Assembly: GCA_021018995.1 (NCBI GenBank)
Contig: CM037588.1
Location: 88,634,765-88,698,764, forward strand
Length of the DNA: 64,000 bases
Reading direction: 5' to 3'
Origin: Chloranthus sessilifolius
Taxonomy: Eukaryota; Streptophyta; Magnoliopsida; Chloranthales; Chloranthaceae
The position numbers and the translations under genes were made by a program. This document shows, piece after piece, positions 1-64,000 of this stretch (its first letter is position 1; the number at the start of each line of letters is the position of its first letter). The notes below the pieces were generated by a model. The model saw only the letters and a list, made by a program, of their open reading frames with translations. It made no database searches and was not told where the DNA came from.

Positions 1-419
1 ATATTATACTGCCAATCCTACCACGCTCCTATATTGGGGCATTTTTATTTTTTATTTTTTTTATTATTTTAGTCATTTGCTTTCCCTATTGCATTATTTT
101 ATTTCAAAAAAAAAAAAAAAAAAAGAAGAAAAAGGAAAAAAAAAAAGTAATATCCACCTTTATTACTAGACCCCCTTGACAACTAGCAAGGGGAGAACAA
201 AAACTACGGATAGCATTACCTTCACATATGTAGACAAGAAGCAACCTTCAACCATCATCGGGCCAGCTCAGGAAGCATCCAAGTCCCAATGACGATCGAT
301 GGCACTAACGAAACTAAAAGGCCAAAGTAGATGCAAGAGGAAACTAAAAGAAAAGGAGCCAATCAGGTACATCTAAACCAAAAATCTCTCTATACTATAT
401 GTTAAAAATTTTCATTTCT
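1..419. other. AT-rich non-coding sequence with homopolymer tracts
   Basis: No gene is visible. The stretch has T-rich runs near 45-75 and an almost pure A tract near 105-150, typical of intergenic or untranslated plant DNA. It lies just downstream (on the minus strand) of the broken PMD gene and could hold its 3' untranslated region, but no poly(A) signal can be assigned with confidence. Confidence 0.5.
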
Positions 420-497
420 TTTTACACTTGTCACCAGGGGCATCCCCCCTATATATACAATGCACACACACAATAAAAAAAACACACACATACACCC

Positions 498-2363
498 CTA
501 CTCCCTACGCTGCCGCTGGGATGGACGAACGCCGCTGTCCCCAGTATCATTAGCCCGGAGGTCTGTAGATTGGTCCTCCGAAAATACAATCCCAGCACCC
601 AGAGTCCTCGGAACATCTAGCCGACAAGGCCCCACCACAGAACCCCCCTCACTCATTTGACTAACTAATCGCCTCGAGCGAGAATGAGGCGGACACCCCG
701 TAAGAATCTCCCGAACAATAAAATCCTCACGAGCATCACCCCTGACATTATCACGAGAGGTGCAACGAGACTGCCCAGCCAAAGAACCCGTAGCCCTAAA
801 CTCTGACCCACCAAGCTGACTAGCCAGCCTATGTATCCCCCACTCACTCCTCGCCAGACAATCCTGTAGTTGATCTAGGGTCACCTACATCTCTGCCCGC
901 ATCATCTGATGCGCCGCCTCCAATGCCTCAGCCTGAGTCTTCTGACGAGCTTGCATAACCACACCAACATATATATGAACAAAAAAGAAAGAAACTATGA
1001 AAAGGAGAGAATTATACCAGAACTAGTCTCTCCTCTAGAAGTCGCCCAACCGCCTCAGCAGTCACTGGATCGGTAGGAGGCACAGAAGGGACAACAAATG
1101 TAGGTGACTGCAACAAGAACAAACAAATACATAAGATAAACACTATGATGATAAATGAACCACGAACATAATAACTAAAATATACCCGAGTAGGGATAGG
1201 AACAGACCCCTGAGGGGAGCCTCAGGAGCGGAGTCCAGAACAGCCTGCACAAAGAACTAAACAAGCCAACACAAAGTATATCAGAATAAAATAAAATGAA
1301 ATAACCTAAATAGAATTACACCACACTAAAAAAAACTATACCTGACTCTCTGGACATAGAGAGGTAGCAGTCGCCTCCCACGTTGAAGATCCTCAGCAAC
1401 CTGACGCTGAAATATCACATGATATTAGTAAACGATTAAGAAAGGAAAGCAATAACGCCCAACAAACTTTGAAAATTACACAAATGAGTGAAAAGATTGA
1501 ATGGAAACTTACCCAATAAAGCTAAGCTTATCATCGGATCCTCCGAGGAGCGAATGGGTCAAATGGACCTCCAAGGTGAGCTTGGCTCTCTACGAATAAC
1601 AATGAACATATCAGTCGGCAAGCCCACAACTCTAACAATTAACAAAACCAAGGTCACATATATAGACACTTACCAATTAGTTAATCTCAGAGCGCAAATT
1701 GGCCTCCACCTCACGACCGGCCTACTGCTGACCACGTAACAACTCAATCATCGTCACATGACTAGCGACCTCGGTCTCCCTCTCAGACTGTCCAAAATAA
1801 AACCAAACACCATAACCATGTCAGAACAACTGAAAGACTAAGTTAACATAATACATAAACAATTAAACCAATAAATCAACTCACCAGGAGTTGTCGAGTC
1901 TCCACTAGCCGAGCCCCCAACTCATCCTCCACTACCCTATCCTAAGCAACTGAGAGGGCTAACGAGTGAAGCATCTCCTCATCCAGACGATGAGCACACC
2001 CCATCCTCTCTATCGCCCTTTGGACGACATCTAATGCCCCCCTCACACTCGCCCCTGAGATGGACCTGCTCTAACGCAGCCAACCTCTCCCTCAAGACTG
2101 ATGTCAACTCTGGCACACCAATCACAAAAGGACCACTCCCATGGAAGGGACGTGTGAAGAGGCGTCTGCCACCCAATGCGCCAAACCAACTCACATACTC
2201 TCGGGCATCCGCTTCGTCACGCGCCCTTGTAACCCTGGTCCCCTCGGCTCTAAAATCTACTATCTAAAGCGCCATCCACTCCGCAAAGTTCCAACAAGGA
2301 GGGTTTGAAGTGCCATGCACTCCCTGAGCGAGCCCCAGCTGCTGTACCACTTGATATGTGTGG
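498..2363 (-). pseudogene. Plant-mobile-domain-like gene, 3' half (broken)
   Basis: This is the downstream half of the gene that starts at 6593. From 2363 leftwards the minus strand reads a fragment containing EYVSWFGALGGRRLF, which resembles the aromatic-rich stretch that follows the mobile-domain core in plant PMD and phosphatase-7-like proteins. A charged, coiled-coil-like part follows (RERLAALEQV near 2090; QARQKTQAEALEAAHQMMRAEM near 900-950), then a Ser/Arg-rich tail ending at 498. Several intron-like AT-rich breaks and in-frame stops separate the pieces. The fragment begins exactly at the target-site duplication of the solo LTR at 2369-4811, so the two halves were once contiguous. The family assignment rests on remembered motif patterns. 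Continuity with the upstream half is well supported by the duplication. Confidence 0.5.
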
Positions 2364-2368
2364 ATCCT
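2364..2368. repeat. Target-site duplication, left copy (ATCCT)
   Basis: The five bases before the solo LTR are ATCCT, identical to 4812-4816 just after it. This perfect 5-bp duplication is the integration footprint of an LTR retrotransposon and fixes both LTR ends. Confidence 0.93.
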
Positions 2369-2607
2369 TGTTAAGACATGAAAAGTACCACTTTTCACCT
2401 TTAACTTAGCCTCTGTTAGACCCTTAGCCATCTAATAAATGCTTGTTAAGTCATTTCTGTAGGTAATAAACAACAGCTGCAATAAGGCCTTAATCCTGCT
2501 AAGGAGCCCACTTTTGCCCCAGAAGTCTCTCAGAAGAATGGAAGCTGGATCCAGACAAGAACTTGACTACATGAAGGCAAAGCACAGTAGCAACAGAGCA
2601 AGAAATG

Positions 2608-3210
2608 AGCCTCGTACAGTTATCGCAAGGTTCAAAGGATTCAGAAAGTAAGCCTCACGCAGTCCTCGCGAGTTTCCTAAGACTTCATACCAATTGTCCC
2701 TGCTGTTCTCGCGCAGTTTAGTGATAGAAGGGCTTTAGAATCATGACTCGTGCAGCTCTCGCGAAGCTCAAGCACCTAAATGCTCACACAATCTCGCGCA
2801 GCTCAAGAAAGCAGCACTCAAAACCTTGCGTAGTTCACTCAGATCAGCTGAGGAGAGAGAGAGCTCCAGGTATGTCTACGGGCAACTGTTGCGCAGTGGC
2901 TGCGGGATGCAAAACTTTAGAAAAACTTCTCGCGCAGTTTAAAGACCAATGCACATCACGCCCTCGCGAGGATCCTCACAAAGATCCACTGAGAAACAAA
3001 CTGCTCGCGCGATTCCCGCGCCATTCAAAAGGAAAGTGCAATCCCGCGAAGACCAGAGCAATCCAGCGAGGATTCAATGCTCTATCGTGCGACTGCTTAA
3101 GCTGTAAACTAAGACAGCCCCATGACAGCTGGAGTTTCAAGTTAATCCAATCCCGCGAAGACCGTGCTACCACGCGGCAGTCTTGGAAACTAGTGCTACC
3201 TGGCGAGGCT
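2608..3210 (+). repeat. CTCGCGA-type motif array in solo LTR (U3)
   Basis: Dense array of degenerate CTCGCGAGG, CTCGCGCAGTT and CCGCGAAGA motifs, many per 100 bp, upstream of the TATA box at 3394. The same array occurs in both LTRs of element B and inside B upstream of its extra ORFs. CG-rich palindromic cores are unusual in methylated plant retrotransposons, where CpG tends to decay. Confidence 0.85.
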
Positions 3211-3393
3211 CTGGACTCTAACTCTCCCTCACTTTTGTAGAGGACATTCTGGGAACTTCCAGCAATTAGGGCACGCACTCTAATGCTCTAATTTCTGTGA
3301 ACGTGCCTCGAGGCATCTAAGGAACAGTATTAGGCCATGTGGCATCATTAAAATTGGGGTTTCCTAACCCTAATGCGCCGCCAAACTGACTGC

Positions 3394-3401
3394 TATATAA
3401 A
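3394..3401 (+). promoter_or_regulatory. LTR TATA box
   Basis: TATATAAA in the context CTGCTATATAAACCTAAGCC, about 180 bp downstream of the motif array. The same box is at 43647-43654 and 58921-58928 in the two LTRs of element B, marking the likely RNA polymerase II start of this LTR family. Confidence 0.8.
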
Positions 3402-4811
3402 CCTAAGCCTGGTTTAGGCTTAGGAGACCCCTCTTAGAATAGAATTTCCATAGCCCAGCACTTGCTGGCTATGCCTTTGTATGCTTAGTTGGTTTAGATT
3501 TAATGGAATTTCATGATTGGGTGTTTTACATTTATGGGATTGAAGTTTGAGATTGAGTTGTTCTGTACAAGGCTGCTGCCTTGAGATCCTCCATTGCAAG
3601 GTTGTATTATAAGCAATGGAGGACTATTTTTAAAGATCTATTTAGATCCAAGTGACCTGTGTGTCTGGGCTAACATGCTCCTATACAAGCCTAGCCCCAC
3701 CATAGGACCCACTAGATCTGAAATCCCCATGGGAGGAATGAGCTTTTGTAGCCTTGTGAATGTGGTGGTGACAGCAATGTTTCTTGTTCTATTTTGAACC
3801 TCTGTGAGGAGGATACCCTCTGGGATAATCTGTGACCATTTAAGTGGACAGGTTATAGCCTTAGGGTGAGGCCAATCCACAAATCCGAGACAGATTCTTC
3901 TTCTCTACTCTTGTGCTTGTAGCCCTGTGAGAGATTGTACAGAGACAGACTCCCCTACATTTGTAGAGACCCGCCATCAGATGGGAGACCTGGTTTAGTT
4001 ATAGAGAGTGTAGGCTTGTGACTGGATCACTGTAGTCTTTCTAAAGCAGTGGACAGCTGGACCTAAGGTTGTACTCAAACTCTTGTTGGTTCTATGTGTC
4101 TGGGCTAACATGCTCCCATACAGGCCTAGCCCCACACATAACACTTTAGAGGTTGAGGTTCCCTATGGATTCCTGAGCTTTTGTAGCCTGGATGAAGTAG
4201 TGCCTACAGTGATATACACGTTCTGACCCATCTCTGGACTGTGGTTCCCCAATTGGATAGTTAGTGACCATTTAAGTGGACAAGTTATAGCCATAAAGGG
4301 ATTGGATCATGGTACAGAGATGAGTTGGATTCTTTCTCCTCAGTGGCGATAATGTAGCCATTGGACAGGACTTCTATAGCAGCATATCTAAATCTGAGTC
4401 ATAAAACCCATCAGATCTGAACCTAATAGCATACTTCTCACCCTTTTTATATTTCTTTTCTCACATTCCATCATTCTTCTCAACCCTTTTTGTAGATCAT
4501 GCATTAAGTTACCTTAGGATTTAGAGAATAGTTACCCTAAATTCCCTTCCATTTAGGATTGCCAGATCTATAGCCAGATCTGGAGAGCCTACTAAGGATA
4601 GCTCCCTTAGAGCTTGAGATCAACTTCCCTATGGGAAAAACTCTTACTTATTAAAACTTGCTACAACAGGCCCTGTATCTTGTAGGACTGTGCATATTTT
4701 AGGCTTGCTGCTCCGTAATCATCACTCTACCTTTCACTCATTTTTCATTTACCCCATTCTTATCACTGTCTCCAATAAAGTCAGTAGCAAGCACTTAAAA
4801 TAGAAACAACA

Positions 4812-4816
4812 ATCCT
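4812..4816. repeat. Target-site duplication, right copy (ATCCT)
   Basis: Matches 2364-2368 exactly and closes the solo LTR insertion. It lies inside the PMD pseudogene, so the insertion split an exon. Confidence 0.93.
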
Positions 4817-6593
4817 CTCCACCCTCTCAAAATAATGGACCCATACGTCCACATCAAAGAAGGGCTGCCCAGACTAAATCACTGGCAGATCGGCATCCTC
4901 CTCATCGTCCTATGGCCTCTAAATCACCTAGCCAAACAAACGAGCAGACCCCTCAATGAAGCCTCAGATACTAAAAGACCAAAATGAAATAAAATAAAAC
5001 ATATAGACGATGATCTATACGTGCCCCGCATGCATGTCCTCGAAAAGATCGCGCGGTCTGAAGATCCGAAGACTAGCGACAACCCCTCAATGCCTCCCTC
5101 CACACGTGCATCAGAGGAAACGTGAATTTCACCTCCAACGGAACCCTCGGACGAAGAAAAGCAAAATAATCATACGCCTAAAATAATAAAAAAAAACAAC
5201 ACAAAAGAAATGTTGAATAGCTGCTACGACCAAAAGAAAAAAAAAACTAAAAGACACTATGACATTAATTGACTAAACCTCACCTGGAGGAATGGAAGGA
5301 AGCCTTCGATCATCGTGACGCCCTGTCCCTGACAGTAAAACTGCTCATAGAGATGCGCCAATGCGGTCGCACCCCATGCATAAGTAGGGACTCGATCCAA
5401 GTCCCCGAGACTGCACTAAGGAAGTGCATCAAGAACGCTCGAAGCACCCTATCTGTAGCCAACCCTGGCTCCACCACAGGCTCCCGACCCGCCACCACCA
5501 CGCAATGTGTCTCGTACGATGTCCTCGTCTTTGAATGGTGCCTCGAAGGGATGAAGCCACTAGCAAACATATCAAAGAACCAAGTGACTCAACTACACCC
5601 GCCCCTGATCCACTCGACCTATACGACACACCCAAAATCTCCTCACATATTGCCAAATACTCTCCTGCCATCCACCCCGTGATCATCTCACCCTAGAAAT
5701 GAAAACCGGTAATGTGGACCCACTCCTCTGGCATCTGCAACCTCATACCGACTAGAAAGAGAAGTGCCTGATGCCTCTCCCTCCACCACTCTAAAATCAT
5801 CGTGATCAGGCCACGATTAACTTGAAAGGGTTCTAACTCCAGGATCGGCCTGAAACTGAAAGACACCAACTGCACCCGCTGAAACTCTAGCAAGGCACAG
5901 TACCAAGTATGAGACTCGGTCCATTCCAAGCTAATAGCCAGCTGCAGGGCTCCTATTGAACGAAACACAAACAATGATAGTAAGACTAATACATACCTAT
6001 GACGAACGACAAATAGATCTAGAGCTAAAAGCAAATGAAATATACCCAAACACCCATTAACAAATCATAACAAACACATGAAATATGATAAGAATAATTG
6101 AATAGAAACATGACCAATCTCTAGATGTCGTCATGATGCATGAGTGAGCACACAACTGATAATCAATGTTTCCACATAAATTAGAAGGGTTTCCAGATCC
6201 TAATAAGTCTATGTCATAACCTGAATGCCTAAGAAAATGAACTCACTCTTGCTCATGGGTACCTACCCGGCCTCGAGCAAAGAAATCCTCTAACGAAATG
6301 TGTCTGCGATCCTGATGCTCCTCACCCTGGTGCTCCTTAGCCACATCCTCAGCTCTCTCACCCTCAGATATCTCACCCTCCTCCTCATCTACATCCTACT
6401 CAATCTTGAGCACCTCCTCCCTGACCCCCACATGGTCAACCTCCGGTACCTCCTCTCTAGCCACCTCCTCGACGTCCACCTCTCCGACGACAACAACGGT
6501 CAGAGCCTCAGAGGTCTCACCTATCTTCCCCATCATCATCCTCTCCAACTCATAGATAGTAAGAGCGGGTCTACCACCACCCCTAGACTCCAT
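4817..6593 (-). pseudogene. Plant-mobile-domain (PMD) protein gene, 5' half (broken)
   Basis: The minus strand opens with an ATG at 6593 (MESRGGGRPALTIYELERMMM), an acidic Glu/Val-rich N-terminus to about 6270. After an intron-like gap, a core exon (about 5957-5285) reads RGLITMILEWWRERH, then WVHITGF, and, after a frameshift near 5430, LGDLDRVPTYAWGATALAHLYEQFY. These match the hallmark order of the plant mobile domain (PF10536, shared by MAIN/MAIL1-type proteins and transposon-encoded relatives): the W-E-R-W type segment, the L-T-G-like segment, and D-L-D-x-x-x-x-Y-A-W-G-x-A-x-L-A-x-L-Y. Exon edges fit GT-AG (donor CAG/GTGAGG near 5280; acceptor AATAG/GAGCC near 5957). Further exons lie at about 5173-5025 and 4945-4817, ending at a solo LTR. 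In-frame stops (for example near 5690) show it is a pseudogene. It may be a transposon-borne rather than a host PMD gene. Confidence 0.65.
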
Positions 6594-6750
6594 CCTAGAA
6601 GAAAGAGCTCAAAAAACTAAAGAGAATGGAAGAAACGGATGACTGGATCATAAAATTTCATGAAAACACGAAAACCCATGCACAAGGAAACAGGAAAACC
6701 AAGAATCAAAAACCAAAATGGATAGCACAAGAAAAATGAACATTTTTGAA

Positions 6751-6762
6751 CTATTTATATGG
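6751..6762 (-). promoter_or_regulatory. TATA box of the PMD pseudogene
   Basis: On the minus strand this reads CCATATAAATAG, a good plant TATA box about 160 bp upstream of the ATG at 6593, leaving a normal-length 5' leader. No competing ATG-opened frame of useful length lies between. Confidence 0.6.
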
Positions 6763-9700
6763 CACGGCTGAATTGCACACATAAACTCACACGCTTAAAT
6801 CAATCACGCACCATACCACTCACGCTTAATTCGAATCAAGAGCCCAGCCTTTAGTGCGTAAACGGATTGTCGTCTACTCACACTAACCAGACCACCTGGT
6901 TATGCGCGTCCTACCGAACGCGTAATCCCCTCAATCACCAACACAGTGGCGCGTGAATGCCAAAGGTCACTCGCACAATAAGCGGCCACCGCCCTGTTCC
7001 TGTGCTCTAAACTGTGCGCTTAACTCGATTAAATGACCGGAAGCCGATGCTTAATGACCTTCTAATGCTCTGAAACACTCGCTCCTTTTTGGGCGGACAA
7101 TTTGTTTATGCACTCAAAGCAAAGTGCGCAAGTTTCCCAGAAACTAAAAAAACATGCCCAAAATAGCAAGCCCAAGCCCCAAATTGGGAAACTTCTGACA
7201 CTCACTATCAACCCCATACTACGCCCCTGTTAAGACCAATCCAAAAACACTCCTAACTTAAAGACGAAACAAAACAAAACTGAACTAAAAAAAAGAGCCC
7301 CACATCACTCACACACTCCAACTAAGACCAAACTAAACAAACAAAAAAATGCCCCCATCGTTTATACACTCTAACTAATCCCAAACTAAATCAAAATAAA
7401 AACATGCTCCTAATGTGCCCCGATCCAAAATAAATAAACTAAATCAAACCAAACTTAAACAAGTAGGCCTCACCCTCAAAACCAGTCAAATAATCTACAA
7501 AGTCAACCAAACCAAAAGTTACTAAATATTAATCACAAGTGAAAAAAAAAACATAATCACCTCATAAATAAACAAATAATTACAAAATACACTAAGGGCA
7601 TACCTTCTGAATATACAACTTAAAACAAGAAATCCAAAATCGACACGTTCAGGCAATGCCCAAATCAGGATTTATTCGGGAAACTAGAAATCTTGGAGAA
7701 GCCCAGAGGGGGAAAGTGCCCTGAACAAATTCTAATAGTGATAACCTCTTCCCCTTACCCCGAACTGGCAGGAAAGGAAGAGTGGCTCACAGAAAGCCAC
7801 CCATGACCTGTGGGATCCACCTTTAAAAGCTCACCTTGGAAAACATAAAAAGGAGGAGCAACTAACACTGAATCCGCAGACCCTACTGAGGAAAAATAGG
7901 CATTGGTCACGAGAGCTCTTACCTTGCCTTATCCATTGGTTTCCTTTTTACCACCTTTTTCTCCTCCACCTCTTCCCATAGCATGGTAGCAATTCAACTA
8001 TTACCTTGCATTCCCAATCTCGTCCATTCTCAATAATCCACTCTATAAACACAATTCTTCAAGTTCAATACTCGGGATACAAAATAGAAAGGAAGAAAAG
8101 ACATTAATGAACAAAAACACCCAAAATCACAATAAAAATATATGCCCCAAGACTTTAACCCTAAGAACGAAACAACAATTCAAACCTAAAGCCTTTGGCT
8201 CACACTTATAAACTATACTTTCTAAACCACAAAGTGATAAGTGTCACATTTTGAAAAACCTTCCAATTTAATTAAATCTAAACCAAACACATACCCCTAT
8301 GCAAAACCACAATCCATGACAAACCTAGATGAACCGCTGATCACACAACACTTACCCCTTCAAGGAAACACAGATCCAAAGCAAAGTAAACAAGCCAATA
8401 AGATTTAAACACTTAACACCCATCTAGAACTTTTGAAAACTCACACCTTTTAACAAGTATCACCTCAAGTCAAACAAAAGACTAACAAAATACCTTAAAC
8501 TTTAAATTAAAAAAAAAAAACTCTAAAATGAGATCCTGACTTGTGAGGGACCAAGAAAAATGCCCTAACCAAACTCATCGGAACTAAGTAAACCCTCTAA
8601 ACAAATTGAACTCCTAGCTAAATTAAATCCTAAAATAAGTCAAACAAATCAAATAAATCCAACCAATCCGTTAATAAGTTTAAATGAATAAGCAAGAACA
8701 GTAAAAAAAATACCTCTTTATTTCTAACTCAAAAATTTTACAAGTATCACCGGAGGCATACCTCCTGAAATTACAACCCAAAATGAAAACATAAAACTTT
8801 AACCTACAACCTAAAATGAAGACTGGGTTCAAAACTGAGACGAAGCGAGGAGTAGATTCCACTAGGAGCGTCCAATAGGAGGCTTCAGAGAGGATTGGTT
8901 GGGAAACACATCCCTCCATTTGTTACTCCTTTCTCTTCCGCCATCTTCACCGCTTCTGGCGCCCCCTCCTCAACGCTACCTTCACTGCTCCCTAAAAGGG
9001 ATCGATGTGAAGACTAATACCCTCATTTCCAATACCGCCCATTCCCAGAATAATGTCATCCTCGAGCATCACCTCAGGGCAAAGATCACATGAAATAATG
9101 AGCATAGGAAGAAACGACATCCCAATTAGATGGTTAGATCGCCCAATATCACTAAAATATGAATTTCAAAACACAAAATATCCATAAAAGGTCAAAACTC
9201 GAGACTAAATCAGAGGATGAAAAACAAATGAAGGCTCCCTCGCTTATACAGAGTATGGACACAATCACCCACAAGGAACACTGCGCACAATAAAAAACAT
9301 GCACTATGACCCCAGTGCTCAATGAAACCATCGCCCGCCACAATGGCGTGATGCTTCGGTCATGTGCAACCTATGGATTGCACAATCGCATTACACGACA
9401 CACTGTAGTTGTGCAACATGAATGGTTACCCATACATTGACCTGGTGACGCCACGATCACGCGCTACTATTATAGTGCATAATACGATCACACGTAAACT
9501 CACACATGCGTAAACAGCCCCTCAAGCTTGAGATCGCATGCTCAAAAATAAGCGCATAATCATATTGAGCGACCCAAAATAGGTGCGCAATACCTGACTT
9601 TGGACAAAATCTACACCCTCACACCTTTTTATCACATCGCAGTCAAAATCACCCGTCCCATCGCGTACCCTTATATGAGAAGGAAGCATTGATAACACCC

Positions 9701-11482
9701 CCTATCCCATTGCAACAGGACACACATTTCATTGACATGAATAACACCTCCAGTTGTGACACAATAAAAGCAACCAGCACACTACTCCGCTCCTCACGAC
9801 CAGAGTCACTTTCCACTTACCCCTATTCGATCGCATAACCCCATCACCCATGCCCCATCACGATGAGATGTACACACGATATCACCTCAATATCCAATCC
9901 CATCGTAATAAATTAGACTTGCTTTCATGTCCCATCATGAAAAGCCAAATGCAAATATCTCGAGAATGCGGGCATGCCCACCACTAACTACACTCAGTCG
10001 ACATCCCATCGCAAGCATCACTACCCGAAAAGCTCAAACAATAGCTGTCATGCCACATGAAGAAGAGGGAAAGCTCGATCATGTCCCATCACTAAAGCAA
10101 AGAGCTCTCTCTCTCCTGAATTGATCCCCACGTCCCACCAGGACTCACCTAGAACGCAGCCAAAGAAAGGGAGAATCCCCAAGTCCTATCGCAACATCAC
10201 TTCTCTAAGACATTACATCACAACCATCAAGCCCTGCCACAATAAACCTGAAGAGAAGAAATCTCCAAATTCCCATCGCAACACTACAGCACCACCAGAC
10301 CGTACAAGCTATGCACAATTCAGGTAAGTATCATCCCCAAGTAAGTACTACCCACTTTTAAATTACTCGATATTCCTTATAAAATATAGTTAGCTATGAT
10401 TAAGTCAAAATATTTTTAAAACTTGTCTCTCTCGACTCGCGAATCACTGTAGTCCTCCCATAAGAGACAATCATCAGTATTCACCGAGAAGGTTAGATGG
10501 AGCATCCGACATGTCAAGTGTCATCTTGACAACCACATAAATGGTCGAGTCCATAAATCCTATACCAGTGGATCTACTCAGCGATGTCTCGGAAGCCACA
10601 TTTTTCACCGTTTTACCACCGATTTGATCTTAAGTTAAATTTCTAAACTTTTAAAAAAAAAAAAAAAATCTCTTACTTCTCAAACCAAAAATCTCTTACT
10701 TCTAAAACCAAAAATCTCTTACTTCCAAAATAAAGAAAAAAAAAAAAACCAAAATAAAAAAAAAAAAGAAAAAGAAAATAATAATAAACAAAGAGACCTC
10801 TTACTTGCCAAAATCCACTTCAATTACCAGCCCAAATCGGCCATTCCCCTGGGAAACTGAATATTGAGTATATTTAATGTAAGAATTTACAAACGCCTAT
10901 TAGAAAAGGAATGTCTGATTCGTATTGGTGTGAGCAATGACGCGCCCGGTTTGACATGACTGGTGAAAGCCTTCGATATTATATTCCATTGTTTTATTAT
11001 TGCTCCCTGGACCTTATTTATGGACATATGTATGACGCCTCGATTATAATCGCATCATACCCTCTGTTTGATCGCCTTGCGAAGTCGTGATACGCGACGG
11101 ATGCCCTTGCACTCACAAATTAGGATATGGTGATTTTTCATTTTGTTTGACTGTCACTCGCAGCAGATTGGGCCATGAGATGGGATGCCCCTTGCACCTG
11201 TGAAATAGGATACACTAACTTCCCCCATTGACTATCTATGACAACGGGTCATGATTCGCGATGGGATCGCCCCTGAGCATCCACGGCATAGAACACGCCT
11301 TTCGATGGCTACCACTAGGCCCTCGAATGCTCCATTTTAGCTTATGCTCATAGATAAGAAAGCCAAGCAGGTCATGTTAGCATCCCTAGTTCACATTTGT
11401 GATTTCCCAAGAGAAACGAGAAAACACCTCGAATGAGGGGTATCTACTTCTTCGACGTGTTCTTACTTCACAAGAGCCCGCC
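6763..11482. other. Unassigned repeat-like DNA, possibly 3' internal part of a Tat-like element
   Basis: No conserved protein domain is recognisable. The stretch is A/C-rich on the plus strand. Similar short segments recur near 7600-7640 and 8745-8790 (GGCATACCTYCTGAA followed by A-rich sequence). From about 9300 to 10300 it is rich in phrases like CCCATCGCA and GCGCATAAT. The small plus-strand frames at 9927-10327 have no supporting motif. A run of A-rich low complexity lies at 10650-10790. Because a polypurine tract and LTR start follow at 11483-11496, at least the right part is probably the 3' non-coding region of a plus-oriented Tat-like retrotransposon. Confidence 0.35.
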
Positions 11483-11495
11483 GAAGAGGGGCATC
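11483..11495 (+). other. Polypurine tract of a Tat-like retrotransposon
   Basis: GAAGAGGGGCATC directly precedes TGTAGACACCC. A G-rich tract ending in GGGGCATC before TGTAGACACCC is the usual plus-strand primer and 3' LTR junction of plant Tat/Ogre-type elements. It identifies the following sequence as a 3' LTR in plus orientation. Confidence 0.65.
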
Positions 11496-13990
11496 TGTAG
11501 ACACCCCCATTTTGCCCTCTCGGGATATACAAATTTGTTCGGTCAACCTTTGACCTCATAACCTAAATTGGGACCATATGTTGAAACAATAGTATATGGC
11601 TGGACACAAGCTGAAACAATAGCTCTGTGGCTCAGGCCCCATGACTCTAACGTAGGGACTATACACTGAAATAATAGTACATAGCTGAACACAGGCTGAA
11701 ACAATAGCTCTGTGGTTTAGATATCATTGTAAGAAAACTATATACACAAATAATAGTATATAGTCAAAATGCAGACTGAAACACTAGTCTTGCATTTCAG
11801 ACCCCTTTGCCCTCATATTAGGACCATATGCTAAAATAATAGTATATGGCTGGACACAGGGTGAAACAATAGCTCTGTGGCTCAAGCCCCATAACCCTAA
11901 CATGGGGACCATGTATTGAAATAATAGTACATGGCTGAACATAGGTTGAAATAATAAATTTGTGGCTCAGATCCCAACGTAGGAAGACTATATACTAAAA
12001 TAATAGTATATAGTCAAACTATAGGCTAAAATAATAGTCTGGCATTTCAGACCCGTCCGAACTCGGACAGCCCTAAATTACACACCTAAAACCACATGCG
12101 TAATTCGATTGCACGCCAAAGCACAAATGCACAATCAGCCCCCCTTCAAAACCAGACTCCCTTTCCCAGACCACTCCGAGACTCGACCACACACTTCATA
12201 TGAAATGCGTGATCAGATTAAGCGCCCCAACACCAGCGCGCAATTGGCCTAAGCCTGACCTAGTCTTATAGTCCTTGACCCCCAAGTTTCCTCAATTAAA
12301 CACTTTGAAAGAGGTGCTTAATTGGATTGTACACCTTAAAATGGGCGTGTAATTAGTTCTAACATTATTAGAGCTAGGAAACTCGCTGAGCAAGTCAGCC
12401 GGTCACTCACTGAGTCAGTGACCGACTCAAAGTAATTAAGCACTGGGAGATCAGCGCATAACTCGGTTAAATGCCTGAAGTAGGGCGTTTAATTGGAGAA
12501 AAACCTCTAAAAGATATTTTTCTTAATTTCCCCAACGAGGCAAGAAATTTTTGAGAGAGAACGGATTTTTTTGGGATTTTGAAATCAGAGAACTCCAAGA
12601 ACGAACACATAGAGCAACGTAGCCATGATTTCGAAATTCAAGCTTAGAATCTTCGAGGTTTCTCTCCACAGCCCCGGTCCTAGGTAAAAATCTTAGTTTT
12701 AGACTTAGGATTTCTCTTAGTTTCAATTATTAATATTACTTCACTATTTTAGACCGTAGCACCATTTTTTGACCGTAATCTTCAATATTTGGTTCTAGTT
12801 CCCCATTTCTAGCCCCAGTCCTTAATCTGATAGTCTAAATTAACGACCCTAGGCTTTACTTCTGTTTTAAAATCTTTATTTCTAGTCCTATCATTAATCT
12901 CTGGTTCTAGTTCTTAGGTTCTATAACCAGTCCTTAATCATACGCTCTGATTTTCTGATTTCGGACCCGAATTCAGTCCTAGAATTTTAAATTTAAATTT
13001 TAATTCTTTAGTTTAATACTTTAAAAAAATCCTAAACGTTATTTCAGTTTTCTATATTTCTCGTTTCTCAATTTAATTCATAATTATTACCCCGAAGTCG
13101 ACTCTGAAAATCTAAAAATACCATTTTTATAACCCGAAATCCAATTTATCTTTAATCTCAGCCACCCGATTTGCCCAAGGGAGCTTATGGAGGGTAGTCG
13201 AGAACGAGGTCGATCCTCCTTAGCATAGCAGGCCCAAACCCTTTTTTTTAAATTATTTAGTTGCTTTAATTAGGATTAGAAAATCAGTTCCATAATTTCT
13301 TCTCAGAATTTTAGTACACTTAAGTTACATGCTTTATTTTTATTAAATCCTTAGAAGTCATTGCTTCGATTATAATTCTAGAAAAATATCAGTTCCCTTA
13401 TTTTAATTGAATTTTAGCATAGATAATTCAGTGCTTTAATTAGAATCTTAGGATAATTAATTTCTCGTTCTAATCGTAATTCTGGTAAAATTAGTCTCTT
13501 TATTTTAATTAGAGTTTTAGTAGAATTAGTTTCCTATTTCAATTAGAATTCTAGTAGGACTATTATAATTGCTCTAATTAGAATTTCAGTCAAATTATTA
13601 TATTGCTTTTGATTAGAATTTCAATACAATTAGTATACTTGCTTTATTTAGAAGTAGTATAATTAGCATGCTTGATTTAATTAGAGTTTCATTAAAAATT
13701 AATATACTTGTATCCCTAGTACAATTAGGAGATCGATATCAATTGGACTTTTAGTAGTATTAGGACACTAAATTAATTGGAGCTCTAATAAGATTAAGAA
13801 ACTAAAATTAATTAGACTCCTGATAGAATTAGAATACTAAATTAAATCAACAATAGTAAACCCACACGGTTAAACTCACAATAGAATTGGGAAGTCTAAA
13901 CTGATTAGAACCACAACAATAATGGAAAATAAAAGGAAAACTAAACTATCTAAATTATAAGAGACATAGCTGTTGACGTTCGCAGGCAGA
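11496..13990 (+). mobile_element. Probable 3' LTR of a Tat-like element (right end uncertain)
   Basis: Starts TGTAGACACCCCCATTTTGC, close to the start of the minus-strand Tat LTR at 17103 (TGTAGACACCCAAATTTGG on the minus strand). It contains a two-copy tandem repeat (11571-12055), then sequence rich in GCGTAATT-like phrases, then long AT-rich text with many AATTAGAATT-like repeats (about 13250-13870). I could not find a matching CA end or a target-site duplication, so the right boundary is a guess. The U5 signature seen in the other Tat LTRs (GAGTCGCCACCCGG on the opposite strand) is absent, so it is a different family or truncated. Confidence 0.4.
11571..12055 (+). repeat. Tandem repeat, two copies of about 250 bp, each with three subunits
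   Basis: GGACCATATG opens both copies, at 11571 and 11821. Within each copy a unit of about 80 bp recurs three times. Each unit contains TGAAAYAATAGTAYATGGCTG-like text followed by GGCTGAAACAATAGCTCTGTGG-like text in degenerate form. The repeat lies in the first 600 bp of the LTR, where U3 enhancers usually sit. Confidence 0.8.
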
Positions 13991-14656
13991 CGATTCAGTA
14001 AAGAAGTAGCCCACATCCGCTCTAGAGCATGATCATTGATGTGTTGCAGTGTCCTTAAATGTCTGCAGCTGATGATTGCAACAAACTAGGAACCTTTGTA
14101 GAAAAATCCCTTCTTTTTATTTTACCTTCACCATTCTAAATGTCGCATCGCTAGAGTCCACTTGAATAGAATTGGAGCCACTGATTCGAAGGGGACCGAG
14201 AGGACCCAGAAAAAGCGTGCACCAATAGGGACAGCAGGGGATAAGGCGATGCTGTTGTGCTGGCACCACAACGCTTTCTCTTTTTGGTTTTTGGTTTATA
14301 TAATTTTTTTTAAATATTTGGAAAGGGATTTTTTATGATGAAGGATTATGGGGCCTTTGAATTCCCGTTTCGGACGGTATTCGTACCCTAAATAAGTCTC
14401 TCAACGAGACCCCGATGCGCTTCAAAAGAATCAAAGGGGAATCCTTTGATCTATTGAAGGCATGGAAATCAACGCGAACAACCCGATCCCCCGGAGCGAG
14501 TCGATAAGAAGTTACCTTCTTTTGACTGGAGGGGGATTATTGGGTGTTGGATAGTGCAGGGTCTAGTTAGAGGTGTTAATTCGCTAAGTGGGGAACTCGG
14601 GATGGTGGAATAGGCCTTAGATTTGGGCTACACTACTCAGCTTGGCCAAATTTATG
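13991..14656. other. Unassigned sequence between two Tat-like remnants
   Basis: No domain is recognised. The 14340-14560 part (GGGGATTATTGGGTGTTGG near its end) may belong to the untranslated leader of the minus-oriented Tat element whose 5' LTR is at 15534-17103. The boundary between the two remnants could not be located. Confidence 0.3.
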
Positions 14657-14730
14657 ATTGGCGCATGTAATAGATGCGCCAATGCAAACCTGGTGAAATT
14701 TGGCTTGGTGCATGTATTAGTTGCGCCAGG
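14657..14730. repeat. Two 27-bp hairpin units (10-bp arms, 7-nt loop)
   Basis: 14657-14683 is a perfect inverted repeat: ATTGGCGCAT, loop GTAATAG, ATGCGCCAAT. 14704-14730 is an imperfect second unit (CTTGGTGCAT, GTATTAG, TTGCGCCAGG). Three more units with the same geometry are in the Tat LTR at 16534-16684. Confidence 0.85.
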
Positions 14731-15237
14731 TAAATAGTGGGGTCAAATAATTTTTGACAGCAGAATAGCATGCCCGAATTCAATCTGTTTTCATTGGTTT
14801 TCTGGAACCAATGCTTTCGGGGACTAATTCCTTAGTTGTATCGAGTTTCTCCTCACCAAACCTAGGAATACAAGTTCGGTATAACTCCACTAACGCGCTC
14901 CCCCAAGGGTTTTAAGCTTTGTAATAGGATAGGTTACCCACCCGATATACCTCCAGTGCAAGCGCCTTCTCAGATACTAGGTGAGCTGGTACTTTTTTGG
15001 ATCATCACTAGGGGTTGCCTCCGTACTAAGAATCAGGTGTTTGTATCATTGCCTAAAAATTCCAACCCTTTGAAAATCTACCCCTGTAAAACATCAAGTA
15101 AGTCCCATTCTTGATTCAATTTTAATTTCCAATTTTGTAAGGGAGTTTTCTTTAAGTCCAAAAACAGGTGGTGAAGGTCCCGTGCCGCCTCTACGAGCCG
15201 CGCCCACTGGTAGTATATGATTGCGAGAAATATAAAT

Positions 15238-15425
15238 GCACAAGTAGGCCCGCCAAACAGCTAAGGCGTGTAAATGGCGGAAAAGTAAATGAAATGGAAA
15301 GACAAAGTGCAAGTAGGCCCACCAATTGGTTAAGGCACGTAAATGACAGAAAAGTAAGTAAAATGTAAAGACAATGCGCAAGTAGACCCGCCATTCAGCT
15401 AAGGCACATAAATAACAAAAATATA
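15238..15425. repeat. Short tandem repeat, about 2.7 copies of 70 bp
   Basis: Three successive units begin GCACAAGTAGGCCCGCCA, GCAAGTAGGCCCACCA and GCAAGTAGACCCGCCA. Each is followed by a GCTAAGGC-like segment and A-rich sequence. It lies within the presumed leader of the minus-strand Tat element, close to its primer-binding site. The weak ORFs on both strands here are by-products of the repeat. Confidence 0.8.
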
Positions 15426-15513
15426 GGGGTGAGTGAAACTAAGAGGAAATAAGTGAAATATTAGTGAAATCAAAGATAGAGGCCAAATTTCAAGGGGAAG
15501 CTCTACTAGCTAC

Positions 15514-15531
15514 TCCCCAGCAGAGTTGCCA
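15514..15531 (-). other. Primer-binding site of minus-strand Tat-like element
   Basis: On the minus strand this reads TGGCAACTCTGCTGGGGA, two bases after the LTR end. It closely matches the TGGCGACTCTGCTGGGGA-type primer-binding site used by plant Tat/Ogre elements, complementary to a tRNA 3' end (tRNA-Arg type as usually assigned). It shows that the LTR to its right is the 5' LTR of a minus-strand element whose body runs leftward. Confidence 0.8.
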
Positions 15532-15533
15532 TT

Positions 15534-17103
15534 TGTGCAATTGTGGAATTTTTAACAATCCCGTTGCGACGATTGCGTACTCTCTAAAAGATGTCGAGTC
15601 GCCACCCGGAGCTTTTGGTGTCCCGGGAAACCCAAATCAATATTAAATGCACCGAAGTGCCAAATATGACTCTGATTCACCGGTCTACACCAAAGGCTCT
15701 TGCGTAAGGGCTTCAGTTATAGATCGAGAAGGTGTTAGGCCCCCGATCAACCGCTCTCAAGTGGTCTCTACTTATGGCCGAAGATAAAAAAAAAACATGG
15801 AGATAAAAAGAGCACTTCCTCTTGCCCAAAGGCACTATGATCCTATTTGTGCCCCTCCATTCCTACCGAGATTTCGATGCGTAACGGCACAAATTCAAGG
15901 ATAGAGCAAAAGCTAAGAAGGTAAAGGGGAGAGCTGGAGCTCTCGAGCCCTTTTTGCACCCTTGTGGACCTTCGCGTAGGTGCACTTGATGAGGTTCCGA
16001 TAGCTTGGATGATGGAATAAAGGGTTCTAACTCCTAGGGCTTGATAGCTAAGAGGTAGAGGAAGAAGGCTAGAGGATGGTTCTCTCCTAACTCGAGGGTT
16101 TTATGCTAGAATATAAGGATCAAATGAAGCTTTAGACTTCTGGAATTTGTATGGGGAAAAGGTGCACCAATGGGGAGGAAAGCTCTCTCTTAATCTTTTC
16201 TCTTTTGGAATTTTTTCAAGCAATTTGCAAGGGGGGGTAGCTCTCTATTTATAGGGAAAGGGGAGGTTAAGAGGGCACTTAAGTGCTAATTAGGTTTAGC
16301 AATTAGGTAATCTCCTAATCTAAGGTTTCCTAGGATTTTGATGGCTTGGAAAAGTGGGCAAGATGTTTCAATGGTAGATGATAGGGTGAGGTTTCAAATG
16401 ACTAAAGGGTTGCAAATAGGGTAAGCATGGGTGCTACAGTCCTAATGAAACCCATCCTACACTTTGAGATGGTAGACAAGTCAAACCCTAAAAGTGATTT
16501 TTGAGCAAAAACCATCAGAATACTATAGCTAAGTATGGCGCAAGTAATAGATGCACCAAGCAAAACTACAGTGGCTGGAAGTTCAGAGCCCGCGAGGAAG
16601 AGGGGTTAAGCTTGGCGCAACTAATAGATGCACCAAGCCATTTCTGGGGATAAATGGCTTGACACAAGTATTACTTGCGCCACCTATGACTATCCTCTCG
16701 TGAACCTCTAGTGAGGTTCAATGCAGGCCTTGTGAGGTTCCCAAGTTGCCCATTTTGGGCCCCAAACATTGGTTCACCGTAACTTTTGATGCGTAACTTG
16801 GATCAGGGCGATTCTTAGCTTGCTGAAAAGCTAGAAACCTTTACTTTTCAATGGTATATGATTTAATCTCAGTAGAGGTCCCTGCCAGACCTAATACTCT
16901 TCTCTCTAACCTTTGCTGGGAAGGGTTAACTATGGGTTCAGAGGGGTTTTTAAAGGTTGGGATTGGTTCCTAATGGTTCGGGGAGGGTTTTAAAGGATCC
17001 TAGGTGATTCCTAAGGGTTCGAATAATTCTATCAGAAGCTCAGAGGTGCGCCTCTCTCAAAGTATGTCTCGATCGGGCCTTGGGCCAAATTTGGGTGTCT
17101 ACA
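15534..17103 (-). mobile_element. 5' LTR of a minus-strand Tat-like retrotransposon
   Basis: On the minus strand the LTR starts TGTAGACACCCAAATTTGG at 17103 and ends CAATTGCACA at 15534, giving 1570 bp with TG...CA ends and an adjacent primer-binding site. The U5 part carries the GAGTCGCCACCCGGAGC block (plus strand near 15598), which is repeated almost unchanged at 63561 in another LTR. Three hairpin units lie at 16534-16684. Its right end abuts CACTA coding sequence at 17104. No second LTR of this copy is in the window, so the element is truncated or continues in an unrecognised form. Confidence 0.8.
16534..16684. repeat. Three 27-bp hairpin units in the Tat LTR
   Basis: Units at 16534-16560 (TATGGCGCAA, GTAATAG, ATGCACCAAG), 16611-16637 (CTTGGCGCAA, CTAATAG, ATGCACCAAG) and 16658-16684 (CTTGACACAA, GTATTAC, TTGCGCCACC). 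Arms of 10 bp and a 7-nt loop are kept in all. The loop core is TAATAG or its near reverse complement. Confidence 0.85.
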
Positions 17104-17109
17104 TCATGA

Positions 17110-17503
17110 TACAGTGACAATAAATGATCATTTAATATGCAACAGATTCATAAAAAGTTACACGAAATGAATTTTTCATGGCGAGGATATAATTTAAGAA
17201 AGTTCTGTAAAGAATAATATGGTAGATAGTGAAACTGATGATCAGGACACGAGTGACGACATGATGGGTATGTTGTATGATGTTCAAGTCCCAAACGAAG
17301 TTGCAGAGGGTTTAGTGCAGGAAGAGAATTATTTACCAAATGCTAGTGCTGCTAAATTTTATAAATTGGTACATGATGGGGAGCAAGATTTGTATCTAGG
17401 ATGTAAATCACACACAAAAGTGTCCTTTATTGTTAGGTTATGGCCTATTAAATGCCTAGGTGGATGGAGCAATAATTCATTCTCTATGTTGCTTGACTTG
17501 TTA
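17110..17503 (+). pseudogene. CACTA transposase, N-terminal part (transposase-associated domain to start of tnp2)
   Basis: The plus strand reads HLICNRFIKSYTK, a stop, then IFHGED. This fits the end of the transposase-associated domain (PF13963, consensus like HL..NGF...Y..W..HGE), with the Trp codon changed to TGA. The next frame (from 17219) continues with an acidic linker (DSETDDQDTSDDMM) and then KFYKLVHDGEQDLYLGC and GWSNNSFSMLLDLL, the typical segment before the tnp2 core. Coding stops exactly at the TGTTA duplication where solo LTR C inserted. The true N-terminus is lost to the left. Confidence 0.8.
17499..17503. repeat. Target-site duplication of LTR C, left copy (TGTTA)
   Basis: TGTTA is repeated at 30070-30074, on the other side of the inserted block. 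The perfect match fixes the ends of LTR C. Confidence 0.9.
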
Positions 17504-18383
17504 TGTGACAGCTCGAATTTTAGCACTCGAAAATCCGTGCCGTCGACACGACCCTTGAGGCCGTGCACGACACACACGCGGTATAGTTGGTAAATCCACA
17601 CACAAAGTAAAAGCAAAGCACATAACTAAAGTACAAAAAGTTAAACAACTGAACTAAATCTCTAGTTCTACTATAATACTATAAAACATAAACCAAAAGA
17701 CAGTTCAAATCCCATGTCGTAGCATGAGCAAAAGAACCGACCAGAACCATCGATGACGAAACAAAAGTCACCCCAGATGGTTCACCAAAAGAATATCTCT
17801 CAATATACATAATCTCTACAAAAAGGCCGGACATACCAAGCCGTACAAAATACTATCTCAAAAATCAAAGTAACGCAGTGGTCTACTAAAAGAACTCCTT
17901 CGAAGGGGGCTCTGACTCCTCCTCAGGAACAAACTCCGTATCCTCTTCATCCACGTTACAAGATGCAACAGCCACTAACTGAACATGTAAAGCTACATCA
18001 TAGCTCAATAAGGAATTAACTGAACGTATAGTCAAAAGGGGGGTGAGCTACATCATAGCTCAATAAGGAATTAACTGAACATGTAAAGCTATCTTACTCA
18101 CACATATTTCATTGCATACGCTAAATATGATCTCATAAGCTGAAAATAATTTAAAACATTTAAATTACCAACACTTGAACTGAATTACACATTTCCAATC
18201 TTATCTTTTCTTTCTTGTTCTCATATCACACAAAGACTTGTCTCACAAACTTAAATCAAGTCACTTCAATAATCTCTAGGCAATATAGCATCGAGCCCCA
18301 ATGGAATACCCTCCATCGTCGTTCAATTGAACCCTTTTTCATGTAAACACAAGCTCAAGTCCCTTGCATAGAGGTGACTTGGC

Positions 18384-18418
18384 TCACAGACACCTCCCCG
18401 GTAGCGGCGCCAAAAACT
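18384..18418 (-). other. Extra primer-binding-site segment outside the 3' LTR of element D
   Basis: On the minus strand, just beyond the 3' LTR, lies AGTTTTTGGCGCCGCTACCG and then GGGAGGTGTCTGTGA. This is the sequence that normally follows only a 5' LTR, including a tRNA-Asp-type binding site at 18395-18412. It matches the true copy at 26791-26824 and continues past the binding site, so it derives from element sequence rather than from copied tRNA. Confidence 0.85.
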
Positions 18419-20560
18419 TGTTGGGTGATTCCAGTGTGCTGATTTATGGTGTGAACATCAAGAGAAAATAGAGATGGGTTCAGTACAGTTGGGAAATCCT
18501 AGACCTGCAAGATACAGGGTCCTTTATAGCAAGTTTTAAAAGTAAGGGGAAGTCCACAGATAGGTGGTTTGGAATTAAGTAAATCGCTAGATCTGTAAGA
18601 GATTTGGCACCCTAACTATTGTTGATCTAGCTAAAAGACAGGGGAGAGATTAGGTTGGAGTTTCACTTAATCTAAACTACAATAAAGATGCAGATTGTCT
18701 TAGATCGAATCTGGAACCTCAAGTCTTGTAGATGGAGGGTTTAAAAACTCAGAAAATGGAGAACAGCTTGGAGATTGTTTTCACTGTAATCAGGTTGAGC
18801 TAAGCATATTACTGGGGTTCAAAAGCACACAAGTCCCTCACCTGGCCACAATCACAGCTGCAGAGTATAAATTCCACTCCAAATCACAGGATCCACCTGG
18901 TCTTAAGGCTATGATCTGTCCACTTTAATGGTCACAGACCATCCTATAGACTTTATCGAATCCATGGATTGCAGCAGATGAATCCAATTGAGGCTTGAGC
19001 TTAGATTAACCTTAAGGTTATGATCTGTACACTTTAAAGGTCACAGACCATCCTAGGGATCTCCTACAAAGCCAGATCCTCAATTAGAACAATTAAAACC
19101 ACTACAGATGCTGGAAATTCCAGGTCACAGATGCAGGAAATTACAGGGATATCAGATCCAGGGAATTCAGATGATATCCAAGAGGTCTACCAGTTAAGTG
19201 GGTGAGCTGATCAAGCAACTCCTCTACACAAATCCGATCGAGCACCAAAAGGAATCAAAAGAGCTTTAGATCTAATTAAAACATTGAAAACAACATTTAC
19301 ATTGCAAACAAGGTCACTCTTAAAATGGAATGCTCTTAGATATGTAGTCTGTGCAGCAATTAACCCCAGCAACATTCTTAACCTTACCCAATCACAAATC
19401 TAACTCACTCCTTGCTGCTCCTAGGGAATTAGCCAACCATGGTTGGGCTAAAGGAAGGAAAATAGAATCTTGCAGCAAGTCCTGATCTCCAGGAAATTAT
19501 TCAGAATTTCGATCCTCCCCAATGGTAATTGGGGATCTCTATATATAGCTTTCTCCTCTATTTTTCCCGCCAAAAATCCCTTCTAGAAGGTCGTTAGAGT
19601 TTGTTAGAGTTCTATTAAAGCACATGGGTTGGTTAGGGCTTTCTAGGGCATCTTCTAGAACCTCGCACCGATCACCAAAGTGTCTCCAGTTGCATGCAGC
19701 AGGTCATTGAATCTCCACGTGTGCACGGCTGAATTTTTGAGAATTTTTGCACATGATTTCGACAGGTTTAAGGTGCTTTCGACAGGTTAATATAGAGCTT
19801 TTTGGTCCTTTCGCTAGTTTCTCAGAACTGTTCGATAGGTTCCGATAGGATGAGCCTTCATTTAGAGTTCCAGCCTTCTCAGTCTTTGGTTTGGAGTATT
19901 CGACAGGTTGAAAGGACTCTTCGACAGGTTGGAGAACCATTTCGATAGGTTCCTTTTTGCATGTTATCCCTTCGATAAGATTGCTCTTACTCCTATCGAA
20001 AGACTCAATCACCATTCGATAGGTTCAGTTCCAGCACATTCATCTCGTTAGGTTCAAGAACCATTCAATAGGTTTCTTTGACGCTTCAGGTAGGATTTCG
20101 ATAGGATGGTTTCTTCATTCCTTTCAGTTGCTCGATAGGTTCTTGGATCTTTTCGAACTGCTCTATCCGCACGAATTCATCCTTCTTCTGCCTTCCGATT
20201 CTATTGAAAACTTCTTCAACTGTACGAATTCTTCCTTTCTTTGCTTTCAGCTCCTATCAAACTCTTCAGGTGACCCATCGATAGGACGTTTTCAACCTAT
20301 TCTCACTTTCTTCACCTTGTCCTGCTGTAGCCACGAGCTCCAAGGGTTCAATGATGTGCTACCCTTGGGTGTGCTATTGTTGAGTTCATCCTATACTGAG
20401 AGATGGCTCCTTGTTGGGCATTCTTGAGTGCTTTTCTTTCATTAGTATCTTCTTTTATTGTTGTCTACAACATGCACTTGACAAGGGCTTATTAGTGTGC
20501 TCATAGGTCTATCAATGGTCAAGTTATAGGGTGAAAAGTCCCATTTTTCACCACTTAACA
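18419..20560 (-). mobile_element. 3' LTR of element D
   Basis: 2142 bp; on the plus strand it runs from TGTTGGGTGATTCC to CACTTAACA and is collinear with 26825-28965. It contains a TATA-like CTATATATAG (19539-19548), the TTCGATAGG array (about 19750-20290) and two copies of the leader module (near 18900-18945 and 19015-19055). Numerous single-base differences from the 5' LTR indicate an old insertion. Confidence 0.9.
19750..20290 (-). repeat. TTCGATAGG-type motif array in D 3' LTR
   Basis: More than a dozen degenerate copies of TTCGATAGGTT and TTCGACAGGTT, some inverted (CCTATCGAA). The same array is in the 5' LTR (about 28160-28690) and inside the element (23341-23660). In transcription direction it lies upstream of the LTR TATA-like box. 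Confidence 0.9.
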
Positions 20561-20575
20561 CACCCCCAAACCTAA
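20561..20575 (-). other. Polypurine tract of element D
   Basis: On the minus strand this reads TTAGGTTTGGGGGTG directly before the LTR start TGTTAAG. The equivalent tract of element B is TTAGGTTTAGGGGTG at 57958-57972, supporting their close relation. Confidence 0.85.
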
Positions 20576-22250
20576 GCTTTGCTAGTCCCTGAGCAAAGGA
20601 GAATTAAAAGGAAATAAAAATGTAACTTTCGTAGGGAGCACAGATGCATTTAGCATATGCACCAAGCCGTTTAAACCCCTAGGTGATCCCTAGTGGAGGA
20701 GTGAAGTCTCCTGAGGGTTTTCAGTGAAGGTACCCACAAACTTTTCCAATACACTTAGTTAATAATAGTGCAACCTGTTAAAGCAGAGTTTAAGCAAATC
20801 AAATAAATTCACATCATGCCCATTCATTAAAGGAAATTCAACAGAAAAATATCTATTTGAAAATATGAAAGTTTGCTGAAATCTCTCTATCATCACTTAG
20901 TTTGTGTCAAGGAATTTCTCCGAAATTTTATGCAAAACTCATCATCACTTTGAGGATCCTGCTCAGATACCTCCCCCATCAACTGGATTTCAGACCCGAG
21001 TCTCACTAGGGCTGTTCACTCATTAGTACAGAGAAGAGGGGTAAATCATATCTCTCCGCTTAAGAGCAGTTGCAGCCCTCAAATAGGACTGCAAGCAGGA
21101 GCATAGGCATTGCTTGAATTTCTGACTTTTCCAGCTCTTTTTACCATAGATTAAGCAGATTCTCATCTCCACATGACAGCTCAATCCACTTTCAGATCAG
21201 TAAGGTCTTTTTATTAGATTGTAATGTGGCTGAGGGATGAGGTTTGTGAAGGAACAAAAAGGGATAACAGAGTTCAAAATTGAGAAATTAGTAAAGGAAA
21301 GGAGGTGATTCATGACTTCACCTTCTTCAATTCAGAACCTCTTCACTGTCTTTTTGAATTTTTCAGACTTGAAGTGATCAGCTTCTTGTCTTATTGTAGA
21401 TTTTTAAGTGGAGTGACTTCTCTTCCTCATTCTTTTCCTTTGTTTCCCCCTTTTTTTTTTATATGTGTGTGGGTTGGAATGCCACAACATCACAAACTGT
21501 GTTTTCCTTTCTTTTGACCAAATTTGCCACCTTGCTCGTCAAACCTCATTTCTCCTTCCATTTCTTGATTTCTCAGATTGGGGGTAGACTGAAATGGGCC
21601 AAAGGGGTTTTGGGTTCAAACTTTCTGGTTTCTATCAAAGAAAATTGGGATTGTTTTTTTTTATTTTTTTTTATGGATCAAAAAGGTGTGTATCAAGGGT
21701 AGTTCAAAGGTGGGGAATTTTAGGCTCAAACTGTCCAAAGGATGGCCTTACTTCACGTCTTCAATGAGTGTTGTCAAGTTGTTTCAACTCGGATTTGCCT
21801 AACTTCTAGTGATCAAGATTAGGTCCAGTTAGTCCTTAAAGCAGAAAGAATTGCCATGACACGCTTCAAAGAAATCTTTCAGGCCCAATTCTCACTGGGT
21901 ATGGCCTTCCATCCAATTTTTCTGGGGGGTATCTTCAAAGTCTCTGCTCGTTGCTGGTTTATTACAGATCAAAAACTTCTTCAAAAATTCTTGACATTTT
22001 CTTCATGAAAAATGTTAAAACTTCAGCTTACTTCAGTGGTTTTAAAGTTTCCTTAACAACAAATATGAGGTGAATTCATTCTCTTTTCGATTATTCCTTT
22101 TTAACTTGGCTGCACTAAAATTAACTAGTTTATTGGCATACATGCCACACCCCCAAATCTTAACCAAATAGTGCCCTCATTGTTTTGAGAAAATGCAATC
22201 AAGAGAGAGACAGGGTAGGAAGATATCTATAGAATAACACAATAAAAATG
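20576..22250 (-). other. 3' non-coding region of element D
   Basis: No supported ORF. Segments match the 3' non-coding region of element B. For example CTATGCTCCTGCTTGCA (minus strand, near 21100) corresponds to CTATGCTCATGCTTGCA near 57440 in B. The stretch before the polypurine tract (GGGACTAGCAAAG on the minus strand) is shared too. Such conservation without coding suggests a cis-acting role or recent common origin. Confidence 0.7.
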
Positions 22251-23102
22251 TCAAATATATACAAGAGACAAATGAAAAAGAAACTGAAACAACAAATGGC
22301 CACATTCATATACAGCTTGGTGCCAGCTACCCCTTAGATACAGGGGCCTTGCCCTTGGATTTGGATTGCTGAGGTTGTTTTGCGGGTGCCTCCTCAGACT
22401 GGGCAGCAGGTCCTTAAATGTAGCTCCAACAGGTACTCCCTCAGCGCGGTTGGAGTCAAATTGGTATGGGACCCCCAAATCCATTCCTATGTCTCTGTTA
22501 TCGATAATTAGTTGCCAATCATCAATCGAGATCTCTAGTACATCATCAGTCCCTTGTGCCATCTTCTTCTTTAGGTTTTGGTACCATAACTTCACCAACC
22601 TAGGATACATTGATTCTTTCAATGGTGACAGTAGGGGCAACAAGCCTTCTTTCTTCAAATTGCTCAGTGTTTCCTGGCACTCTCCAATGTTGGCAAAATA
22701 TGCCAGATCAAATTCAGTCTCAGGGACAAGGCTCAACTTGTCTACAAATTCATTGGGGGTGGTTAGTATAGCCGGAGGCTCTACAACAATGGGTCTATCA
22801 GGGGTAGCTCTCTCTAAGGGTGTGTCTACCACAGGTTCCTAAATTTCAATAGTTTTGTCTTTCTTAGCTTTAGGACCCTTTTTGGGTGTCTCCTCAGCGA
22901 GCTTCCTCTTTAAAGGCGGTTTGGTAGCAGGTAGCGCTATCTTGGAGGGTTTAGGGGTGGATGCAGTTGATTTCTGGCGTATGCTGGCTAGCGTTTCCTC
23001 AGGCTCATCAATTTTAATCTCAGAGAGTAATTTCTCACCAACTTGGAATGGGAAAACTTTGAAAAACAACAGATTGATGGTAGGAAGGCAACTCACCTCC
23101 AA
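22251..23102 (-). pseudogene. Extra 3' ORF of element D (YPRLV-domain protein, truncated)
   Basis: A Lys-rich N-terminal part (KPPLKRKLAEETPKKGPKAK) is followed by a stop codon near 22840 and then a domain with FDLAYF, LKKEGLLPLL and MYPRLVKLWYQNLKKK. The same order is found in the extra ORFs of B (52109-55251) and A (40576-41866). It matches what I recall as the putative plant transposon protein domain (PF20167); that name is from memory. The frame opens on TTG rather than ATG at 23102, and a GGTGAGTTG donor-like site lies there, so a leader intron is possible. The second half of the domain seen in A and B is missing. Function unknown; the basic N-terminus would suit nuclear or nucleic-acid binding (inference). 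Confidence 0.65.
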
Positions 23103-23320
23103 GTACCTAGGGTTTCAAAGAGCTAGTGATGCATTGCTCTAATTTCTCCAAAATCAGGGGCAAAATGCTCCTCTACACAAGCTAAATGTATTGACAAGAT
23201 GGCACACTAAACAGCGGAAGATTCTGTGAGGTTTAGTAGAGAAAGAGGGAGGCGAAAAAAATGAGGAAGAGAGCTAGGGTTTTTCAGAGGGTAAGGAATG
23301 AAGCACAAATGACCTATCAA

Positions 23321-23333
23321 CAGGTATATAAAG
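23321..23333 (-). promoter_or_regulatory. TATA-like sequence upstream of D extra ORF
   Basis: The minus strand reads CCTTTATATACC, directly downstream of the internal motif array and about 220 bp before the extra ORF. The layout copies that of the LTR, where the array is followed by CTATATATAG. A functional internal promoter is inferred, not shown. Confidence 0.45.
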
Positions 23334-23340
23334 GTGAAAA

Positions 23341-23660
23341 TGAGATTCCGACAGGATGAATGGAATGGTTTCGATAGGTTGATACGTCCTGTCGAAAGCC
23401 TGGAAATCAAAGCTTTCAAAAGGGATGATTCCAAAGGGTTTCGATAAGTGAGACCATCCTATCGATAGGTTTAAATGACAGAAAAAGCATCTTTTCGATA
23501 GGTGCCCGATATGTACCCAGAACCTATCGAAATCTTTGTTTGCCCTTATTTAACCTGTCAAAACATCCAGTGCCTATCGAAACCATTAGATATCCTGTCG
23601 AAATCACCATGTAACGTAACGAAAGGTAGATTTGGCCTATCGAAGGCTCCAAAACCTAGA
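23341..23660 (-). repeat. Internal TTCGATAGG-type motif array of element D
   Basis: About a dozen copies of TTTCGATAGGTT-like motifs in both orientations (CCTATCGAAA, CCTGTCGAAA), matching the array in both LTRs of D but located between the protease and the extra ORF. No coding potential. Confidence 0.9.
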
Positions 23661-23904
23661 TAAAACTGCCTTTCTGGGCATCCTTAGCTTCAGCACTTAT
23701 CAGGCTCTGTTGCTATGTGGCCCTATGATTGGATTCTTTTGTGGACGAGCTCCCATTATTTTAGAGCAGCTGGCAAATTTGAAATGGTGACCCAATAGAT
23801 AACTTGGTATGTTTATTGCAACAGAATTTTACTAGAAATGCAAAGTAAAATATCTAAAACAGAAGAAAAATATGGTACATATGATACATACTAAACTACA
23901 GGTG

Positions 23905-24723
23905 CTAATCTGGAGGATCTAGAGGATCTGAAAGGTTAACGGCCTCCCCATGTTCCTCGAACTTGTCATCCTTCTTGGATCCATTCCTCAACACTTGTTC
24001 AACCCCTGGTTGCAATCTTGTCTCTATAGGCCAATCATTGCTCTGTAGCAGCTATTGAGGATTATCATGCAGAGCCTCCTCCAACCCTGTAATGGAAAAA
24101 TAGGTCTCATCAAAAGGGGGTTGAGAGCTGGTACTGTACACATGCAGCTTTACTTTCATGTTGCCAAAGGAGACCTCCATGATTCTATATCTGCATTGAA
24201 TACAGGCATTCGCAGTGGCCAAGAAGGGCCTGCCCAGAATCACAGGGATGGAGGAAATACCTTTACTTGGCTCTATATCTAATACCACAAAGTCAGCAGG
24301 GTAAAAAAACTTGTCAACTCTGACTAAGACATCCTCAATGACTCCCACAGGTTTCCTTTCGGACCTGTCTGCCAGTTGCAGGACCACAGGTGTGGGCTTC
24401 AAGTCTCCTAAGCCCAATTTTTCATAGACTGCATAGGGCAACAAGTTCACACTGGCTCCCAAGTCCAATAGGGCCTTCTCAATTTTATGATCCTCAATGA
24501 TGCAGGGGATAGTGGGCACTCCAGGGTCTTGAAGTTTGGTGGGAGTTGCAATGGACAGAATGTGCTTTACCTTCTCTGCTGAAAAGACTTTCTTGGATAA
24601 GTATGTCCTAGACTGTCTTTTATGGGTGCATAACTCCTTCAGAAATTTGGCATAGGCTGAGACTTGTTTGATGGCATCAAGTAAAGGCAAATTAATTTTA
24701 ACTTGCTTGAAAGTCTCCATCAT
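23905..24723 (-). CDS. Protease part of element D gag-pro polyprotein
   Basis: Open over the core 24723-24052 and, after one stop at 24052, reads on in the same frame to a final stop at 23905 (ending NLSDPLDPPD). It carries the retropepsin active-site motif ALLDLGASVNLLPYAVYEKL, with catalytic Asp in D-L-G-A as is usual in Athila-type elements, then VGVIEDVLVRVDKFFYPADFVVLD and ILGRPFLATANACI typical of this protease family. The protein would cleave the element's Gag. It is better preserved than the homologous protease of B, which has a stop just after the active site. No RT follows. Confidence 0.85.
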
Positions 24724-26516
24724 TTCCTCAATTTTACCCTACCCTTTGTCAAAAGGGGAGGGTCCTTGCAATGCCTTGGGAAATGGCAACTGGGGGATTG
24801 CTCCCTCATTTGCAGCCTTAGCCAAAGGGGCTTCTTTCTTTTTATTTTTTCTTTTCTTTGAGGATCCATATTATCCTCTTTATTCACAGCTGATTGTTCC
24901 TGTAAGTCCACCATTGGTGGTCTTTGTTGTGTTTTAGGAGAAATCACTCCATTCTCTTCCTCCAAGCTTCTCACAGGCTCACAGCCCACTTGATTGTCCA
25001 CTACCCAACCACTTCTCAAAGTTGTAATAGATTTGGCTTCCTCATAGGTGGAGGAAACTTCACCCACTACAAATTGTCTTCATGGGTTGTCCTGTGGTTG
25101 GCTGGGCAGCCTTCCTCCCTCTCTCCTAGTGAGAACATCAGACAGCTGACCAAGTTGGTCCTCTATCTTTTTGATGCTCTGATTGTGAGAGTGCATAGTT
25201 TGGGTTAAGGTGTTCAAGCTCTGTAATGAAGATAGAACTTGTTCCTCAAAGGATGGTGCTCTCACAGCTGGAGGGGGTGCAGCTTGCTGCACAGGAGGAG
25301 CTACATGTTGGGCCATGGGTTGCTGATACTGAGGCCTTGGGGCATAACCTTCTCGATAGGGCTGAGCATTTCTGTAGGGCATGGGCGTCTGGGGCTGCTG
25401 CTGCTGCTGGCTGGGGTATCCATCTTTTCTCCACCTCAGATTAGGGTGGTTCCTCCATTGATACCCAACAACAGGTTGATGTCCATAAGAGTGAGCTGCA
25501 GCCACATGCTCTGTTATAAAATCAGGAAATTAGTCAGTAGATGGACATTCTTCCAAGGGATGATCAGGGGACTATCATATGGCACATGCCTCCTCCACTC
25601 TAGTAGCCACAGGTGACTGCATTGCTCCCATCAGCCTATCAAATTTCAGAGTTAAGCTGTCCACTTTCCTTTCCAACTCACTTGGCACACTCACTTCATA
25701 TATCTTTCCTCTTGAGGTGTTCTCTTTCATCAATTTAGGAGGCTCTAGATCTCTTGCTAAGGTTTCCCTTTGCATAGAGTTCTCACTGATGATGTCAAAG
25801 AGCTCCCATGCCTCCTCAGCAGTTTTATGGAGATAGGTGCCACCACAGGAGGCATCTATCATATCTTTGCTTTTAGCATCAATTCCCTGGTAAAAACTTT
25901 GAACCAATTGCCATTCAGGGATTTGATGGTGGGGGCATTTCTTGAGGAGTTCCTTAAATCTCTCCCAGGATTGATGAAAGTCTTTAGTTTGATCTTGGGT
26001 AAAAGAGATGATACCCTTCCTCAACTGACTGGTCTTTGACATAGGAAAGAATTTGGCCAAAAACTAACATTGGTGATCACTCCAGGACTGAATACTGTTA
26101 GGTGAAAGCATGGACAACCAGGTCCTGGCTCTGTCCTTTAATGAAAGAGGAAAGAGCCTCATCCTAGTTACCTCCTCCCCCAAACCTGTGATGTTGAAGG
26201 TAGTGCACAGTCCTAAGAATTCATCTATATGCTTATAAGGGTTCTCCTTGGTCAGGCCATGAAATGAGGGCAACCTCTGAATGATGGAAGATTTGATTTC
26301 ATAGTTTCCTTGAGCAGCAGGGAACTGAATGCAGAAGGGGGAATTGTAGATCCTTGGTGCATTGAATTTCTTGAGAGTTCGCGGCTGCTGCTACTCACCC
26401 ATTTCAACAGATTCAATTTTACCAGCTGTAGATGTAGTTGGTCTGGATCTGAGAAGTCTTTCAACCTCTGGATTTAGTGGAATAATCTGAGGTTGAAGAG
26501 TTCTCCTACTAAACAT
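24724..26516 (-). pseudogene. Gag of element D (Athila-type, with stops)
   Basis: Starts at ATG 26516 (MFSRRTLQPQ), aligning with MLGRRSLSPT in element B. Segments in order: YNSPFCIQFP, LPSFHGLTKENPYKHIDEF, MRLFPLSLKDRARTWLS, FFPMSKTSQLRKGIISF, CPHHQIPEWQLVQSFYQGI, and DASCGGTYLHKTAEEAWELF. This is the standard retrotransposon Gag (PF03732-like) core of Athila elements. A Gln/Pro-rich region (about 25505-25250) and a linker lead into the protease. Stops near 26426, 26067 and 25574-25572 break it. It would form the virus-like particle that packages the element RNA. Confidence 0.8.
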
Positions 26517-26800
26517 ACAACACTCACAAACTAAATGGAGAATAACAACAGAAAGAAGCAGCACAACTGACTAATTAATCTAAAAAAAATCAGCAGATCT
26601 AAAAAATAAACAGGGGAAAAAGGAATGCAAACTATAGAGCAGCCTTCAGCACGGCTCTCCTCTCACTTTGTACTCACATCTGATGGAATGCACAACAAAA
26701 ATATTGAAAAATAGAAAAACTTACAAATGCAGTTAGTAAAATCAAACATACAGTTATAGATTTATAAAACAAAACTAGATCTACCAAATTCACAAACACC

Positions 26801-26818
26801 TCCCCGGCAGCAGCGCCA
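26801..26818 (-). other. Primer-binding site of element D
   Basis: The minus strand reads TGGCGCTGCTGCCGGGGA, near-complementary to the 3' end of plant tRNA-Asp (TGGCGCCGTTGCCGGGGA), the primer typical of Athila elements. It is separated from the LTR end by AGTTTT. Confidence 0.85.
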
Positions 26819-27311
26819 AAAACTTGTTGGGTGATTCCAGTGTGCTGATTTATGGTGTGAACATCAAGAGAAAACAGAGATGGGTTCAGCACAGCTGGGA
26901 AATCCTAGACCTGCAAGATATAGGGTCCTTTGTAGTAAGTTTTAAAAGAAGAGGAAGTCCACAGAGAGGTGGTTTGGAATTGAGTAAATCTCCAGATCTG
27001 TAAGAGATCTGACACCCTAACTAATGTTGATCTAGCTAAAAGACAGGGGAGAGATTAGATTGGAGTTTCACTTAATCTAAACTACAATAAAGATGCAGAT
27101 TGTCTTAGATCGAATCTGGAACCTCGGGTCTTACAGATGGAGGGTTTAAAAACTCAGAAAATGGAGAAAAACAGCTTGGAGATTGTTTTCACTATAATCT
27201 GGTTGAGCTAAGCATATTACAGGGATTCAAAAGCACACAAGTCCCTCAGTTGGCCACAAGCACAACTGCAGAGTATAAATTCTACTCCAAATCACAGGAT
27301 CCACCTGGTCT

Positions 27312-27465
27312 TAAGGTTATGATCTATCCACTTCAATGGTCACAAACCATCCTATAGACTTTATCGAATCCATGGATTGCAACAGATGAATCTAATTGAG
27401 GCCTGAGCTTAGATTTACCTTAAGGTTATGATCTGTCCACTTTAATGGTCCCAGACCATCCTAGA
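27312..27465 (-). repeat. Duplicated leader module shared with family B LTR
   Basis: Two copies of a block reading, on the minus strand, GACCATTRAAGTGGAYAGATCATA. It corresponds to TGACCATTTAAGTGGACAGG in the family B LTR. The first copy lies about 510 bp downstream of the TATA box, the same distance as in B (43647 to 44160). It is therefore in the transcribed leader. Confidence 0.8.
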
Positions 27466-28159
27466 GATCTCCTACAAAGCCAGAGCCTCAATTAGAACAA
27501 TTAAAACACTATAGATGCTGTAATTTCTAAGTCACAGATGCAGGAAATTACAAGGATATCAGATCCAGGGAATTTAGATAATATCCAAGATGTCTACCAA
27601 TTAAGTGGGTGAGAAGATCAAGCAACTCCTCTACACAAATCCGATCGAGCACCAAAGGAATCAAAAAAGCTTTAGATCTAATTAAAACATTGAAAATAAT
27701 ATTTATATTGCAAACAAGGTCACTCTTACAATGGAATGCTCTCAGATCTATAGTCTATGTAGCAATTAACCCCAGTAACACTCTTAACCTTACCCAATCA
27801 CAGATCTAACTCACTCCTTGCTGCTCCTAGGGAATTAGCCAACCATGGTTGGGCTAAAGGAAGGAAAATAGAATCTCGCTGCAAACCCTGATCTCTAGGA
27901 AATTGTTCAAAATTTTGATCCTCCCCAATGGCAATTGGGGATCTCTATATATAGCTTTCTCCTCTATTTTTCCCGCCAAAAATCCCTTCTAGAAGGTCGT
28001 CAGAGTTTGTTAGAGTTCTGTTAAAGCACGTGGGTCGGTTAGAGCTTTCTAGGGCATCTTCTAAAACCTCGTGCCAGTCACCAAAGTGCCTCGAGTTGCA
28101 TGCAGTAGGTCATTGAATCACCACGTGTGCGCTGCTGAATTTTTGAGAAGTTCTTCACA

Positions 28160-28690
28160 CAATTTCAACAAGTTTAAGGAACTTTCGATAGGTTGACATA
28201 GAGCTTTTTGGTCCTTTCGCTAGGTTCTCAGAACTGTTCGATAGGTTCTGATAGGATGAGCGTTCACTTAGAGTTCCAGCCTTCTTAGTCTTTGGTTTGG
28301 AGTATTCGACAGGTTGAAAGGACTCTTCGACAGGTTGGAGAACCATTTCAATAGGTTCCTTTCTGCATGCTATCCATTCATTAGGATTGCTCTTACTCCT
28401 ATCGAAAGACTCAATCACCATTCGATAGGTTTTGTTCCAGCACTTTCATCTCGATAGGTTCAAGAACCATTCGATAGGTTCCTTTGACGCTTCAGGTAGG
28501 CTTTCGATAGGATGGTTTCTTCATTTTTTCCCACTGCTCGATAGGTTCTTGGATCTTATCGACCTGCTCTATCCGCAGGAATTCATCCTTCTTCTGCCTT
28601 TTGATCCTATCAAAAACTTCTTTAAGTACATGAATTCTTCCTTTCTTTGCTTTCAGCTCCTATCAAACTCTTCAGGTGACCCATCGATAG
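28160..28690 (-). repeat. TTCGATAGG-type motif array in D 5' LTR
   Basis: Same array as in the 3' LTR: many TTCGATAGGTT and TTCGACAGGTT motifs with inverted CCTATCGAA copies, lying 200-700 bp upstream of the TATA-like sequence at 27945-27954. Confidence 0.9.
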
Positions 28691-29274
28691 GACGTTTTCA
28701 ACCTATTCTCACTTTCTTCACCTTGTCCTGTTGTAGCCACGTGCTCAAAGGGTTCAATGATGTACTACCCTTGGGTGTGCTATTGCTGAGTTCATCCTGT
28801 GCTGAGAGATGGCTCCTTGTTGGGCATTCTTGAGTGCTTTTCTTCATTAGTATCTTCTTTTATTGTTGTCTATAAAATGCCCTTGACAAGGGCTTATTAG
28901 TGTGTTCACAGGTCTATCAATGGTCAGGTTATAGGGTGAAAAGTGACATTTTTCACCACTTAACAACACACGCATTTGATTTCACATGTTAAATCTCAAA
29001 TTTAATTTACACATCACATACACATGTTTGTAACACACACACATATCACTACGCACATGCTATTGTAATCAATAGTACATGTTCAGAACTTTCCTTACCT
29101 CACACAAACATACACCAAAATTCCTCAACTCGAGCTAGCCTTAACATTCAAGGTCCGGCTCAAACCTAATCATAGTCAAAACACATTCAATGTATCAAAA
29201 AGAACGTAAAACAAAGAGTTCTGAAGCCTAGTCACAGTACATAAAGTAAAACTCAACAAAAGCCAGAATCAGCC

Positions 29275-29490
29275 CAAACTGATCGAACGGTTCTAAATCG
29301 ATCGGACGGTTTGCCAAAATTGATCAAATGGTTTTAAATCGATCGAACAATTTCCCAAAATCGATAGAACGAAACTGATTTTGTTCGATCGACTTCCTCT
29401 GAGACCCACTTCATGATTTTTCTTTCCTTGGCAAAATCGATCGAACGTTCACTAATTTCGTTCGATCGGTTTTACCAACTTTAGAACACC
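29275..29490 (-). repeat. AAATCGATCGAACGG-type motif array in solo LTR C
   Basis: At least seven copies of ATCGATCGAAC-like motifs in both orientations (for example TTCGTTCGATCGG, GTTCGATCGAC). They resemble, but are not identical to, the TTCGATCGATCGAAAT array of element A, which has the same LTR ends. Confidence 0.8.
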
Positions 29491-30069
29491 ATCGAGTTCT
29501 AACTTCCAAAACTCATTTCCCAAACACCTATACCCTTTGTTTACCTACTTTTCACACACATCATGTCAGATTCATAGTATAGTAGCTAAAGACTCAATCA
29601 AAGAATTAATCTTACCTTTCTAGCTGCTCAAATCTCTTGATCCTTAGCTCCCTTTCTCAACTGGGGTTTCATAAATTGTGCAACTCAGAATTTCAGAGTT
29701 CTTGTTGATCCAAAGCCTTTAATCCGCAAAGTTTTCTGATCTACCCTCAATCAGACACATTCAATACACACGCACACTTTCACTCCTCTCATTTACTCTT
29801 TCATAAATTCTCAACAACCAACACAAATGAGAAGTAAATTCTCACAAGCCATTATAACCCAACTCATGTCTTGGGTGTAAAGTACATACACCTAAATAGG
29901 TGCATATGACCCAACAAAATTACTCTTATACCACAAACATAATACTTCTTCTCATATGACCTATCTAGCCTAAGTTATCAAGTCAACTTTTACTTGGTCA
30001 AACAAGTGACCAGTCGGGCATGCGTCCCGAGCTACACTATTCAAAGTCAAAATTTTCAGGGACGTTACA

Positions 30070-31130
30070 TGTTAAGAGAGGTACTTCGGTCGACATTGCT
30101 AAAAAAGTTTTGAAAAGAAATAAGATTATTTCAGATTTAGGACTGAACTACAACAAAATTGATGCATGCCATAATGATTGTATGTTATATTAGAAGGAGT
30201 CTACGGATAAACAATCATGCGACATTTGTGGCTCATAAAGATGGAAATCTATAGAGGATCATTCGGAAGTCAATAAGAAAAAGAGTTCGACAAAGATTCT
30301 ACATCACTTTCCCTTAAAACCACGACTATAGAGGTTGTACATGTCATAGAAAGTTGCGAGTGACATGAGATGGCATGATGAGGTTCGCTCTAAAGATGGG
30401 TCATTAAGACATCCTACAGATTCTCCAGCCTGGAAACATTTTGATGTCATCAATCCAAACTTTGCAGCAGACTCTCGTAGTGTTAGACTTGGGTTAGCGA
30501 GTGATGGCTTCAACCCTTTTGGGAGAATGAATCTCGTGCACAACACATGGCCTGTCATTATTATTCCATATAATTTTCCACCATGGTGGTGCATGAAACA
30601 ACCTAGCATGATCATGTCGTTGATTATACCTGGCCCTTCAGGCCCTGGAAATGACATCGACATATACTTGAGGCCGTTGATAGAAGAGTGGAAAGAACTA
30701 TGGGAATTTGGGGTGGAAACATACGATTCGTCGTAGAGGGAGGTATTTCAATAACATGCAGCATTGCTTTGCACCATTAGTGACTTCCCAGGGTATGCCA
30801 TTTTATCCGTTTGGCACACAAAAGGGTACTTGGCATGTCTTTCATGTCATAAAGATACATGTAGTCAATGCTTGTGCTATGATAGGAAGCAAAGCTATAT
30901 GGGTCATCATCGATTCTTAGTGCCAGATCATAAGTTTCATACATAGAAACAATCTTTTGATGGTACTCCAGAGGTCAGATCACCTCCCATTCCTCTGTTC
31001 GGGCCAAATTTGTTACATGAGTTACAGAACATTAAACATATTTTTGGAAAGTAGTATGTCAGTAAACGATCAATAACCATATAATTGGCAGAAGAAGAGT
31101 ATCTTCTTCGAGTTACCATATTGGGAGAAT
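30070..31130 (+). pseudogene. CACTA transposase, tnp2 core
   Basis: After the TGTTA duplication the plus strand resumes with SDLGLNYNKIDACHNDCMLY and CDICG, then MRWHDEVRSKDGSLRHPTDSPAWKHFD, FAADSRSVRLGLASDGFNPFG and NTWPVIIIPYNFPPWWCMKQ, SLIIPGPSGPGNDIDIYLRPLIEEWKELWEFGVETYD. A cysteine-rich part near 30830-30890 (GYLACLSCHKDTCSQCL) follows. These are the hallmark blocks of tnp2 transposases (PF02992), which cut and paste the transposon at its inverted repeats. Stops (for example at 30191 and 30736) and a frameshift just after the LTR C junction inactivate it. Confidence 0.9.
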
Positions 31131-31758
31131 AATTTACTTCGTCACAATTTGGATGTCATGCACATTGAAAAGAATGTATGGGACAATTTGATCAGAACAT
31201 TGTTGAATATTAATGGAAAAATGAAAGATGGTTTAAAGGCACGTCAAGACTTGATGACCATGGGTGTGAGACATAGCATCACCCATAGGGGTTAGTTGAT
31301 AAGAAACAAACTTATTTACCATCTGCATGTTATTCCATGGATAAACGTGAGAAAGAAATATTCTATAATGTCTTGCAAAGTTTGAAAGTTCCACATGGTT
31401 ACTCCTCTAATATTGCAAGCTGCGTCAATGTTAGAGAACAAAAGATATTTGGACTAAAAAGTCATGATTTACAAGTAATAATGCAACAGTTTTTGCCTCT
31501 GGCTATTCGAAAGACATTGCCAAAGAACGTTTCTTCTACGTTGAGAGAATTGAGCAACTTTTTTAGTGAATTATGTTCTAAAGTCTGTCGAATTGAGATT
31601 TTAAGACATCTAGAGGAGCGCATTGTAGTAGTTCTTTCCAAATTAGAGCGGATGTTTCCACCTGCATTCTTTGACATTATGGAGCACTTTCCTATAGATT
31701 TTGCATCAGAGGTTCGACTAGGTGGACCTGTTCATTATCGTTGGATGTATCCCATCGA
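31131..31758 (+). pseudogene. CACTA transposase, DUF4218 region
   Basis: Reads DVMHIEKNVWDNLI (near 31150), the usual segment linking tnp2 to the next domain. It continues with FGLKSHDLQVIMQQFLPLAIR, LSNFFSELCSKV and MFPPAFFDIMEHFPIDFASEVRLGGPVHYRWMYPIER, which are signature blocks of DUF4218 (PF13960), found next to tnp2 in CACTA proteins. A GT donor follows ERY/ER at about 31759, giving an intron of about 68 bp to an AG at 31826, so splicing was kept when the element lived. Confidence 0.88.
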
Positions 31759-31826
31759 ACGGTATGTCCTGCACATTATAAAATATACTTAATAATTTCA
31801 TAGATTGCTTGTGATTTCTGAATAAG

Positions 31827-32365
31827 GCTCAACCAGAGGGGTCCATTGCAGAAGCGTACCTTGCTGAAGAATGTATCACATCTGCTCTAAGTACTTAGGC
31901 AATGTTGAAACCAGGTTAAACCGTCCTCCGAGGAACCGAGACACTTCCTCAAATACAAATTTTGAACTATTTACACTTAGCAATATAGAATGGATGCAGG
32001 CACATCGGTATTTGTTGTTCAACCATGAAAAGGTCACAAGTTATCTAGAGTAAGCAATTTCATTTCATAAGTTTATTTTCACTATGTATTCAATGTTAAT
32101 ATTAATGAAATTCATTTCATATAGGCAACATAATACAGAATGAGAGATGGAGCATGAACAAGCTTCTCCCCACGAAATTCAAAAATTGCATAATGAATAA
32201 TTTATCAATTAGATTAGAGATCATGTCAATTAAAGAGATTTATATATTTACAATGAGCCATATTTTAAGAAATTTGGATTGTAATTTATCCTTATTCTGT
32301 ACTTCAAATAGGCTAAGAAGTTACTTAAAGGGAACAGTCCATTACTTGAAGGAGTTGATGTGCCT
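31827..32365 (+). pseudogene. CACTA transposase, region after DUF4218
   Basis: Exon 31827-32050 (PEGSIAEAYLAEECI, then after a frameshift CSKYLGNVETRLNRPPRN) is the conserved segment downstream of DUF4218. A second intron fits GT 32051 to AG near 32124, and coding continues to VDVP at 32365, where element A inserted. Several stops are present. The junction residue frame continues correctly at 62439 once element A and one target duplication are set aside. Confidence 0.8.
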
Positions 32366-34847
32366 TGTAATGTCCCTAAGTTTTGACCATGAACAGTGTG
32401 CCTCGGTGTGCATGCCTGACTGTCCGCACGTTGAAGACCGTGCCAATGGACTTAGTAAGGTATGAAGATTAAATCCTACGGAACGGACTTGGCGAAAGAG
32501 ATGGAATTAGGCTAGGTTATGAGGTTAGTAGACCTTCATATACCTAACATAGGTATATCGGTTTTGCACCAAAGCCTAAGGCTAGGTAAAAGGGGAAATA
32601 AATACCTTGTTAAATTTTTGCTTTCAATAACCCTTTTATTGCTTATCATTTGGAGTTAAGAGGAGAGAGGATGAATCGGGTGTTGAATGCGGATTGAATA
32701 CGAGAACGATTCGTTCTTGAAGTGTGGAACAAAGAGCCTGGTTGAAGAAGAACGAAATGGTGTTCGTCTGGTGAAACCCTAGGCTGCTTTGGAAGTAAAA
32801 ATTGTGGAGATCGGACTAAATTAAGGTATGAAATCTCTGATTAAGTTGTGAAATTGTGTTAGTCGATGTTTTTCCTCATGTATGATCGAAAAATCATAAG
32901 AAATGAAGTCTGATTTGAGAAAGAAAGGAGAACGAATGCGAAAACTCAAGAACAGATGAAATTTGTTAATTTCGACCAATCGAAATTATTTTCGAGCATT
33001 CGAAATGGACTTAAGAAAGAAGAATTTGATTTCAAAGGAAATTTCTTCAATCAAAATTATTTTGATCGAACAAAATGTGTTACGATCTTTCAAAACATAT
33101 ATAACAGAGATTTGTAAATATTGCTGTGGGGATTCGACTGATCGAAATTCTTTTCGATCGATCGAATTTGTGATCCAATCGATCGAAATATAATTTGATT
33201 GATCAAAATTTCAAGGCCAAGTTATGAGTTCTAAGGAATTCGACCGATGGAAATATTTTCGATCGATCGAATTTGTGATTCGTTCGATCAAAATGAAAAA
33301 TCATTTGATCAAACTGTATAGTTGAGGTATTTATTCTATGGACTTCGACCGATCGAAATGAGTTCAATCGATAGAAATTAGGGTTCGATCGATCGAAATA
33401 GGGATTCGATCGATCGAAATTCCCAGATTCGAGACTTTGTTGTGTTTTGGCTAGGAGATTTTGGGGGATCTTTTGTAATATGTTTTGCATCGTTCTGATG
33501 TGTGAACCATGGATTTGATGTGTTTAGGTGAGCTGGTGTCGTGTGATGCAAAACCAACTCATACTGCGGATTGAGCACTTGCGAGCTGAGATTTTGAGGT
33601 AGGGAAAACATAATATCATGTGTATTTAATACATTAGCATGTGTGTTATGTTATGATGCATTCTTTGTTACAATCATGTGAGTTTTATTTACGACTTCGA
33701 ATTGGGAAAGCATGTGCATAAGTATGTTCCAAAATTGTGTAAGATTTGTGGAATCTTTCAAGATTCAATCCGATATGTGTGTGTGAAGATTTATTCAGAC
33801 TTTCAAACTTAGCCATAATAATCACTTTACACGGAGATAAGCTATATGTATGCACCATGATTTAAGGTTTATATGTGAATACCCAATCGACGCGGTAGTA
33901 AAATTGTAACTGGCACAGCAGGATATCAGTGACCGGTATGGCGGTCAATCGGTACACCCTTTGTGCTATGTAATCTTGTGAATCCTACCGTATAACAGTA
34001 AATTATGTTCGGCCAAGTGTCCAACTTTATTGGGACCTTGGATATATGTGAAAATGGTTCATGTGAACGACGATGGTGGGTAATCCATCGGGGGTTCGAG
34101 GTTATAGTTCCTCATGCAATAAATTAAGTAAAGCACTCTTAAGCTTCCTTTCATGTGTTGAGATGAAGATGTGAGCATGTCTTTATGTTTCTCCAAACAA
34201 GTACCATATATGTGTTTCATGCCATGACACTAACAAAAGTGCATATGTTTTGATAAGTTTTGTTTTTATTATGTCATAAGATATATGTTTGATGTTTATG
34301 ATACGCATGCTGTAAGCTTCTCCCTACTGAGCTTGAATGAAGCTCATTCCTCGACTAAATGTCACAGGTTCAGGTGAAGGCGTAGGAGCCGAGATTTTTG
34401 AGAGGGAAGATTCAGATTATTCTCTTGGGAGGGAATTAAAAGAAATCCATCCCGAGGATTGTTTCCTTTGCGCTAGGCCCGGTATGTCCAGCCTTAGGTT
34501 GAAGGACTAGTGTCATTTAGTCTAATGTAAAGGATATGTATTAATTAGAATGATGAATGATATTCTTTTTGGTGAACCATGTTTCAGTAAGGAAGGGTCC
34601 TTACCAGTAGTTCTTGTCGGTTCTTTTTCCATAGATATTCGTATGGAATTAGAACCGTCATTTTGAGCTTTTGGTGGATAAAACTAGTACCTCCTCCTTA
34701 TTTTTTTTATGTTAGCTAGCTAGCTATTGCTCTGCTTTATTTATGTTGTGCGAATGATATGCCACAATGTGTGTTGTTTGCGGTTCGGCCTTTGGGTAGA
34801 CCCACTGACGGTGCGGGTTTCGGGGTGCCGAAATCTGGGCTGTCATA
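32366..34847 (+). mobile_element. 5' LTR of element A
   Basis: 2482 bp from TGTAATGTCCCTAAG to GGGCTGTCATA (the last CACA of the family reads CATA here). It holds the TCGATCGA array (32967-33420) with an embedded TATATAA near 33098-33104, conserved as TATATAA near 60734 in the 3' LTR. The rest is non-coding. Confidence 0.9.
32967..33420 (+). repeat. TTCGATCGATCGAAAT motif array in A 5' LTR
   Basis: About fifteen copies of the 16-bp palindromic motif TTCGATCGATCGAAAT and variants (TTCGACCGATCGAAAT, TTTCGATCGATCGAATT), with 10-40 bp spacing. The same array occurs in the 3' LTR (60607-61001) and inside the element (39922-40327). Confidence 0.93.
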
Positions 34848-34849
34848 GT

Positions 34850-34861
34850 TGGTATCAGAGC
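34850..34861 (+). other. Primer-binding site of element A (tRNA-Met type)
   Basis: TGGTATCAGAGC two bases after the LTR end is complementary to the 3' end of plant initiator tRNA-Met, the commonest primer of plant gypsy chromoviruses. Confidence 0.92.
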
Positions 34862-34972
34862 TTACGGCTTTAGAGACATCTAACAAATCTTAAACCGTTT
34901 AGGGATTGAGATTTTGTTGGATATTATGGACTGTTTGTTAATGAGACTTTTGTTTCATTGTAACAGATTCTA

Positions 34973-36269
34973 ATGGATCAACGAGGTAGAGGTCGCCCTA
35001 GAGGAGGTTGCCAAAGAAATGTAAGAAGGATAGATGATATTCCTTCAGGATCTAGCCGAGAGCAGAGACCACCTCCTAGGGAGAAGAGGGGTCATCGAGA
35101 TGAGGCCACCGATAGGATGGCAAGAGCTATGGAGGCCGTAGCTGCTACTATGGCTCAGCAGACTCGGCAGACGATATTATTGATAGAGCAGACTATGATA
35201 TTAGCCGCCAATAATGCGAGTCATCATCCTCAGCCACCACCACAACCTCCTCCTGCACTATTGCCATCATCTTCCGTGGACTTTAGGAGATTGAGACCTC
35301 CGAGTTTCCACGGGCAGAAGGATTCACTAGAGGTGAAGAAATGGTTAAAGCAGATGGAGAAGCTATGAAAGACTCTAGAACCCAGAAGATGAGAAAGTTG
35401 GTTGGGTATCCTTCCAACTTGAAGGTGACGTCGATGCTTGGTGGAAGTCGGTGTTAAGAAAGAGGGAAGTTGAGGGTCTACAAGACCCGTGAACATGGGC
35501 CGAGTTTGTGAGAGTGTCTAACAAGGAGTATTTTCCAAAACAAGTCCAAAATCAGTTGAAAAATGATTTTACCAATCTAGAGCAGGGGAGCATGACCGTA
35601 CGAGAGTACGGTAATGAGTTTGTACGTTTGTCACGGTTTGCCCCAGAATTGGTAGCTACTAAAGAGATGAAGGCCAATAGATTCGAAGAGGGCTGAATAT
35701 TAAGGATAGGGTGTTAATATTTAAACTTGAAATGTATGCCGAAGTGATGGGGAAGGCCATCGTTGTGGAGAGAGATATAAATAACATGTATAAGATGTGT
35801 GACTTAAAGAACAAGGCTAGTCAAGGGAGAGCGAGTGACTACGACTTGGGGAATAAAAAGTTGAGGTTATCATCACCTGCTTCAATTTCAAGACCACCCT
35901 ACACGAGTTATCAGAGACCCACAACATCTGCTCCCACGAGACCGTTTCACATAGAGGGCCCTGCTTAGACTCCGACATCAGGAGCATCAGTCATGCAGAG
36001 ATCTTCGAGAGCGGCGTCAACTAGTCCGCAAGTCAAATGTGCCCATTGTGGCAAACCACATATAATATTGGACTGTAGATGGGATACAAGAGGTTGTTAT
36101 AAATGTTGGAAGATGGGCCATATGATACAAGACCATCCCGAAATGAAAAAGGAAGGTATGGTGTCGACTGCTACTGCACAAAGGCCTACACGTTCTACTC
36201 GACCCATTATCCAAGGCCGCGCTTTTGCAGTTACAGTTGAAGATGCTCGTGCAAGTGATGTAATCCAAG
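34973..36269 (+). pseudogene. Gag of element A
   Basis: ATG at 34973 (MDQRGRGRPRGG) opens a basic N-terminus. A Gln/Pro-rich stretch and VDFRRLRPPSFHGQKDSLEVKKWLKQMEKL follow, then after frame breaks the Gag core EYFPKQVQNQLKNDFTNLEQGSMTVREYGNEFVRLSRFAP (35517-35640). Near the C-terminus is a zinc-knuckle region with CAHCGKPHIILDC (36037-36075) and CYKCWKMGHMIQDHP, where the last Cys of the second knuckle reads His. It would form particles and bind element RNA. Frameshifts between 35368 and 35508 and a stop at 35694 disable it. Confidence 0.85.
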
Positions 36270-36391
36270 GTATAATCTTCTTGTCATGTTTAAATTATTT
36301 ACTTACCTTCTAGATGAAGAAAGTGCATTGATAGGAAGATTTAGGTTCATTTTGCTGATTATCTGAATGTTTAGTATATGTATTTATATAG
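36270..36391 (+). other. 122-bp intron-like segment between gag and protease of element A
   Basis: The segment begins GTATAATC and ends TTTATATAG, with GT-AG borders and AT-rich content. Coding upstream ends DVIQ plus one base; coding downstream resumes in the right phase (GMFLLYQ), giving the uninterrupted D-V-x-x-G-x-F-L-L reading normal for chromovirus gag-protease junctions. Read through, the segment contains several stops. Confidence 0.65.
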
Positions 36392-36861
36392 GTATGTTTC
36401 TATTGTATCAAGAAAACGACGACGATCATTGTGAAGCACGAGTTCTAATAAACCCATGGTCTACCCAGTTGTTCGTAACTCCAAAATTTGCTAGGAAATT
36501 GAAAATCATTCTTGAGGAGTTAGATTTCATTCTAGATGTGTTAGTTCCTATGGGAAGCACGGTAACCATAGACACTTGTTGCCGATCAGTTATTGTTCAA
36601 GTGGAGGATGAAGAGACCATCACAGATCTCATCTTGTTGAACATGCAAGGGTTCGACACACTCCTTGGCATGAATTGGATATCCACTTATCATGGAAGCG
36701 TTGATTGCCTAGGAAAAGTAATCACTTTTCGTCCACCAAAACAAAAATCCTTCTTGTTTATCGGCGATAAGGGCAAGATAGTACTGATCGTCTCTGCAGT
36801 GCGAGTTGAGCACATGATAAAGAATGGATGCGAGGGATACCTAGCATTCCTACAAGAATAG
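36392..36861 (+). pseudogene. Protease of element A (active site lost)
   Basis: The frame contains ARVLINPWSTQLFVTPKFA, aligned to the usual L-I-D-P-G-S-T active site of retropepsins. Asp has become Asn and Gly has become Trp, so the protein could not cut. It continues with LVPMGSTVTID and LILLNMQGFDTLLGMNWISTYHGSVDCLGKVITF, standard for the protease-RT linker of this clade. Open for 157 codons despite the dead active site, ending at 36861. Confidence 0.85.
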
Positions 36862-36874
36862 AAGGAGATGAAGA

Positions 36875-38225
36875 ATGTCATCACCGATATTCCGATTGCC
36901 TGTGAGTTTGAGGACATATTTCCTGATGAATTACCAAGAGATTGAATTTGCAATAGACTTACCTCCAGGCATAGAACCAGTCTCCAAAGCCCCCTATCGA
37001 ATGGCTCCTACCGAGTTGAAGGAGTTGAAGGAGCAATTACAAGAGCTGTTAGATAAGGGCTTCATAAGACCAAGTGTGTCCCCTTGGGGAGCATCGGTCT
37101 TATTTGTGAAGGACGGGTCAATGAGACATTGCATCGACTATCGTCAATTAAAAAAACTAACGATTAAGAACAAGTATCAATTACCCAGGATCGACAATTT
37201 GTTTGACCAGTTGCAAGGGGAAAAATTCTTTACGAAGATTGATTTGAGATCCGAGTATCATTAGTTGAGAGTGAAGGCCGAAGACGTTCAGAAGATGGCA
37301 TGCAGAACTAGATACGGGCATTACGAGTTCTTAGTGATGTCGTTCAGCTTGACGAACGCACTAGCTTCGTTTATGGACCTCATGAATAGGGTCTTTAAAC
37401 AACGTCTTGATACATGCGTAGTGGTGTTCGTGGACAATATTCTTATTTACTCAAAGACCAAAGAAGAACACGAACAACATTTTCACGTCTCTTTGCAGAC
37501 TCCACATGAGTATCAATTAGATGCCAAACTTAGCAAGTGTGAGTTATGGCTAGAACAAGTGAGTTTCCATGGCCACGTAATTTCAGAAGCTAGCATCACA
37601 GTTGATCCGGCGAAGATCGAGGCAGTAGTAGATTGGGATCAACTAAAGACTGTGACAGAGATTCACAGTTTCCTCGATCTAGCTGGGTATTATCGACGAT
37701 TTGTGGAAGGATTCTCCAAGATTTTAGGACCACTCACGCGACTTACGAGAAAGAATGTTAAAATTGAGTGGACCAGTGAATGTGAAGATAGCTTCCAATA
37801 CCTCAAGAAATGGCTTACCTTTCCTCTAGTGTTGGCTATTCCATTAGGTAGAGGGGGATTTGCTGTTTATAGTGATGCGTCATATGGTGGTTTGGGCTGT
37901 GTATTGAATTAGAATAGTACGGTCATAGCCTATGGATCAAGACAGTTGAAAGAGCACGAGAAGAACTATCCGACGCATGATTTAGAGCTGGCCACGGTGA
38001 CTTTTACGCTTAAGATTTGGAGGCATTACCTATTTGGTGAGACCTTTGAGATCTTCAAAGACCACAAAAGCCTCAAGCACCTATTTACGTAGAAAGAATT
38101 GAATATGAGGCAATGGCAGTAGATTGAATTTCTCAAGGACTACGACTGCACTATCCAGTATCACCTAGGTAAAGCAAACATCATGGAAGACACGTTGAGT
38201 AGGAAGAATGCAACTCAGTTGGCTA
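36875..38225 (+). pseudogene. Reverse transcriptase and RNase H of element A
   Basis: Blocks in order: [68 protein letters not shown] then a TAG stop at 37262 where Gln is usual, YGHYEFLVMSFSLTNALASF, and FVDNILIYS (about 37430), where the second catalytic Asp of the x-x-D-D box is Asn. Connection and RNase H follow (GYYRRFVEGFSKI, FAVYSDASYGGLG, then [10 protein letters not shown] and NIMEDTLSR) with further stops at 37910 and 38090-38122. It copied element RNA into DNA when alive; this copy cannot. Confidence 0.92.
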
Positions 38226-39759
38226 GTCTCATTACGGGACTTCGACGATGGAAACTATTGGAAGACCTTTCTTTGTACGATAACAATATAGAGGTCAAGG
38301 ATTCTGGTGTGTTGTTGGCAAATATTACAATTAAACCCACAATTTTTTATCGCATCTACGAACTACAAATGAAAGACGCAAAGCTCGTAAAGATCCGACA
38401 AGGAGTGACTGTCGGTACAAGTGGGGATTTTTCTATCAAAGAGGATGGATCATTGCTATTTTGTGGATGACTATGCATACCTATTGATGCCGAGTTGAGG
38501 CAGACTATATCGGACGAAGCTCATAAGTCCAAGTATGCCATTCATCCTAGTGGTACTAAGATGTACCAAGATTTACGGAAGAGCTATTGGTGGAGAGGAT
38601 TGAAGAAAGACATTACTGAATATGTGTCAAAATGTCTGGCGTGTCAGCAAGTAAAGGTGGATCACAGACACCCAGCAAATCTCTTGCAACCTCTGCCAAT
38701 ATCGGAATGAAAATGGGAGTCTATCTCCATGGACTTTATTGTGGGATTACCAAGGACAATGAGGCGCCACAATGCTATATGGGTAATAGTGGATCGACTG
38801 ACACAGTCGGCTCACTTCCTGCCCTACAACACGACATACACTGTAAGTAAATTGGTGGATTTGTATATGAGAGAAATTGTCTGACTATGCGGTATTCCGA
38901 CAAGCATAAAATCTGATCGTGATCTATTATACACCTTGATATTCTAGCAAAGATTTCAAGAAGTTATGGGCATGAGATTGGACTTTAGTTCGGCATTCCA
39001 TCTGCAGACTGATGGTCAGACGGAGGGAGTCAATCAGATTATTGAAGATATGCTCCGAGCGTGTATGATTGATTTTTAGGGATCATGGGATCAACATCTC
39101 CTGTTGATTGAATACACGTATAATAACAGCTTTCAGCAGAGCATTGGGATGGCTCCATATGAAGCGCTATATGGACAGAGGTGTAGATCTCCGATCAACT
39201 GGGAGGAATCAAGAGAAAAGTTCATATTGGGCCCAAAAGTCATTAAGAAAAATGCTGAGACTATTCGTATTATAAGGGAAAGAATCAAGATGACATAGAG
39301 TCGGCAGAAGAGCTATGCGGATATCAAGCGATCGAGCATGGATTTTCAAGTGGGAGATCACGCATTTGTAAAGATATCTCCAATGAAGGGTGTGATGCAC
39401 TTTAGAAAGTGTGAAAAGCTGAGTCCTCACTACATTGGACCGTTTGAGGTATTGGGAAGGGTTGGTGAAGTTGCATATAGGATCGCATTATCCTCGTAGC
39501 TTGATAGAGTGTACGACGTGTTTCAAATTTTTATGTTGCGAAAATACGTGAGGGACCCAACTCATATCCTCGATGCACCACCAATTGAAGTCTATAGGGA
39601 TTTGACAGTCATAGAAGAACCAATGAAAATTTTAGACTAAACCGAACAAGTGTTACGCACAAAATGGATTCCCTTGGTGTTGGTCCAACGGAAGAATCAC
39701 TCAAAAGAGGAAGCTACATGGGAATGCGAAGCAGAGATTCGTGACTAGTACCATTCATT
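38226..39759 (+). pseudogene. Integrase of element A with C-terminal chromodomain-like tail
   Basis: Zinc-binding region near 38520-38660 (YAIHPSGTKMYQDLRKSYWWRGLKKDI and CLACQQVK). Catalytic core follows: MDFIVGLPR, IKSDRDLLYT and HLQTDGQTEGVNQIIEDML, then TYNNSFQQSIGMAPYEALYGQRCRSP. GPY/F-like module (PHYIGPFEVLGRVGEVAYRIAL) near 39427-39500. The tail (MKILD...EQVLRTKWIPLVLVQRKNHSKEEATWECEAE, about 39625-39735) resembles the chromodomain of plant chromoviruses, thought to steer integration to particular chromatin. Stops at 38708, 38881, 38946, 39078 and 39297 inactivate it. Confidence 0.9.
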
Positions 39760-39921
39760 ATTTTAGTGATCTAGAGAGAGAAAGGATTTTATAAAAGTCC
39801 ATTATGACTTCAAGCACATGTAAACAATTTGAATGATAAATAAGATGTGTGAATTTGAAGTCTAAAGCTTGAAAATTTTGAAGAAAACTCAAAAACACAA
39901 AAATTGAGTGTTTTCTGCAAA

Positions 39922-40327
39922 TTTCGATCGATCGAAATAATTTTTAATTGATTGAATATGATTTCGATCGATCAAAGTGTAAACTGATCGATCGAAATGA
40001 CCAAATAGAAGAGTCATATTTGTTAAGTTAAGGCTTAAGAATTTCGTTCGATCAAATTAATTTTTGATCGATCGAATTTGAAATTCATTCGATCAAATTT
40101 AATTTCGTTCGATCAAAAATTTTAAAGGCCAGACGTCACCTGAGAAAATCTGATCAATCAAAATATTTCTCGTTCGATCGAATTTAGTGTTCGACCAATC
40201 GAAATCGTAACTTAGATCAGCTTAAGACAAGTTCGATCGATCAAAAATAAATTCGATCGATCGAAATCGCCATTCCATTCACTTAAATGAATTTCAATCG
40301 ATCGAAATCAATTCAATCGATCAAAAT
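39922..40327 (+). repeat. Internal TTCGATCGATCGAAAT array of element A
   Basis: About fifteen copies of TTTCGATCGATCGAAAT-like motifs and variants, same family motif as in the LTRs but in the spacer between integrase and the extra ORF. The last motif ends at 40327, nine bases before a TATA-like sequence. Confidence 0.93.
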
Positions 40328-40335
40328 GCAGAGTC

Positions 40336-40344
40336 TATATATAT
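40336..40344 (+). promoter_or_regulatory. TATA-like box upstream of A extra ORF
   Basis: TATATATAT immediately after the internal array and 240 bp before the ATG at 40576. The leader in between contains a possible intron (donor AGAG/GTAATG near 40485, acceptor TATAAAG near 40550). An internal promoter is inferred. Confidence 0.55.
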
Positions 40345-40575
40345 GAAATGAGATTTTTAGTTCTAAAAGTTAAAAAAATTTGGGGGTTTCCGCTTAGGGC
40401 TTTCGTGGGTTTTCTTTTGAAGGATCAAATGACTGTATGATTGCATGTGGATTCTTCACGAAATCAAATCCAAACTTCTTCAAGAGGTAATGCCCTAAAT
40501 TCTTTCGTCAATTTCCCATTTAATCTGTCTATTTGTGATTGATTATAAAGAAACCCTAGATTTTCTTGTTAAGCC

Positions 40576-41866
40576 ATGGCCCCTAAGAAAAAGTCAGCAT
40601 TAAGACTGACCACGTCTAAGAAATCTAAACCCACATCAGGTTCTTCACAACCACCACCACAACCGCCACCAAACCCTCCACCACAATCCATACCTAAGCC
40701 ACAAGCTACTTCTCAAGCAGCACAACCCGATCAGCCGAAGGAATGGTGGGCCGATAAGGGGTTTGCTTACATGTATACTATCGATCTGGCCTTATTTGAG
40801 ACACCCAACGTGCCCGATATAGAAGCTTGGGCACTAGACTACTTGAGCAAGGCCGAGTTGGATAATCTTTTGAAGCCCCTCCATCAATACTACTACCCGC
40901 GCCTTGTGCGACTCTTTTATCAAAATATGTTTGATGGCCCAAACCCTAAAAACACCATTTACAGCAAGATTGACGGAAAAACCTATGTTTTTACCCATCA
41001 GATGGCCGGTAAAGCTTTGGAGTGTTTCGATGGGTATGGCCTCGGAATTGATTTATTGCCTCCAAACCCTAGTGATCTAACCCGTGATTTCATAATAGCA
41101 AAAATGACTTAGGGTCGTGTTGCACCTGGTCGAGCGATTAGATGATCCGACTTGCTGAGCTATATGTGGATGGCCAACATAATTTTTAAATGCAACTTGT
41201 ACCCAATTCACCATAAAACCGAGAGGTTAGGGGTATTAATGCAGGCACTATTTTCCGCATTCGAAGGGCGGTAGTTTAATTCTGCAGAAGTTGTGTTTCA
41301 GGGTAAGAAGCATGGGAGAGTGAAAATGTTAGACAGGGTGGACAAGGCAGAGGAGTTCATTCCATATGCGGGCCTCATTTCTGCCATGTTCGAGGAGTAT
41401 TCGGCGAGTGCCCCAAGTGCCTCCTATCCCTCCTCAACCTTAAGATGTGGCTGCTCAGTATGTGCTAGAGCATGACCAACCAGGTCCAAAGATCCCTCTT
41501 CAAGATCAACCTGAGGTCATCCTTCCACCACCTCAGGTAGACTACGTGCAGATACCCCCACCCCATCATCAAGCAGCTCTTATGACCAACAAGGAGTTGG
41601 CTGCTCTCATACATGAGAGTAATCGCCAACTTAACCAGTGCCTTGATTACCACGAGCTGCTAGTGGAGGACACTCTACACGCGATGTACCCTATGAATTA
41701 CCTCCAGAGGATGGTGATCATGCGCGCACGGGTGTTCGACACTTCTACATCAGGCACTGATACTGAGGACCAACAACCTAATGAGCCAGCCGATGAGGGT
41801 CGAGCCGATGACGAGACGGAGGGTGCGGGCGATCCTACCGGACTGGCAGAGGGAGCTGACGCTTGA
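40576..41866 (+). pseudogene. Extra 3' ORF of element A (YPRLV-domain protein)
   Basis: ATG at 40576; MAPKKKSALRLTTSKKSKP is a basic, nuclear-signal-like start, followed by a Pro/Gln-rich segment (residues 24-52), then LSKAELDNLLKPL and YYYPRLVRLFYQN (residues 105-117), KIDGKTYVFTHQMAGKALE and a stop at 41112. Beyond it the domain continues (LLSYMWMANIIFKCNLYPIHHK, 41160-41215), then an open acidic C-terminus (41447-41866, rich in Asp/Glu/Pro). Segment order matches the extra ORFs of B and D, from a different retrotransposon lineage. As recalled, the domain is the putative plant transposon protein family (PF20167). Molecular role unknown. Confidence 0.75.
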
Positions 41867-42280
41867 TGTAGTTTGAGAGTTTTGTGAGCTAAATGGTTTC
41901 TTTTTTTTGAAAAATAAAATAAAATTATTAATTAAAATTTTGGTGGTTATGTATGATTTTACTATGGTGGCATGGTTGCCAAATCTGCTCTTTGATTTCT
42001 TAGAACTATGGTGGCATGGTTGCCACAAACTATAATTATTTTTGCATGTGCGTATATAGATATACTAATCTTTTGATGGATGTCCTAATCTTTAGATGAA
42101 CATGTGTGTCATTTCATTAACTCATTCTGAAGTATGTGTGATTAAATTGCTAGGATTTGTTATGTATGGCTTGCTGGTGTGTGATGAGATTTTATTACGA
42201 CATGAATTTTTTAGCCATGTGTGGTACCTTTTGAGGTCACCCTTCTTGCGTCGAATCAATTTTCGAGGACGAAAATTCCT

Positions 42281-42293
42281 ATGGTGGGGAGAA
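42281..42293 (+). other. Polypurine tract of element A
   Basis: ATGGTGGGGAGAA directly before the 3' LTR start TGTAATGTCCC; the standard primer for plus-strand DNA synthesis. Confidence 0.9.
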
Positions 42294-42707
42294 TGTAATG
42301 TCCCTAAGTTTTTACCATGAGCAGTGTGCCTCGGTACGCGTGCCTGACTGTCTGCATGCCGAAGACCATGCCGATGGACTTAGTAAGGTACGAAGATTAA
42401 ATCCTATGGAACGGATTTGGCATAAGAGATGGAGTTAGGCTAGGTTATGAGGTTAGTAGACCTTCATATACCTAACATAGGTATATCGGTTTTACACCAA
42501 AGCCTAAGGCTAGGTAAAAGGGGAAATAAATATCTTGTTAAACTTTTGCATTCAATACCCCTTTTATTGCTAATCATTTGGAGTTAAGAGGAGAGAGGGT
42601 GAATCGGGTGTTGAATGCGGATTGAATACGAGAACGATTTGTTCTTGAAGTGCGGAACAAAGCGCCTGGTTGAAGAAGAACGAAACGCTATTTGTCTAGT
42701 GAAATCC
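42294..42707 (+). mobile_element. 3' LTR of element A, left part
   Basis: 414 bp collinear with 32366-32783 of the 5' LTR. It ends at the AATCC half of the target duplication (42703-42707) of element B. Confidence 0.93.
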
Positions 42708-42944
42708 TAAGACCTGAAAAGTACCACTTTTCACCCCTTAACTTAATCTCTGTTGGACCCTTAATCATTTAATAAAAGTGTTTTAAGCCTGTTCTGTAGG
42801 TAATGAACAGCAGCTGCAATAAGGCCTTAATCCTGCTAAGGAGCCCACTTTTACCCCAGAAGTCTCTCAGAAGAAGGGAAGCTGGATCCAGACAAGAACT
42901 TGACTGCATGAAGGCAAAGCACAGCAGCAACAGAGCAAGAAATG

Positions 42945-43465
42945 AGCCTCGCACAGTTGCCGCCCAAAGGATTTAGAAAGAAAGCCTCGTGCAGTCCTCG
43001 CGAGTTTCCCAGGACTTCATACCAATTGTCCGCGCTATTCTCGTGCAGTTTAGTGACAGAAGGGCTTCAGAATCAAAACCGCGCGCAGTTCACTCAAATA
43101 AGCTGAGGAGAGAGAGCTCCAGGTAATTCTGTGTGCAGCTGTCGCGCAGTGGCCGCGGGATGCAAAACCTCAGAAAAACCTCTCGCACAGTTCAGAGGTC
43201 AATGCACATCACGCCCTCGCGAGGATCCTCGCGAAGATCCATTGAGAAACAAACTGCTCGCGCGATTCTCGCGCCATTCAGAAGGAAAGTGCAATCCCGC
43301 GAAGACGAGAGCAATCCAGCAAGGATTCAATGCTCTATCGCGCGACTGCTTAAGCTGCAAACTAAGACAACCCCGCGACGACTAGAATTTCAATTTAATC
43401 TAATCTCGCGAAGACCATGCTACAACGTGACAGTCTTGGAAACCAGTGCTACCTGGCGAGGCTCT
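42945..43465 (+). repeat. CTCGCGA-type motif array in B 5' LTR
   Basis: Many CTCGCGAGG, CTCGCGCGATT, CCGCGAAGAC and TCGCGCAGT motifs, 180-700 bp upstream of the TATA box. The 165-codon-scale ORFs that cross it in the three LTR copies are translations of the repeat, not genes. Confidence 0.88.
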
Positions 43466-43646
43466 GGACTCTAACTCTCCCCCACTTCTGCAGAGGATAT
43501 TCTGTGAACTTTCAGTAATTAGGGCACACACTACAATGCTCTAATTTCTGTGCACGAGCTCTGAGGCATCCAAGGAACAGTATTAGGCCATGTGGCATCG
43601 TTAAAATTAGGGTTTCCTAACCTTAATGCGCCGCCAAACTGACTGC

Positions 43647-43654
43647 TATATAAA
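43647..43654 (+). promoter_or_regulatory. TATA box of B 5' LTR
   Basis: TATATAAA in the conserved context CTGCTATATAAACCTAAGCC, present in all three family B LTRs. Confidence 0.8.
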
Positions 43655-43988
43655 CCTAAGCCTGGTTTAGGTTTAAGGGACCTCTCTTAGAATAGAATTT
43701 CTTTTGTCTATCTTCTTCTTGCAGTAGCTGTAGATCTCTAGTAAGATTTAGGTAGATTTCTTTTTACTTTTCCTTCTCTCCATAGCCCAGCACTTGCTGG
43801 CTATGCCTCTGTATGCTTATTTGGTTTATATTGAATGGAATTTCATGATTGGGTGTTTTACATGTATGGGATTGAAGTTTGAGATTGAATTGTTCTGTAC
43901 AAGGCTGCTGCCTTGAGATCCTCCATTGATAGGTTGTATTATGAGCAATGGAGGACTATTTTTTTAGACCTATTTAGATCCAAGTGAC

Positions 43989-44640
43989 CTGTGTGTCTGG
44001 GCTAACATGCTCCCATACAAGCCTAGCCCCACCACAGAATCCACTAGATCTGAAATCCCCATGGGAGCCTGAGCTTGTAGCCTTGTGAACATGGTGGTGA
44101 CAGCATTGTTCTTGTTCTGTTTTGGTCCTCTGTGAGGAGGATAGCCTCTAGGATAGTCTGTGACCATTTAAGTGGACAGGTTATAGCCTTAGGGTGAGGC
44201 CAATCCACAGATCCAAGACAGATTCTTCTTCTCTGCACTTGTGCTTGTAGCCCTGTGAGAGATTGTGCAGAGACAAACTCCCTTGTATTTGTATAGACCC
44301 GCCATCAGATGGCAGATCTGGTTTGGTTATAAAGATTATAGGCTTGTGACTAGATCCGTCTTTCTGACAAAGGACACTAGACTGAGTGTGACTCAAACTC
44401 TTCGGTTCTATGTGTCTGGGCTAACATGCTCCCATACAGGCCTAGCCCCACACATAGCACTTTAGAGGTTGAGGTTCCCTATGGATTCTTGTGCTTATAT
44501 CCTGGATGAAGTAGTGCTTACAATCATTGACTTGTTCTGACCCATCTCTGGACTGTGGTTCCCCAATTGGATAGTTTGTGACCATTTAAGTGGACAGGTT
44601 ATAGCTATAAACAGATTAGATCATGGCACAGAGATGAGTT
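43989..44640 (+). repeat. Direct duplication in the B LTR leader
   Basis: The block GGGCTAACATGCTCCCATAC (about 43998 and 44417), then later TGACCATTTAAGTGGACAGG (about 44160 and 44579), occurs twice about 420 bp apart. It is downstream of the TATA box and so in the transcribed leader. The second block is also doubled in the LTR of element D. Confidence 0.85.
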
Positions 44641-45130
44641 GGATTCTTTCTCCTCAGTGGTGATAATGTTGCCATTGGACAAGACTTCTATAACAACAGA
44701 CCTGAATTTGAGTCATGAAACCCATCAGATCTGAACCTAATAGCATACTTCTCACCCCTTTTATATTTATTTTCCCACTCCATCCGTTTTCTCAACCCTT
44801 CCTATTGTTTAGACATTAAGTTACCTTTGAATTTAGAATTTAGTGACCTTAAATCCCCTTCCATTTAGGATTGCCAGATCTGTAGTCAGATCTGGAGAGC
44901 CTACTAATGATGGATCCCTCGAAGCTTTAGATCAACTTTCCCTGTGGGACAAACTCTTACTTATCAAAACTTGCTACAATAGGCCCTGTATCTTGCAGGA
45001 CTGTGCATATTTTAGGCTTGCTGCTCCGTAATCATCACTCTACCTTTCACTCATTTTTTATTTACCCCACTCTTATCACTGTCTCCAATAAAGTTAGTAG
45101 CAAGCACTTAAAAATATCCCAACAAGTTTT

Positions 45131-45148
45131 TGGCGACGCTGTCAGGGA
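45131..45148 (+). other. Primer-binding site of element B
   Basis: TGGCGACGCTGTCAGGGA, six bases after the LTR end, resembles the tRNA-Asp complement used by Athila elements with a few substitutions. Confidence 0.8.
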
Positions 45149-45451
45149 ATTTTGATCTAATAGTGGACTCTAGAATTTTGTATTCTTTGTTCTTTGGTAG
45201 CTGTACTTGTGAATAATTGATACTGCTGATTTACATTTGGAATTTTTCTTATGATCCGGACCAGAAAGGTAGAAGGAGACTGGAATTTGATTGAGAGTCT
45301 AGCTACCTCTGTTTGCACTTCTCTAACCTTCAAAACCTCAGTTTATTTCTCCTTTGAAGATTTCATAAGCAGTTGATTAGGATAGTTGTAATTATTTTTT
45401 TTTTAGTACAATATGCTTGCGAATAGTTGTCCCTGTTGTTGGTGTGTGTAC

Positions 45452-46380
45452 ATGTTAGGAAGGAGATCTCTCAGTCCTACTTTAGAGCCTGCTAACCCTG
45501 AGATTGAAAAGGGTAGAAGACCGAGAAGGCACAGACACACCACAGTCGAGCCCCCTATTGAAATAGAGACAGCAGTTATGGGTGAAGAGCAACCTAGAAC
45601 ATTGAAGGAATTGAATGCTCCGGATGATTACAATTCTCCATTCAGCATTCAATTCCCAGATGTTCAGGGTAATTATGAGATCAAAACTTCCATCATCCAA
45701 ATGCTTCCCTCTTTCCATGGGCTTAGCAAGGAAGACCCTTACAAGCACATTGGCCAGTTCTTGGCCCTGTGTACGACATTCTCCATTACTGGTTTGGGAC
45801 CAGAAGCCACTAGGTTAAGGCTTTTTCCTTTCTCCTTAAAGGACAGGGTCATGACCTGGTTATCTACTCTCCCAAACAATAGCATCACTTCCTGGAATGA
45901 CCTCCAAATAAGATTTCTGTCTAAATTTTTTCGAGAGACCAAGACCAGCCAATTGAGGAAGGTCATACTTTCTTTTGCCCAGTCCCCAACTGAAGATTTT
46001 AACCAATGCTGGGATAGATTTAAGGAGATGCTCAAACAATGCCCCCACCACAAGATCCCTGACTGGCAGCTTGTCCAGAGCTTCTACAATGGGATTGATG
46101 AGAAGAGCAGAGACATGGTAGATGCCTCTTGTGGTGGAACATACATGCATAAAATAGCTGATGAGGCATGGGACTTATTCGAGGTTAGTAGTGAAAATGC
46201 TTTCTAGAAGATGTCCTCATCTAAAACTGTTCAAAAGCCTTCTCCTAAGTTGGGGGTGGCTGAAAATTATAAAGGAAAGATGTATGAAGTTAGAGGAAAC
46301 GATGACCTGAGAATGCAGATGGCCAATCTTACTTAAAGATTTGATAAATTTTTTACTGTGGTGCAGCCAAGAATGGCTTC
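45452..46380 (+). pseudogene. Gag of element B (Athila-type)
   Basis: The conserved start is ATG 45452 (MLGRRSLSPTLEPANPEIEK), which aligns with the start in element D; an earlier in-frame ATG at 45413 follows a T-rich AG that looks like a splice acceptor. Core: MLPSFHGLSKEDPYKHIGQFLALC, RLRLFPFSLKDRVMTWLSTLP, RFLSKFFRETKTSQLRKVILSF, CPHHKIPDWQLVQSFYNGIDEKS and DASCGGTYMHKIADEAWDLF. The core is open to a stop at 46207, then broken. Gln-rich segments to about 46800 follow, as in D. It forms the particle that packages RNA. Confidence 0.85.
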
Positions 46381-47100
46381 ACAAGTGATGGAGGTATGTC
46401 TGATATGCTAATCTCTACAGCATACAATGGAAGAATGCCCATCTGTAGGGAAATACCCTGAGTTTGTAATGGAACAGGCTGCTGCTGCCCAATCTTTTGG
46501 ACATCAACAATCTGGTGGCTATAATAAAAAACCATTTGGATACCAGCACCAAAATGTTGGTTACCAATGGAGAGACCACACAAATTTTAGGTGGAGGCAA
46601 GACAATTATATGCAGCCACAGCAGATGTTGGCCTTACCTCAAAGGCCACAATAGCAGTTTAACCAGGGTTAAGCCCAAAGGTCGAATTTCCAACAACAGC
46701 AGCCCCAACAACAAAATCAATTGGTAGTTCCCCCACCTCAGCCCCAAAGTATTTCATTCGAGGACCAGGTTTTGGCCCAATTGTAAAGCCTTGGACCCTT
46801 AAATCAGACTGTGACTTCTCACAGTCAAAGCATATAGAAAATAGATGAGCAGCTTGCCCTATAGCCAATGCTCTGGCTAAGAGAGAGGAGGGCAGGTTGC
46901 CAAGCCAACCAGTAGCCAACCCAAAGGGCCAGTATTCCATCAAAGAAGGCTCCTAAAATTTTGAGAGGGCCAATGCCATCACAGCCTTAAGGTCTGGCAA
47001 GCTGGTAGACAACCAGGTGGGAAAAGAATAAGGAGAGGTCTACCCTAAGGAAATATCAAGTGAAAATGATAAGGACTTTGTTAGAACACAGAGTCAAGAA
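46381..47100 (+). pseudogene. Gag-protease linker of element B
   Basis: Gln-rich fragments in shifting frames (MEECPSVGKYPEF, SFGHQQSGGYN, GYQWRDHTNFRWRQDNYMQPQQ). They align with the Gln/Pro-rich segment of element D near 25505-25250, which has GHQPVVGYQWRNHPNLRWRKDGYPSQQQQQ. Many stops. No zinc knuckle is seen, as is usual for Athila. Confidence 0.7.
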
Positions 47101-48015
47101 TTGCTTGCTACCCTTCAACAAAGGAAAAATAAAAAGGTTGTAGTTGAGCCTCAGCAGGAGATAAAAATAGATAAAAGAAAAAAACAAAAGTTCAGCCATA
47201 GGCTTGCAACTGAGGAACCAGCAGTACCTCAGCTACCATTTCCTCAAGCTTTAAGTGGCCCTGCCCCTTTTAATAAGGGTCAGGCACAGATCGAGGAAAT
47301 GATGGAGACCTTTAAGCAGGTCAAAATAAATTTACCCCTGCTTGATGCAATCCGACAGGTCCCAGCCTATGCAAAGTTTCTGAAGGACCTCTGTACTCAG
47401 AAAAGGAAGGCCAGAGCCCATTTGTCCAAAAAGGTCTTTACAACTAATACAGTTAATTCTATATTAGCTATGACAATACCTGAGAAGTTGCAGGACCCAG
47501 GGATACCCACTATTCCCTGTATTATTGGAGACCACACGATTGGAAGGGCCCTTTTAGACCTTGGAGCCAGTGTTAAGCTGCTACCATACAGTGTATACTA
47601 GCAGCTAGGATTGGAGGAGCTGAAGCCCACCCCTATTGTTCTATTGATAGATGCTAGGTCTGAGAGGAAGCCCATGGGAGTGGTTGAGGATGTCCTAGTG
47701 GGGGTAGACAAGTTCTTCTACCCTGCAGACTTCCTTGTTTTGGACATGGGTTGTAACAAAAGTACATCTCCGATACCTCTTATCCTGGGCAAACCATTTT
47801 CTGCCACTGCCAATGCATGCATTCAATGCAGGTTTGGAATCATGGAGGTCACTTTCGAACATATGAAAGTTGAGCTTAATGTGTACAATAGTGCAAAGTA
47901 CCCTCAACTGGACAATGAGGAATGCTTTACAGTAGATGTACTAGAAGAAATTATTGAAGAACTACCCACTCTGCTGGAGTGGGGCAACATTGTCACTGAT
48001 TTAACTAAAGTTTAG
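47101..48015 (+). pseudogene. Protease of element B
   Basis: Reads IEEMMETFKQVKINLPLLDAI, AYAKFLKDLCTQKRK, then LQDPGIPTIPCIIGDHTIGRALLDLGASVKLLPYSVY with the catalytic D-L-G-A-S, a TAG stop at 47599, and onwards LGLEELKPTPIVL, VGVDKFFYPADFLVLDM and ILGKPFSATANACIQC to a stop at 48013. Active-site Asp is intact, but the stop would separate it from the rest. Closely related to the open protease of element D. Confidence 0.87.
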
Positions 48016-49020
48016 AACATGGTGGAGGAAGGAAGCCTAGCTTTAATGTCAGAAGACATGCCCCTAGTGAGGTCTTCTGTGGGCTTAGTGCAGCATTCTA
48101 ATTGGAAACCTACATTGTTGCCCCTTCCCCCAACCAACAATACACCAATCCTGCCATCCATATAACAAGCCCCTGATCTGGAGCTCAAGAAGCTGCCAGA
48201 GACATTAAAATATGTTTTCCTCGAGAAAGAAGAGAAACTTCCTGTAATTATCTCCTCTTCTCTAACCTGTGAGCAAGAGGAAGAATTGCTAACAGTTCTG
48301 AGGAAGCATAAGAAAGCAATTGGCTGGACCATTGCTGATCTGGGAGGGATTGATGCATCAATCTGTATGCATAGGATCCATTTAGAGGAGGGCTCAACAC
48401 CCTCCAGGGAAATGCAGAGAAAATTGAATCCTCACATGTAGGGGGTGGTTCTGAAAGAAATCATTAAGTTGCTGGATGCTGGAGTAATTTACCCCATCTC
48501 TGATTCTGAATGGGTGGCACCAATCCAGGTGGTACCCAAGAAGTCTGGCATCACAGTGATCACAACCGACTCTAGAGAGTTGAGACCAGCCAGGTAGACC
48601 ACTGGCTGGAGAGTTTGCATCGATTATCAAAAACTCAACTCCAAGACCAGAAAAGACCACTTCCCTCTCCCTTTTATTGATCAAATTTTGGATAAGTTGG
48701 CTGGGAAAGCTTTTTACTATTTTCTTGATGGGTACTCTGGGTACAACCAGATCCCTGTGCACCCCCTTGATTAAGAGGAAACTACTTTTACTTGTCCTTT
48801 CGGCCCCTTTGCTTACAGAAGGATGCCTTTTGGACTGTGTAATGCCCCAGCCAGCTTTCAGAGGTGTATGTACACCATCTTTTCTGATATGATTGATAAA
48901 TTCTTAGAAATCTTCATGGATGATTTCTCGGTATATGGGAATAGCTTTGACCAATGTCTACAGCACCTTCATCAAGTCTTACAAAGATGTGAAGAGACCA
49001 ATTTGGTCTTAAGTTAAGAA
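48016..49020 (+). pseudogene. Reverse transcriptase of element B
   Basis: Starts after the linker LTVLRKHKKAIGWTIADLGGIDASICMHRIHLEEG (48290-48393), typical for Athila. Then EIIKLLDAGVIYPISDSEWVAPIQVVPKK, WRVCIDYQKLNSKTRKDHFPLPFIDQILDKLAGK, YYFLDGYSGYNQI, FTCPFGPFAYRRMPFGLCNAPASFQRCM and the catalytic FMDDFSVYGNSFDQCL (about 48914-48961), whose two Asp are intact. TAG or TAA stops at 48439, 48595, 48772 and 49015 break it. Confidence 0.92.
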
Positions 49021-49725
49021 AAGAACCACTTCATGGTAACACAAGGAATTGTGTTGGGGCATGTGGTCTCTAAAAATGGAATTGAGATAGACAAGGCCAA
49101 AGTTGACCTCATTGCAAATTTGCCACCTCCAAGAACAGTCAAACAAATAAGATCCTTCCTTGGGCATGCTGGATTCTACAGGAGGTTTATCAAGGACTTC
49201 AGCAAAATTGCTAAACCATTGTGCCACCTGCTCTGCCAGGGTGTGCCCTTTGACTTCTCTGCTGAATGCCTGAAGGCTTTTGAAACTTTGAAAATTTGCC
49301 TCACCTCTGCCCCTGTACTCCAAACACCTGACTATACCCTGCCCTTTGAGTTGATGTGTGATGTATCTGACTTGGAAATAGGTGTTGTCTTGGGCCAGAG
49401 AAAAGATAAGTTGCCTGTGGTCATTGCTTATCTTAGCAAATCACTTGCTGAAGCTCAGCTAAACTACACAACTACTAAGAAAGAGCTTATGGCAGTGGTT
49501 TTTGCTGTGGACAAGTTTAGACCTTACCTACTTGGGTTTAAAACTTTCATCTTCACTGACCACTCAACGTTAAAGTACCTACTATCCAAGAAGGATGCAA
49601 AGCCCAGATTGATTAGATGGATACTCCTATTCCAGGAGTTTGACATCGAAATCAAAGATAAGAAGGGTGTAGAAATTGTGGTGGCTGACCACTTGTCCAG
49701 AATTATGTTGGAAAAAGGTGATGAT
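49021..49725 (+). pseudogene. Connection and RNase H domain of element B
   Basis: Longest open stretch of the element (49033-50058, 341 codons). It reads GIVLGHVVSKNGIEIDKAKVDLI, LGHAGFYRRFIKDFSKIAKPL, then RNase H with LMCDVSDLEIGVVLGQRKDK (Ala to Val next to the catalytic Asp), KELMAVVFAVDKFRPYLLG, FTDHSTLKYLLSKKDAKPRLIRWILLFQEFDIEIKDKKG and VADHLSR. It removes RNA from the RNA-DNA hybrid during replication. Open here, but not connected to an open RT. Confidence 0.9.
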
Positions 49726-51081
49726 GATCTTAATACAAATGATGTCTTATCGGATGAGCAACTGTTTGCCATCCACTCTTTAGTCCCCTGGTATGCACAT
49801 ATTGTCAATTATCTAGTTATAGGCAAGATCTCTTCCCATTGGACAAAAATGAATAAAGACCTGTTTTTCTCACAGGTCAAATTGTTTTTCTGGGAAGAAC
49901 CTTGCTTGTACAAGTATTGTGCAGACCAAATCATTCGAAAATGTGTCCCCGAAAGTGATGTCCTCAGTATTCTGGCCATGTGCCATGAAAATGCCTGTAG
50001 GGGTCACTTTAGTGGGAGAAAAATAGCTGATAAAGTGCTACAGTGTGGGTTTTATTAGCCTTCTCTTTTCAGAGATGCCAATACACACTGCAAGACCTGT
50101 GAAAGATGTCAGAAACTAGGAGAGCTGTCTAAAAAAAATTCAATGCCTTTACAGCCCATCCTTGTTGTAGAACTGTTTGATGTGTGGGGTATTAATTTTA
50201 TGGGTCCCTTTCCTCCTTCAAATGGTTTTCATTTCATCTTAATGGCAGTGGACTATGTTTCAAAATGGGTAGAAGCCATTGCCACAAGAACTAATGGTAA
50301 TCAGGTGGTCCTCAAGTTCATAAAGTAGAATATCTTCTCCAGATTTGGTACCCCTAGAGCTATTATCAGTGATGGGGGGAGCCATTTCTGTAACAAAAAT
50401 TTTGAGAGCTTGCTCAAGAAATATTATGTCACCCATAGGATTGCTACTCTCTACAACCCACAAACCAGTGGGCAAGTTGAAATTTGAAATAGGGAGATCA
50501 AGCATATCCTTGAGAAGACTGTGAGGACTCAGAGGAAGGATTGGGCTGACAAGCTTAATGATGCACTATGGGCTTATAGGACTGCCTATAAGACCCCCAT
50601 CAATATGTCCCCTTCCAGACTGATCTATGGCAAGGCCTGTCACCTCCCAGTGGAGTTAGAACACAAGGTCTATTGGGCCATCAAACATTTAAATCTAGAT
50701 CTAACTTCTACTGGTCTTCACAGGTCGCTGTAGGTGTCGAAATTAGAAGAACTAAGGATGGATGCATATGTCCATGCCAGGATCTACAAGGAAAGGTCCA
50801 AAGTTTTCTTTGACAAAGGGCTGTTGAGAAAGAGTTTCATTGCTAGTGATAAGGTTTGGTTGTTTAACTCCAAACTTAAATTTTTTCCAGGCAAATTGAA
50901 ATCCAGATGGGAAGGTCCTTACATTGTCATGCATGTTTCCCCCTCTGGTGCTGTGGAAATCAACGATCCTAAGTCTGGGAGACTCTTGAAGGTGAATGGA
51001 CAGAGGCTTAAGCCTTGTTTTGAAAAACCTGTCGACCTTTTGGACACCATTCACTGTCAAGGGGATCCTTCTTCAAATTGA
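49726..51081 (+). pseudogene. Integrase of element B (first catalytic Asp changed)
   Basis: The zinc region includes CHENACRGHFSGRKIADKVLQCGFY, a stop at 50056, and CKTCERCQKLGEL. The core reads LFDVWGINFMGPFP (about 50170-50212): the usual Asp of W-G-I-D-F is Asn. It continues with VDYVSKWVEAIATRTN, a stop at 50326, [17 protein letters not shown] and NPQTSGQVE with the remaining acidic residues. [32 protein letters not shown] is a block characteristic of Athila. The C-terminus (FPGKLKSRWEGPYIV, GAVEINDPKSGRLLKVNGQRLKP) ends at 51079. Confidence 0.92.
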
Positions 51082-51446
51082 TTCTACCGATGTGTCATTA
51101 CTGTATCATATCTACTTAGTTTTTGGTTGATTTATCTTGCTTTCTTTAGTTTCTATTCTCTAGGATTTGCTAGTGGCCTTATCTGAATTTTGCCCTATAT
51201 GTTTTGAACTTTTAATGCTTGGCTTGATTCTTACTACTTTTGAATTGATAGCTTTAGTTGAATGCCTAATGTGGAAGGTCATTTTTGTTGTCCTTGAATG
51301 TATGATTGAGTTTACATGTGTTTAAAGACAGTCAAAGGAGAGGGTCATGCCCAGGATTCAACCACAGGAAACATGCAAAAAGGGGCAGAACAGAGAGCAC
51401 ATGCTCTCTGTTTTATTCCTTACTGTCACTAGGTCCAAAATGAAAA
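51082..51446 (+). other. Spacer after integrase of element B
   Basis: T-rich non-coding sequence with no motif recognised, followed by the internal motif array. Confidence 0.6.
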
Positions 51447-51863
51447 TCTGGGAGACTATCGCGAGATTCAAAAGCTATCGCGAGGTTAAAAATGAAGCCT
51501 GGGAGACTATCGCGCTATTCAGTTGTTCTCACGAGATTATCAGGCTGTCGCGAGGTTCACAAGGTAAACTGGGAGACTCTCACACAATTCAACAGAAATA
51601 CTTCGTTTCCTATCGTGACATTCTAAGTCTGTCGCGAGATTCAAAAATGAACCTCAAAGCTTTTCACGCAATCTAAAAGAAACCTAGGAGCCACTCGCGT
51701 GATTCACATGAATTAATCTCACTCTATCGCGCGCTCCAAGGATAACTTGAGAGATTGTCGCGTAATCCTGATTAAATCCACACCTTTGCTAGGATCATTT
51801 CTAAGCCCGCGACCAGATGTTTCAAAGCGCGCCAAGCTTCGCGATAAGTATTTCAACCCCGCG
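51447..51863 (+). repeat. Internal CTCGCGA-type motif array of element B
   Basis: Repeated ATCGCGAGATTCA, GTCGCGAGGTTCA, CTCGCGTGATTCA and similar motifs, about fifteen copies, often preceded by GGGAGACT. Same core as the LTR array. It ends about 246 bp before the ATG of the extra ORF at 52109. No strong TATA box follows it. Confidence 0.9.
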
Positions 51864-52108
51864 CTTTGTCCCTTCATTATTTTCATCCTTCTTCCCTCTG
51901 GGAAACCCTAACTTCTGGAGCTCTCCCCTCTCTCCCTCCAGCATCACTCCTACAGCTCATCAATCACCTCACAATTCTACAGAGTTTTTCCTAACATCAC
52001 CACCATCCATTGCCCTCTGCTCAGAGATCTTGAGGTGCCCTGTGCGTCAAATCAAACCAAACCCTAGATTTCAGCCCCCGTTTCTCATACTATAGGAAAG
52101 AGTTAGAT

Positions 52109-55100
52109 ATGGCTCCAAAATCTATACAGAAGAGAAAAGGGAAGGACAAGGACCCTGCAGAGCCCCCCCTAAAAAGGCCAAGACATCAAAGTCCCTCAAA
52201 AAAGGAAAGGAAGTGGTTGAGGAGGCGGCGGTACCAACCACAAAGTTCTCTACTCCTTCTAAGCTCCTAGAGTCAATTCCATTGGAGCCTGAAATAGCCT
52301 TTGATGTACCATTTTTTGAATAAGAACCTCTCTCTGCCCCTGCAATACAATTTCTGAGAAAAGCGGGCCTGATGCCATTGATGAGAGGAATTCCAGCACT
52401 AGCCTACCCCAGGCTAGTGCAGCTGTTTTATCAGCACATCAAGGTCAAGAGGGACAATGATGGACAAGGGTGCTTGCTGGTAATGATTGACGACTTTGAT
52501 ATGTTAGTAGGCCCTAAGATGATCGCTGAAGTGTTGGGCATCCCAGTAGCATTCAATCCAAACTGTGGATATGGCCCCCCTTCTGACAGCATCGATTGAT
52601 ACAATTGCAGTAGCCCTAACTAGAGGATTAAAAGCTATCAGGGACTCAATCAGAAGGAGGGACCTAGAACCTGAACTACTGTTCATTGACCAAGTCCTGC
52701 GAAAGAACATATATTGCTCCGGACATCAGCAAGAAAGGAGAACCCCCATTTCAGATGCTCTCTACTCCTACCACATGGGTCATGGCTTCCATGCAGCCTG
52801 GCTGATTTTTGAGGCTATGAAGGATGTGGTGGAGAAGTTAGGATCGAATAAGAAGCCTCACATGCTACCCTATGCAAGAATCATCACCTTGCTGCTGATA
52901 AAGGGGGCTACAAGATAGGAAGGACTGAGCAGACCACCACCCTTACGCCTACTACCTTTCCAAAGAGGCAATGGGGAATCAGCAAGAGCTTGATGGGGGG
53001 TCAAAAAAAGAAGAAAGTTGAGGCTCAGGCCATGCCCAAGCAAGCAGAAGCAGCTGCCTTAGGGTCTACCCCTACTAAAAAGGAGTTGCCCCCAGAGCCT
53101 ACCACTTCCATAGTTGCAGCAGCACATGTTACCCCTGCATCCACCCCCCCTCTTGCATCCCTCTCTCACCCCCTCTGTTTCCATTCTCCATGCCCACTCC
53201 CCCTTCACCTGTGCTTGGTCCATGGGAGGACTCACCATCCCCTACCTTACCTCAGTACACAGCCACAATTCCCCCATCATTTCCACCTAAGCCTGCCAGC
53301 CCCCCACTCATCTGATACAAAAACCGAAAAACCACTGAGACCATTCCAACCATCTCCCAGACACCACCCTCAATCCCTTCTATCCCCATTGACCCAACCC
53401 ACCTTGAAGAAACCACCACCCCAGCCATATCTACTACATCCCCTCTCCCTGACATTACCTTAACCCTTAACACATCCATAGGCTTCCAAGCCTTCATCTC
53501 CACCTTCCTTGAAACCTGCCTACCTCCTGTACCCCTCTGCCAGACTCCCCAACTACCTCCCAGCACCACTCCCCAGAACCCCACTCTTCCCCTCCCTCCA
53601 CTTTCCATCATGCTCCTTCCTCCCCTTTCCAACTAGTACCCTCTTCTTCCCAAACCCAACCTCCTAGCTTTGACACACTAACCCTCATCCTACCCCTTAT
53701 CCACGACATACAAGCCCAGTTATCCACCAATACCCAAAAACAGGACCAGATGTAAGTTGAATTCACCTCCATCCAATCTACCCTACACACCTTAACCACT
53801 CCACCCATCCCTCCCCCATCCACTTCACCCCCCCTGGTCTTATCCAAAGACAGATGACACAAACAGACTTCCCCCACTCATTCCCCCACCTTCACCATTA
53901 ACTCCTACCCACCCATTTCCTTTAATCCCTTTCACAATTCTCATTTTCCATCCCCCATCACCCCCAACTCCTATTGAACCTACACCCTTTTCCTTTCCCC
54001 TATACCCTCCACCCCCTCTTCCCTACCCCCACCTTCTCTACAAATCCACCCAAAGCAGACCCAGCACCCATTCCCCCATAACTTGATTTCCCTACTATCA
54101 TCCCCCCTCCCCCCCTAGGACCAAGCACAATCTGCTCCTTCCACCTCCTATCTTCCCATTATGCCAAAACATCATTTTTACAGCCCCCCCTACCTCACCA
54201 TCCTCCACCAAATGAGAGATAATGCATACCTGAGGAAGGATGTCCTGAGGGGCATGGCCAAGCTACGCCAATCAATTGAGACCCCCCTGCTGGAGCAGAT
54301 TGATAAAATGATGAGGAGGAACAAGACTCTTGGGCATCTCATTGGGGTGGACAAACATTTTGGACTCCTACCAAAAGGCCAAGGCTATAGCTACTTATCA
54401 TCAGATCAATTGGGAATATGAGAAATCAAATGCTGCTGCAGCGAATGCCCGAGCGCGAATGCTTGAAAAATGACTTAATAATGCCCAGGAAATCCAAAAA
54501 ATCTAAAAGGAGATCCATGAGACTGATTCCCTCAAATTTCAAATCAAGATAGCCTCATTAGAATACGCATTGACTACTACCCGTAATGAACCTTACCATC
54601 CGACCTACATCTCTATTCACGTGCCTGCGCCTACGCCAACTACTACTCCAGCTCCACCTGCCCAGTCTGAGGAGGCACCACCTCAGCCCTAAAAAGCCAA
54701 AGGAAAAGCTCCTGCTTCACCTCCTAAGGAGCAGCCTCCATCTACTGAGCAACCTACCCCTACCACGGCCTCTGCTGAACTACCACAGAAGCAAACTTAT
54801 CCTCAACGGAGGAAAGTCACTGCTAAGAGGTCTGCTCCTAAAGCTGTCCCTATAAAATTGGCAAAGAGCCTACCGCCCAATCTGAAGAGGCACAGTTCCC
54901 TGCCAAACCTGAGACCATTGGTAAAGGAAAGTCACCAGTGGTCCCCACTGAGGAACCCCAAGCCAAAGGAAAAGAGAAATCCCCAGTGGTCACACCTGCA
55001 GAAGCTGAAGCCAAATGCAAAGGCAAAGGAAAATCCCCTGCCACCCCCCTGCTAAGCGCAAAGGAAAAGCCCCTCAAGAACCCAAGGAACCAAAGGCTCC

Positions 55101-55251
55101 CAAAGCACCCAAAATAAGGGTGAGGGCACCTAAAGCTCCATCTGCAGCGAAAACACCAGCCGAAAAGAAAAAGGTGAGGAAGGAAAAGAAGAAACAAGAC
55201 AGAGCTGCCCTTAAGGCACAGGCTAAAAAGATGGGCTGGGATTTCTTATAG
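52109..55251 (+). pseudogene. Long extra 3' ORF of element B (YPRLV-domain protein)
   Basis: ATG at 52109; MAPKSIQKRKGKDKD is a basic start like that of element A's extra ORF. After a frameshift: EIAFDVPFFE, LRKAGLMPLMRGIPALAYPRLVQLFYQHIKVK (52350-52450), VMIDDFDMLVGPKMIAEVLGIPVAF, then RKNIYCSGHQQERRTPISDALYSYHMGHGFHAAWLIFEAMKDVV and MLPYARIITLLLI (52700-52905), which complete the domain missing from D. Downstream are very Pro/Ser/Thr-rich low complexity (53080-54150), a short helical segment (MRDNAYLRKDVLRGMAKLRQSIETPLLEQIDKMMRRN, 54208-54321) and a Lys/Ala/Pro-rich basic tail ending AQAKKMGWDFL at 55249. About 1050 codons if whole; multiple frameshifts. Position matches the extra or env-like ORF known in Athila. 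Confidence 0.75.
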
Positions 55252-55575
55252 ATTCTGATTCAGATTCGATCCTAGCTTCTAGATTGTATCTTAGGTTTTA
55301 CTTCTTATAATTCTACTTGTAACTATTTTTATTACACTTTAATAGAAATTCTAGTTTTGTCTATGGCTCTGTTCTTGGTGTTTCTTTCTGATTGTTTGGT
55401 ACTTTTGATTTTGTTCTTTTTGCCATTCATGGGAGAAGAGTTTTTGGGAGGATATTTTTCGTTGAACCAGTAATCCATGTAGTAGATAGGTGTCCTTGGT
55501 GGCTGAATAAAATTTGTACAATACCTGCCTCAGGAATTTCAATGGCTTCCTCTTCAAATTGATGTGCCATGTTAA
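55252..55575 (+). other. Spacer between the two extra ORFs of element B
   Basis: T-rich non-coding sequence; nothing recognised before the second small CTCGCGA array. Confidence 0.55.
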
Positions 55576-55579
55576 GTGT

Positions 55580-55657
55580 ACCTCGCGAAGATCCCCAGCT
55601 CAGCTGCGCGAGAGATGTCCTTTCCTCATTACTGATTGCTCTTCGCGAGGATCCCCA
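55580..55657 (+). repeat. Second internal CTCGCGA array of element B
   Basis: CCTCGCGAAGATCCCCAGCT, CTGCGCGAGAG and CTTCGCGAGGATCCCCACGT, matching the CTCGCGAGGATCC and CGCGAAGATCC part of the LTR array (43217-43240). It stands alone upstream of the small ORF at 55914. Confidence 0.8.
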
Positions 55658-55674
55658 CGTGATATACTTGCCTC

Positions 55675-55682
55675 TTTAAATA
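55675..55682 (+). promoter_or_regulatory. TATA-like box upstream of small ORF
   Basis: TTTAAATA, about 20 bp after the last array motif and 239 bp upstream of the ATG at 55914; nearly the same spacing as TATA to ATG in element A (240 bp). Confidence 0.5.
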
Positions 55683-55913
55683 CCATGCCTCTCTTTGGAC
55701 ATTCATTTAATGCTGCTTCTCTTTTCCAAAGAGCCAGTTGTGTATTTTCTTCTTTCCCCACACAACACTCATTTATTGCCAAGTGTGAAAAGGGGTGCAA
55801 TTTCAATTCCGCCGATTCATGTTCCCTCGTCCCTCTCTTTTAAACCAGCCCTCAGTCCCTTTTCATCTCATCCCTCCTCTTCTACCCCTAGAAGTCCATA
55901 CCTCCTCACACAA

Positions 55914-56159
55914 ATGGCGGATGACAACCCCTTCGGGTTCCCAATCAAATTTTACCCCATCTGGGAAGATCCCCCACCGCCAAAGGAGCCAGACCCCTTA
56001 CAATTTCTCTGGGATGAGTATGACGAGGTCCAGCGACTCCTCAACAAGGAAGAAAATAAAAAGAAGAAGAAAGAGAAGAGAGAAAAGAAGAAGAGAAAAA
56101 TGGCACCACCTGCATCTCCCCCTCCATCTTCGTCAAACCCTCCCCCGGCTACACATTGA
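55914..56159 (+). CDS. Small intact extra ORF of element B (81 codons)
   Basis: ATG at 55914 opens an uninterrupted frame: MADDNPFGFPIKFYPIWEDP, an acidic Trp/Pro-rich head with FLWDEYDEVQRLLNKEEN, then a run of Lys/Glu (residues about 46-63) and a Pro/Ser tail. I recognise no family. It is unbroken in a copy whose other genes are all broken, though its short length makes that weak evidence of selection. The charged helical centre would suit a nucleic-acid or protein-binding peptide (inference). An overlapping longer frame starting at 55695 has no support. Confidence 0.45.
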   Translation: MADDNPFGFPIKFYPIWEDPPPPKEPDPLQFLWDEYDEVQRLLNKEENKKKKKEKREKKKRKMAPPASPPPSSSNPPPATH

Positions 56160-57957
56160 CCCCCCCATTTTCTCGTTTCATTTTTCATCTTTTTGTCATA
56201 TTTTCTTTTTAATTCCACGAAAGTTTCTTTTACTTCTATACTGTGCAGTTTGCATTCTCTATTTGTCTATCTTCTTCTGTGTTTATTTTTGTCTGACTGC
56301 TTGGATTCTACTGCTTTTTATCACCTCTGAACCAGTGAGGACACTGCTCCAAATGGTTTGGTGGTGTGGTAGTCTGCCAATAGACCAGTTAATTTTAGTG
56401 CAGTAATGGTAGTAAAAATGGGATGAATAATGTCAATTTCCACTTAACTTGATACAATGAGGAAACATGTAAAGATTTAAATATTTTTACAGACTTTTGG
56501 AAACAGAAAAAGGTTGATCTTGACACCACCATGAAGCTAATATTAAAAAATTTTGTCAGTTAGTACTCAGTGAACCTAAGAGGAGAGAAACAGATGATAA
56601 TACACCTCATGGGTTAAATTTGATGACCATACCAAGTGAGATTTGAGCCCAGAATTTTCTTTTGAAGAGTGTTTTTGGCATTATTTCTGCTCTAAGGACT
56701 GATTGAATCAGGACTTCTTCACTAGAAGTTGTGCACCTCCAAATCAAAACTAATTGACAGGACTCATGAGACTAAGGAAATGATTCAAGGCCCTCATTTG
56801 AACAGTTTGAGCCAAAAAAATCCAACCTTTTAAAATCTGCCCTTTTGCATACACTAGTTGAGCCTTAAAATCATATTTTTTCTTTCACAAACACTAGAAA
56901 ACTTGCACCTTAATCTCATTACCTGAGTCAACCTTACCCTCACTCTGAGAATTCAGAAAGTAAAGGAGAAGGAAGAAAAGATACTGAGAATGGTCCAATA
57001 TTCTGTGGAAGGTGAAGAAAAGCATCTTGTGAACAGCTGTGTATCAATGGCAGTTGTGTGACATTTCATCAAAAGAATGAATAAAGAAAATAAAAATAGG
57101 AAAAGAAAGAGAAGTCTAGAGAACATCATCATCTCAAAAGTGAAAAGAAGAGGAGAAGCTGGCCACTTTGTCTCTGAAATAGAAAAGAAAGATGAAGTTT
57201 TTACTGGAATGAAGGTTGTGAAGTCATGAACCACTCTTGACCTTGCTGATTTCTCAATTTGGATTCCCTTTTTACCCCTTTTATTCTGTACACCCCTCAG
57301 CCAAAAGCCACATTACAACCCATTCTAAAAAGACCTTGTGGATCCAAAGTCAAATGAGCTGTCATGTGGAGATGAAGAATTGTTAAATATATGATGAAAA
57401 TCTTTGAAGATGTCCGAAATTAGAAGCTTGGCCTATGCTCATGCTTGCAAACCCATTTGGGGTCTACAACTGCTCTTGAGCTGTTGAGAATGTGAACACC
57501 CTCAGGATATGAATATTGAGAGATAGCCCAAGTGAGAATTGGGTCTGAATTTAAACCCCATTGGGATTGTATCCATCCTAAATTTTGAATCAAAGGCAAG
57601 CTGGGTACTAATTTATATATATTGAATTCTAATGTTAAATGAATGATGGTCAGGCAAACACATGTTAACTTTTAAGTTTTAAATGGCCTGCAACATTGCT
57701 GCAATTTCCTCTAAGTGTTAAATAAATTTACTGTGGAATGAAACTTTAAACATTCGAATTTGTGTTCTCATTATCTGCACTATACTTAACTGACTCTAAT
57801 GGTGAAGTTTGTGGGTGTCTTCATTGAAAACCCTCAGGAGACTTCACTCCTCCACTAGGGATCACCTAGGGGTTTAAAAGGCTTAGTACATATGCTAAAT
57901 GTATCTGTGATCCCTACGAAAGTGGCGTTTACAGCTTTGCTAAGGGACTAGCAAAGA
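56160..57957 (+). other. 3' non-coding region of element B
   Basis: No supported ORF. Parts are homologous to the 3' non-coding region of element D (for example CTATGCTCATGCTTGCA near 57440, and the last 170 bp before the polypurine tract with GGGACTAGCAAAG). Confidence 0.65.
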
Positions 57958-57972
57958 TTAGGTTTAGGGGTG
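57958..57972 (+). other. Polypurine tract of element B
   Basis: TTAGGTTTAGGGGTG directly before the 3' LTR start TGTTAAGACC; equivalent to the tract of element D. Confidence 0.88.
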
Positions 57973-60410
57973 TGTTAAGACCTAAAAAGTACCACTTTTC
58001 ACCCCTTAACTTAATCTCTGTTGGACCCTTAATCATTTAATATAAGTGTTTTAAGTCTATTCTGTAGGTAATGAACAGCAGCTGCAATAAGGCCTTAATC
58101 CTGCTAAGGATCCCACTTTTTGCCTAAGTCTCTCGGGAAAGAAGGAAATTTGGATCGCATAAGAACTTGTTGCATGAAGGCAAAGCACAAAGACAACATA
58201 GAGCAAAGAAATGAGCCTCGCCTGATTACACTTGAAGGATTCAAAGGATTCAAAAAGAAAGCCTCGTGTGGTCCTCACGAGTTTCCCAGGACTTAATACC
58301 AATTGTCCATGCTATTCTCGTGTAGTTTAGTGACAGAAGGGCTTTAGAATCAAAACCGTGCGTAGTTCACTCAAATAAGCTGAGGAGAGAGAGAGAGAGA
58401 GCTCCAGGTATTTCTCCGCGTAGTGGCCGCGGGATGCAAAACTTTAGAAAAACTTCTCGCACAATTCAAAGATCAATGCACATCACGCCCTCGCGAGGAT
58501 CATCGTGAAGATCCATTGCGAAACAAATTGTTCGCGCAATTCCCACGCCATTCAGAAGGAAAGTGCAATCCCGCGAAGACCAGAGCAATCCAGCGAGGAT
58601 TCAATGCTCTATCGCTCGACTGCTTAAGCTGTAAACTAAGACAACCCCGCGACGGCTAGAATTTCAAGTTAATCCAATCTCGTGAAGACCGTGCTACCAT
58701 GGGACAGTCTTAGAAACCAGTGCTACCTAGTGAGGCTCTGGACTCTAACTCTCCCTCACTTCTGTAGAGGACATTCTAGGAAATTCTAGCAATTATGGCA
58801 CACACTCCAATGCTCTAATTTTCATGCACAAGCCCTGAGGCATCCAACGAATAGTATTAGGCCACGTGGCATCATTAAAATTAGGGTTTCCTAACCCTAA
58901 TGCGCCGCCAAACTGACTGCTATATAAACCTAAGCCTGGTTTAGGTCTAAGGGACCTCTCTTAGAATAGAATTGTTTTTGTCTGTCTTCTTCTTGCAGTA
59001 GCTGTAGATCTCTAGTAAGGTTTAAGTAGATTTTTTTTTGCCTTTTCTTCTCTCCATAGCCCAGCACTTGTTGGCTATGCCTTTGTATGCTTATTTGGTT
59101 TAGATTTAATAGAATTTCATGATTGGGTGTTTTACATGTATGGGATTGAAGTTTGAGATTGAGTTGTTCTGTACAAAGCTGCTGCCTTGAGATCCTCCAT
59201 TGATAGGTTGTATTATGAGCAATGGAGGACTATTTTTAGAGACCTATTTAGATCCAAGTGGCCTATGTGTCTGGGCTAATATGCTCCCATACAAGCCTAG
59301 CCCCACCACAGGATCCACTAGATCTGAAATCCCCATGGGAGCCTGAGCTTGTAGCCTTGTGAACATGGTGGTGACAACAATGTTCTTATTCTGTTTTGGT
59401 CCTCTGTGAGGAGGATAGCCTCTGGGATAGTCTGTGACCATTTAAGTGGACAAGTTATAGCCTTAGGGTGAGGCCAATCCATAGATCCAAGACAGATTCT
59501 TCTTCTCTGCACTTGTGCTTGTAGCCCTGTGAGAGATTGTGCAGAGACAAACTCCCCTGTATTTGTATAGACCCGCCATCAGATGGCAGATCTGGTTTGG
59601 TTATAGAGATTGTAGGCTTGTGACTGGATGACTGCAGTCTTTCTACAGTAGTGGATAGCTAGACCTAAGGCTGTACTCAAACTCTTGCTGGATTTATGTG
59701 TCTGGGCTAACATGCTCCCATACAGGCCTAGCCCCATGCATAGCACTTTAGAGGTTGAGGTTCCCTATGGATTCTTGTGCTTGTAGCCTGGATGAAGTAG
59801 TGTTTACAGTGATAGACTTGTTCTGACACATCTCTGGACTGTGGTTCCCCAATTGGATAGTCTGTGACCATTTAAGTGGACCGGTTATAGCCATAAAGGG
59901 ATTGGATCATGGCACAGAGATGAGTTGGATTCTTTCTCCTCAGTGGTGATAATGTAGCCATTGGACAGGACTTCTATAACAGCAGATCTGAATTTGAGTC
60001 ATGAAACCCATTAGATCTGAACCTAATAGCATATTTCTCACCCCTTTTATATTTATTTTCCCACTTCATCCATTTTCTCAACCCTTTCTATTGTTTAGAC
60101 ATTAAGTTACCTTCGGATTTAGAATTTAGTGACCATAAATCCCCTTCCATTTAGGATTGCCAGATCTGTAGTCAGATCTGGAAAGCCTACTAATGATGGC
60201 TCTCTAGAAGCTTTAGATCAACTTTCCCTGTGGGACAAACTCTTACTTATCAAAACTTGGTACAACAGGCCCTGTATCTTCCAGGACTATGCATATTTTA
60301 GGCTTGCTGCTCCGTAATCATCACTCTACCTTTCACTCATTTTTTATTTATCCTACTCTTATCACTGTCTCAAATAAAGTCAGTAGCAAGCACTTAAAAA
60401 TATCCCAACA
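57973..60410 (+). mobile_element. 3' LTR of element B
   Basis: 2438 bp with intact ends TGTTAAGACC ... ATATCCCAACA, collinear with the 5' LTR and the solo LTR. It contains the CTCGCGA array (about 58213-58745), TATATAAA (58921-58928) and the duplicated leader block. Confidence 0.93.
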
Positions 60411-62433
60411 AACCCTAGGCTGCTTTGGAAGAAAAAATTGTGGAGATCGGACTAAATTAAGGTATGAAATCTCCGATTAAGTTGTGAAATTATGTTAGTC
60501 GATGTTTTTCCTCATGTATGATCGAAAAATCATAAGAAATGAAGTTTGATTTGAGAAAGAAAGGAGAACAAATGCAAAAACTCAAGAAAAGATGAAATCT
60601 GTTAATTTCGACCGATCGAAATGGACTTAAGACAGAAGAATTCAATTTCTGAGGAAATTTGTTCGATTGAAATTATTTCGACCGAAAAAAATATGTTTCG
60701 ATTGATCGAATCTCACACTCGATCGATCAAAACGTATATAACAGAGATTTATAAAAATTGTTGTGGGGATTCGACCGATCGAAAATCTTTTTGATTGATC
60801 AAATTTGTGATCCGATCAATCGAAATATAATTCGATTGATCGAAATTTCAAGGCCAAGTTATGAGTTTTAAGGGATTCGACCGATCAAAATATTTTCGAT
60901 CGATCGAATTTTTTATTCGTTCAATCAAAATAAAAAATTGTTCGATCAAACCATGTAGTTGGGGTTCGATCGATCGAAATAGGGATTCGATCGATCGAAA
61001 TTCCCAGATTCAGGAATTTGTTGTGTTTTCGCTATGAGATTTTGGGGGAATCTTTTGTGATATGTTTAGCATCATTCTGATGTGTGAACCGTGGATTTGA
61101 TGTGTTTAGGTGAGCTGGTGTCGTGTGATGCAAAACCAACTCAAATTGTGGATTGATCACTTGCAAGCTAAGACTTTGAGGTAGGAAAAACTTAGTATCA
61201 TGTGCATTTAATACATTAGTATGTGTGTTATGTTATGACGCATTCTTTGATATAATCATATGAATTTTGTTTATGACTTTGAATTGATAAAGCATGTGCA
61301 TAAGTGTGTTCCAAAAATGTGTAAGATTTGTGGAATCTTTCAAGATTCAATCCGATATGTGTGTGTCTGAAGATTTATTCAAACTTTCAAACTTAGCTAC
61401 AATTATCACTTTATACGGTGATAAGTTATATGTATGCACCATGATTTGAGGTTTACATGTGAATACCCGACTAACACTGCAGTTTAACTGTGATTGATGC
61501 GGCAAGATATCCGTGACCGATACGGCAGCCAATCCGTACACTCTTTGTGCTATGCATAATCTTATGAATCCTAGCATATAACGGTAAATTATGTTCGGCC
61601 AAGTGTCCATCTTTATTGGAACCTTGGATATATGTGAAAATGGTTCATGTGAACGACGATGGTAGTTATTCCATTAGAGCCTCGAGGCTATAGTTCCTCA
61701 TGCCATAAATTAAGTAAAACACTCTTAAGCTTCCTTTCATGTATTGAGATGAAGATGTGAGCATGTGTTTATGTTTTTCCAAACAAGTACCATATATGTG
61801 TTTCATGCCATGACACTCACAAAAGTGCATATATTTTGATAAGTTTTATTTTTATTATGCAATAAGATATATGTTAGATGTTTATGATACGCATACTGTA
61901 AGTTTCTCCCTACTCATCTTGGATGAAGCTCATTCCTCAACTAAATGTCATAGGTTCAGGTGAAGGCATAGGAGCCTAGATTTCTGAGAGGGAAGATTCA
62001 GATTATTCTCCTGGGAGGGAATTAGAAGAAATCCATCCCGAGGACTATTTCCTTTGCGCTAGGCCCGGTATGTCCAGCCTTAGGTTGAAGGAGTAGAGTC
62101 ATTTAGTCTAATGTAAAGGATATATTTTGATTAGAATGATGGATGAGATTCTTTTTGGTGAACTATGTTTCGGTAAGGAAGGGTCCTTACCAGTGGTTCT
62201 TGTCGATTCTTTTTCCATAGATATTCGTATGGAATTAGAACCGTCATTTTGAGCTTTTAGTGGATAAAACTAGTATCTCCTCCTTATTTTGTTTATGTTA
62301 GTTTGCTAGTTATGGCTCTACTTTGTTTCTACTGTGCAAATGATATACCACAATGTGTGTTATTTGGGGTTCGGCCTTTGGGTCGACCCGCTGACGGCGC
62401 AAGTTTTGGGGTGCCAAAATCCGGGCTGTCACA
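60411..62433 (+). mobile_element. 3' LTR of element A, right part
   Basis: Resumes at AACCCTAGGCTGCTTTGG, exactly where the left part stopped, and runs to GGGCTGTCACA. It includes the third copy of the TCGATCGA array (60607-61001). Collinear with 32780-34847. Confidence 0.92.
60607..61001 (+). repeat. TTCGATCGATCGAAAT array in A 3' LTR
   Basis: Same array as 32967-33420, with several motifs altered and one section missing, as expected of diverged LTRs. An embedded TATATAA lies near 60734. Confidence 0.92.
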
Positions 62434-63133
62434 TACTTGCCCTTGGTCCACATTCTCTAGCAAAAAGATTCACCACTTATACCATTAACGGATAAAAATT
62501 TTGGATCGTGGGGAAGGAGAAGATAGCCAAAACTCATAATAGTGGTGTTGTTTTCACTACAACAATTACAAGCTATGCAGGTGCAAAGGACAAAAGGCCC
62601 ATTATAAGGGAGCTAACCTATTATGGTCGTTTAACGAACATAATAGATTTGACTTATTCTAAGCAAGTCAAGTTTATATTATTCAAGTGTGACTGGGTTG
62701 ACGTGATGGCACAGGGCAACGAAATTAAGAATGATGATCTAGGGTTCACACTTGTGGATTTCACATAGTTATTATTTCCAACTCAGAATATAGCAGATGA
62801 GCCATGCATGTTGGCATCTCAAGTTAGGCACGTTTTCTATGTGCAAGAAATAAATGAACCCAATTGGCATGTTGTCGTCAAGACTAAACCTAGAGATTTG
62901 TTTGATATGAATTGGGTTGATTCATTCTTGGATTGTGAACCACTTGGCAACCCGCAACCAAACTACATTGACGAAGTTGATAATGGCGTCAATTAGGTTA
63001 GAGAAATTGTGGTGGGAATAATCGTTGAAGTACCTCCTCAAATGCGTGATGCGCAACATGATCCTTCAACAAATTTCCTTCATGATGATGAAGATGAGTT
63101 AGACTTTCCTGCTCAAATGGATGAAAATATGTA
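62434..63133 (+). pseudogene. CACTA transposase, DUF4216 and C-terminus
   Basis: Coding resumes after element A with LGPHSLAKRFTTYTING, a TAA stop, KFWIVGKEKIAKTHNSGVV, then LTYYGRLTNIIDLTY and VKFILFKCDWVDV, the signature of DUF4216 (PF13952). After a stop at 62766: MLASQVRHVFYVQEINEPNWHVVVKTKPRDLFDM, the standard C-terminal block of CACTA proteins. An acidic end stops at 63131. Its order after tnp2 and DUF4218 confirms one gene split by element A. Confidence 0.9.
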
Positions 63134-63497
63134 ATTGTAGTCGATCACAATGACTTGGAGATGTGGTACTAGTGGATATAAATAGCACAGATATTTGATG
63201 TGGTACTATTCTAATTCATTTTATTGTTATGATAATGTATCGTGTTCCACATAGCACAAATCCTAAAAATTGCAGTCATTCTCTTAACTATGTACAATGA
63301 TATAAATCTCGTATGCATGTTTTACAACTCCTAAAATGTATATAATGGTTTTTTGTTAACTATAAAATCCATGGAACTGATCTGTAGTTGCACCAACACT
63401 GTCAAACAACCCCCAATTCAATGATATAAATCTCGTATGCAAGTTTAGATATGATAAAATATTTCAACTATTGGGTCCTTGATTGTGCTTTTTATGT
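63134..63497 (+). other. 3' flank of the CACTA gene
   Basis: AT-rich; the phrase ATGATATAAATCTCGTATGCA recurs (about 63297 and 63421), so a short direct duplication is present. No CACTA terminal repeat is seen before the Tat-type LTR begins. Confidence 0.6.
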
Positions 63498-64000
63498 TGT
63501 GCCACCATGGGAATCGAGACGATCCCGTCACGACGATGCACTCTCTAACGAAAAATATAGAGTCGCCACCCGGAGCTTTCGGTGTCCCGGGATACCTAGT
63601 TCATTTTTATGAGCACCAAAGTGCTAAATATATGATTCTGAATCCGGTCCACACCAAAGGCTCTTGGGTAGGGGCTTCGGTTATCGATGGGGAAGGTGCT
63701 AGGCACCCGATCAACCTGCTTAACGCGGTCCCTACTAATGGCCAAAAATAAAATGAAGTAAAAGAAAAGAAAATGGTTCCCTCTTGCCCAAATGGGCCTC
63801 CAATCCTATTTGTGCCCCTCTGTTCCTACCGAAAATTTGGCAGCGTAGCGGCACAAAACTAGAGGGTAGGGAGAGCAAAAGGAGATAGGAGAAGAAACGG
63901 GAAAGCCGGAGCCCGTCGGGCCCTTGTAGCACCATAGAGGAGCCTTGCGTGGCTTTCTTTTGATGAACTTTTGGAGGCTTGAATGGTGGAAAAAGGGGTT
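63498..64000 (-). mobile_element. Tat-type LTR, cut by the window end
   Basis: Starts TGTGCCACCATGG and from about 63525 follows the LTR at 15534-17103 closely (GATCCCGT, ACTCTCTAA, GAGTCGCCACCCGGAGCTTT, GTGTCCCGGGA, CACCAAAGGCTCTTG). Same orientation. No primer-binding site lies to its left, so here the left end is a 3' LTR end or a solo LTR. Confidence 0.8.

Follow-up and report, generated by a model that had tools for sequence, protein, structure and literature searches.

Motif arrays shared by the LTRs and the spacer before a 3' accessory gene in three Ty3/gypsy retrotransposon families of Chloranthus sessilifolius: a probable second promoter

Introduction

The closest described counterpart of the arrangement reported here is the RM box of the Sireviruses, a palindromic motif that, according to the accessible text of Bousios et al. 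2010 (PMC2829016), occurs in many copies in the LTR before the TATA box. The same text records copies in the linker, 77 of 79 of which lie 5' of the env-like gene, and such copies are found in nine RM elements with an env-like gene and in none of four without it. The repeats form CpG islands and an internal promoter was proposed; splicing, stop-codon suppression and an internal promoter are named there as proposed routes for expression of the env-like gene. The motif was termed Sirevirus-specific, being absent from the classic retrotransposons with which it was compared (accessible text of PMC2829016).

Several other systems share parts of this plan with three LTR retrotransposons, elements A, B and D, that we describe from a 64,000-nucleotide stretch of C. 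sessilifolius DNA, hereafter the window. VANDAL likewise combines short family-specific motifs, repeated in non-coding regions, with an accessory protein, as far as the available sections of PMC5735166 go, but it is a Mutator-like DNA transposon with vanC, whereas LTRs, RT and integrase pieces are found here; VANC binding and demethylation have been shown in VANDAL. The Athila-type 3' additional ORF with Transposase_32 described in the available text of PMC11728184 resembles ours in its 3' position, PF20167-like core and basic stretch like a nuclear signal; the Tekay extra ORF of that text lies on the 5' side, unlike the 3' ORF of the Tekay-like element A, and no array is mentioned in it. Grande gene23 (PMC7264820) is likewise a 3' accessory gene, with its own promoter and separate transcription, but it is antisense, and the accessible part of that paper does not mention an array shared with the LTR. 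Retand, in the accessible part of PMC11963269, has tandem repeats between pol and the 3' LTR, so that repeat arrays lie in one region with an additional protein that may bind DNA, but its ORFs are antisense and no shared LTR motif is mentioned there.

Results

Organization of the window

Self-comparison of the window showed that the 3' LTR of element A, which is of the Ty3/gypsy type, is split by the nested element D.

32366..34846, + strand: 5' LTR of element A, ends approximate (self-comparison)
34850, + strand: primer-site-like TGGTATCAGAGC of A (sequence match)
36367..39496, + strand: protease (RVP_2), RT, RNase H, integrase zinc finger and Tf2-1-like SH3 pieces of A, frame-broken (Pfam on separate pieces)
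42294..42709, + strand: first part of the A 3' LTR, cut by the nested D (self-comparison)
60410..62431, + strand: second part of the A 3' LTR, including the array at 60607-60999 (self-comparison)
42708..45125, + strand: 5' LTR of element D, with TCGCGAGATTC-like sites at 42995-43414 (self-comparison and motif search)
57976..60411, + strand: 3' LTR of element D (self-comparison)
18384..20563, − strand: LTR-like copy of element B, with a GAACCTATCGAA-like array at ~19758-20288; the match runs past the LTR into a primer-site-like stretch (self-comparison)
26790..28969, − strand: other LTR of element B, overrun likewise (self-comparison)

At 42709/60410, where D was inserted in the A 3' LTR, the two LTR parts overlap by ~8 bp, as a target-site duplication would give. 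The domains of A run in the order PR-RT-RH-IN, with RVP_2 and a Tf2-1-like SH3 (Pfam), and no Pfam match to a chromodomain was found in its broken frames behind the integrase. We take TGGTATCAGAGC to be a primer site of the tRNA-iMet type and, on the assumption that an RVP_2 protease, a Tf2-1-like SH3 and a tRNA-iMet primer site serve as Tekay markers, A is probably a Tekay-type chromovirus. Both B and D have Retrotrans_gag matches (Pfam) and a 3' ORF with the YPRLV region. Against the string that we presume to represent the tRNA-Asp primer site, B shows 2 mismatches of 18, and D has no match within 3 mismatches and one with 4 by eye; both elements are filed, with less certainty, as Athila-like.

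The part of B between 22251 and 26063 (− strand) has retained gag and protease as well as the array and the extra ORF, and since only ~400 bp separate the protease from the array, RT to integrase are absent. Larger gag-to-ORF deletions that retain the extra ORF occur among the relatives, for instance in L089 of B and in L020 of A. Primer-site-like stretches (2 mismatches; 18395-18412 and 26801-26818, − strand) stand, in the sense of the element, behind both B LTR copies, and instead of a plain 3' LTR the copy at 18384 could be the 5' LTR that belongs to another element in tandem. Another D-family LTR, possibly a solo LTR, lies at 2369-4800 in pieces that are 82-91% identical. The D 5' LTR contains an internal duplication of ~200 bp (43989-44187 and 44408-44605, 75% alike), the first part of which also matches the D 3' LTR likewise, and two direct copies of ~238 bp (11567-12054, 83% alike) lie outside elements A, B and D.

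Motif arrays in the LTRs and interiors

With up to 2 mismatches, TTCGATCGATCGAA has 33 matches in the window compared with a shuffle mean of 0.07, and 32 of the 33 fall in the two LTRs of A or at 39923-40325.

32971..33418, + strand: LTR array of A, 15 sites at up to 4 mismatches (motif search)
39923..40325, + strand: internal array of A, between integrase and extra ORF, 15 sites, with gaps of 19-21 bp or ~2-3 times that (motif search)
40336..40344, + strand: internal TATATATAT, 10 bp behind the last array site (sequence search)
40345..40575, + strand: leader from the TATA box to the ATG of the extra ORF (sequence reading)

At up to 4 mismatches, the second part of the A 3' LTR holds 15 sites (60607-60999) and the first part 0, and two stray matches lie outside the internal array (39323 and 40416). 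The initial annotation had described about fifteen palindromes in each A LTR and a separate internal array, followed by TATATATAT at 40336 and the extra-ORF ATG at 40576; our counts of 15, 15 and 15 sites agree with this, and both positions are correct.

A motif was learned from the LTR of each element alone and then searched in the interior of that element at a threshold of 10. The A motif gave 15 internal sites, 0 in gag-pol and none elsewhere in the A interior; the B motif gave 9 sites at 23347-23602 (− strand), 0 in gag-PR and 2 weak ones elsewhere (22567 and 22845); and the D motif gave 7 sites at 51456-51705, 0 in gag-pol and 2 elsewhere (55578 and 55640). Shuffled spacers reached at most 3 sites per spacer with the LTR-trained motifs of A, B and D at this threshold.

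23347..23644, − strand: internal array of B, between protease and extra ORF, with TATATA at 23325-23330 (LTR-trained motif)
51456..51737, + strand: internal array of D (LTR-trained motif)

The enrichment of the motif in LTR and spacer that had been anticipated is borne out, the LTR-trained motifs picking out the internal array in three of three elements with no site in gag-pol. The annotation had also held that B and D follow the plan of A with other motifs, and this stands as regards an array in the LTR and again before the ORF, but not in two details: no TATA box follows the internal array in the window copy of D, and the B and D motifs (GAACCTATCGAA and TCGCGAGATTC) are not full palindromes. 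All three motifs contain CpG, and A and B have an ATCGA core in common. The motifs are largely family-specific, those of A and B being hardly present in other elements; the exception is one B LTR in which the D motif matches five times with 2 mismatches. The two extra D-type sites at 55578-55653 lie beyond the D extra-ORF region, near proline-rich open frames at 52852-53463 and 55695-56159.

A TATA box also accompanies the sites in the LTR of A.

33098..33104, + strand: TATATAA 3 bp behind a 4-mismatch site, inside the A LTR array (sequence reading)

Of 9 A LTR arrays taken from 7 elements, 6 contain a TATATAA that follows one of their sites at a distance of 3 bp, a raw count that excludes L004 and L008 with only 6-7 sites, and the remaining three arrays have altered versions at that position. 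Three stretches, representing two loci (L006 and L018; L028), have a second TATA candidate, TATAAAAAGGGA, upstream of the array, so that part or all of the A LTR array may be behind the start site. In the B and D LTRs, TATATA-type boxes lie, by eye, ~210-235 bp behind the arrays. The order of sites and then TATA appears to be used in both LTR and interior, and either of the two candidates may be the TATA that serves the A LTR.

Relatives in the same genome

The genome from which the window comes (2.17 Gb) was searched for relatives; copies of one family in it are related and not independent. A 35-base pattern from the A LTR gave 41 matches, and the surroundings of 29 of them were read, in 58 stretches of ~4 kb. 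The integrase end and the extra ORF occur together in 12 of the 58, or in 13 stretches with the window, and by raw count an array of 11-20 sites is present in 12 of these 13; in 9 of the 12 a TATA box lies within 40 bp behind the array (not in L018, L028 and L063). The sole array-less case, L029, lost integrase end and array together. These counts leave out L037, which is cut by the stretch end, and L044, with an integrase piece at 73% and without a match to the ORF. L020 and L089 were rejected as exceptions to the array rule, the region having been lost by internal deletion, as were L056 and L038, which are interrupted by other LTR sequence.

To avoid a bias from choosing copies by their LTR, we also searched with the A ORF, scoring 150 of 36,765 loose candidates and reading about every seventh of the 150, which gave 20. 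Array and extra ORF, which the annotation had expected to go together, co-occur in 20 of 20 A, 11 of 12 B and 12 of 12 D copies chosen by ORF (from 150 listed in each case), in raw counts for A and with shuffle controls for the LTR-trained, B and D searches. The A arrays have 11-19 sites, and their lattice recurs whole or in part with gaps of 20, 20, 20, 60, 20, 21, 20, 34, 19, 22, 20, 43, 20, 42 and 19. In raw counts, taken without a chance control, 17 of these 20 A copies have TATATA or TATAAA no more than 40 bp behind the last site, 16 of them at 6-13 bp and L083 at 26 bp, and no such box was found within that distance in L076, L081 and L086. The array end is 244-255 bp from the ORF start in 14 of the 20 (range 189-311 bp). 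The B arrays have 7-12 sites; the array region is deleted in the one exception, L089, and, again as a raw count, a TATA box stands at a common position in 10 of the 12 copies, L096 having the array without the TATA. The D relatives, scored at a lower threshold of 8 at which shuffles gave at most 2 sites, have 6-11 sites with gaps often of 19, 30-33 or 61-66, and none of the 12 copies read has a TATA box behind the internal array. Taken with the window, these copies make it likely that the internal array is the enhancer of a second promoter, which uses the motif of the LTR and from which the 3' accessory gene is transcribed separately.

Phasing, conservation and composition of the arrays

The A sites are phased at 10.5 bp, both in the internal array (R 0.78, reached by 0 of 5000 jittered sets) and in the LTR array (R 0.67, reached by 4 of 5000). 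Phasing in B is no better than chance, the LTR value being reached in 731 and the internal value in 940 of 5000 jittered sets, and in D it is weak (316 and 134 of 5000, respectively). Phased palindromes followed by a TATA box would suit any dimeric factor, and a host transcription factor, rather than a protein of the element, may read the arrays in both places, a possibility to which we give slightly less than an even chance. The CpG in all three motifs and the ATCGA core common to A and B are compatible with such a factor, as is the report, in the accessible text of PMC2829016, that sites of stress-related factors were the main matches of the Sirevirus RM boxes; on the other hand, to have three different motifs read, one genome would have to supply three host factors or a single loose one.

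Within the A arrays the 14-mers are 79% alike, a value inflated by site choice, and the flanking six bases on each side are 33-44% alike, compared with 32-35% expected from composition. That the spacers are unlike while the sites are alike counts against simple unit duplication, which would keep the spacers alike too. Across ten A copies (the window and nine LTR-found ones) motif columns are 79% alike versus 59% for spacer columns, 158 sparsely filled columns inside the array being excluded. When the window copy alone was used to define the sites, nine A comparisons gave 76-85% likeness for site columns and 42-69% for spacers. The sites are thus better kept even though they contain much CpG, which tends to be lost quickly. 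These alignments indicate that selection is acting on the A sites. Site columns of D are no better kept than the rest (0.71-0.91 versus 0.80-0.92).

Array units have been gained or lost in whole steps of ~20 bp, with the spacing kept, in A copies L012, L015, L018, L028 and L034. Such gain and loss of whole units between copies is what neutral tandem-repeat growth, as in the 3' regions of other plant retrotransposons, would produce, and about half of the recently active Retand elements carry tandem repeats between pol and the 3' LTR (accessible part of PMC11963269). We nevertheless disfavor this explanation as highly improbable, given that the A spacers are near background identity and the sites are not, that one motif occurs in LTR and spacer yet is absent from gag-pol, and that the lattice is kept between A copies of which 11 of 15 have an ORF dS above 1.

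Observed/expected CpG ratios in the arrays are 2.6 and 3.0 in A (maximum 3.02), 0.94 and 0.99 in B and 1.19 and 1.31 in D, compared with 0.11-0.73 in the other parts measured, and the A values are reached despite a GC content of only 0.31-0.32. Both tested A arrays and the B internal array fold as RNA far better than shuffles (z −6.3, −5.7 and −7.1), the D LTR array folds weakly (z −2.0, 4 of 100 shuffles being as good), and the B LTR and D internal arrays fold no better than shuffles (z −0.7 in each). The arrays might act as RNA or methylation structures, either as hairpins that feed small RNAs or as CpG clusters for or against silencing, and the strong folding of the A arrays and of the B internal array is in line with this, as is the description of Sirevirus palindromes as small-RNA hotspots in the accessible text of PMC5311732. 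However, with two arrays at chance and a third weak, folding is not a common property, and the register of the TATA box and the phasing of the sites would be left unexplained; we regard this reading as improbable. A slower decay of CpG in the arrays was not significant in A, B or D singly (pooled p 0.04).

The accessory protein

In the window the extra ORFs of A, B and D are present as pieces.

40576..41112, + strand: N-terminal 178 aa of the A extra ORF, with basic N-terminus, YPRLV region and a weak PF20167 match (15.2 bits); stop at 41110 (Pfam)
41444..41866, + strand: C-terminal piece of the A extra ORF in another frame, with acidic end (translation)
22251..22838, − strand: B extra ORF piece with the YPRLV region, no Pfam match by itself (YPRLV match)
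52109..52915, + strand: D extra ORF, frame-broken, with ATG at 52109, YPRLV at 52324-52596 and a PF20167-like part at 52550-52915 (18.1 bits) (Pfam)

The YPRLV region is common to the A, B and D proteins. An unbroken relative, L112, is 492 aa long and consists of a basic N-terminus (7 K/R and 0 D/E in 24 residues), a proline-rich stretch, a PF20167-like core and an acidic end whose last 32 residues include 11 D/E and 0 K/R. It matches PF20167 (Transposase_32) with 27.2 bits (E 4.1e-6) over profile positions 4-172 of 177, below the curated score of 45 bits, which is reached neither by L112 nor by the A and D pieces of the window, and B has no match. The "basic YPRLV-domain protein" of the initial annotation is correct as to the YPRLV region and the basic N-terminus, but the C-terminus is acidic and the window ORF is broken by the stop at 41110.

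In 15 copies of the A ORF dN/dS is 0.09-0.35 (pooled 0.19), compared with pooled values of 0.08 (3 copies), 0.12 (11 copies) and 0.19 (11 copies) for integrase pieces, and these ratios indicate that the extra ORF is under purifying selection. The ORF dS exceeds 1 in 11 of the 15 copies, and the dS of the integrase pieces is lower (0.16-1.96). A search of a large protein database gave no relatives for the window piece or for the 492-aa L112, and viral contigs held no relatives of the motif pair, the A RT piece or the D RNase H piece. Structure prediction for the window ORF piece and two relatives gave a model of no use, with a mean pLDDT of 48. The one solved-structure match to L112, a designed binder (E 0.043), was taken as chance.

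As the initial annotation suggested, the accessory protein might itself bind the array of its own family in LTR and interior and so activate or de-silence its own element, as a retrotransposon counterpart of VANC, which would be a stronger form of the promoter reading. In each of the three families the protein is accompanied by a motif peculiar to that family; the basic N-terminus, proline-rich stretch, PF20167-like core and acidic end of L112 form an activator-like layout; and VANC offers a precedent in which short motifs stand in tandem repeats of non-coding regions (accessible text of PMC5735166). Neither structure prediction nor the solved-structure search with the accessory protein gave a DNA-binding fold, however, and neither A nor B nor D shows a significantly slower decay of CpG within its arrays (pooled p 0.04), and we hold this form to be possible but unlikely. 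Across 20 copies the A proteins are down to ~65% identical with the motif unchanged, which carries no weight for or against self-recognition.

Discussion

The array plan is real and general in this genome for three families, and it is probably functional. The initial proposal of an LTR-like promoter or protein-binding module in front of a 3' accessory gene is well supported by the arrays in 20 of 20 and TATA boxes in 17 of 20 A copies, by the conservation of the A sites and by selection on the A ORF. The family motif stands in the LTR and in the spacer before the ORF in all three families; A has in addition a conserved lattice, a TATA box whose distance from the array is nearly fixed and leaders that are similar in length, and B has a TATA box at a fixed place. 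Against the promoter reading stand D without TATA and with sites that are not favored, the chance-level phasing of B and the weak phasing of D.

Array, TATA box and leader keep their order and spacing between A copies, and together they would serve the accessory gene as a second promoter, governed by the regulator that also acts on the LTR. A dimeric DNA-binding protein would occupy the A sites along one face of the helix, transcription would start ~30 bp behind the internal TATA box, and the common motif would hold genomic RNA and accessory mRNA under one regulator, which could be a host factor or the accessory protein; D would have a TATA-less version of the promoter. That the internal module is a wholesale copy of the LTR is contradicted by sequence comparison, in which, motif aside, the internal leader and upstream sequence show no significant similarity to the LTR (scores reached by 17, 51, 63, 144 and 94 of 200 shuffles). 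Among the internal leaders themselves, the A-D score was reached by 3, the B-D score by 1 and the A-B score by 130 of 200 shuffles.

With the Sirevirus RM boxes, as the accessible text of PMC2829016 presents them, elements A, B and D share a motif cluster in the LTR and again 5' of a 3' ORF, and CpG-rich arrays (observed/expected 0.94-3.02 here, although GC is only 0.31-0.32 in A). A TATA box after the cluster is found here in 17 of 20 A and 10 of 12 B internal arrays and, inside the array, in 6 of 9 A LTR arrays; in the B and D LTRs it lies ~210-235 bp behind by eye, and the D internal array has none. The RM elements are Ty1/copia, whereas A, B and D are Ty3/gypsy, and a CGG-CCG core is present in all RM motifs but Tnd-1, whereas TTCGATCGATCGAA, GAACCTATCGAA and TCGCGAGATTC have other cores. 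The low-GC arrays of A, with their phased lattice of ~20 bp and a TATA box 6-13 bp behind the last internal site, and the incomplete symmetry of the B and D motifs are further differences from what that text describes. Hence, as judged from these comparisons, A, B and D appear to work like the Sirevirus RM elements but are not members, two defining features, the Ty1/copia backbone and the CGG-CCG core, being absent. The plan has already been published for the Ty1/copia Sireviruses, a closest precedent that the initial annotation did not mention, and what appears to be new here is its presence in Ty3/gypsy elements, with other motifs and, in A, a phased lattice; searches of the open-licence literature found no report of it in Ty3/gypsy elements, which is a weak negative.

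By analogy with VANC, one may go further and picture a feedback cassette of an accessory protein and a family array, phased in A, that stands in the LTR and before the protein's own gene; in it the protein would switch on or de-silence only its own family, and the cassette would have arisen at least twice (in Sireviruses, and in Tekay and Athila) beside the VANDALs; we consider this rather unlikely. The ORF protein and its own motif do provide a named pair for self-recognition.

How the 3' accessory or env-like genes of plant retrotransposons are expressed, and what they do, is an old open question, for which these elements offer a concrete, numerous and testable case: in this single genome each of the three ORF searches began from 28,000-37,000 loose candidates, and 150 per search were scored. 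For the promoter reading, A provides a conserved enhancer-TATA unit, and a plan thought to be special to Sireviruses is also present, with other motifs, in Ty3/gypsy elements.
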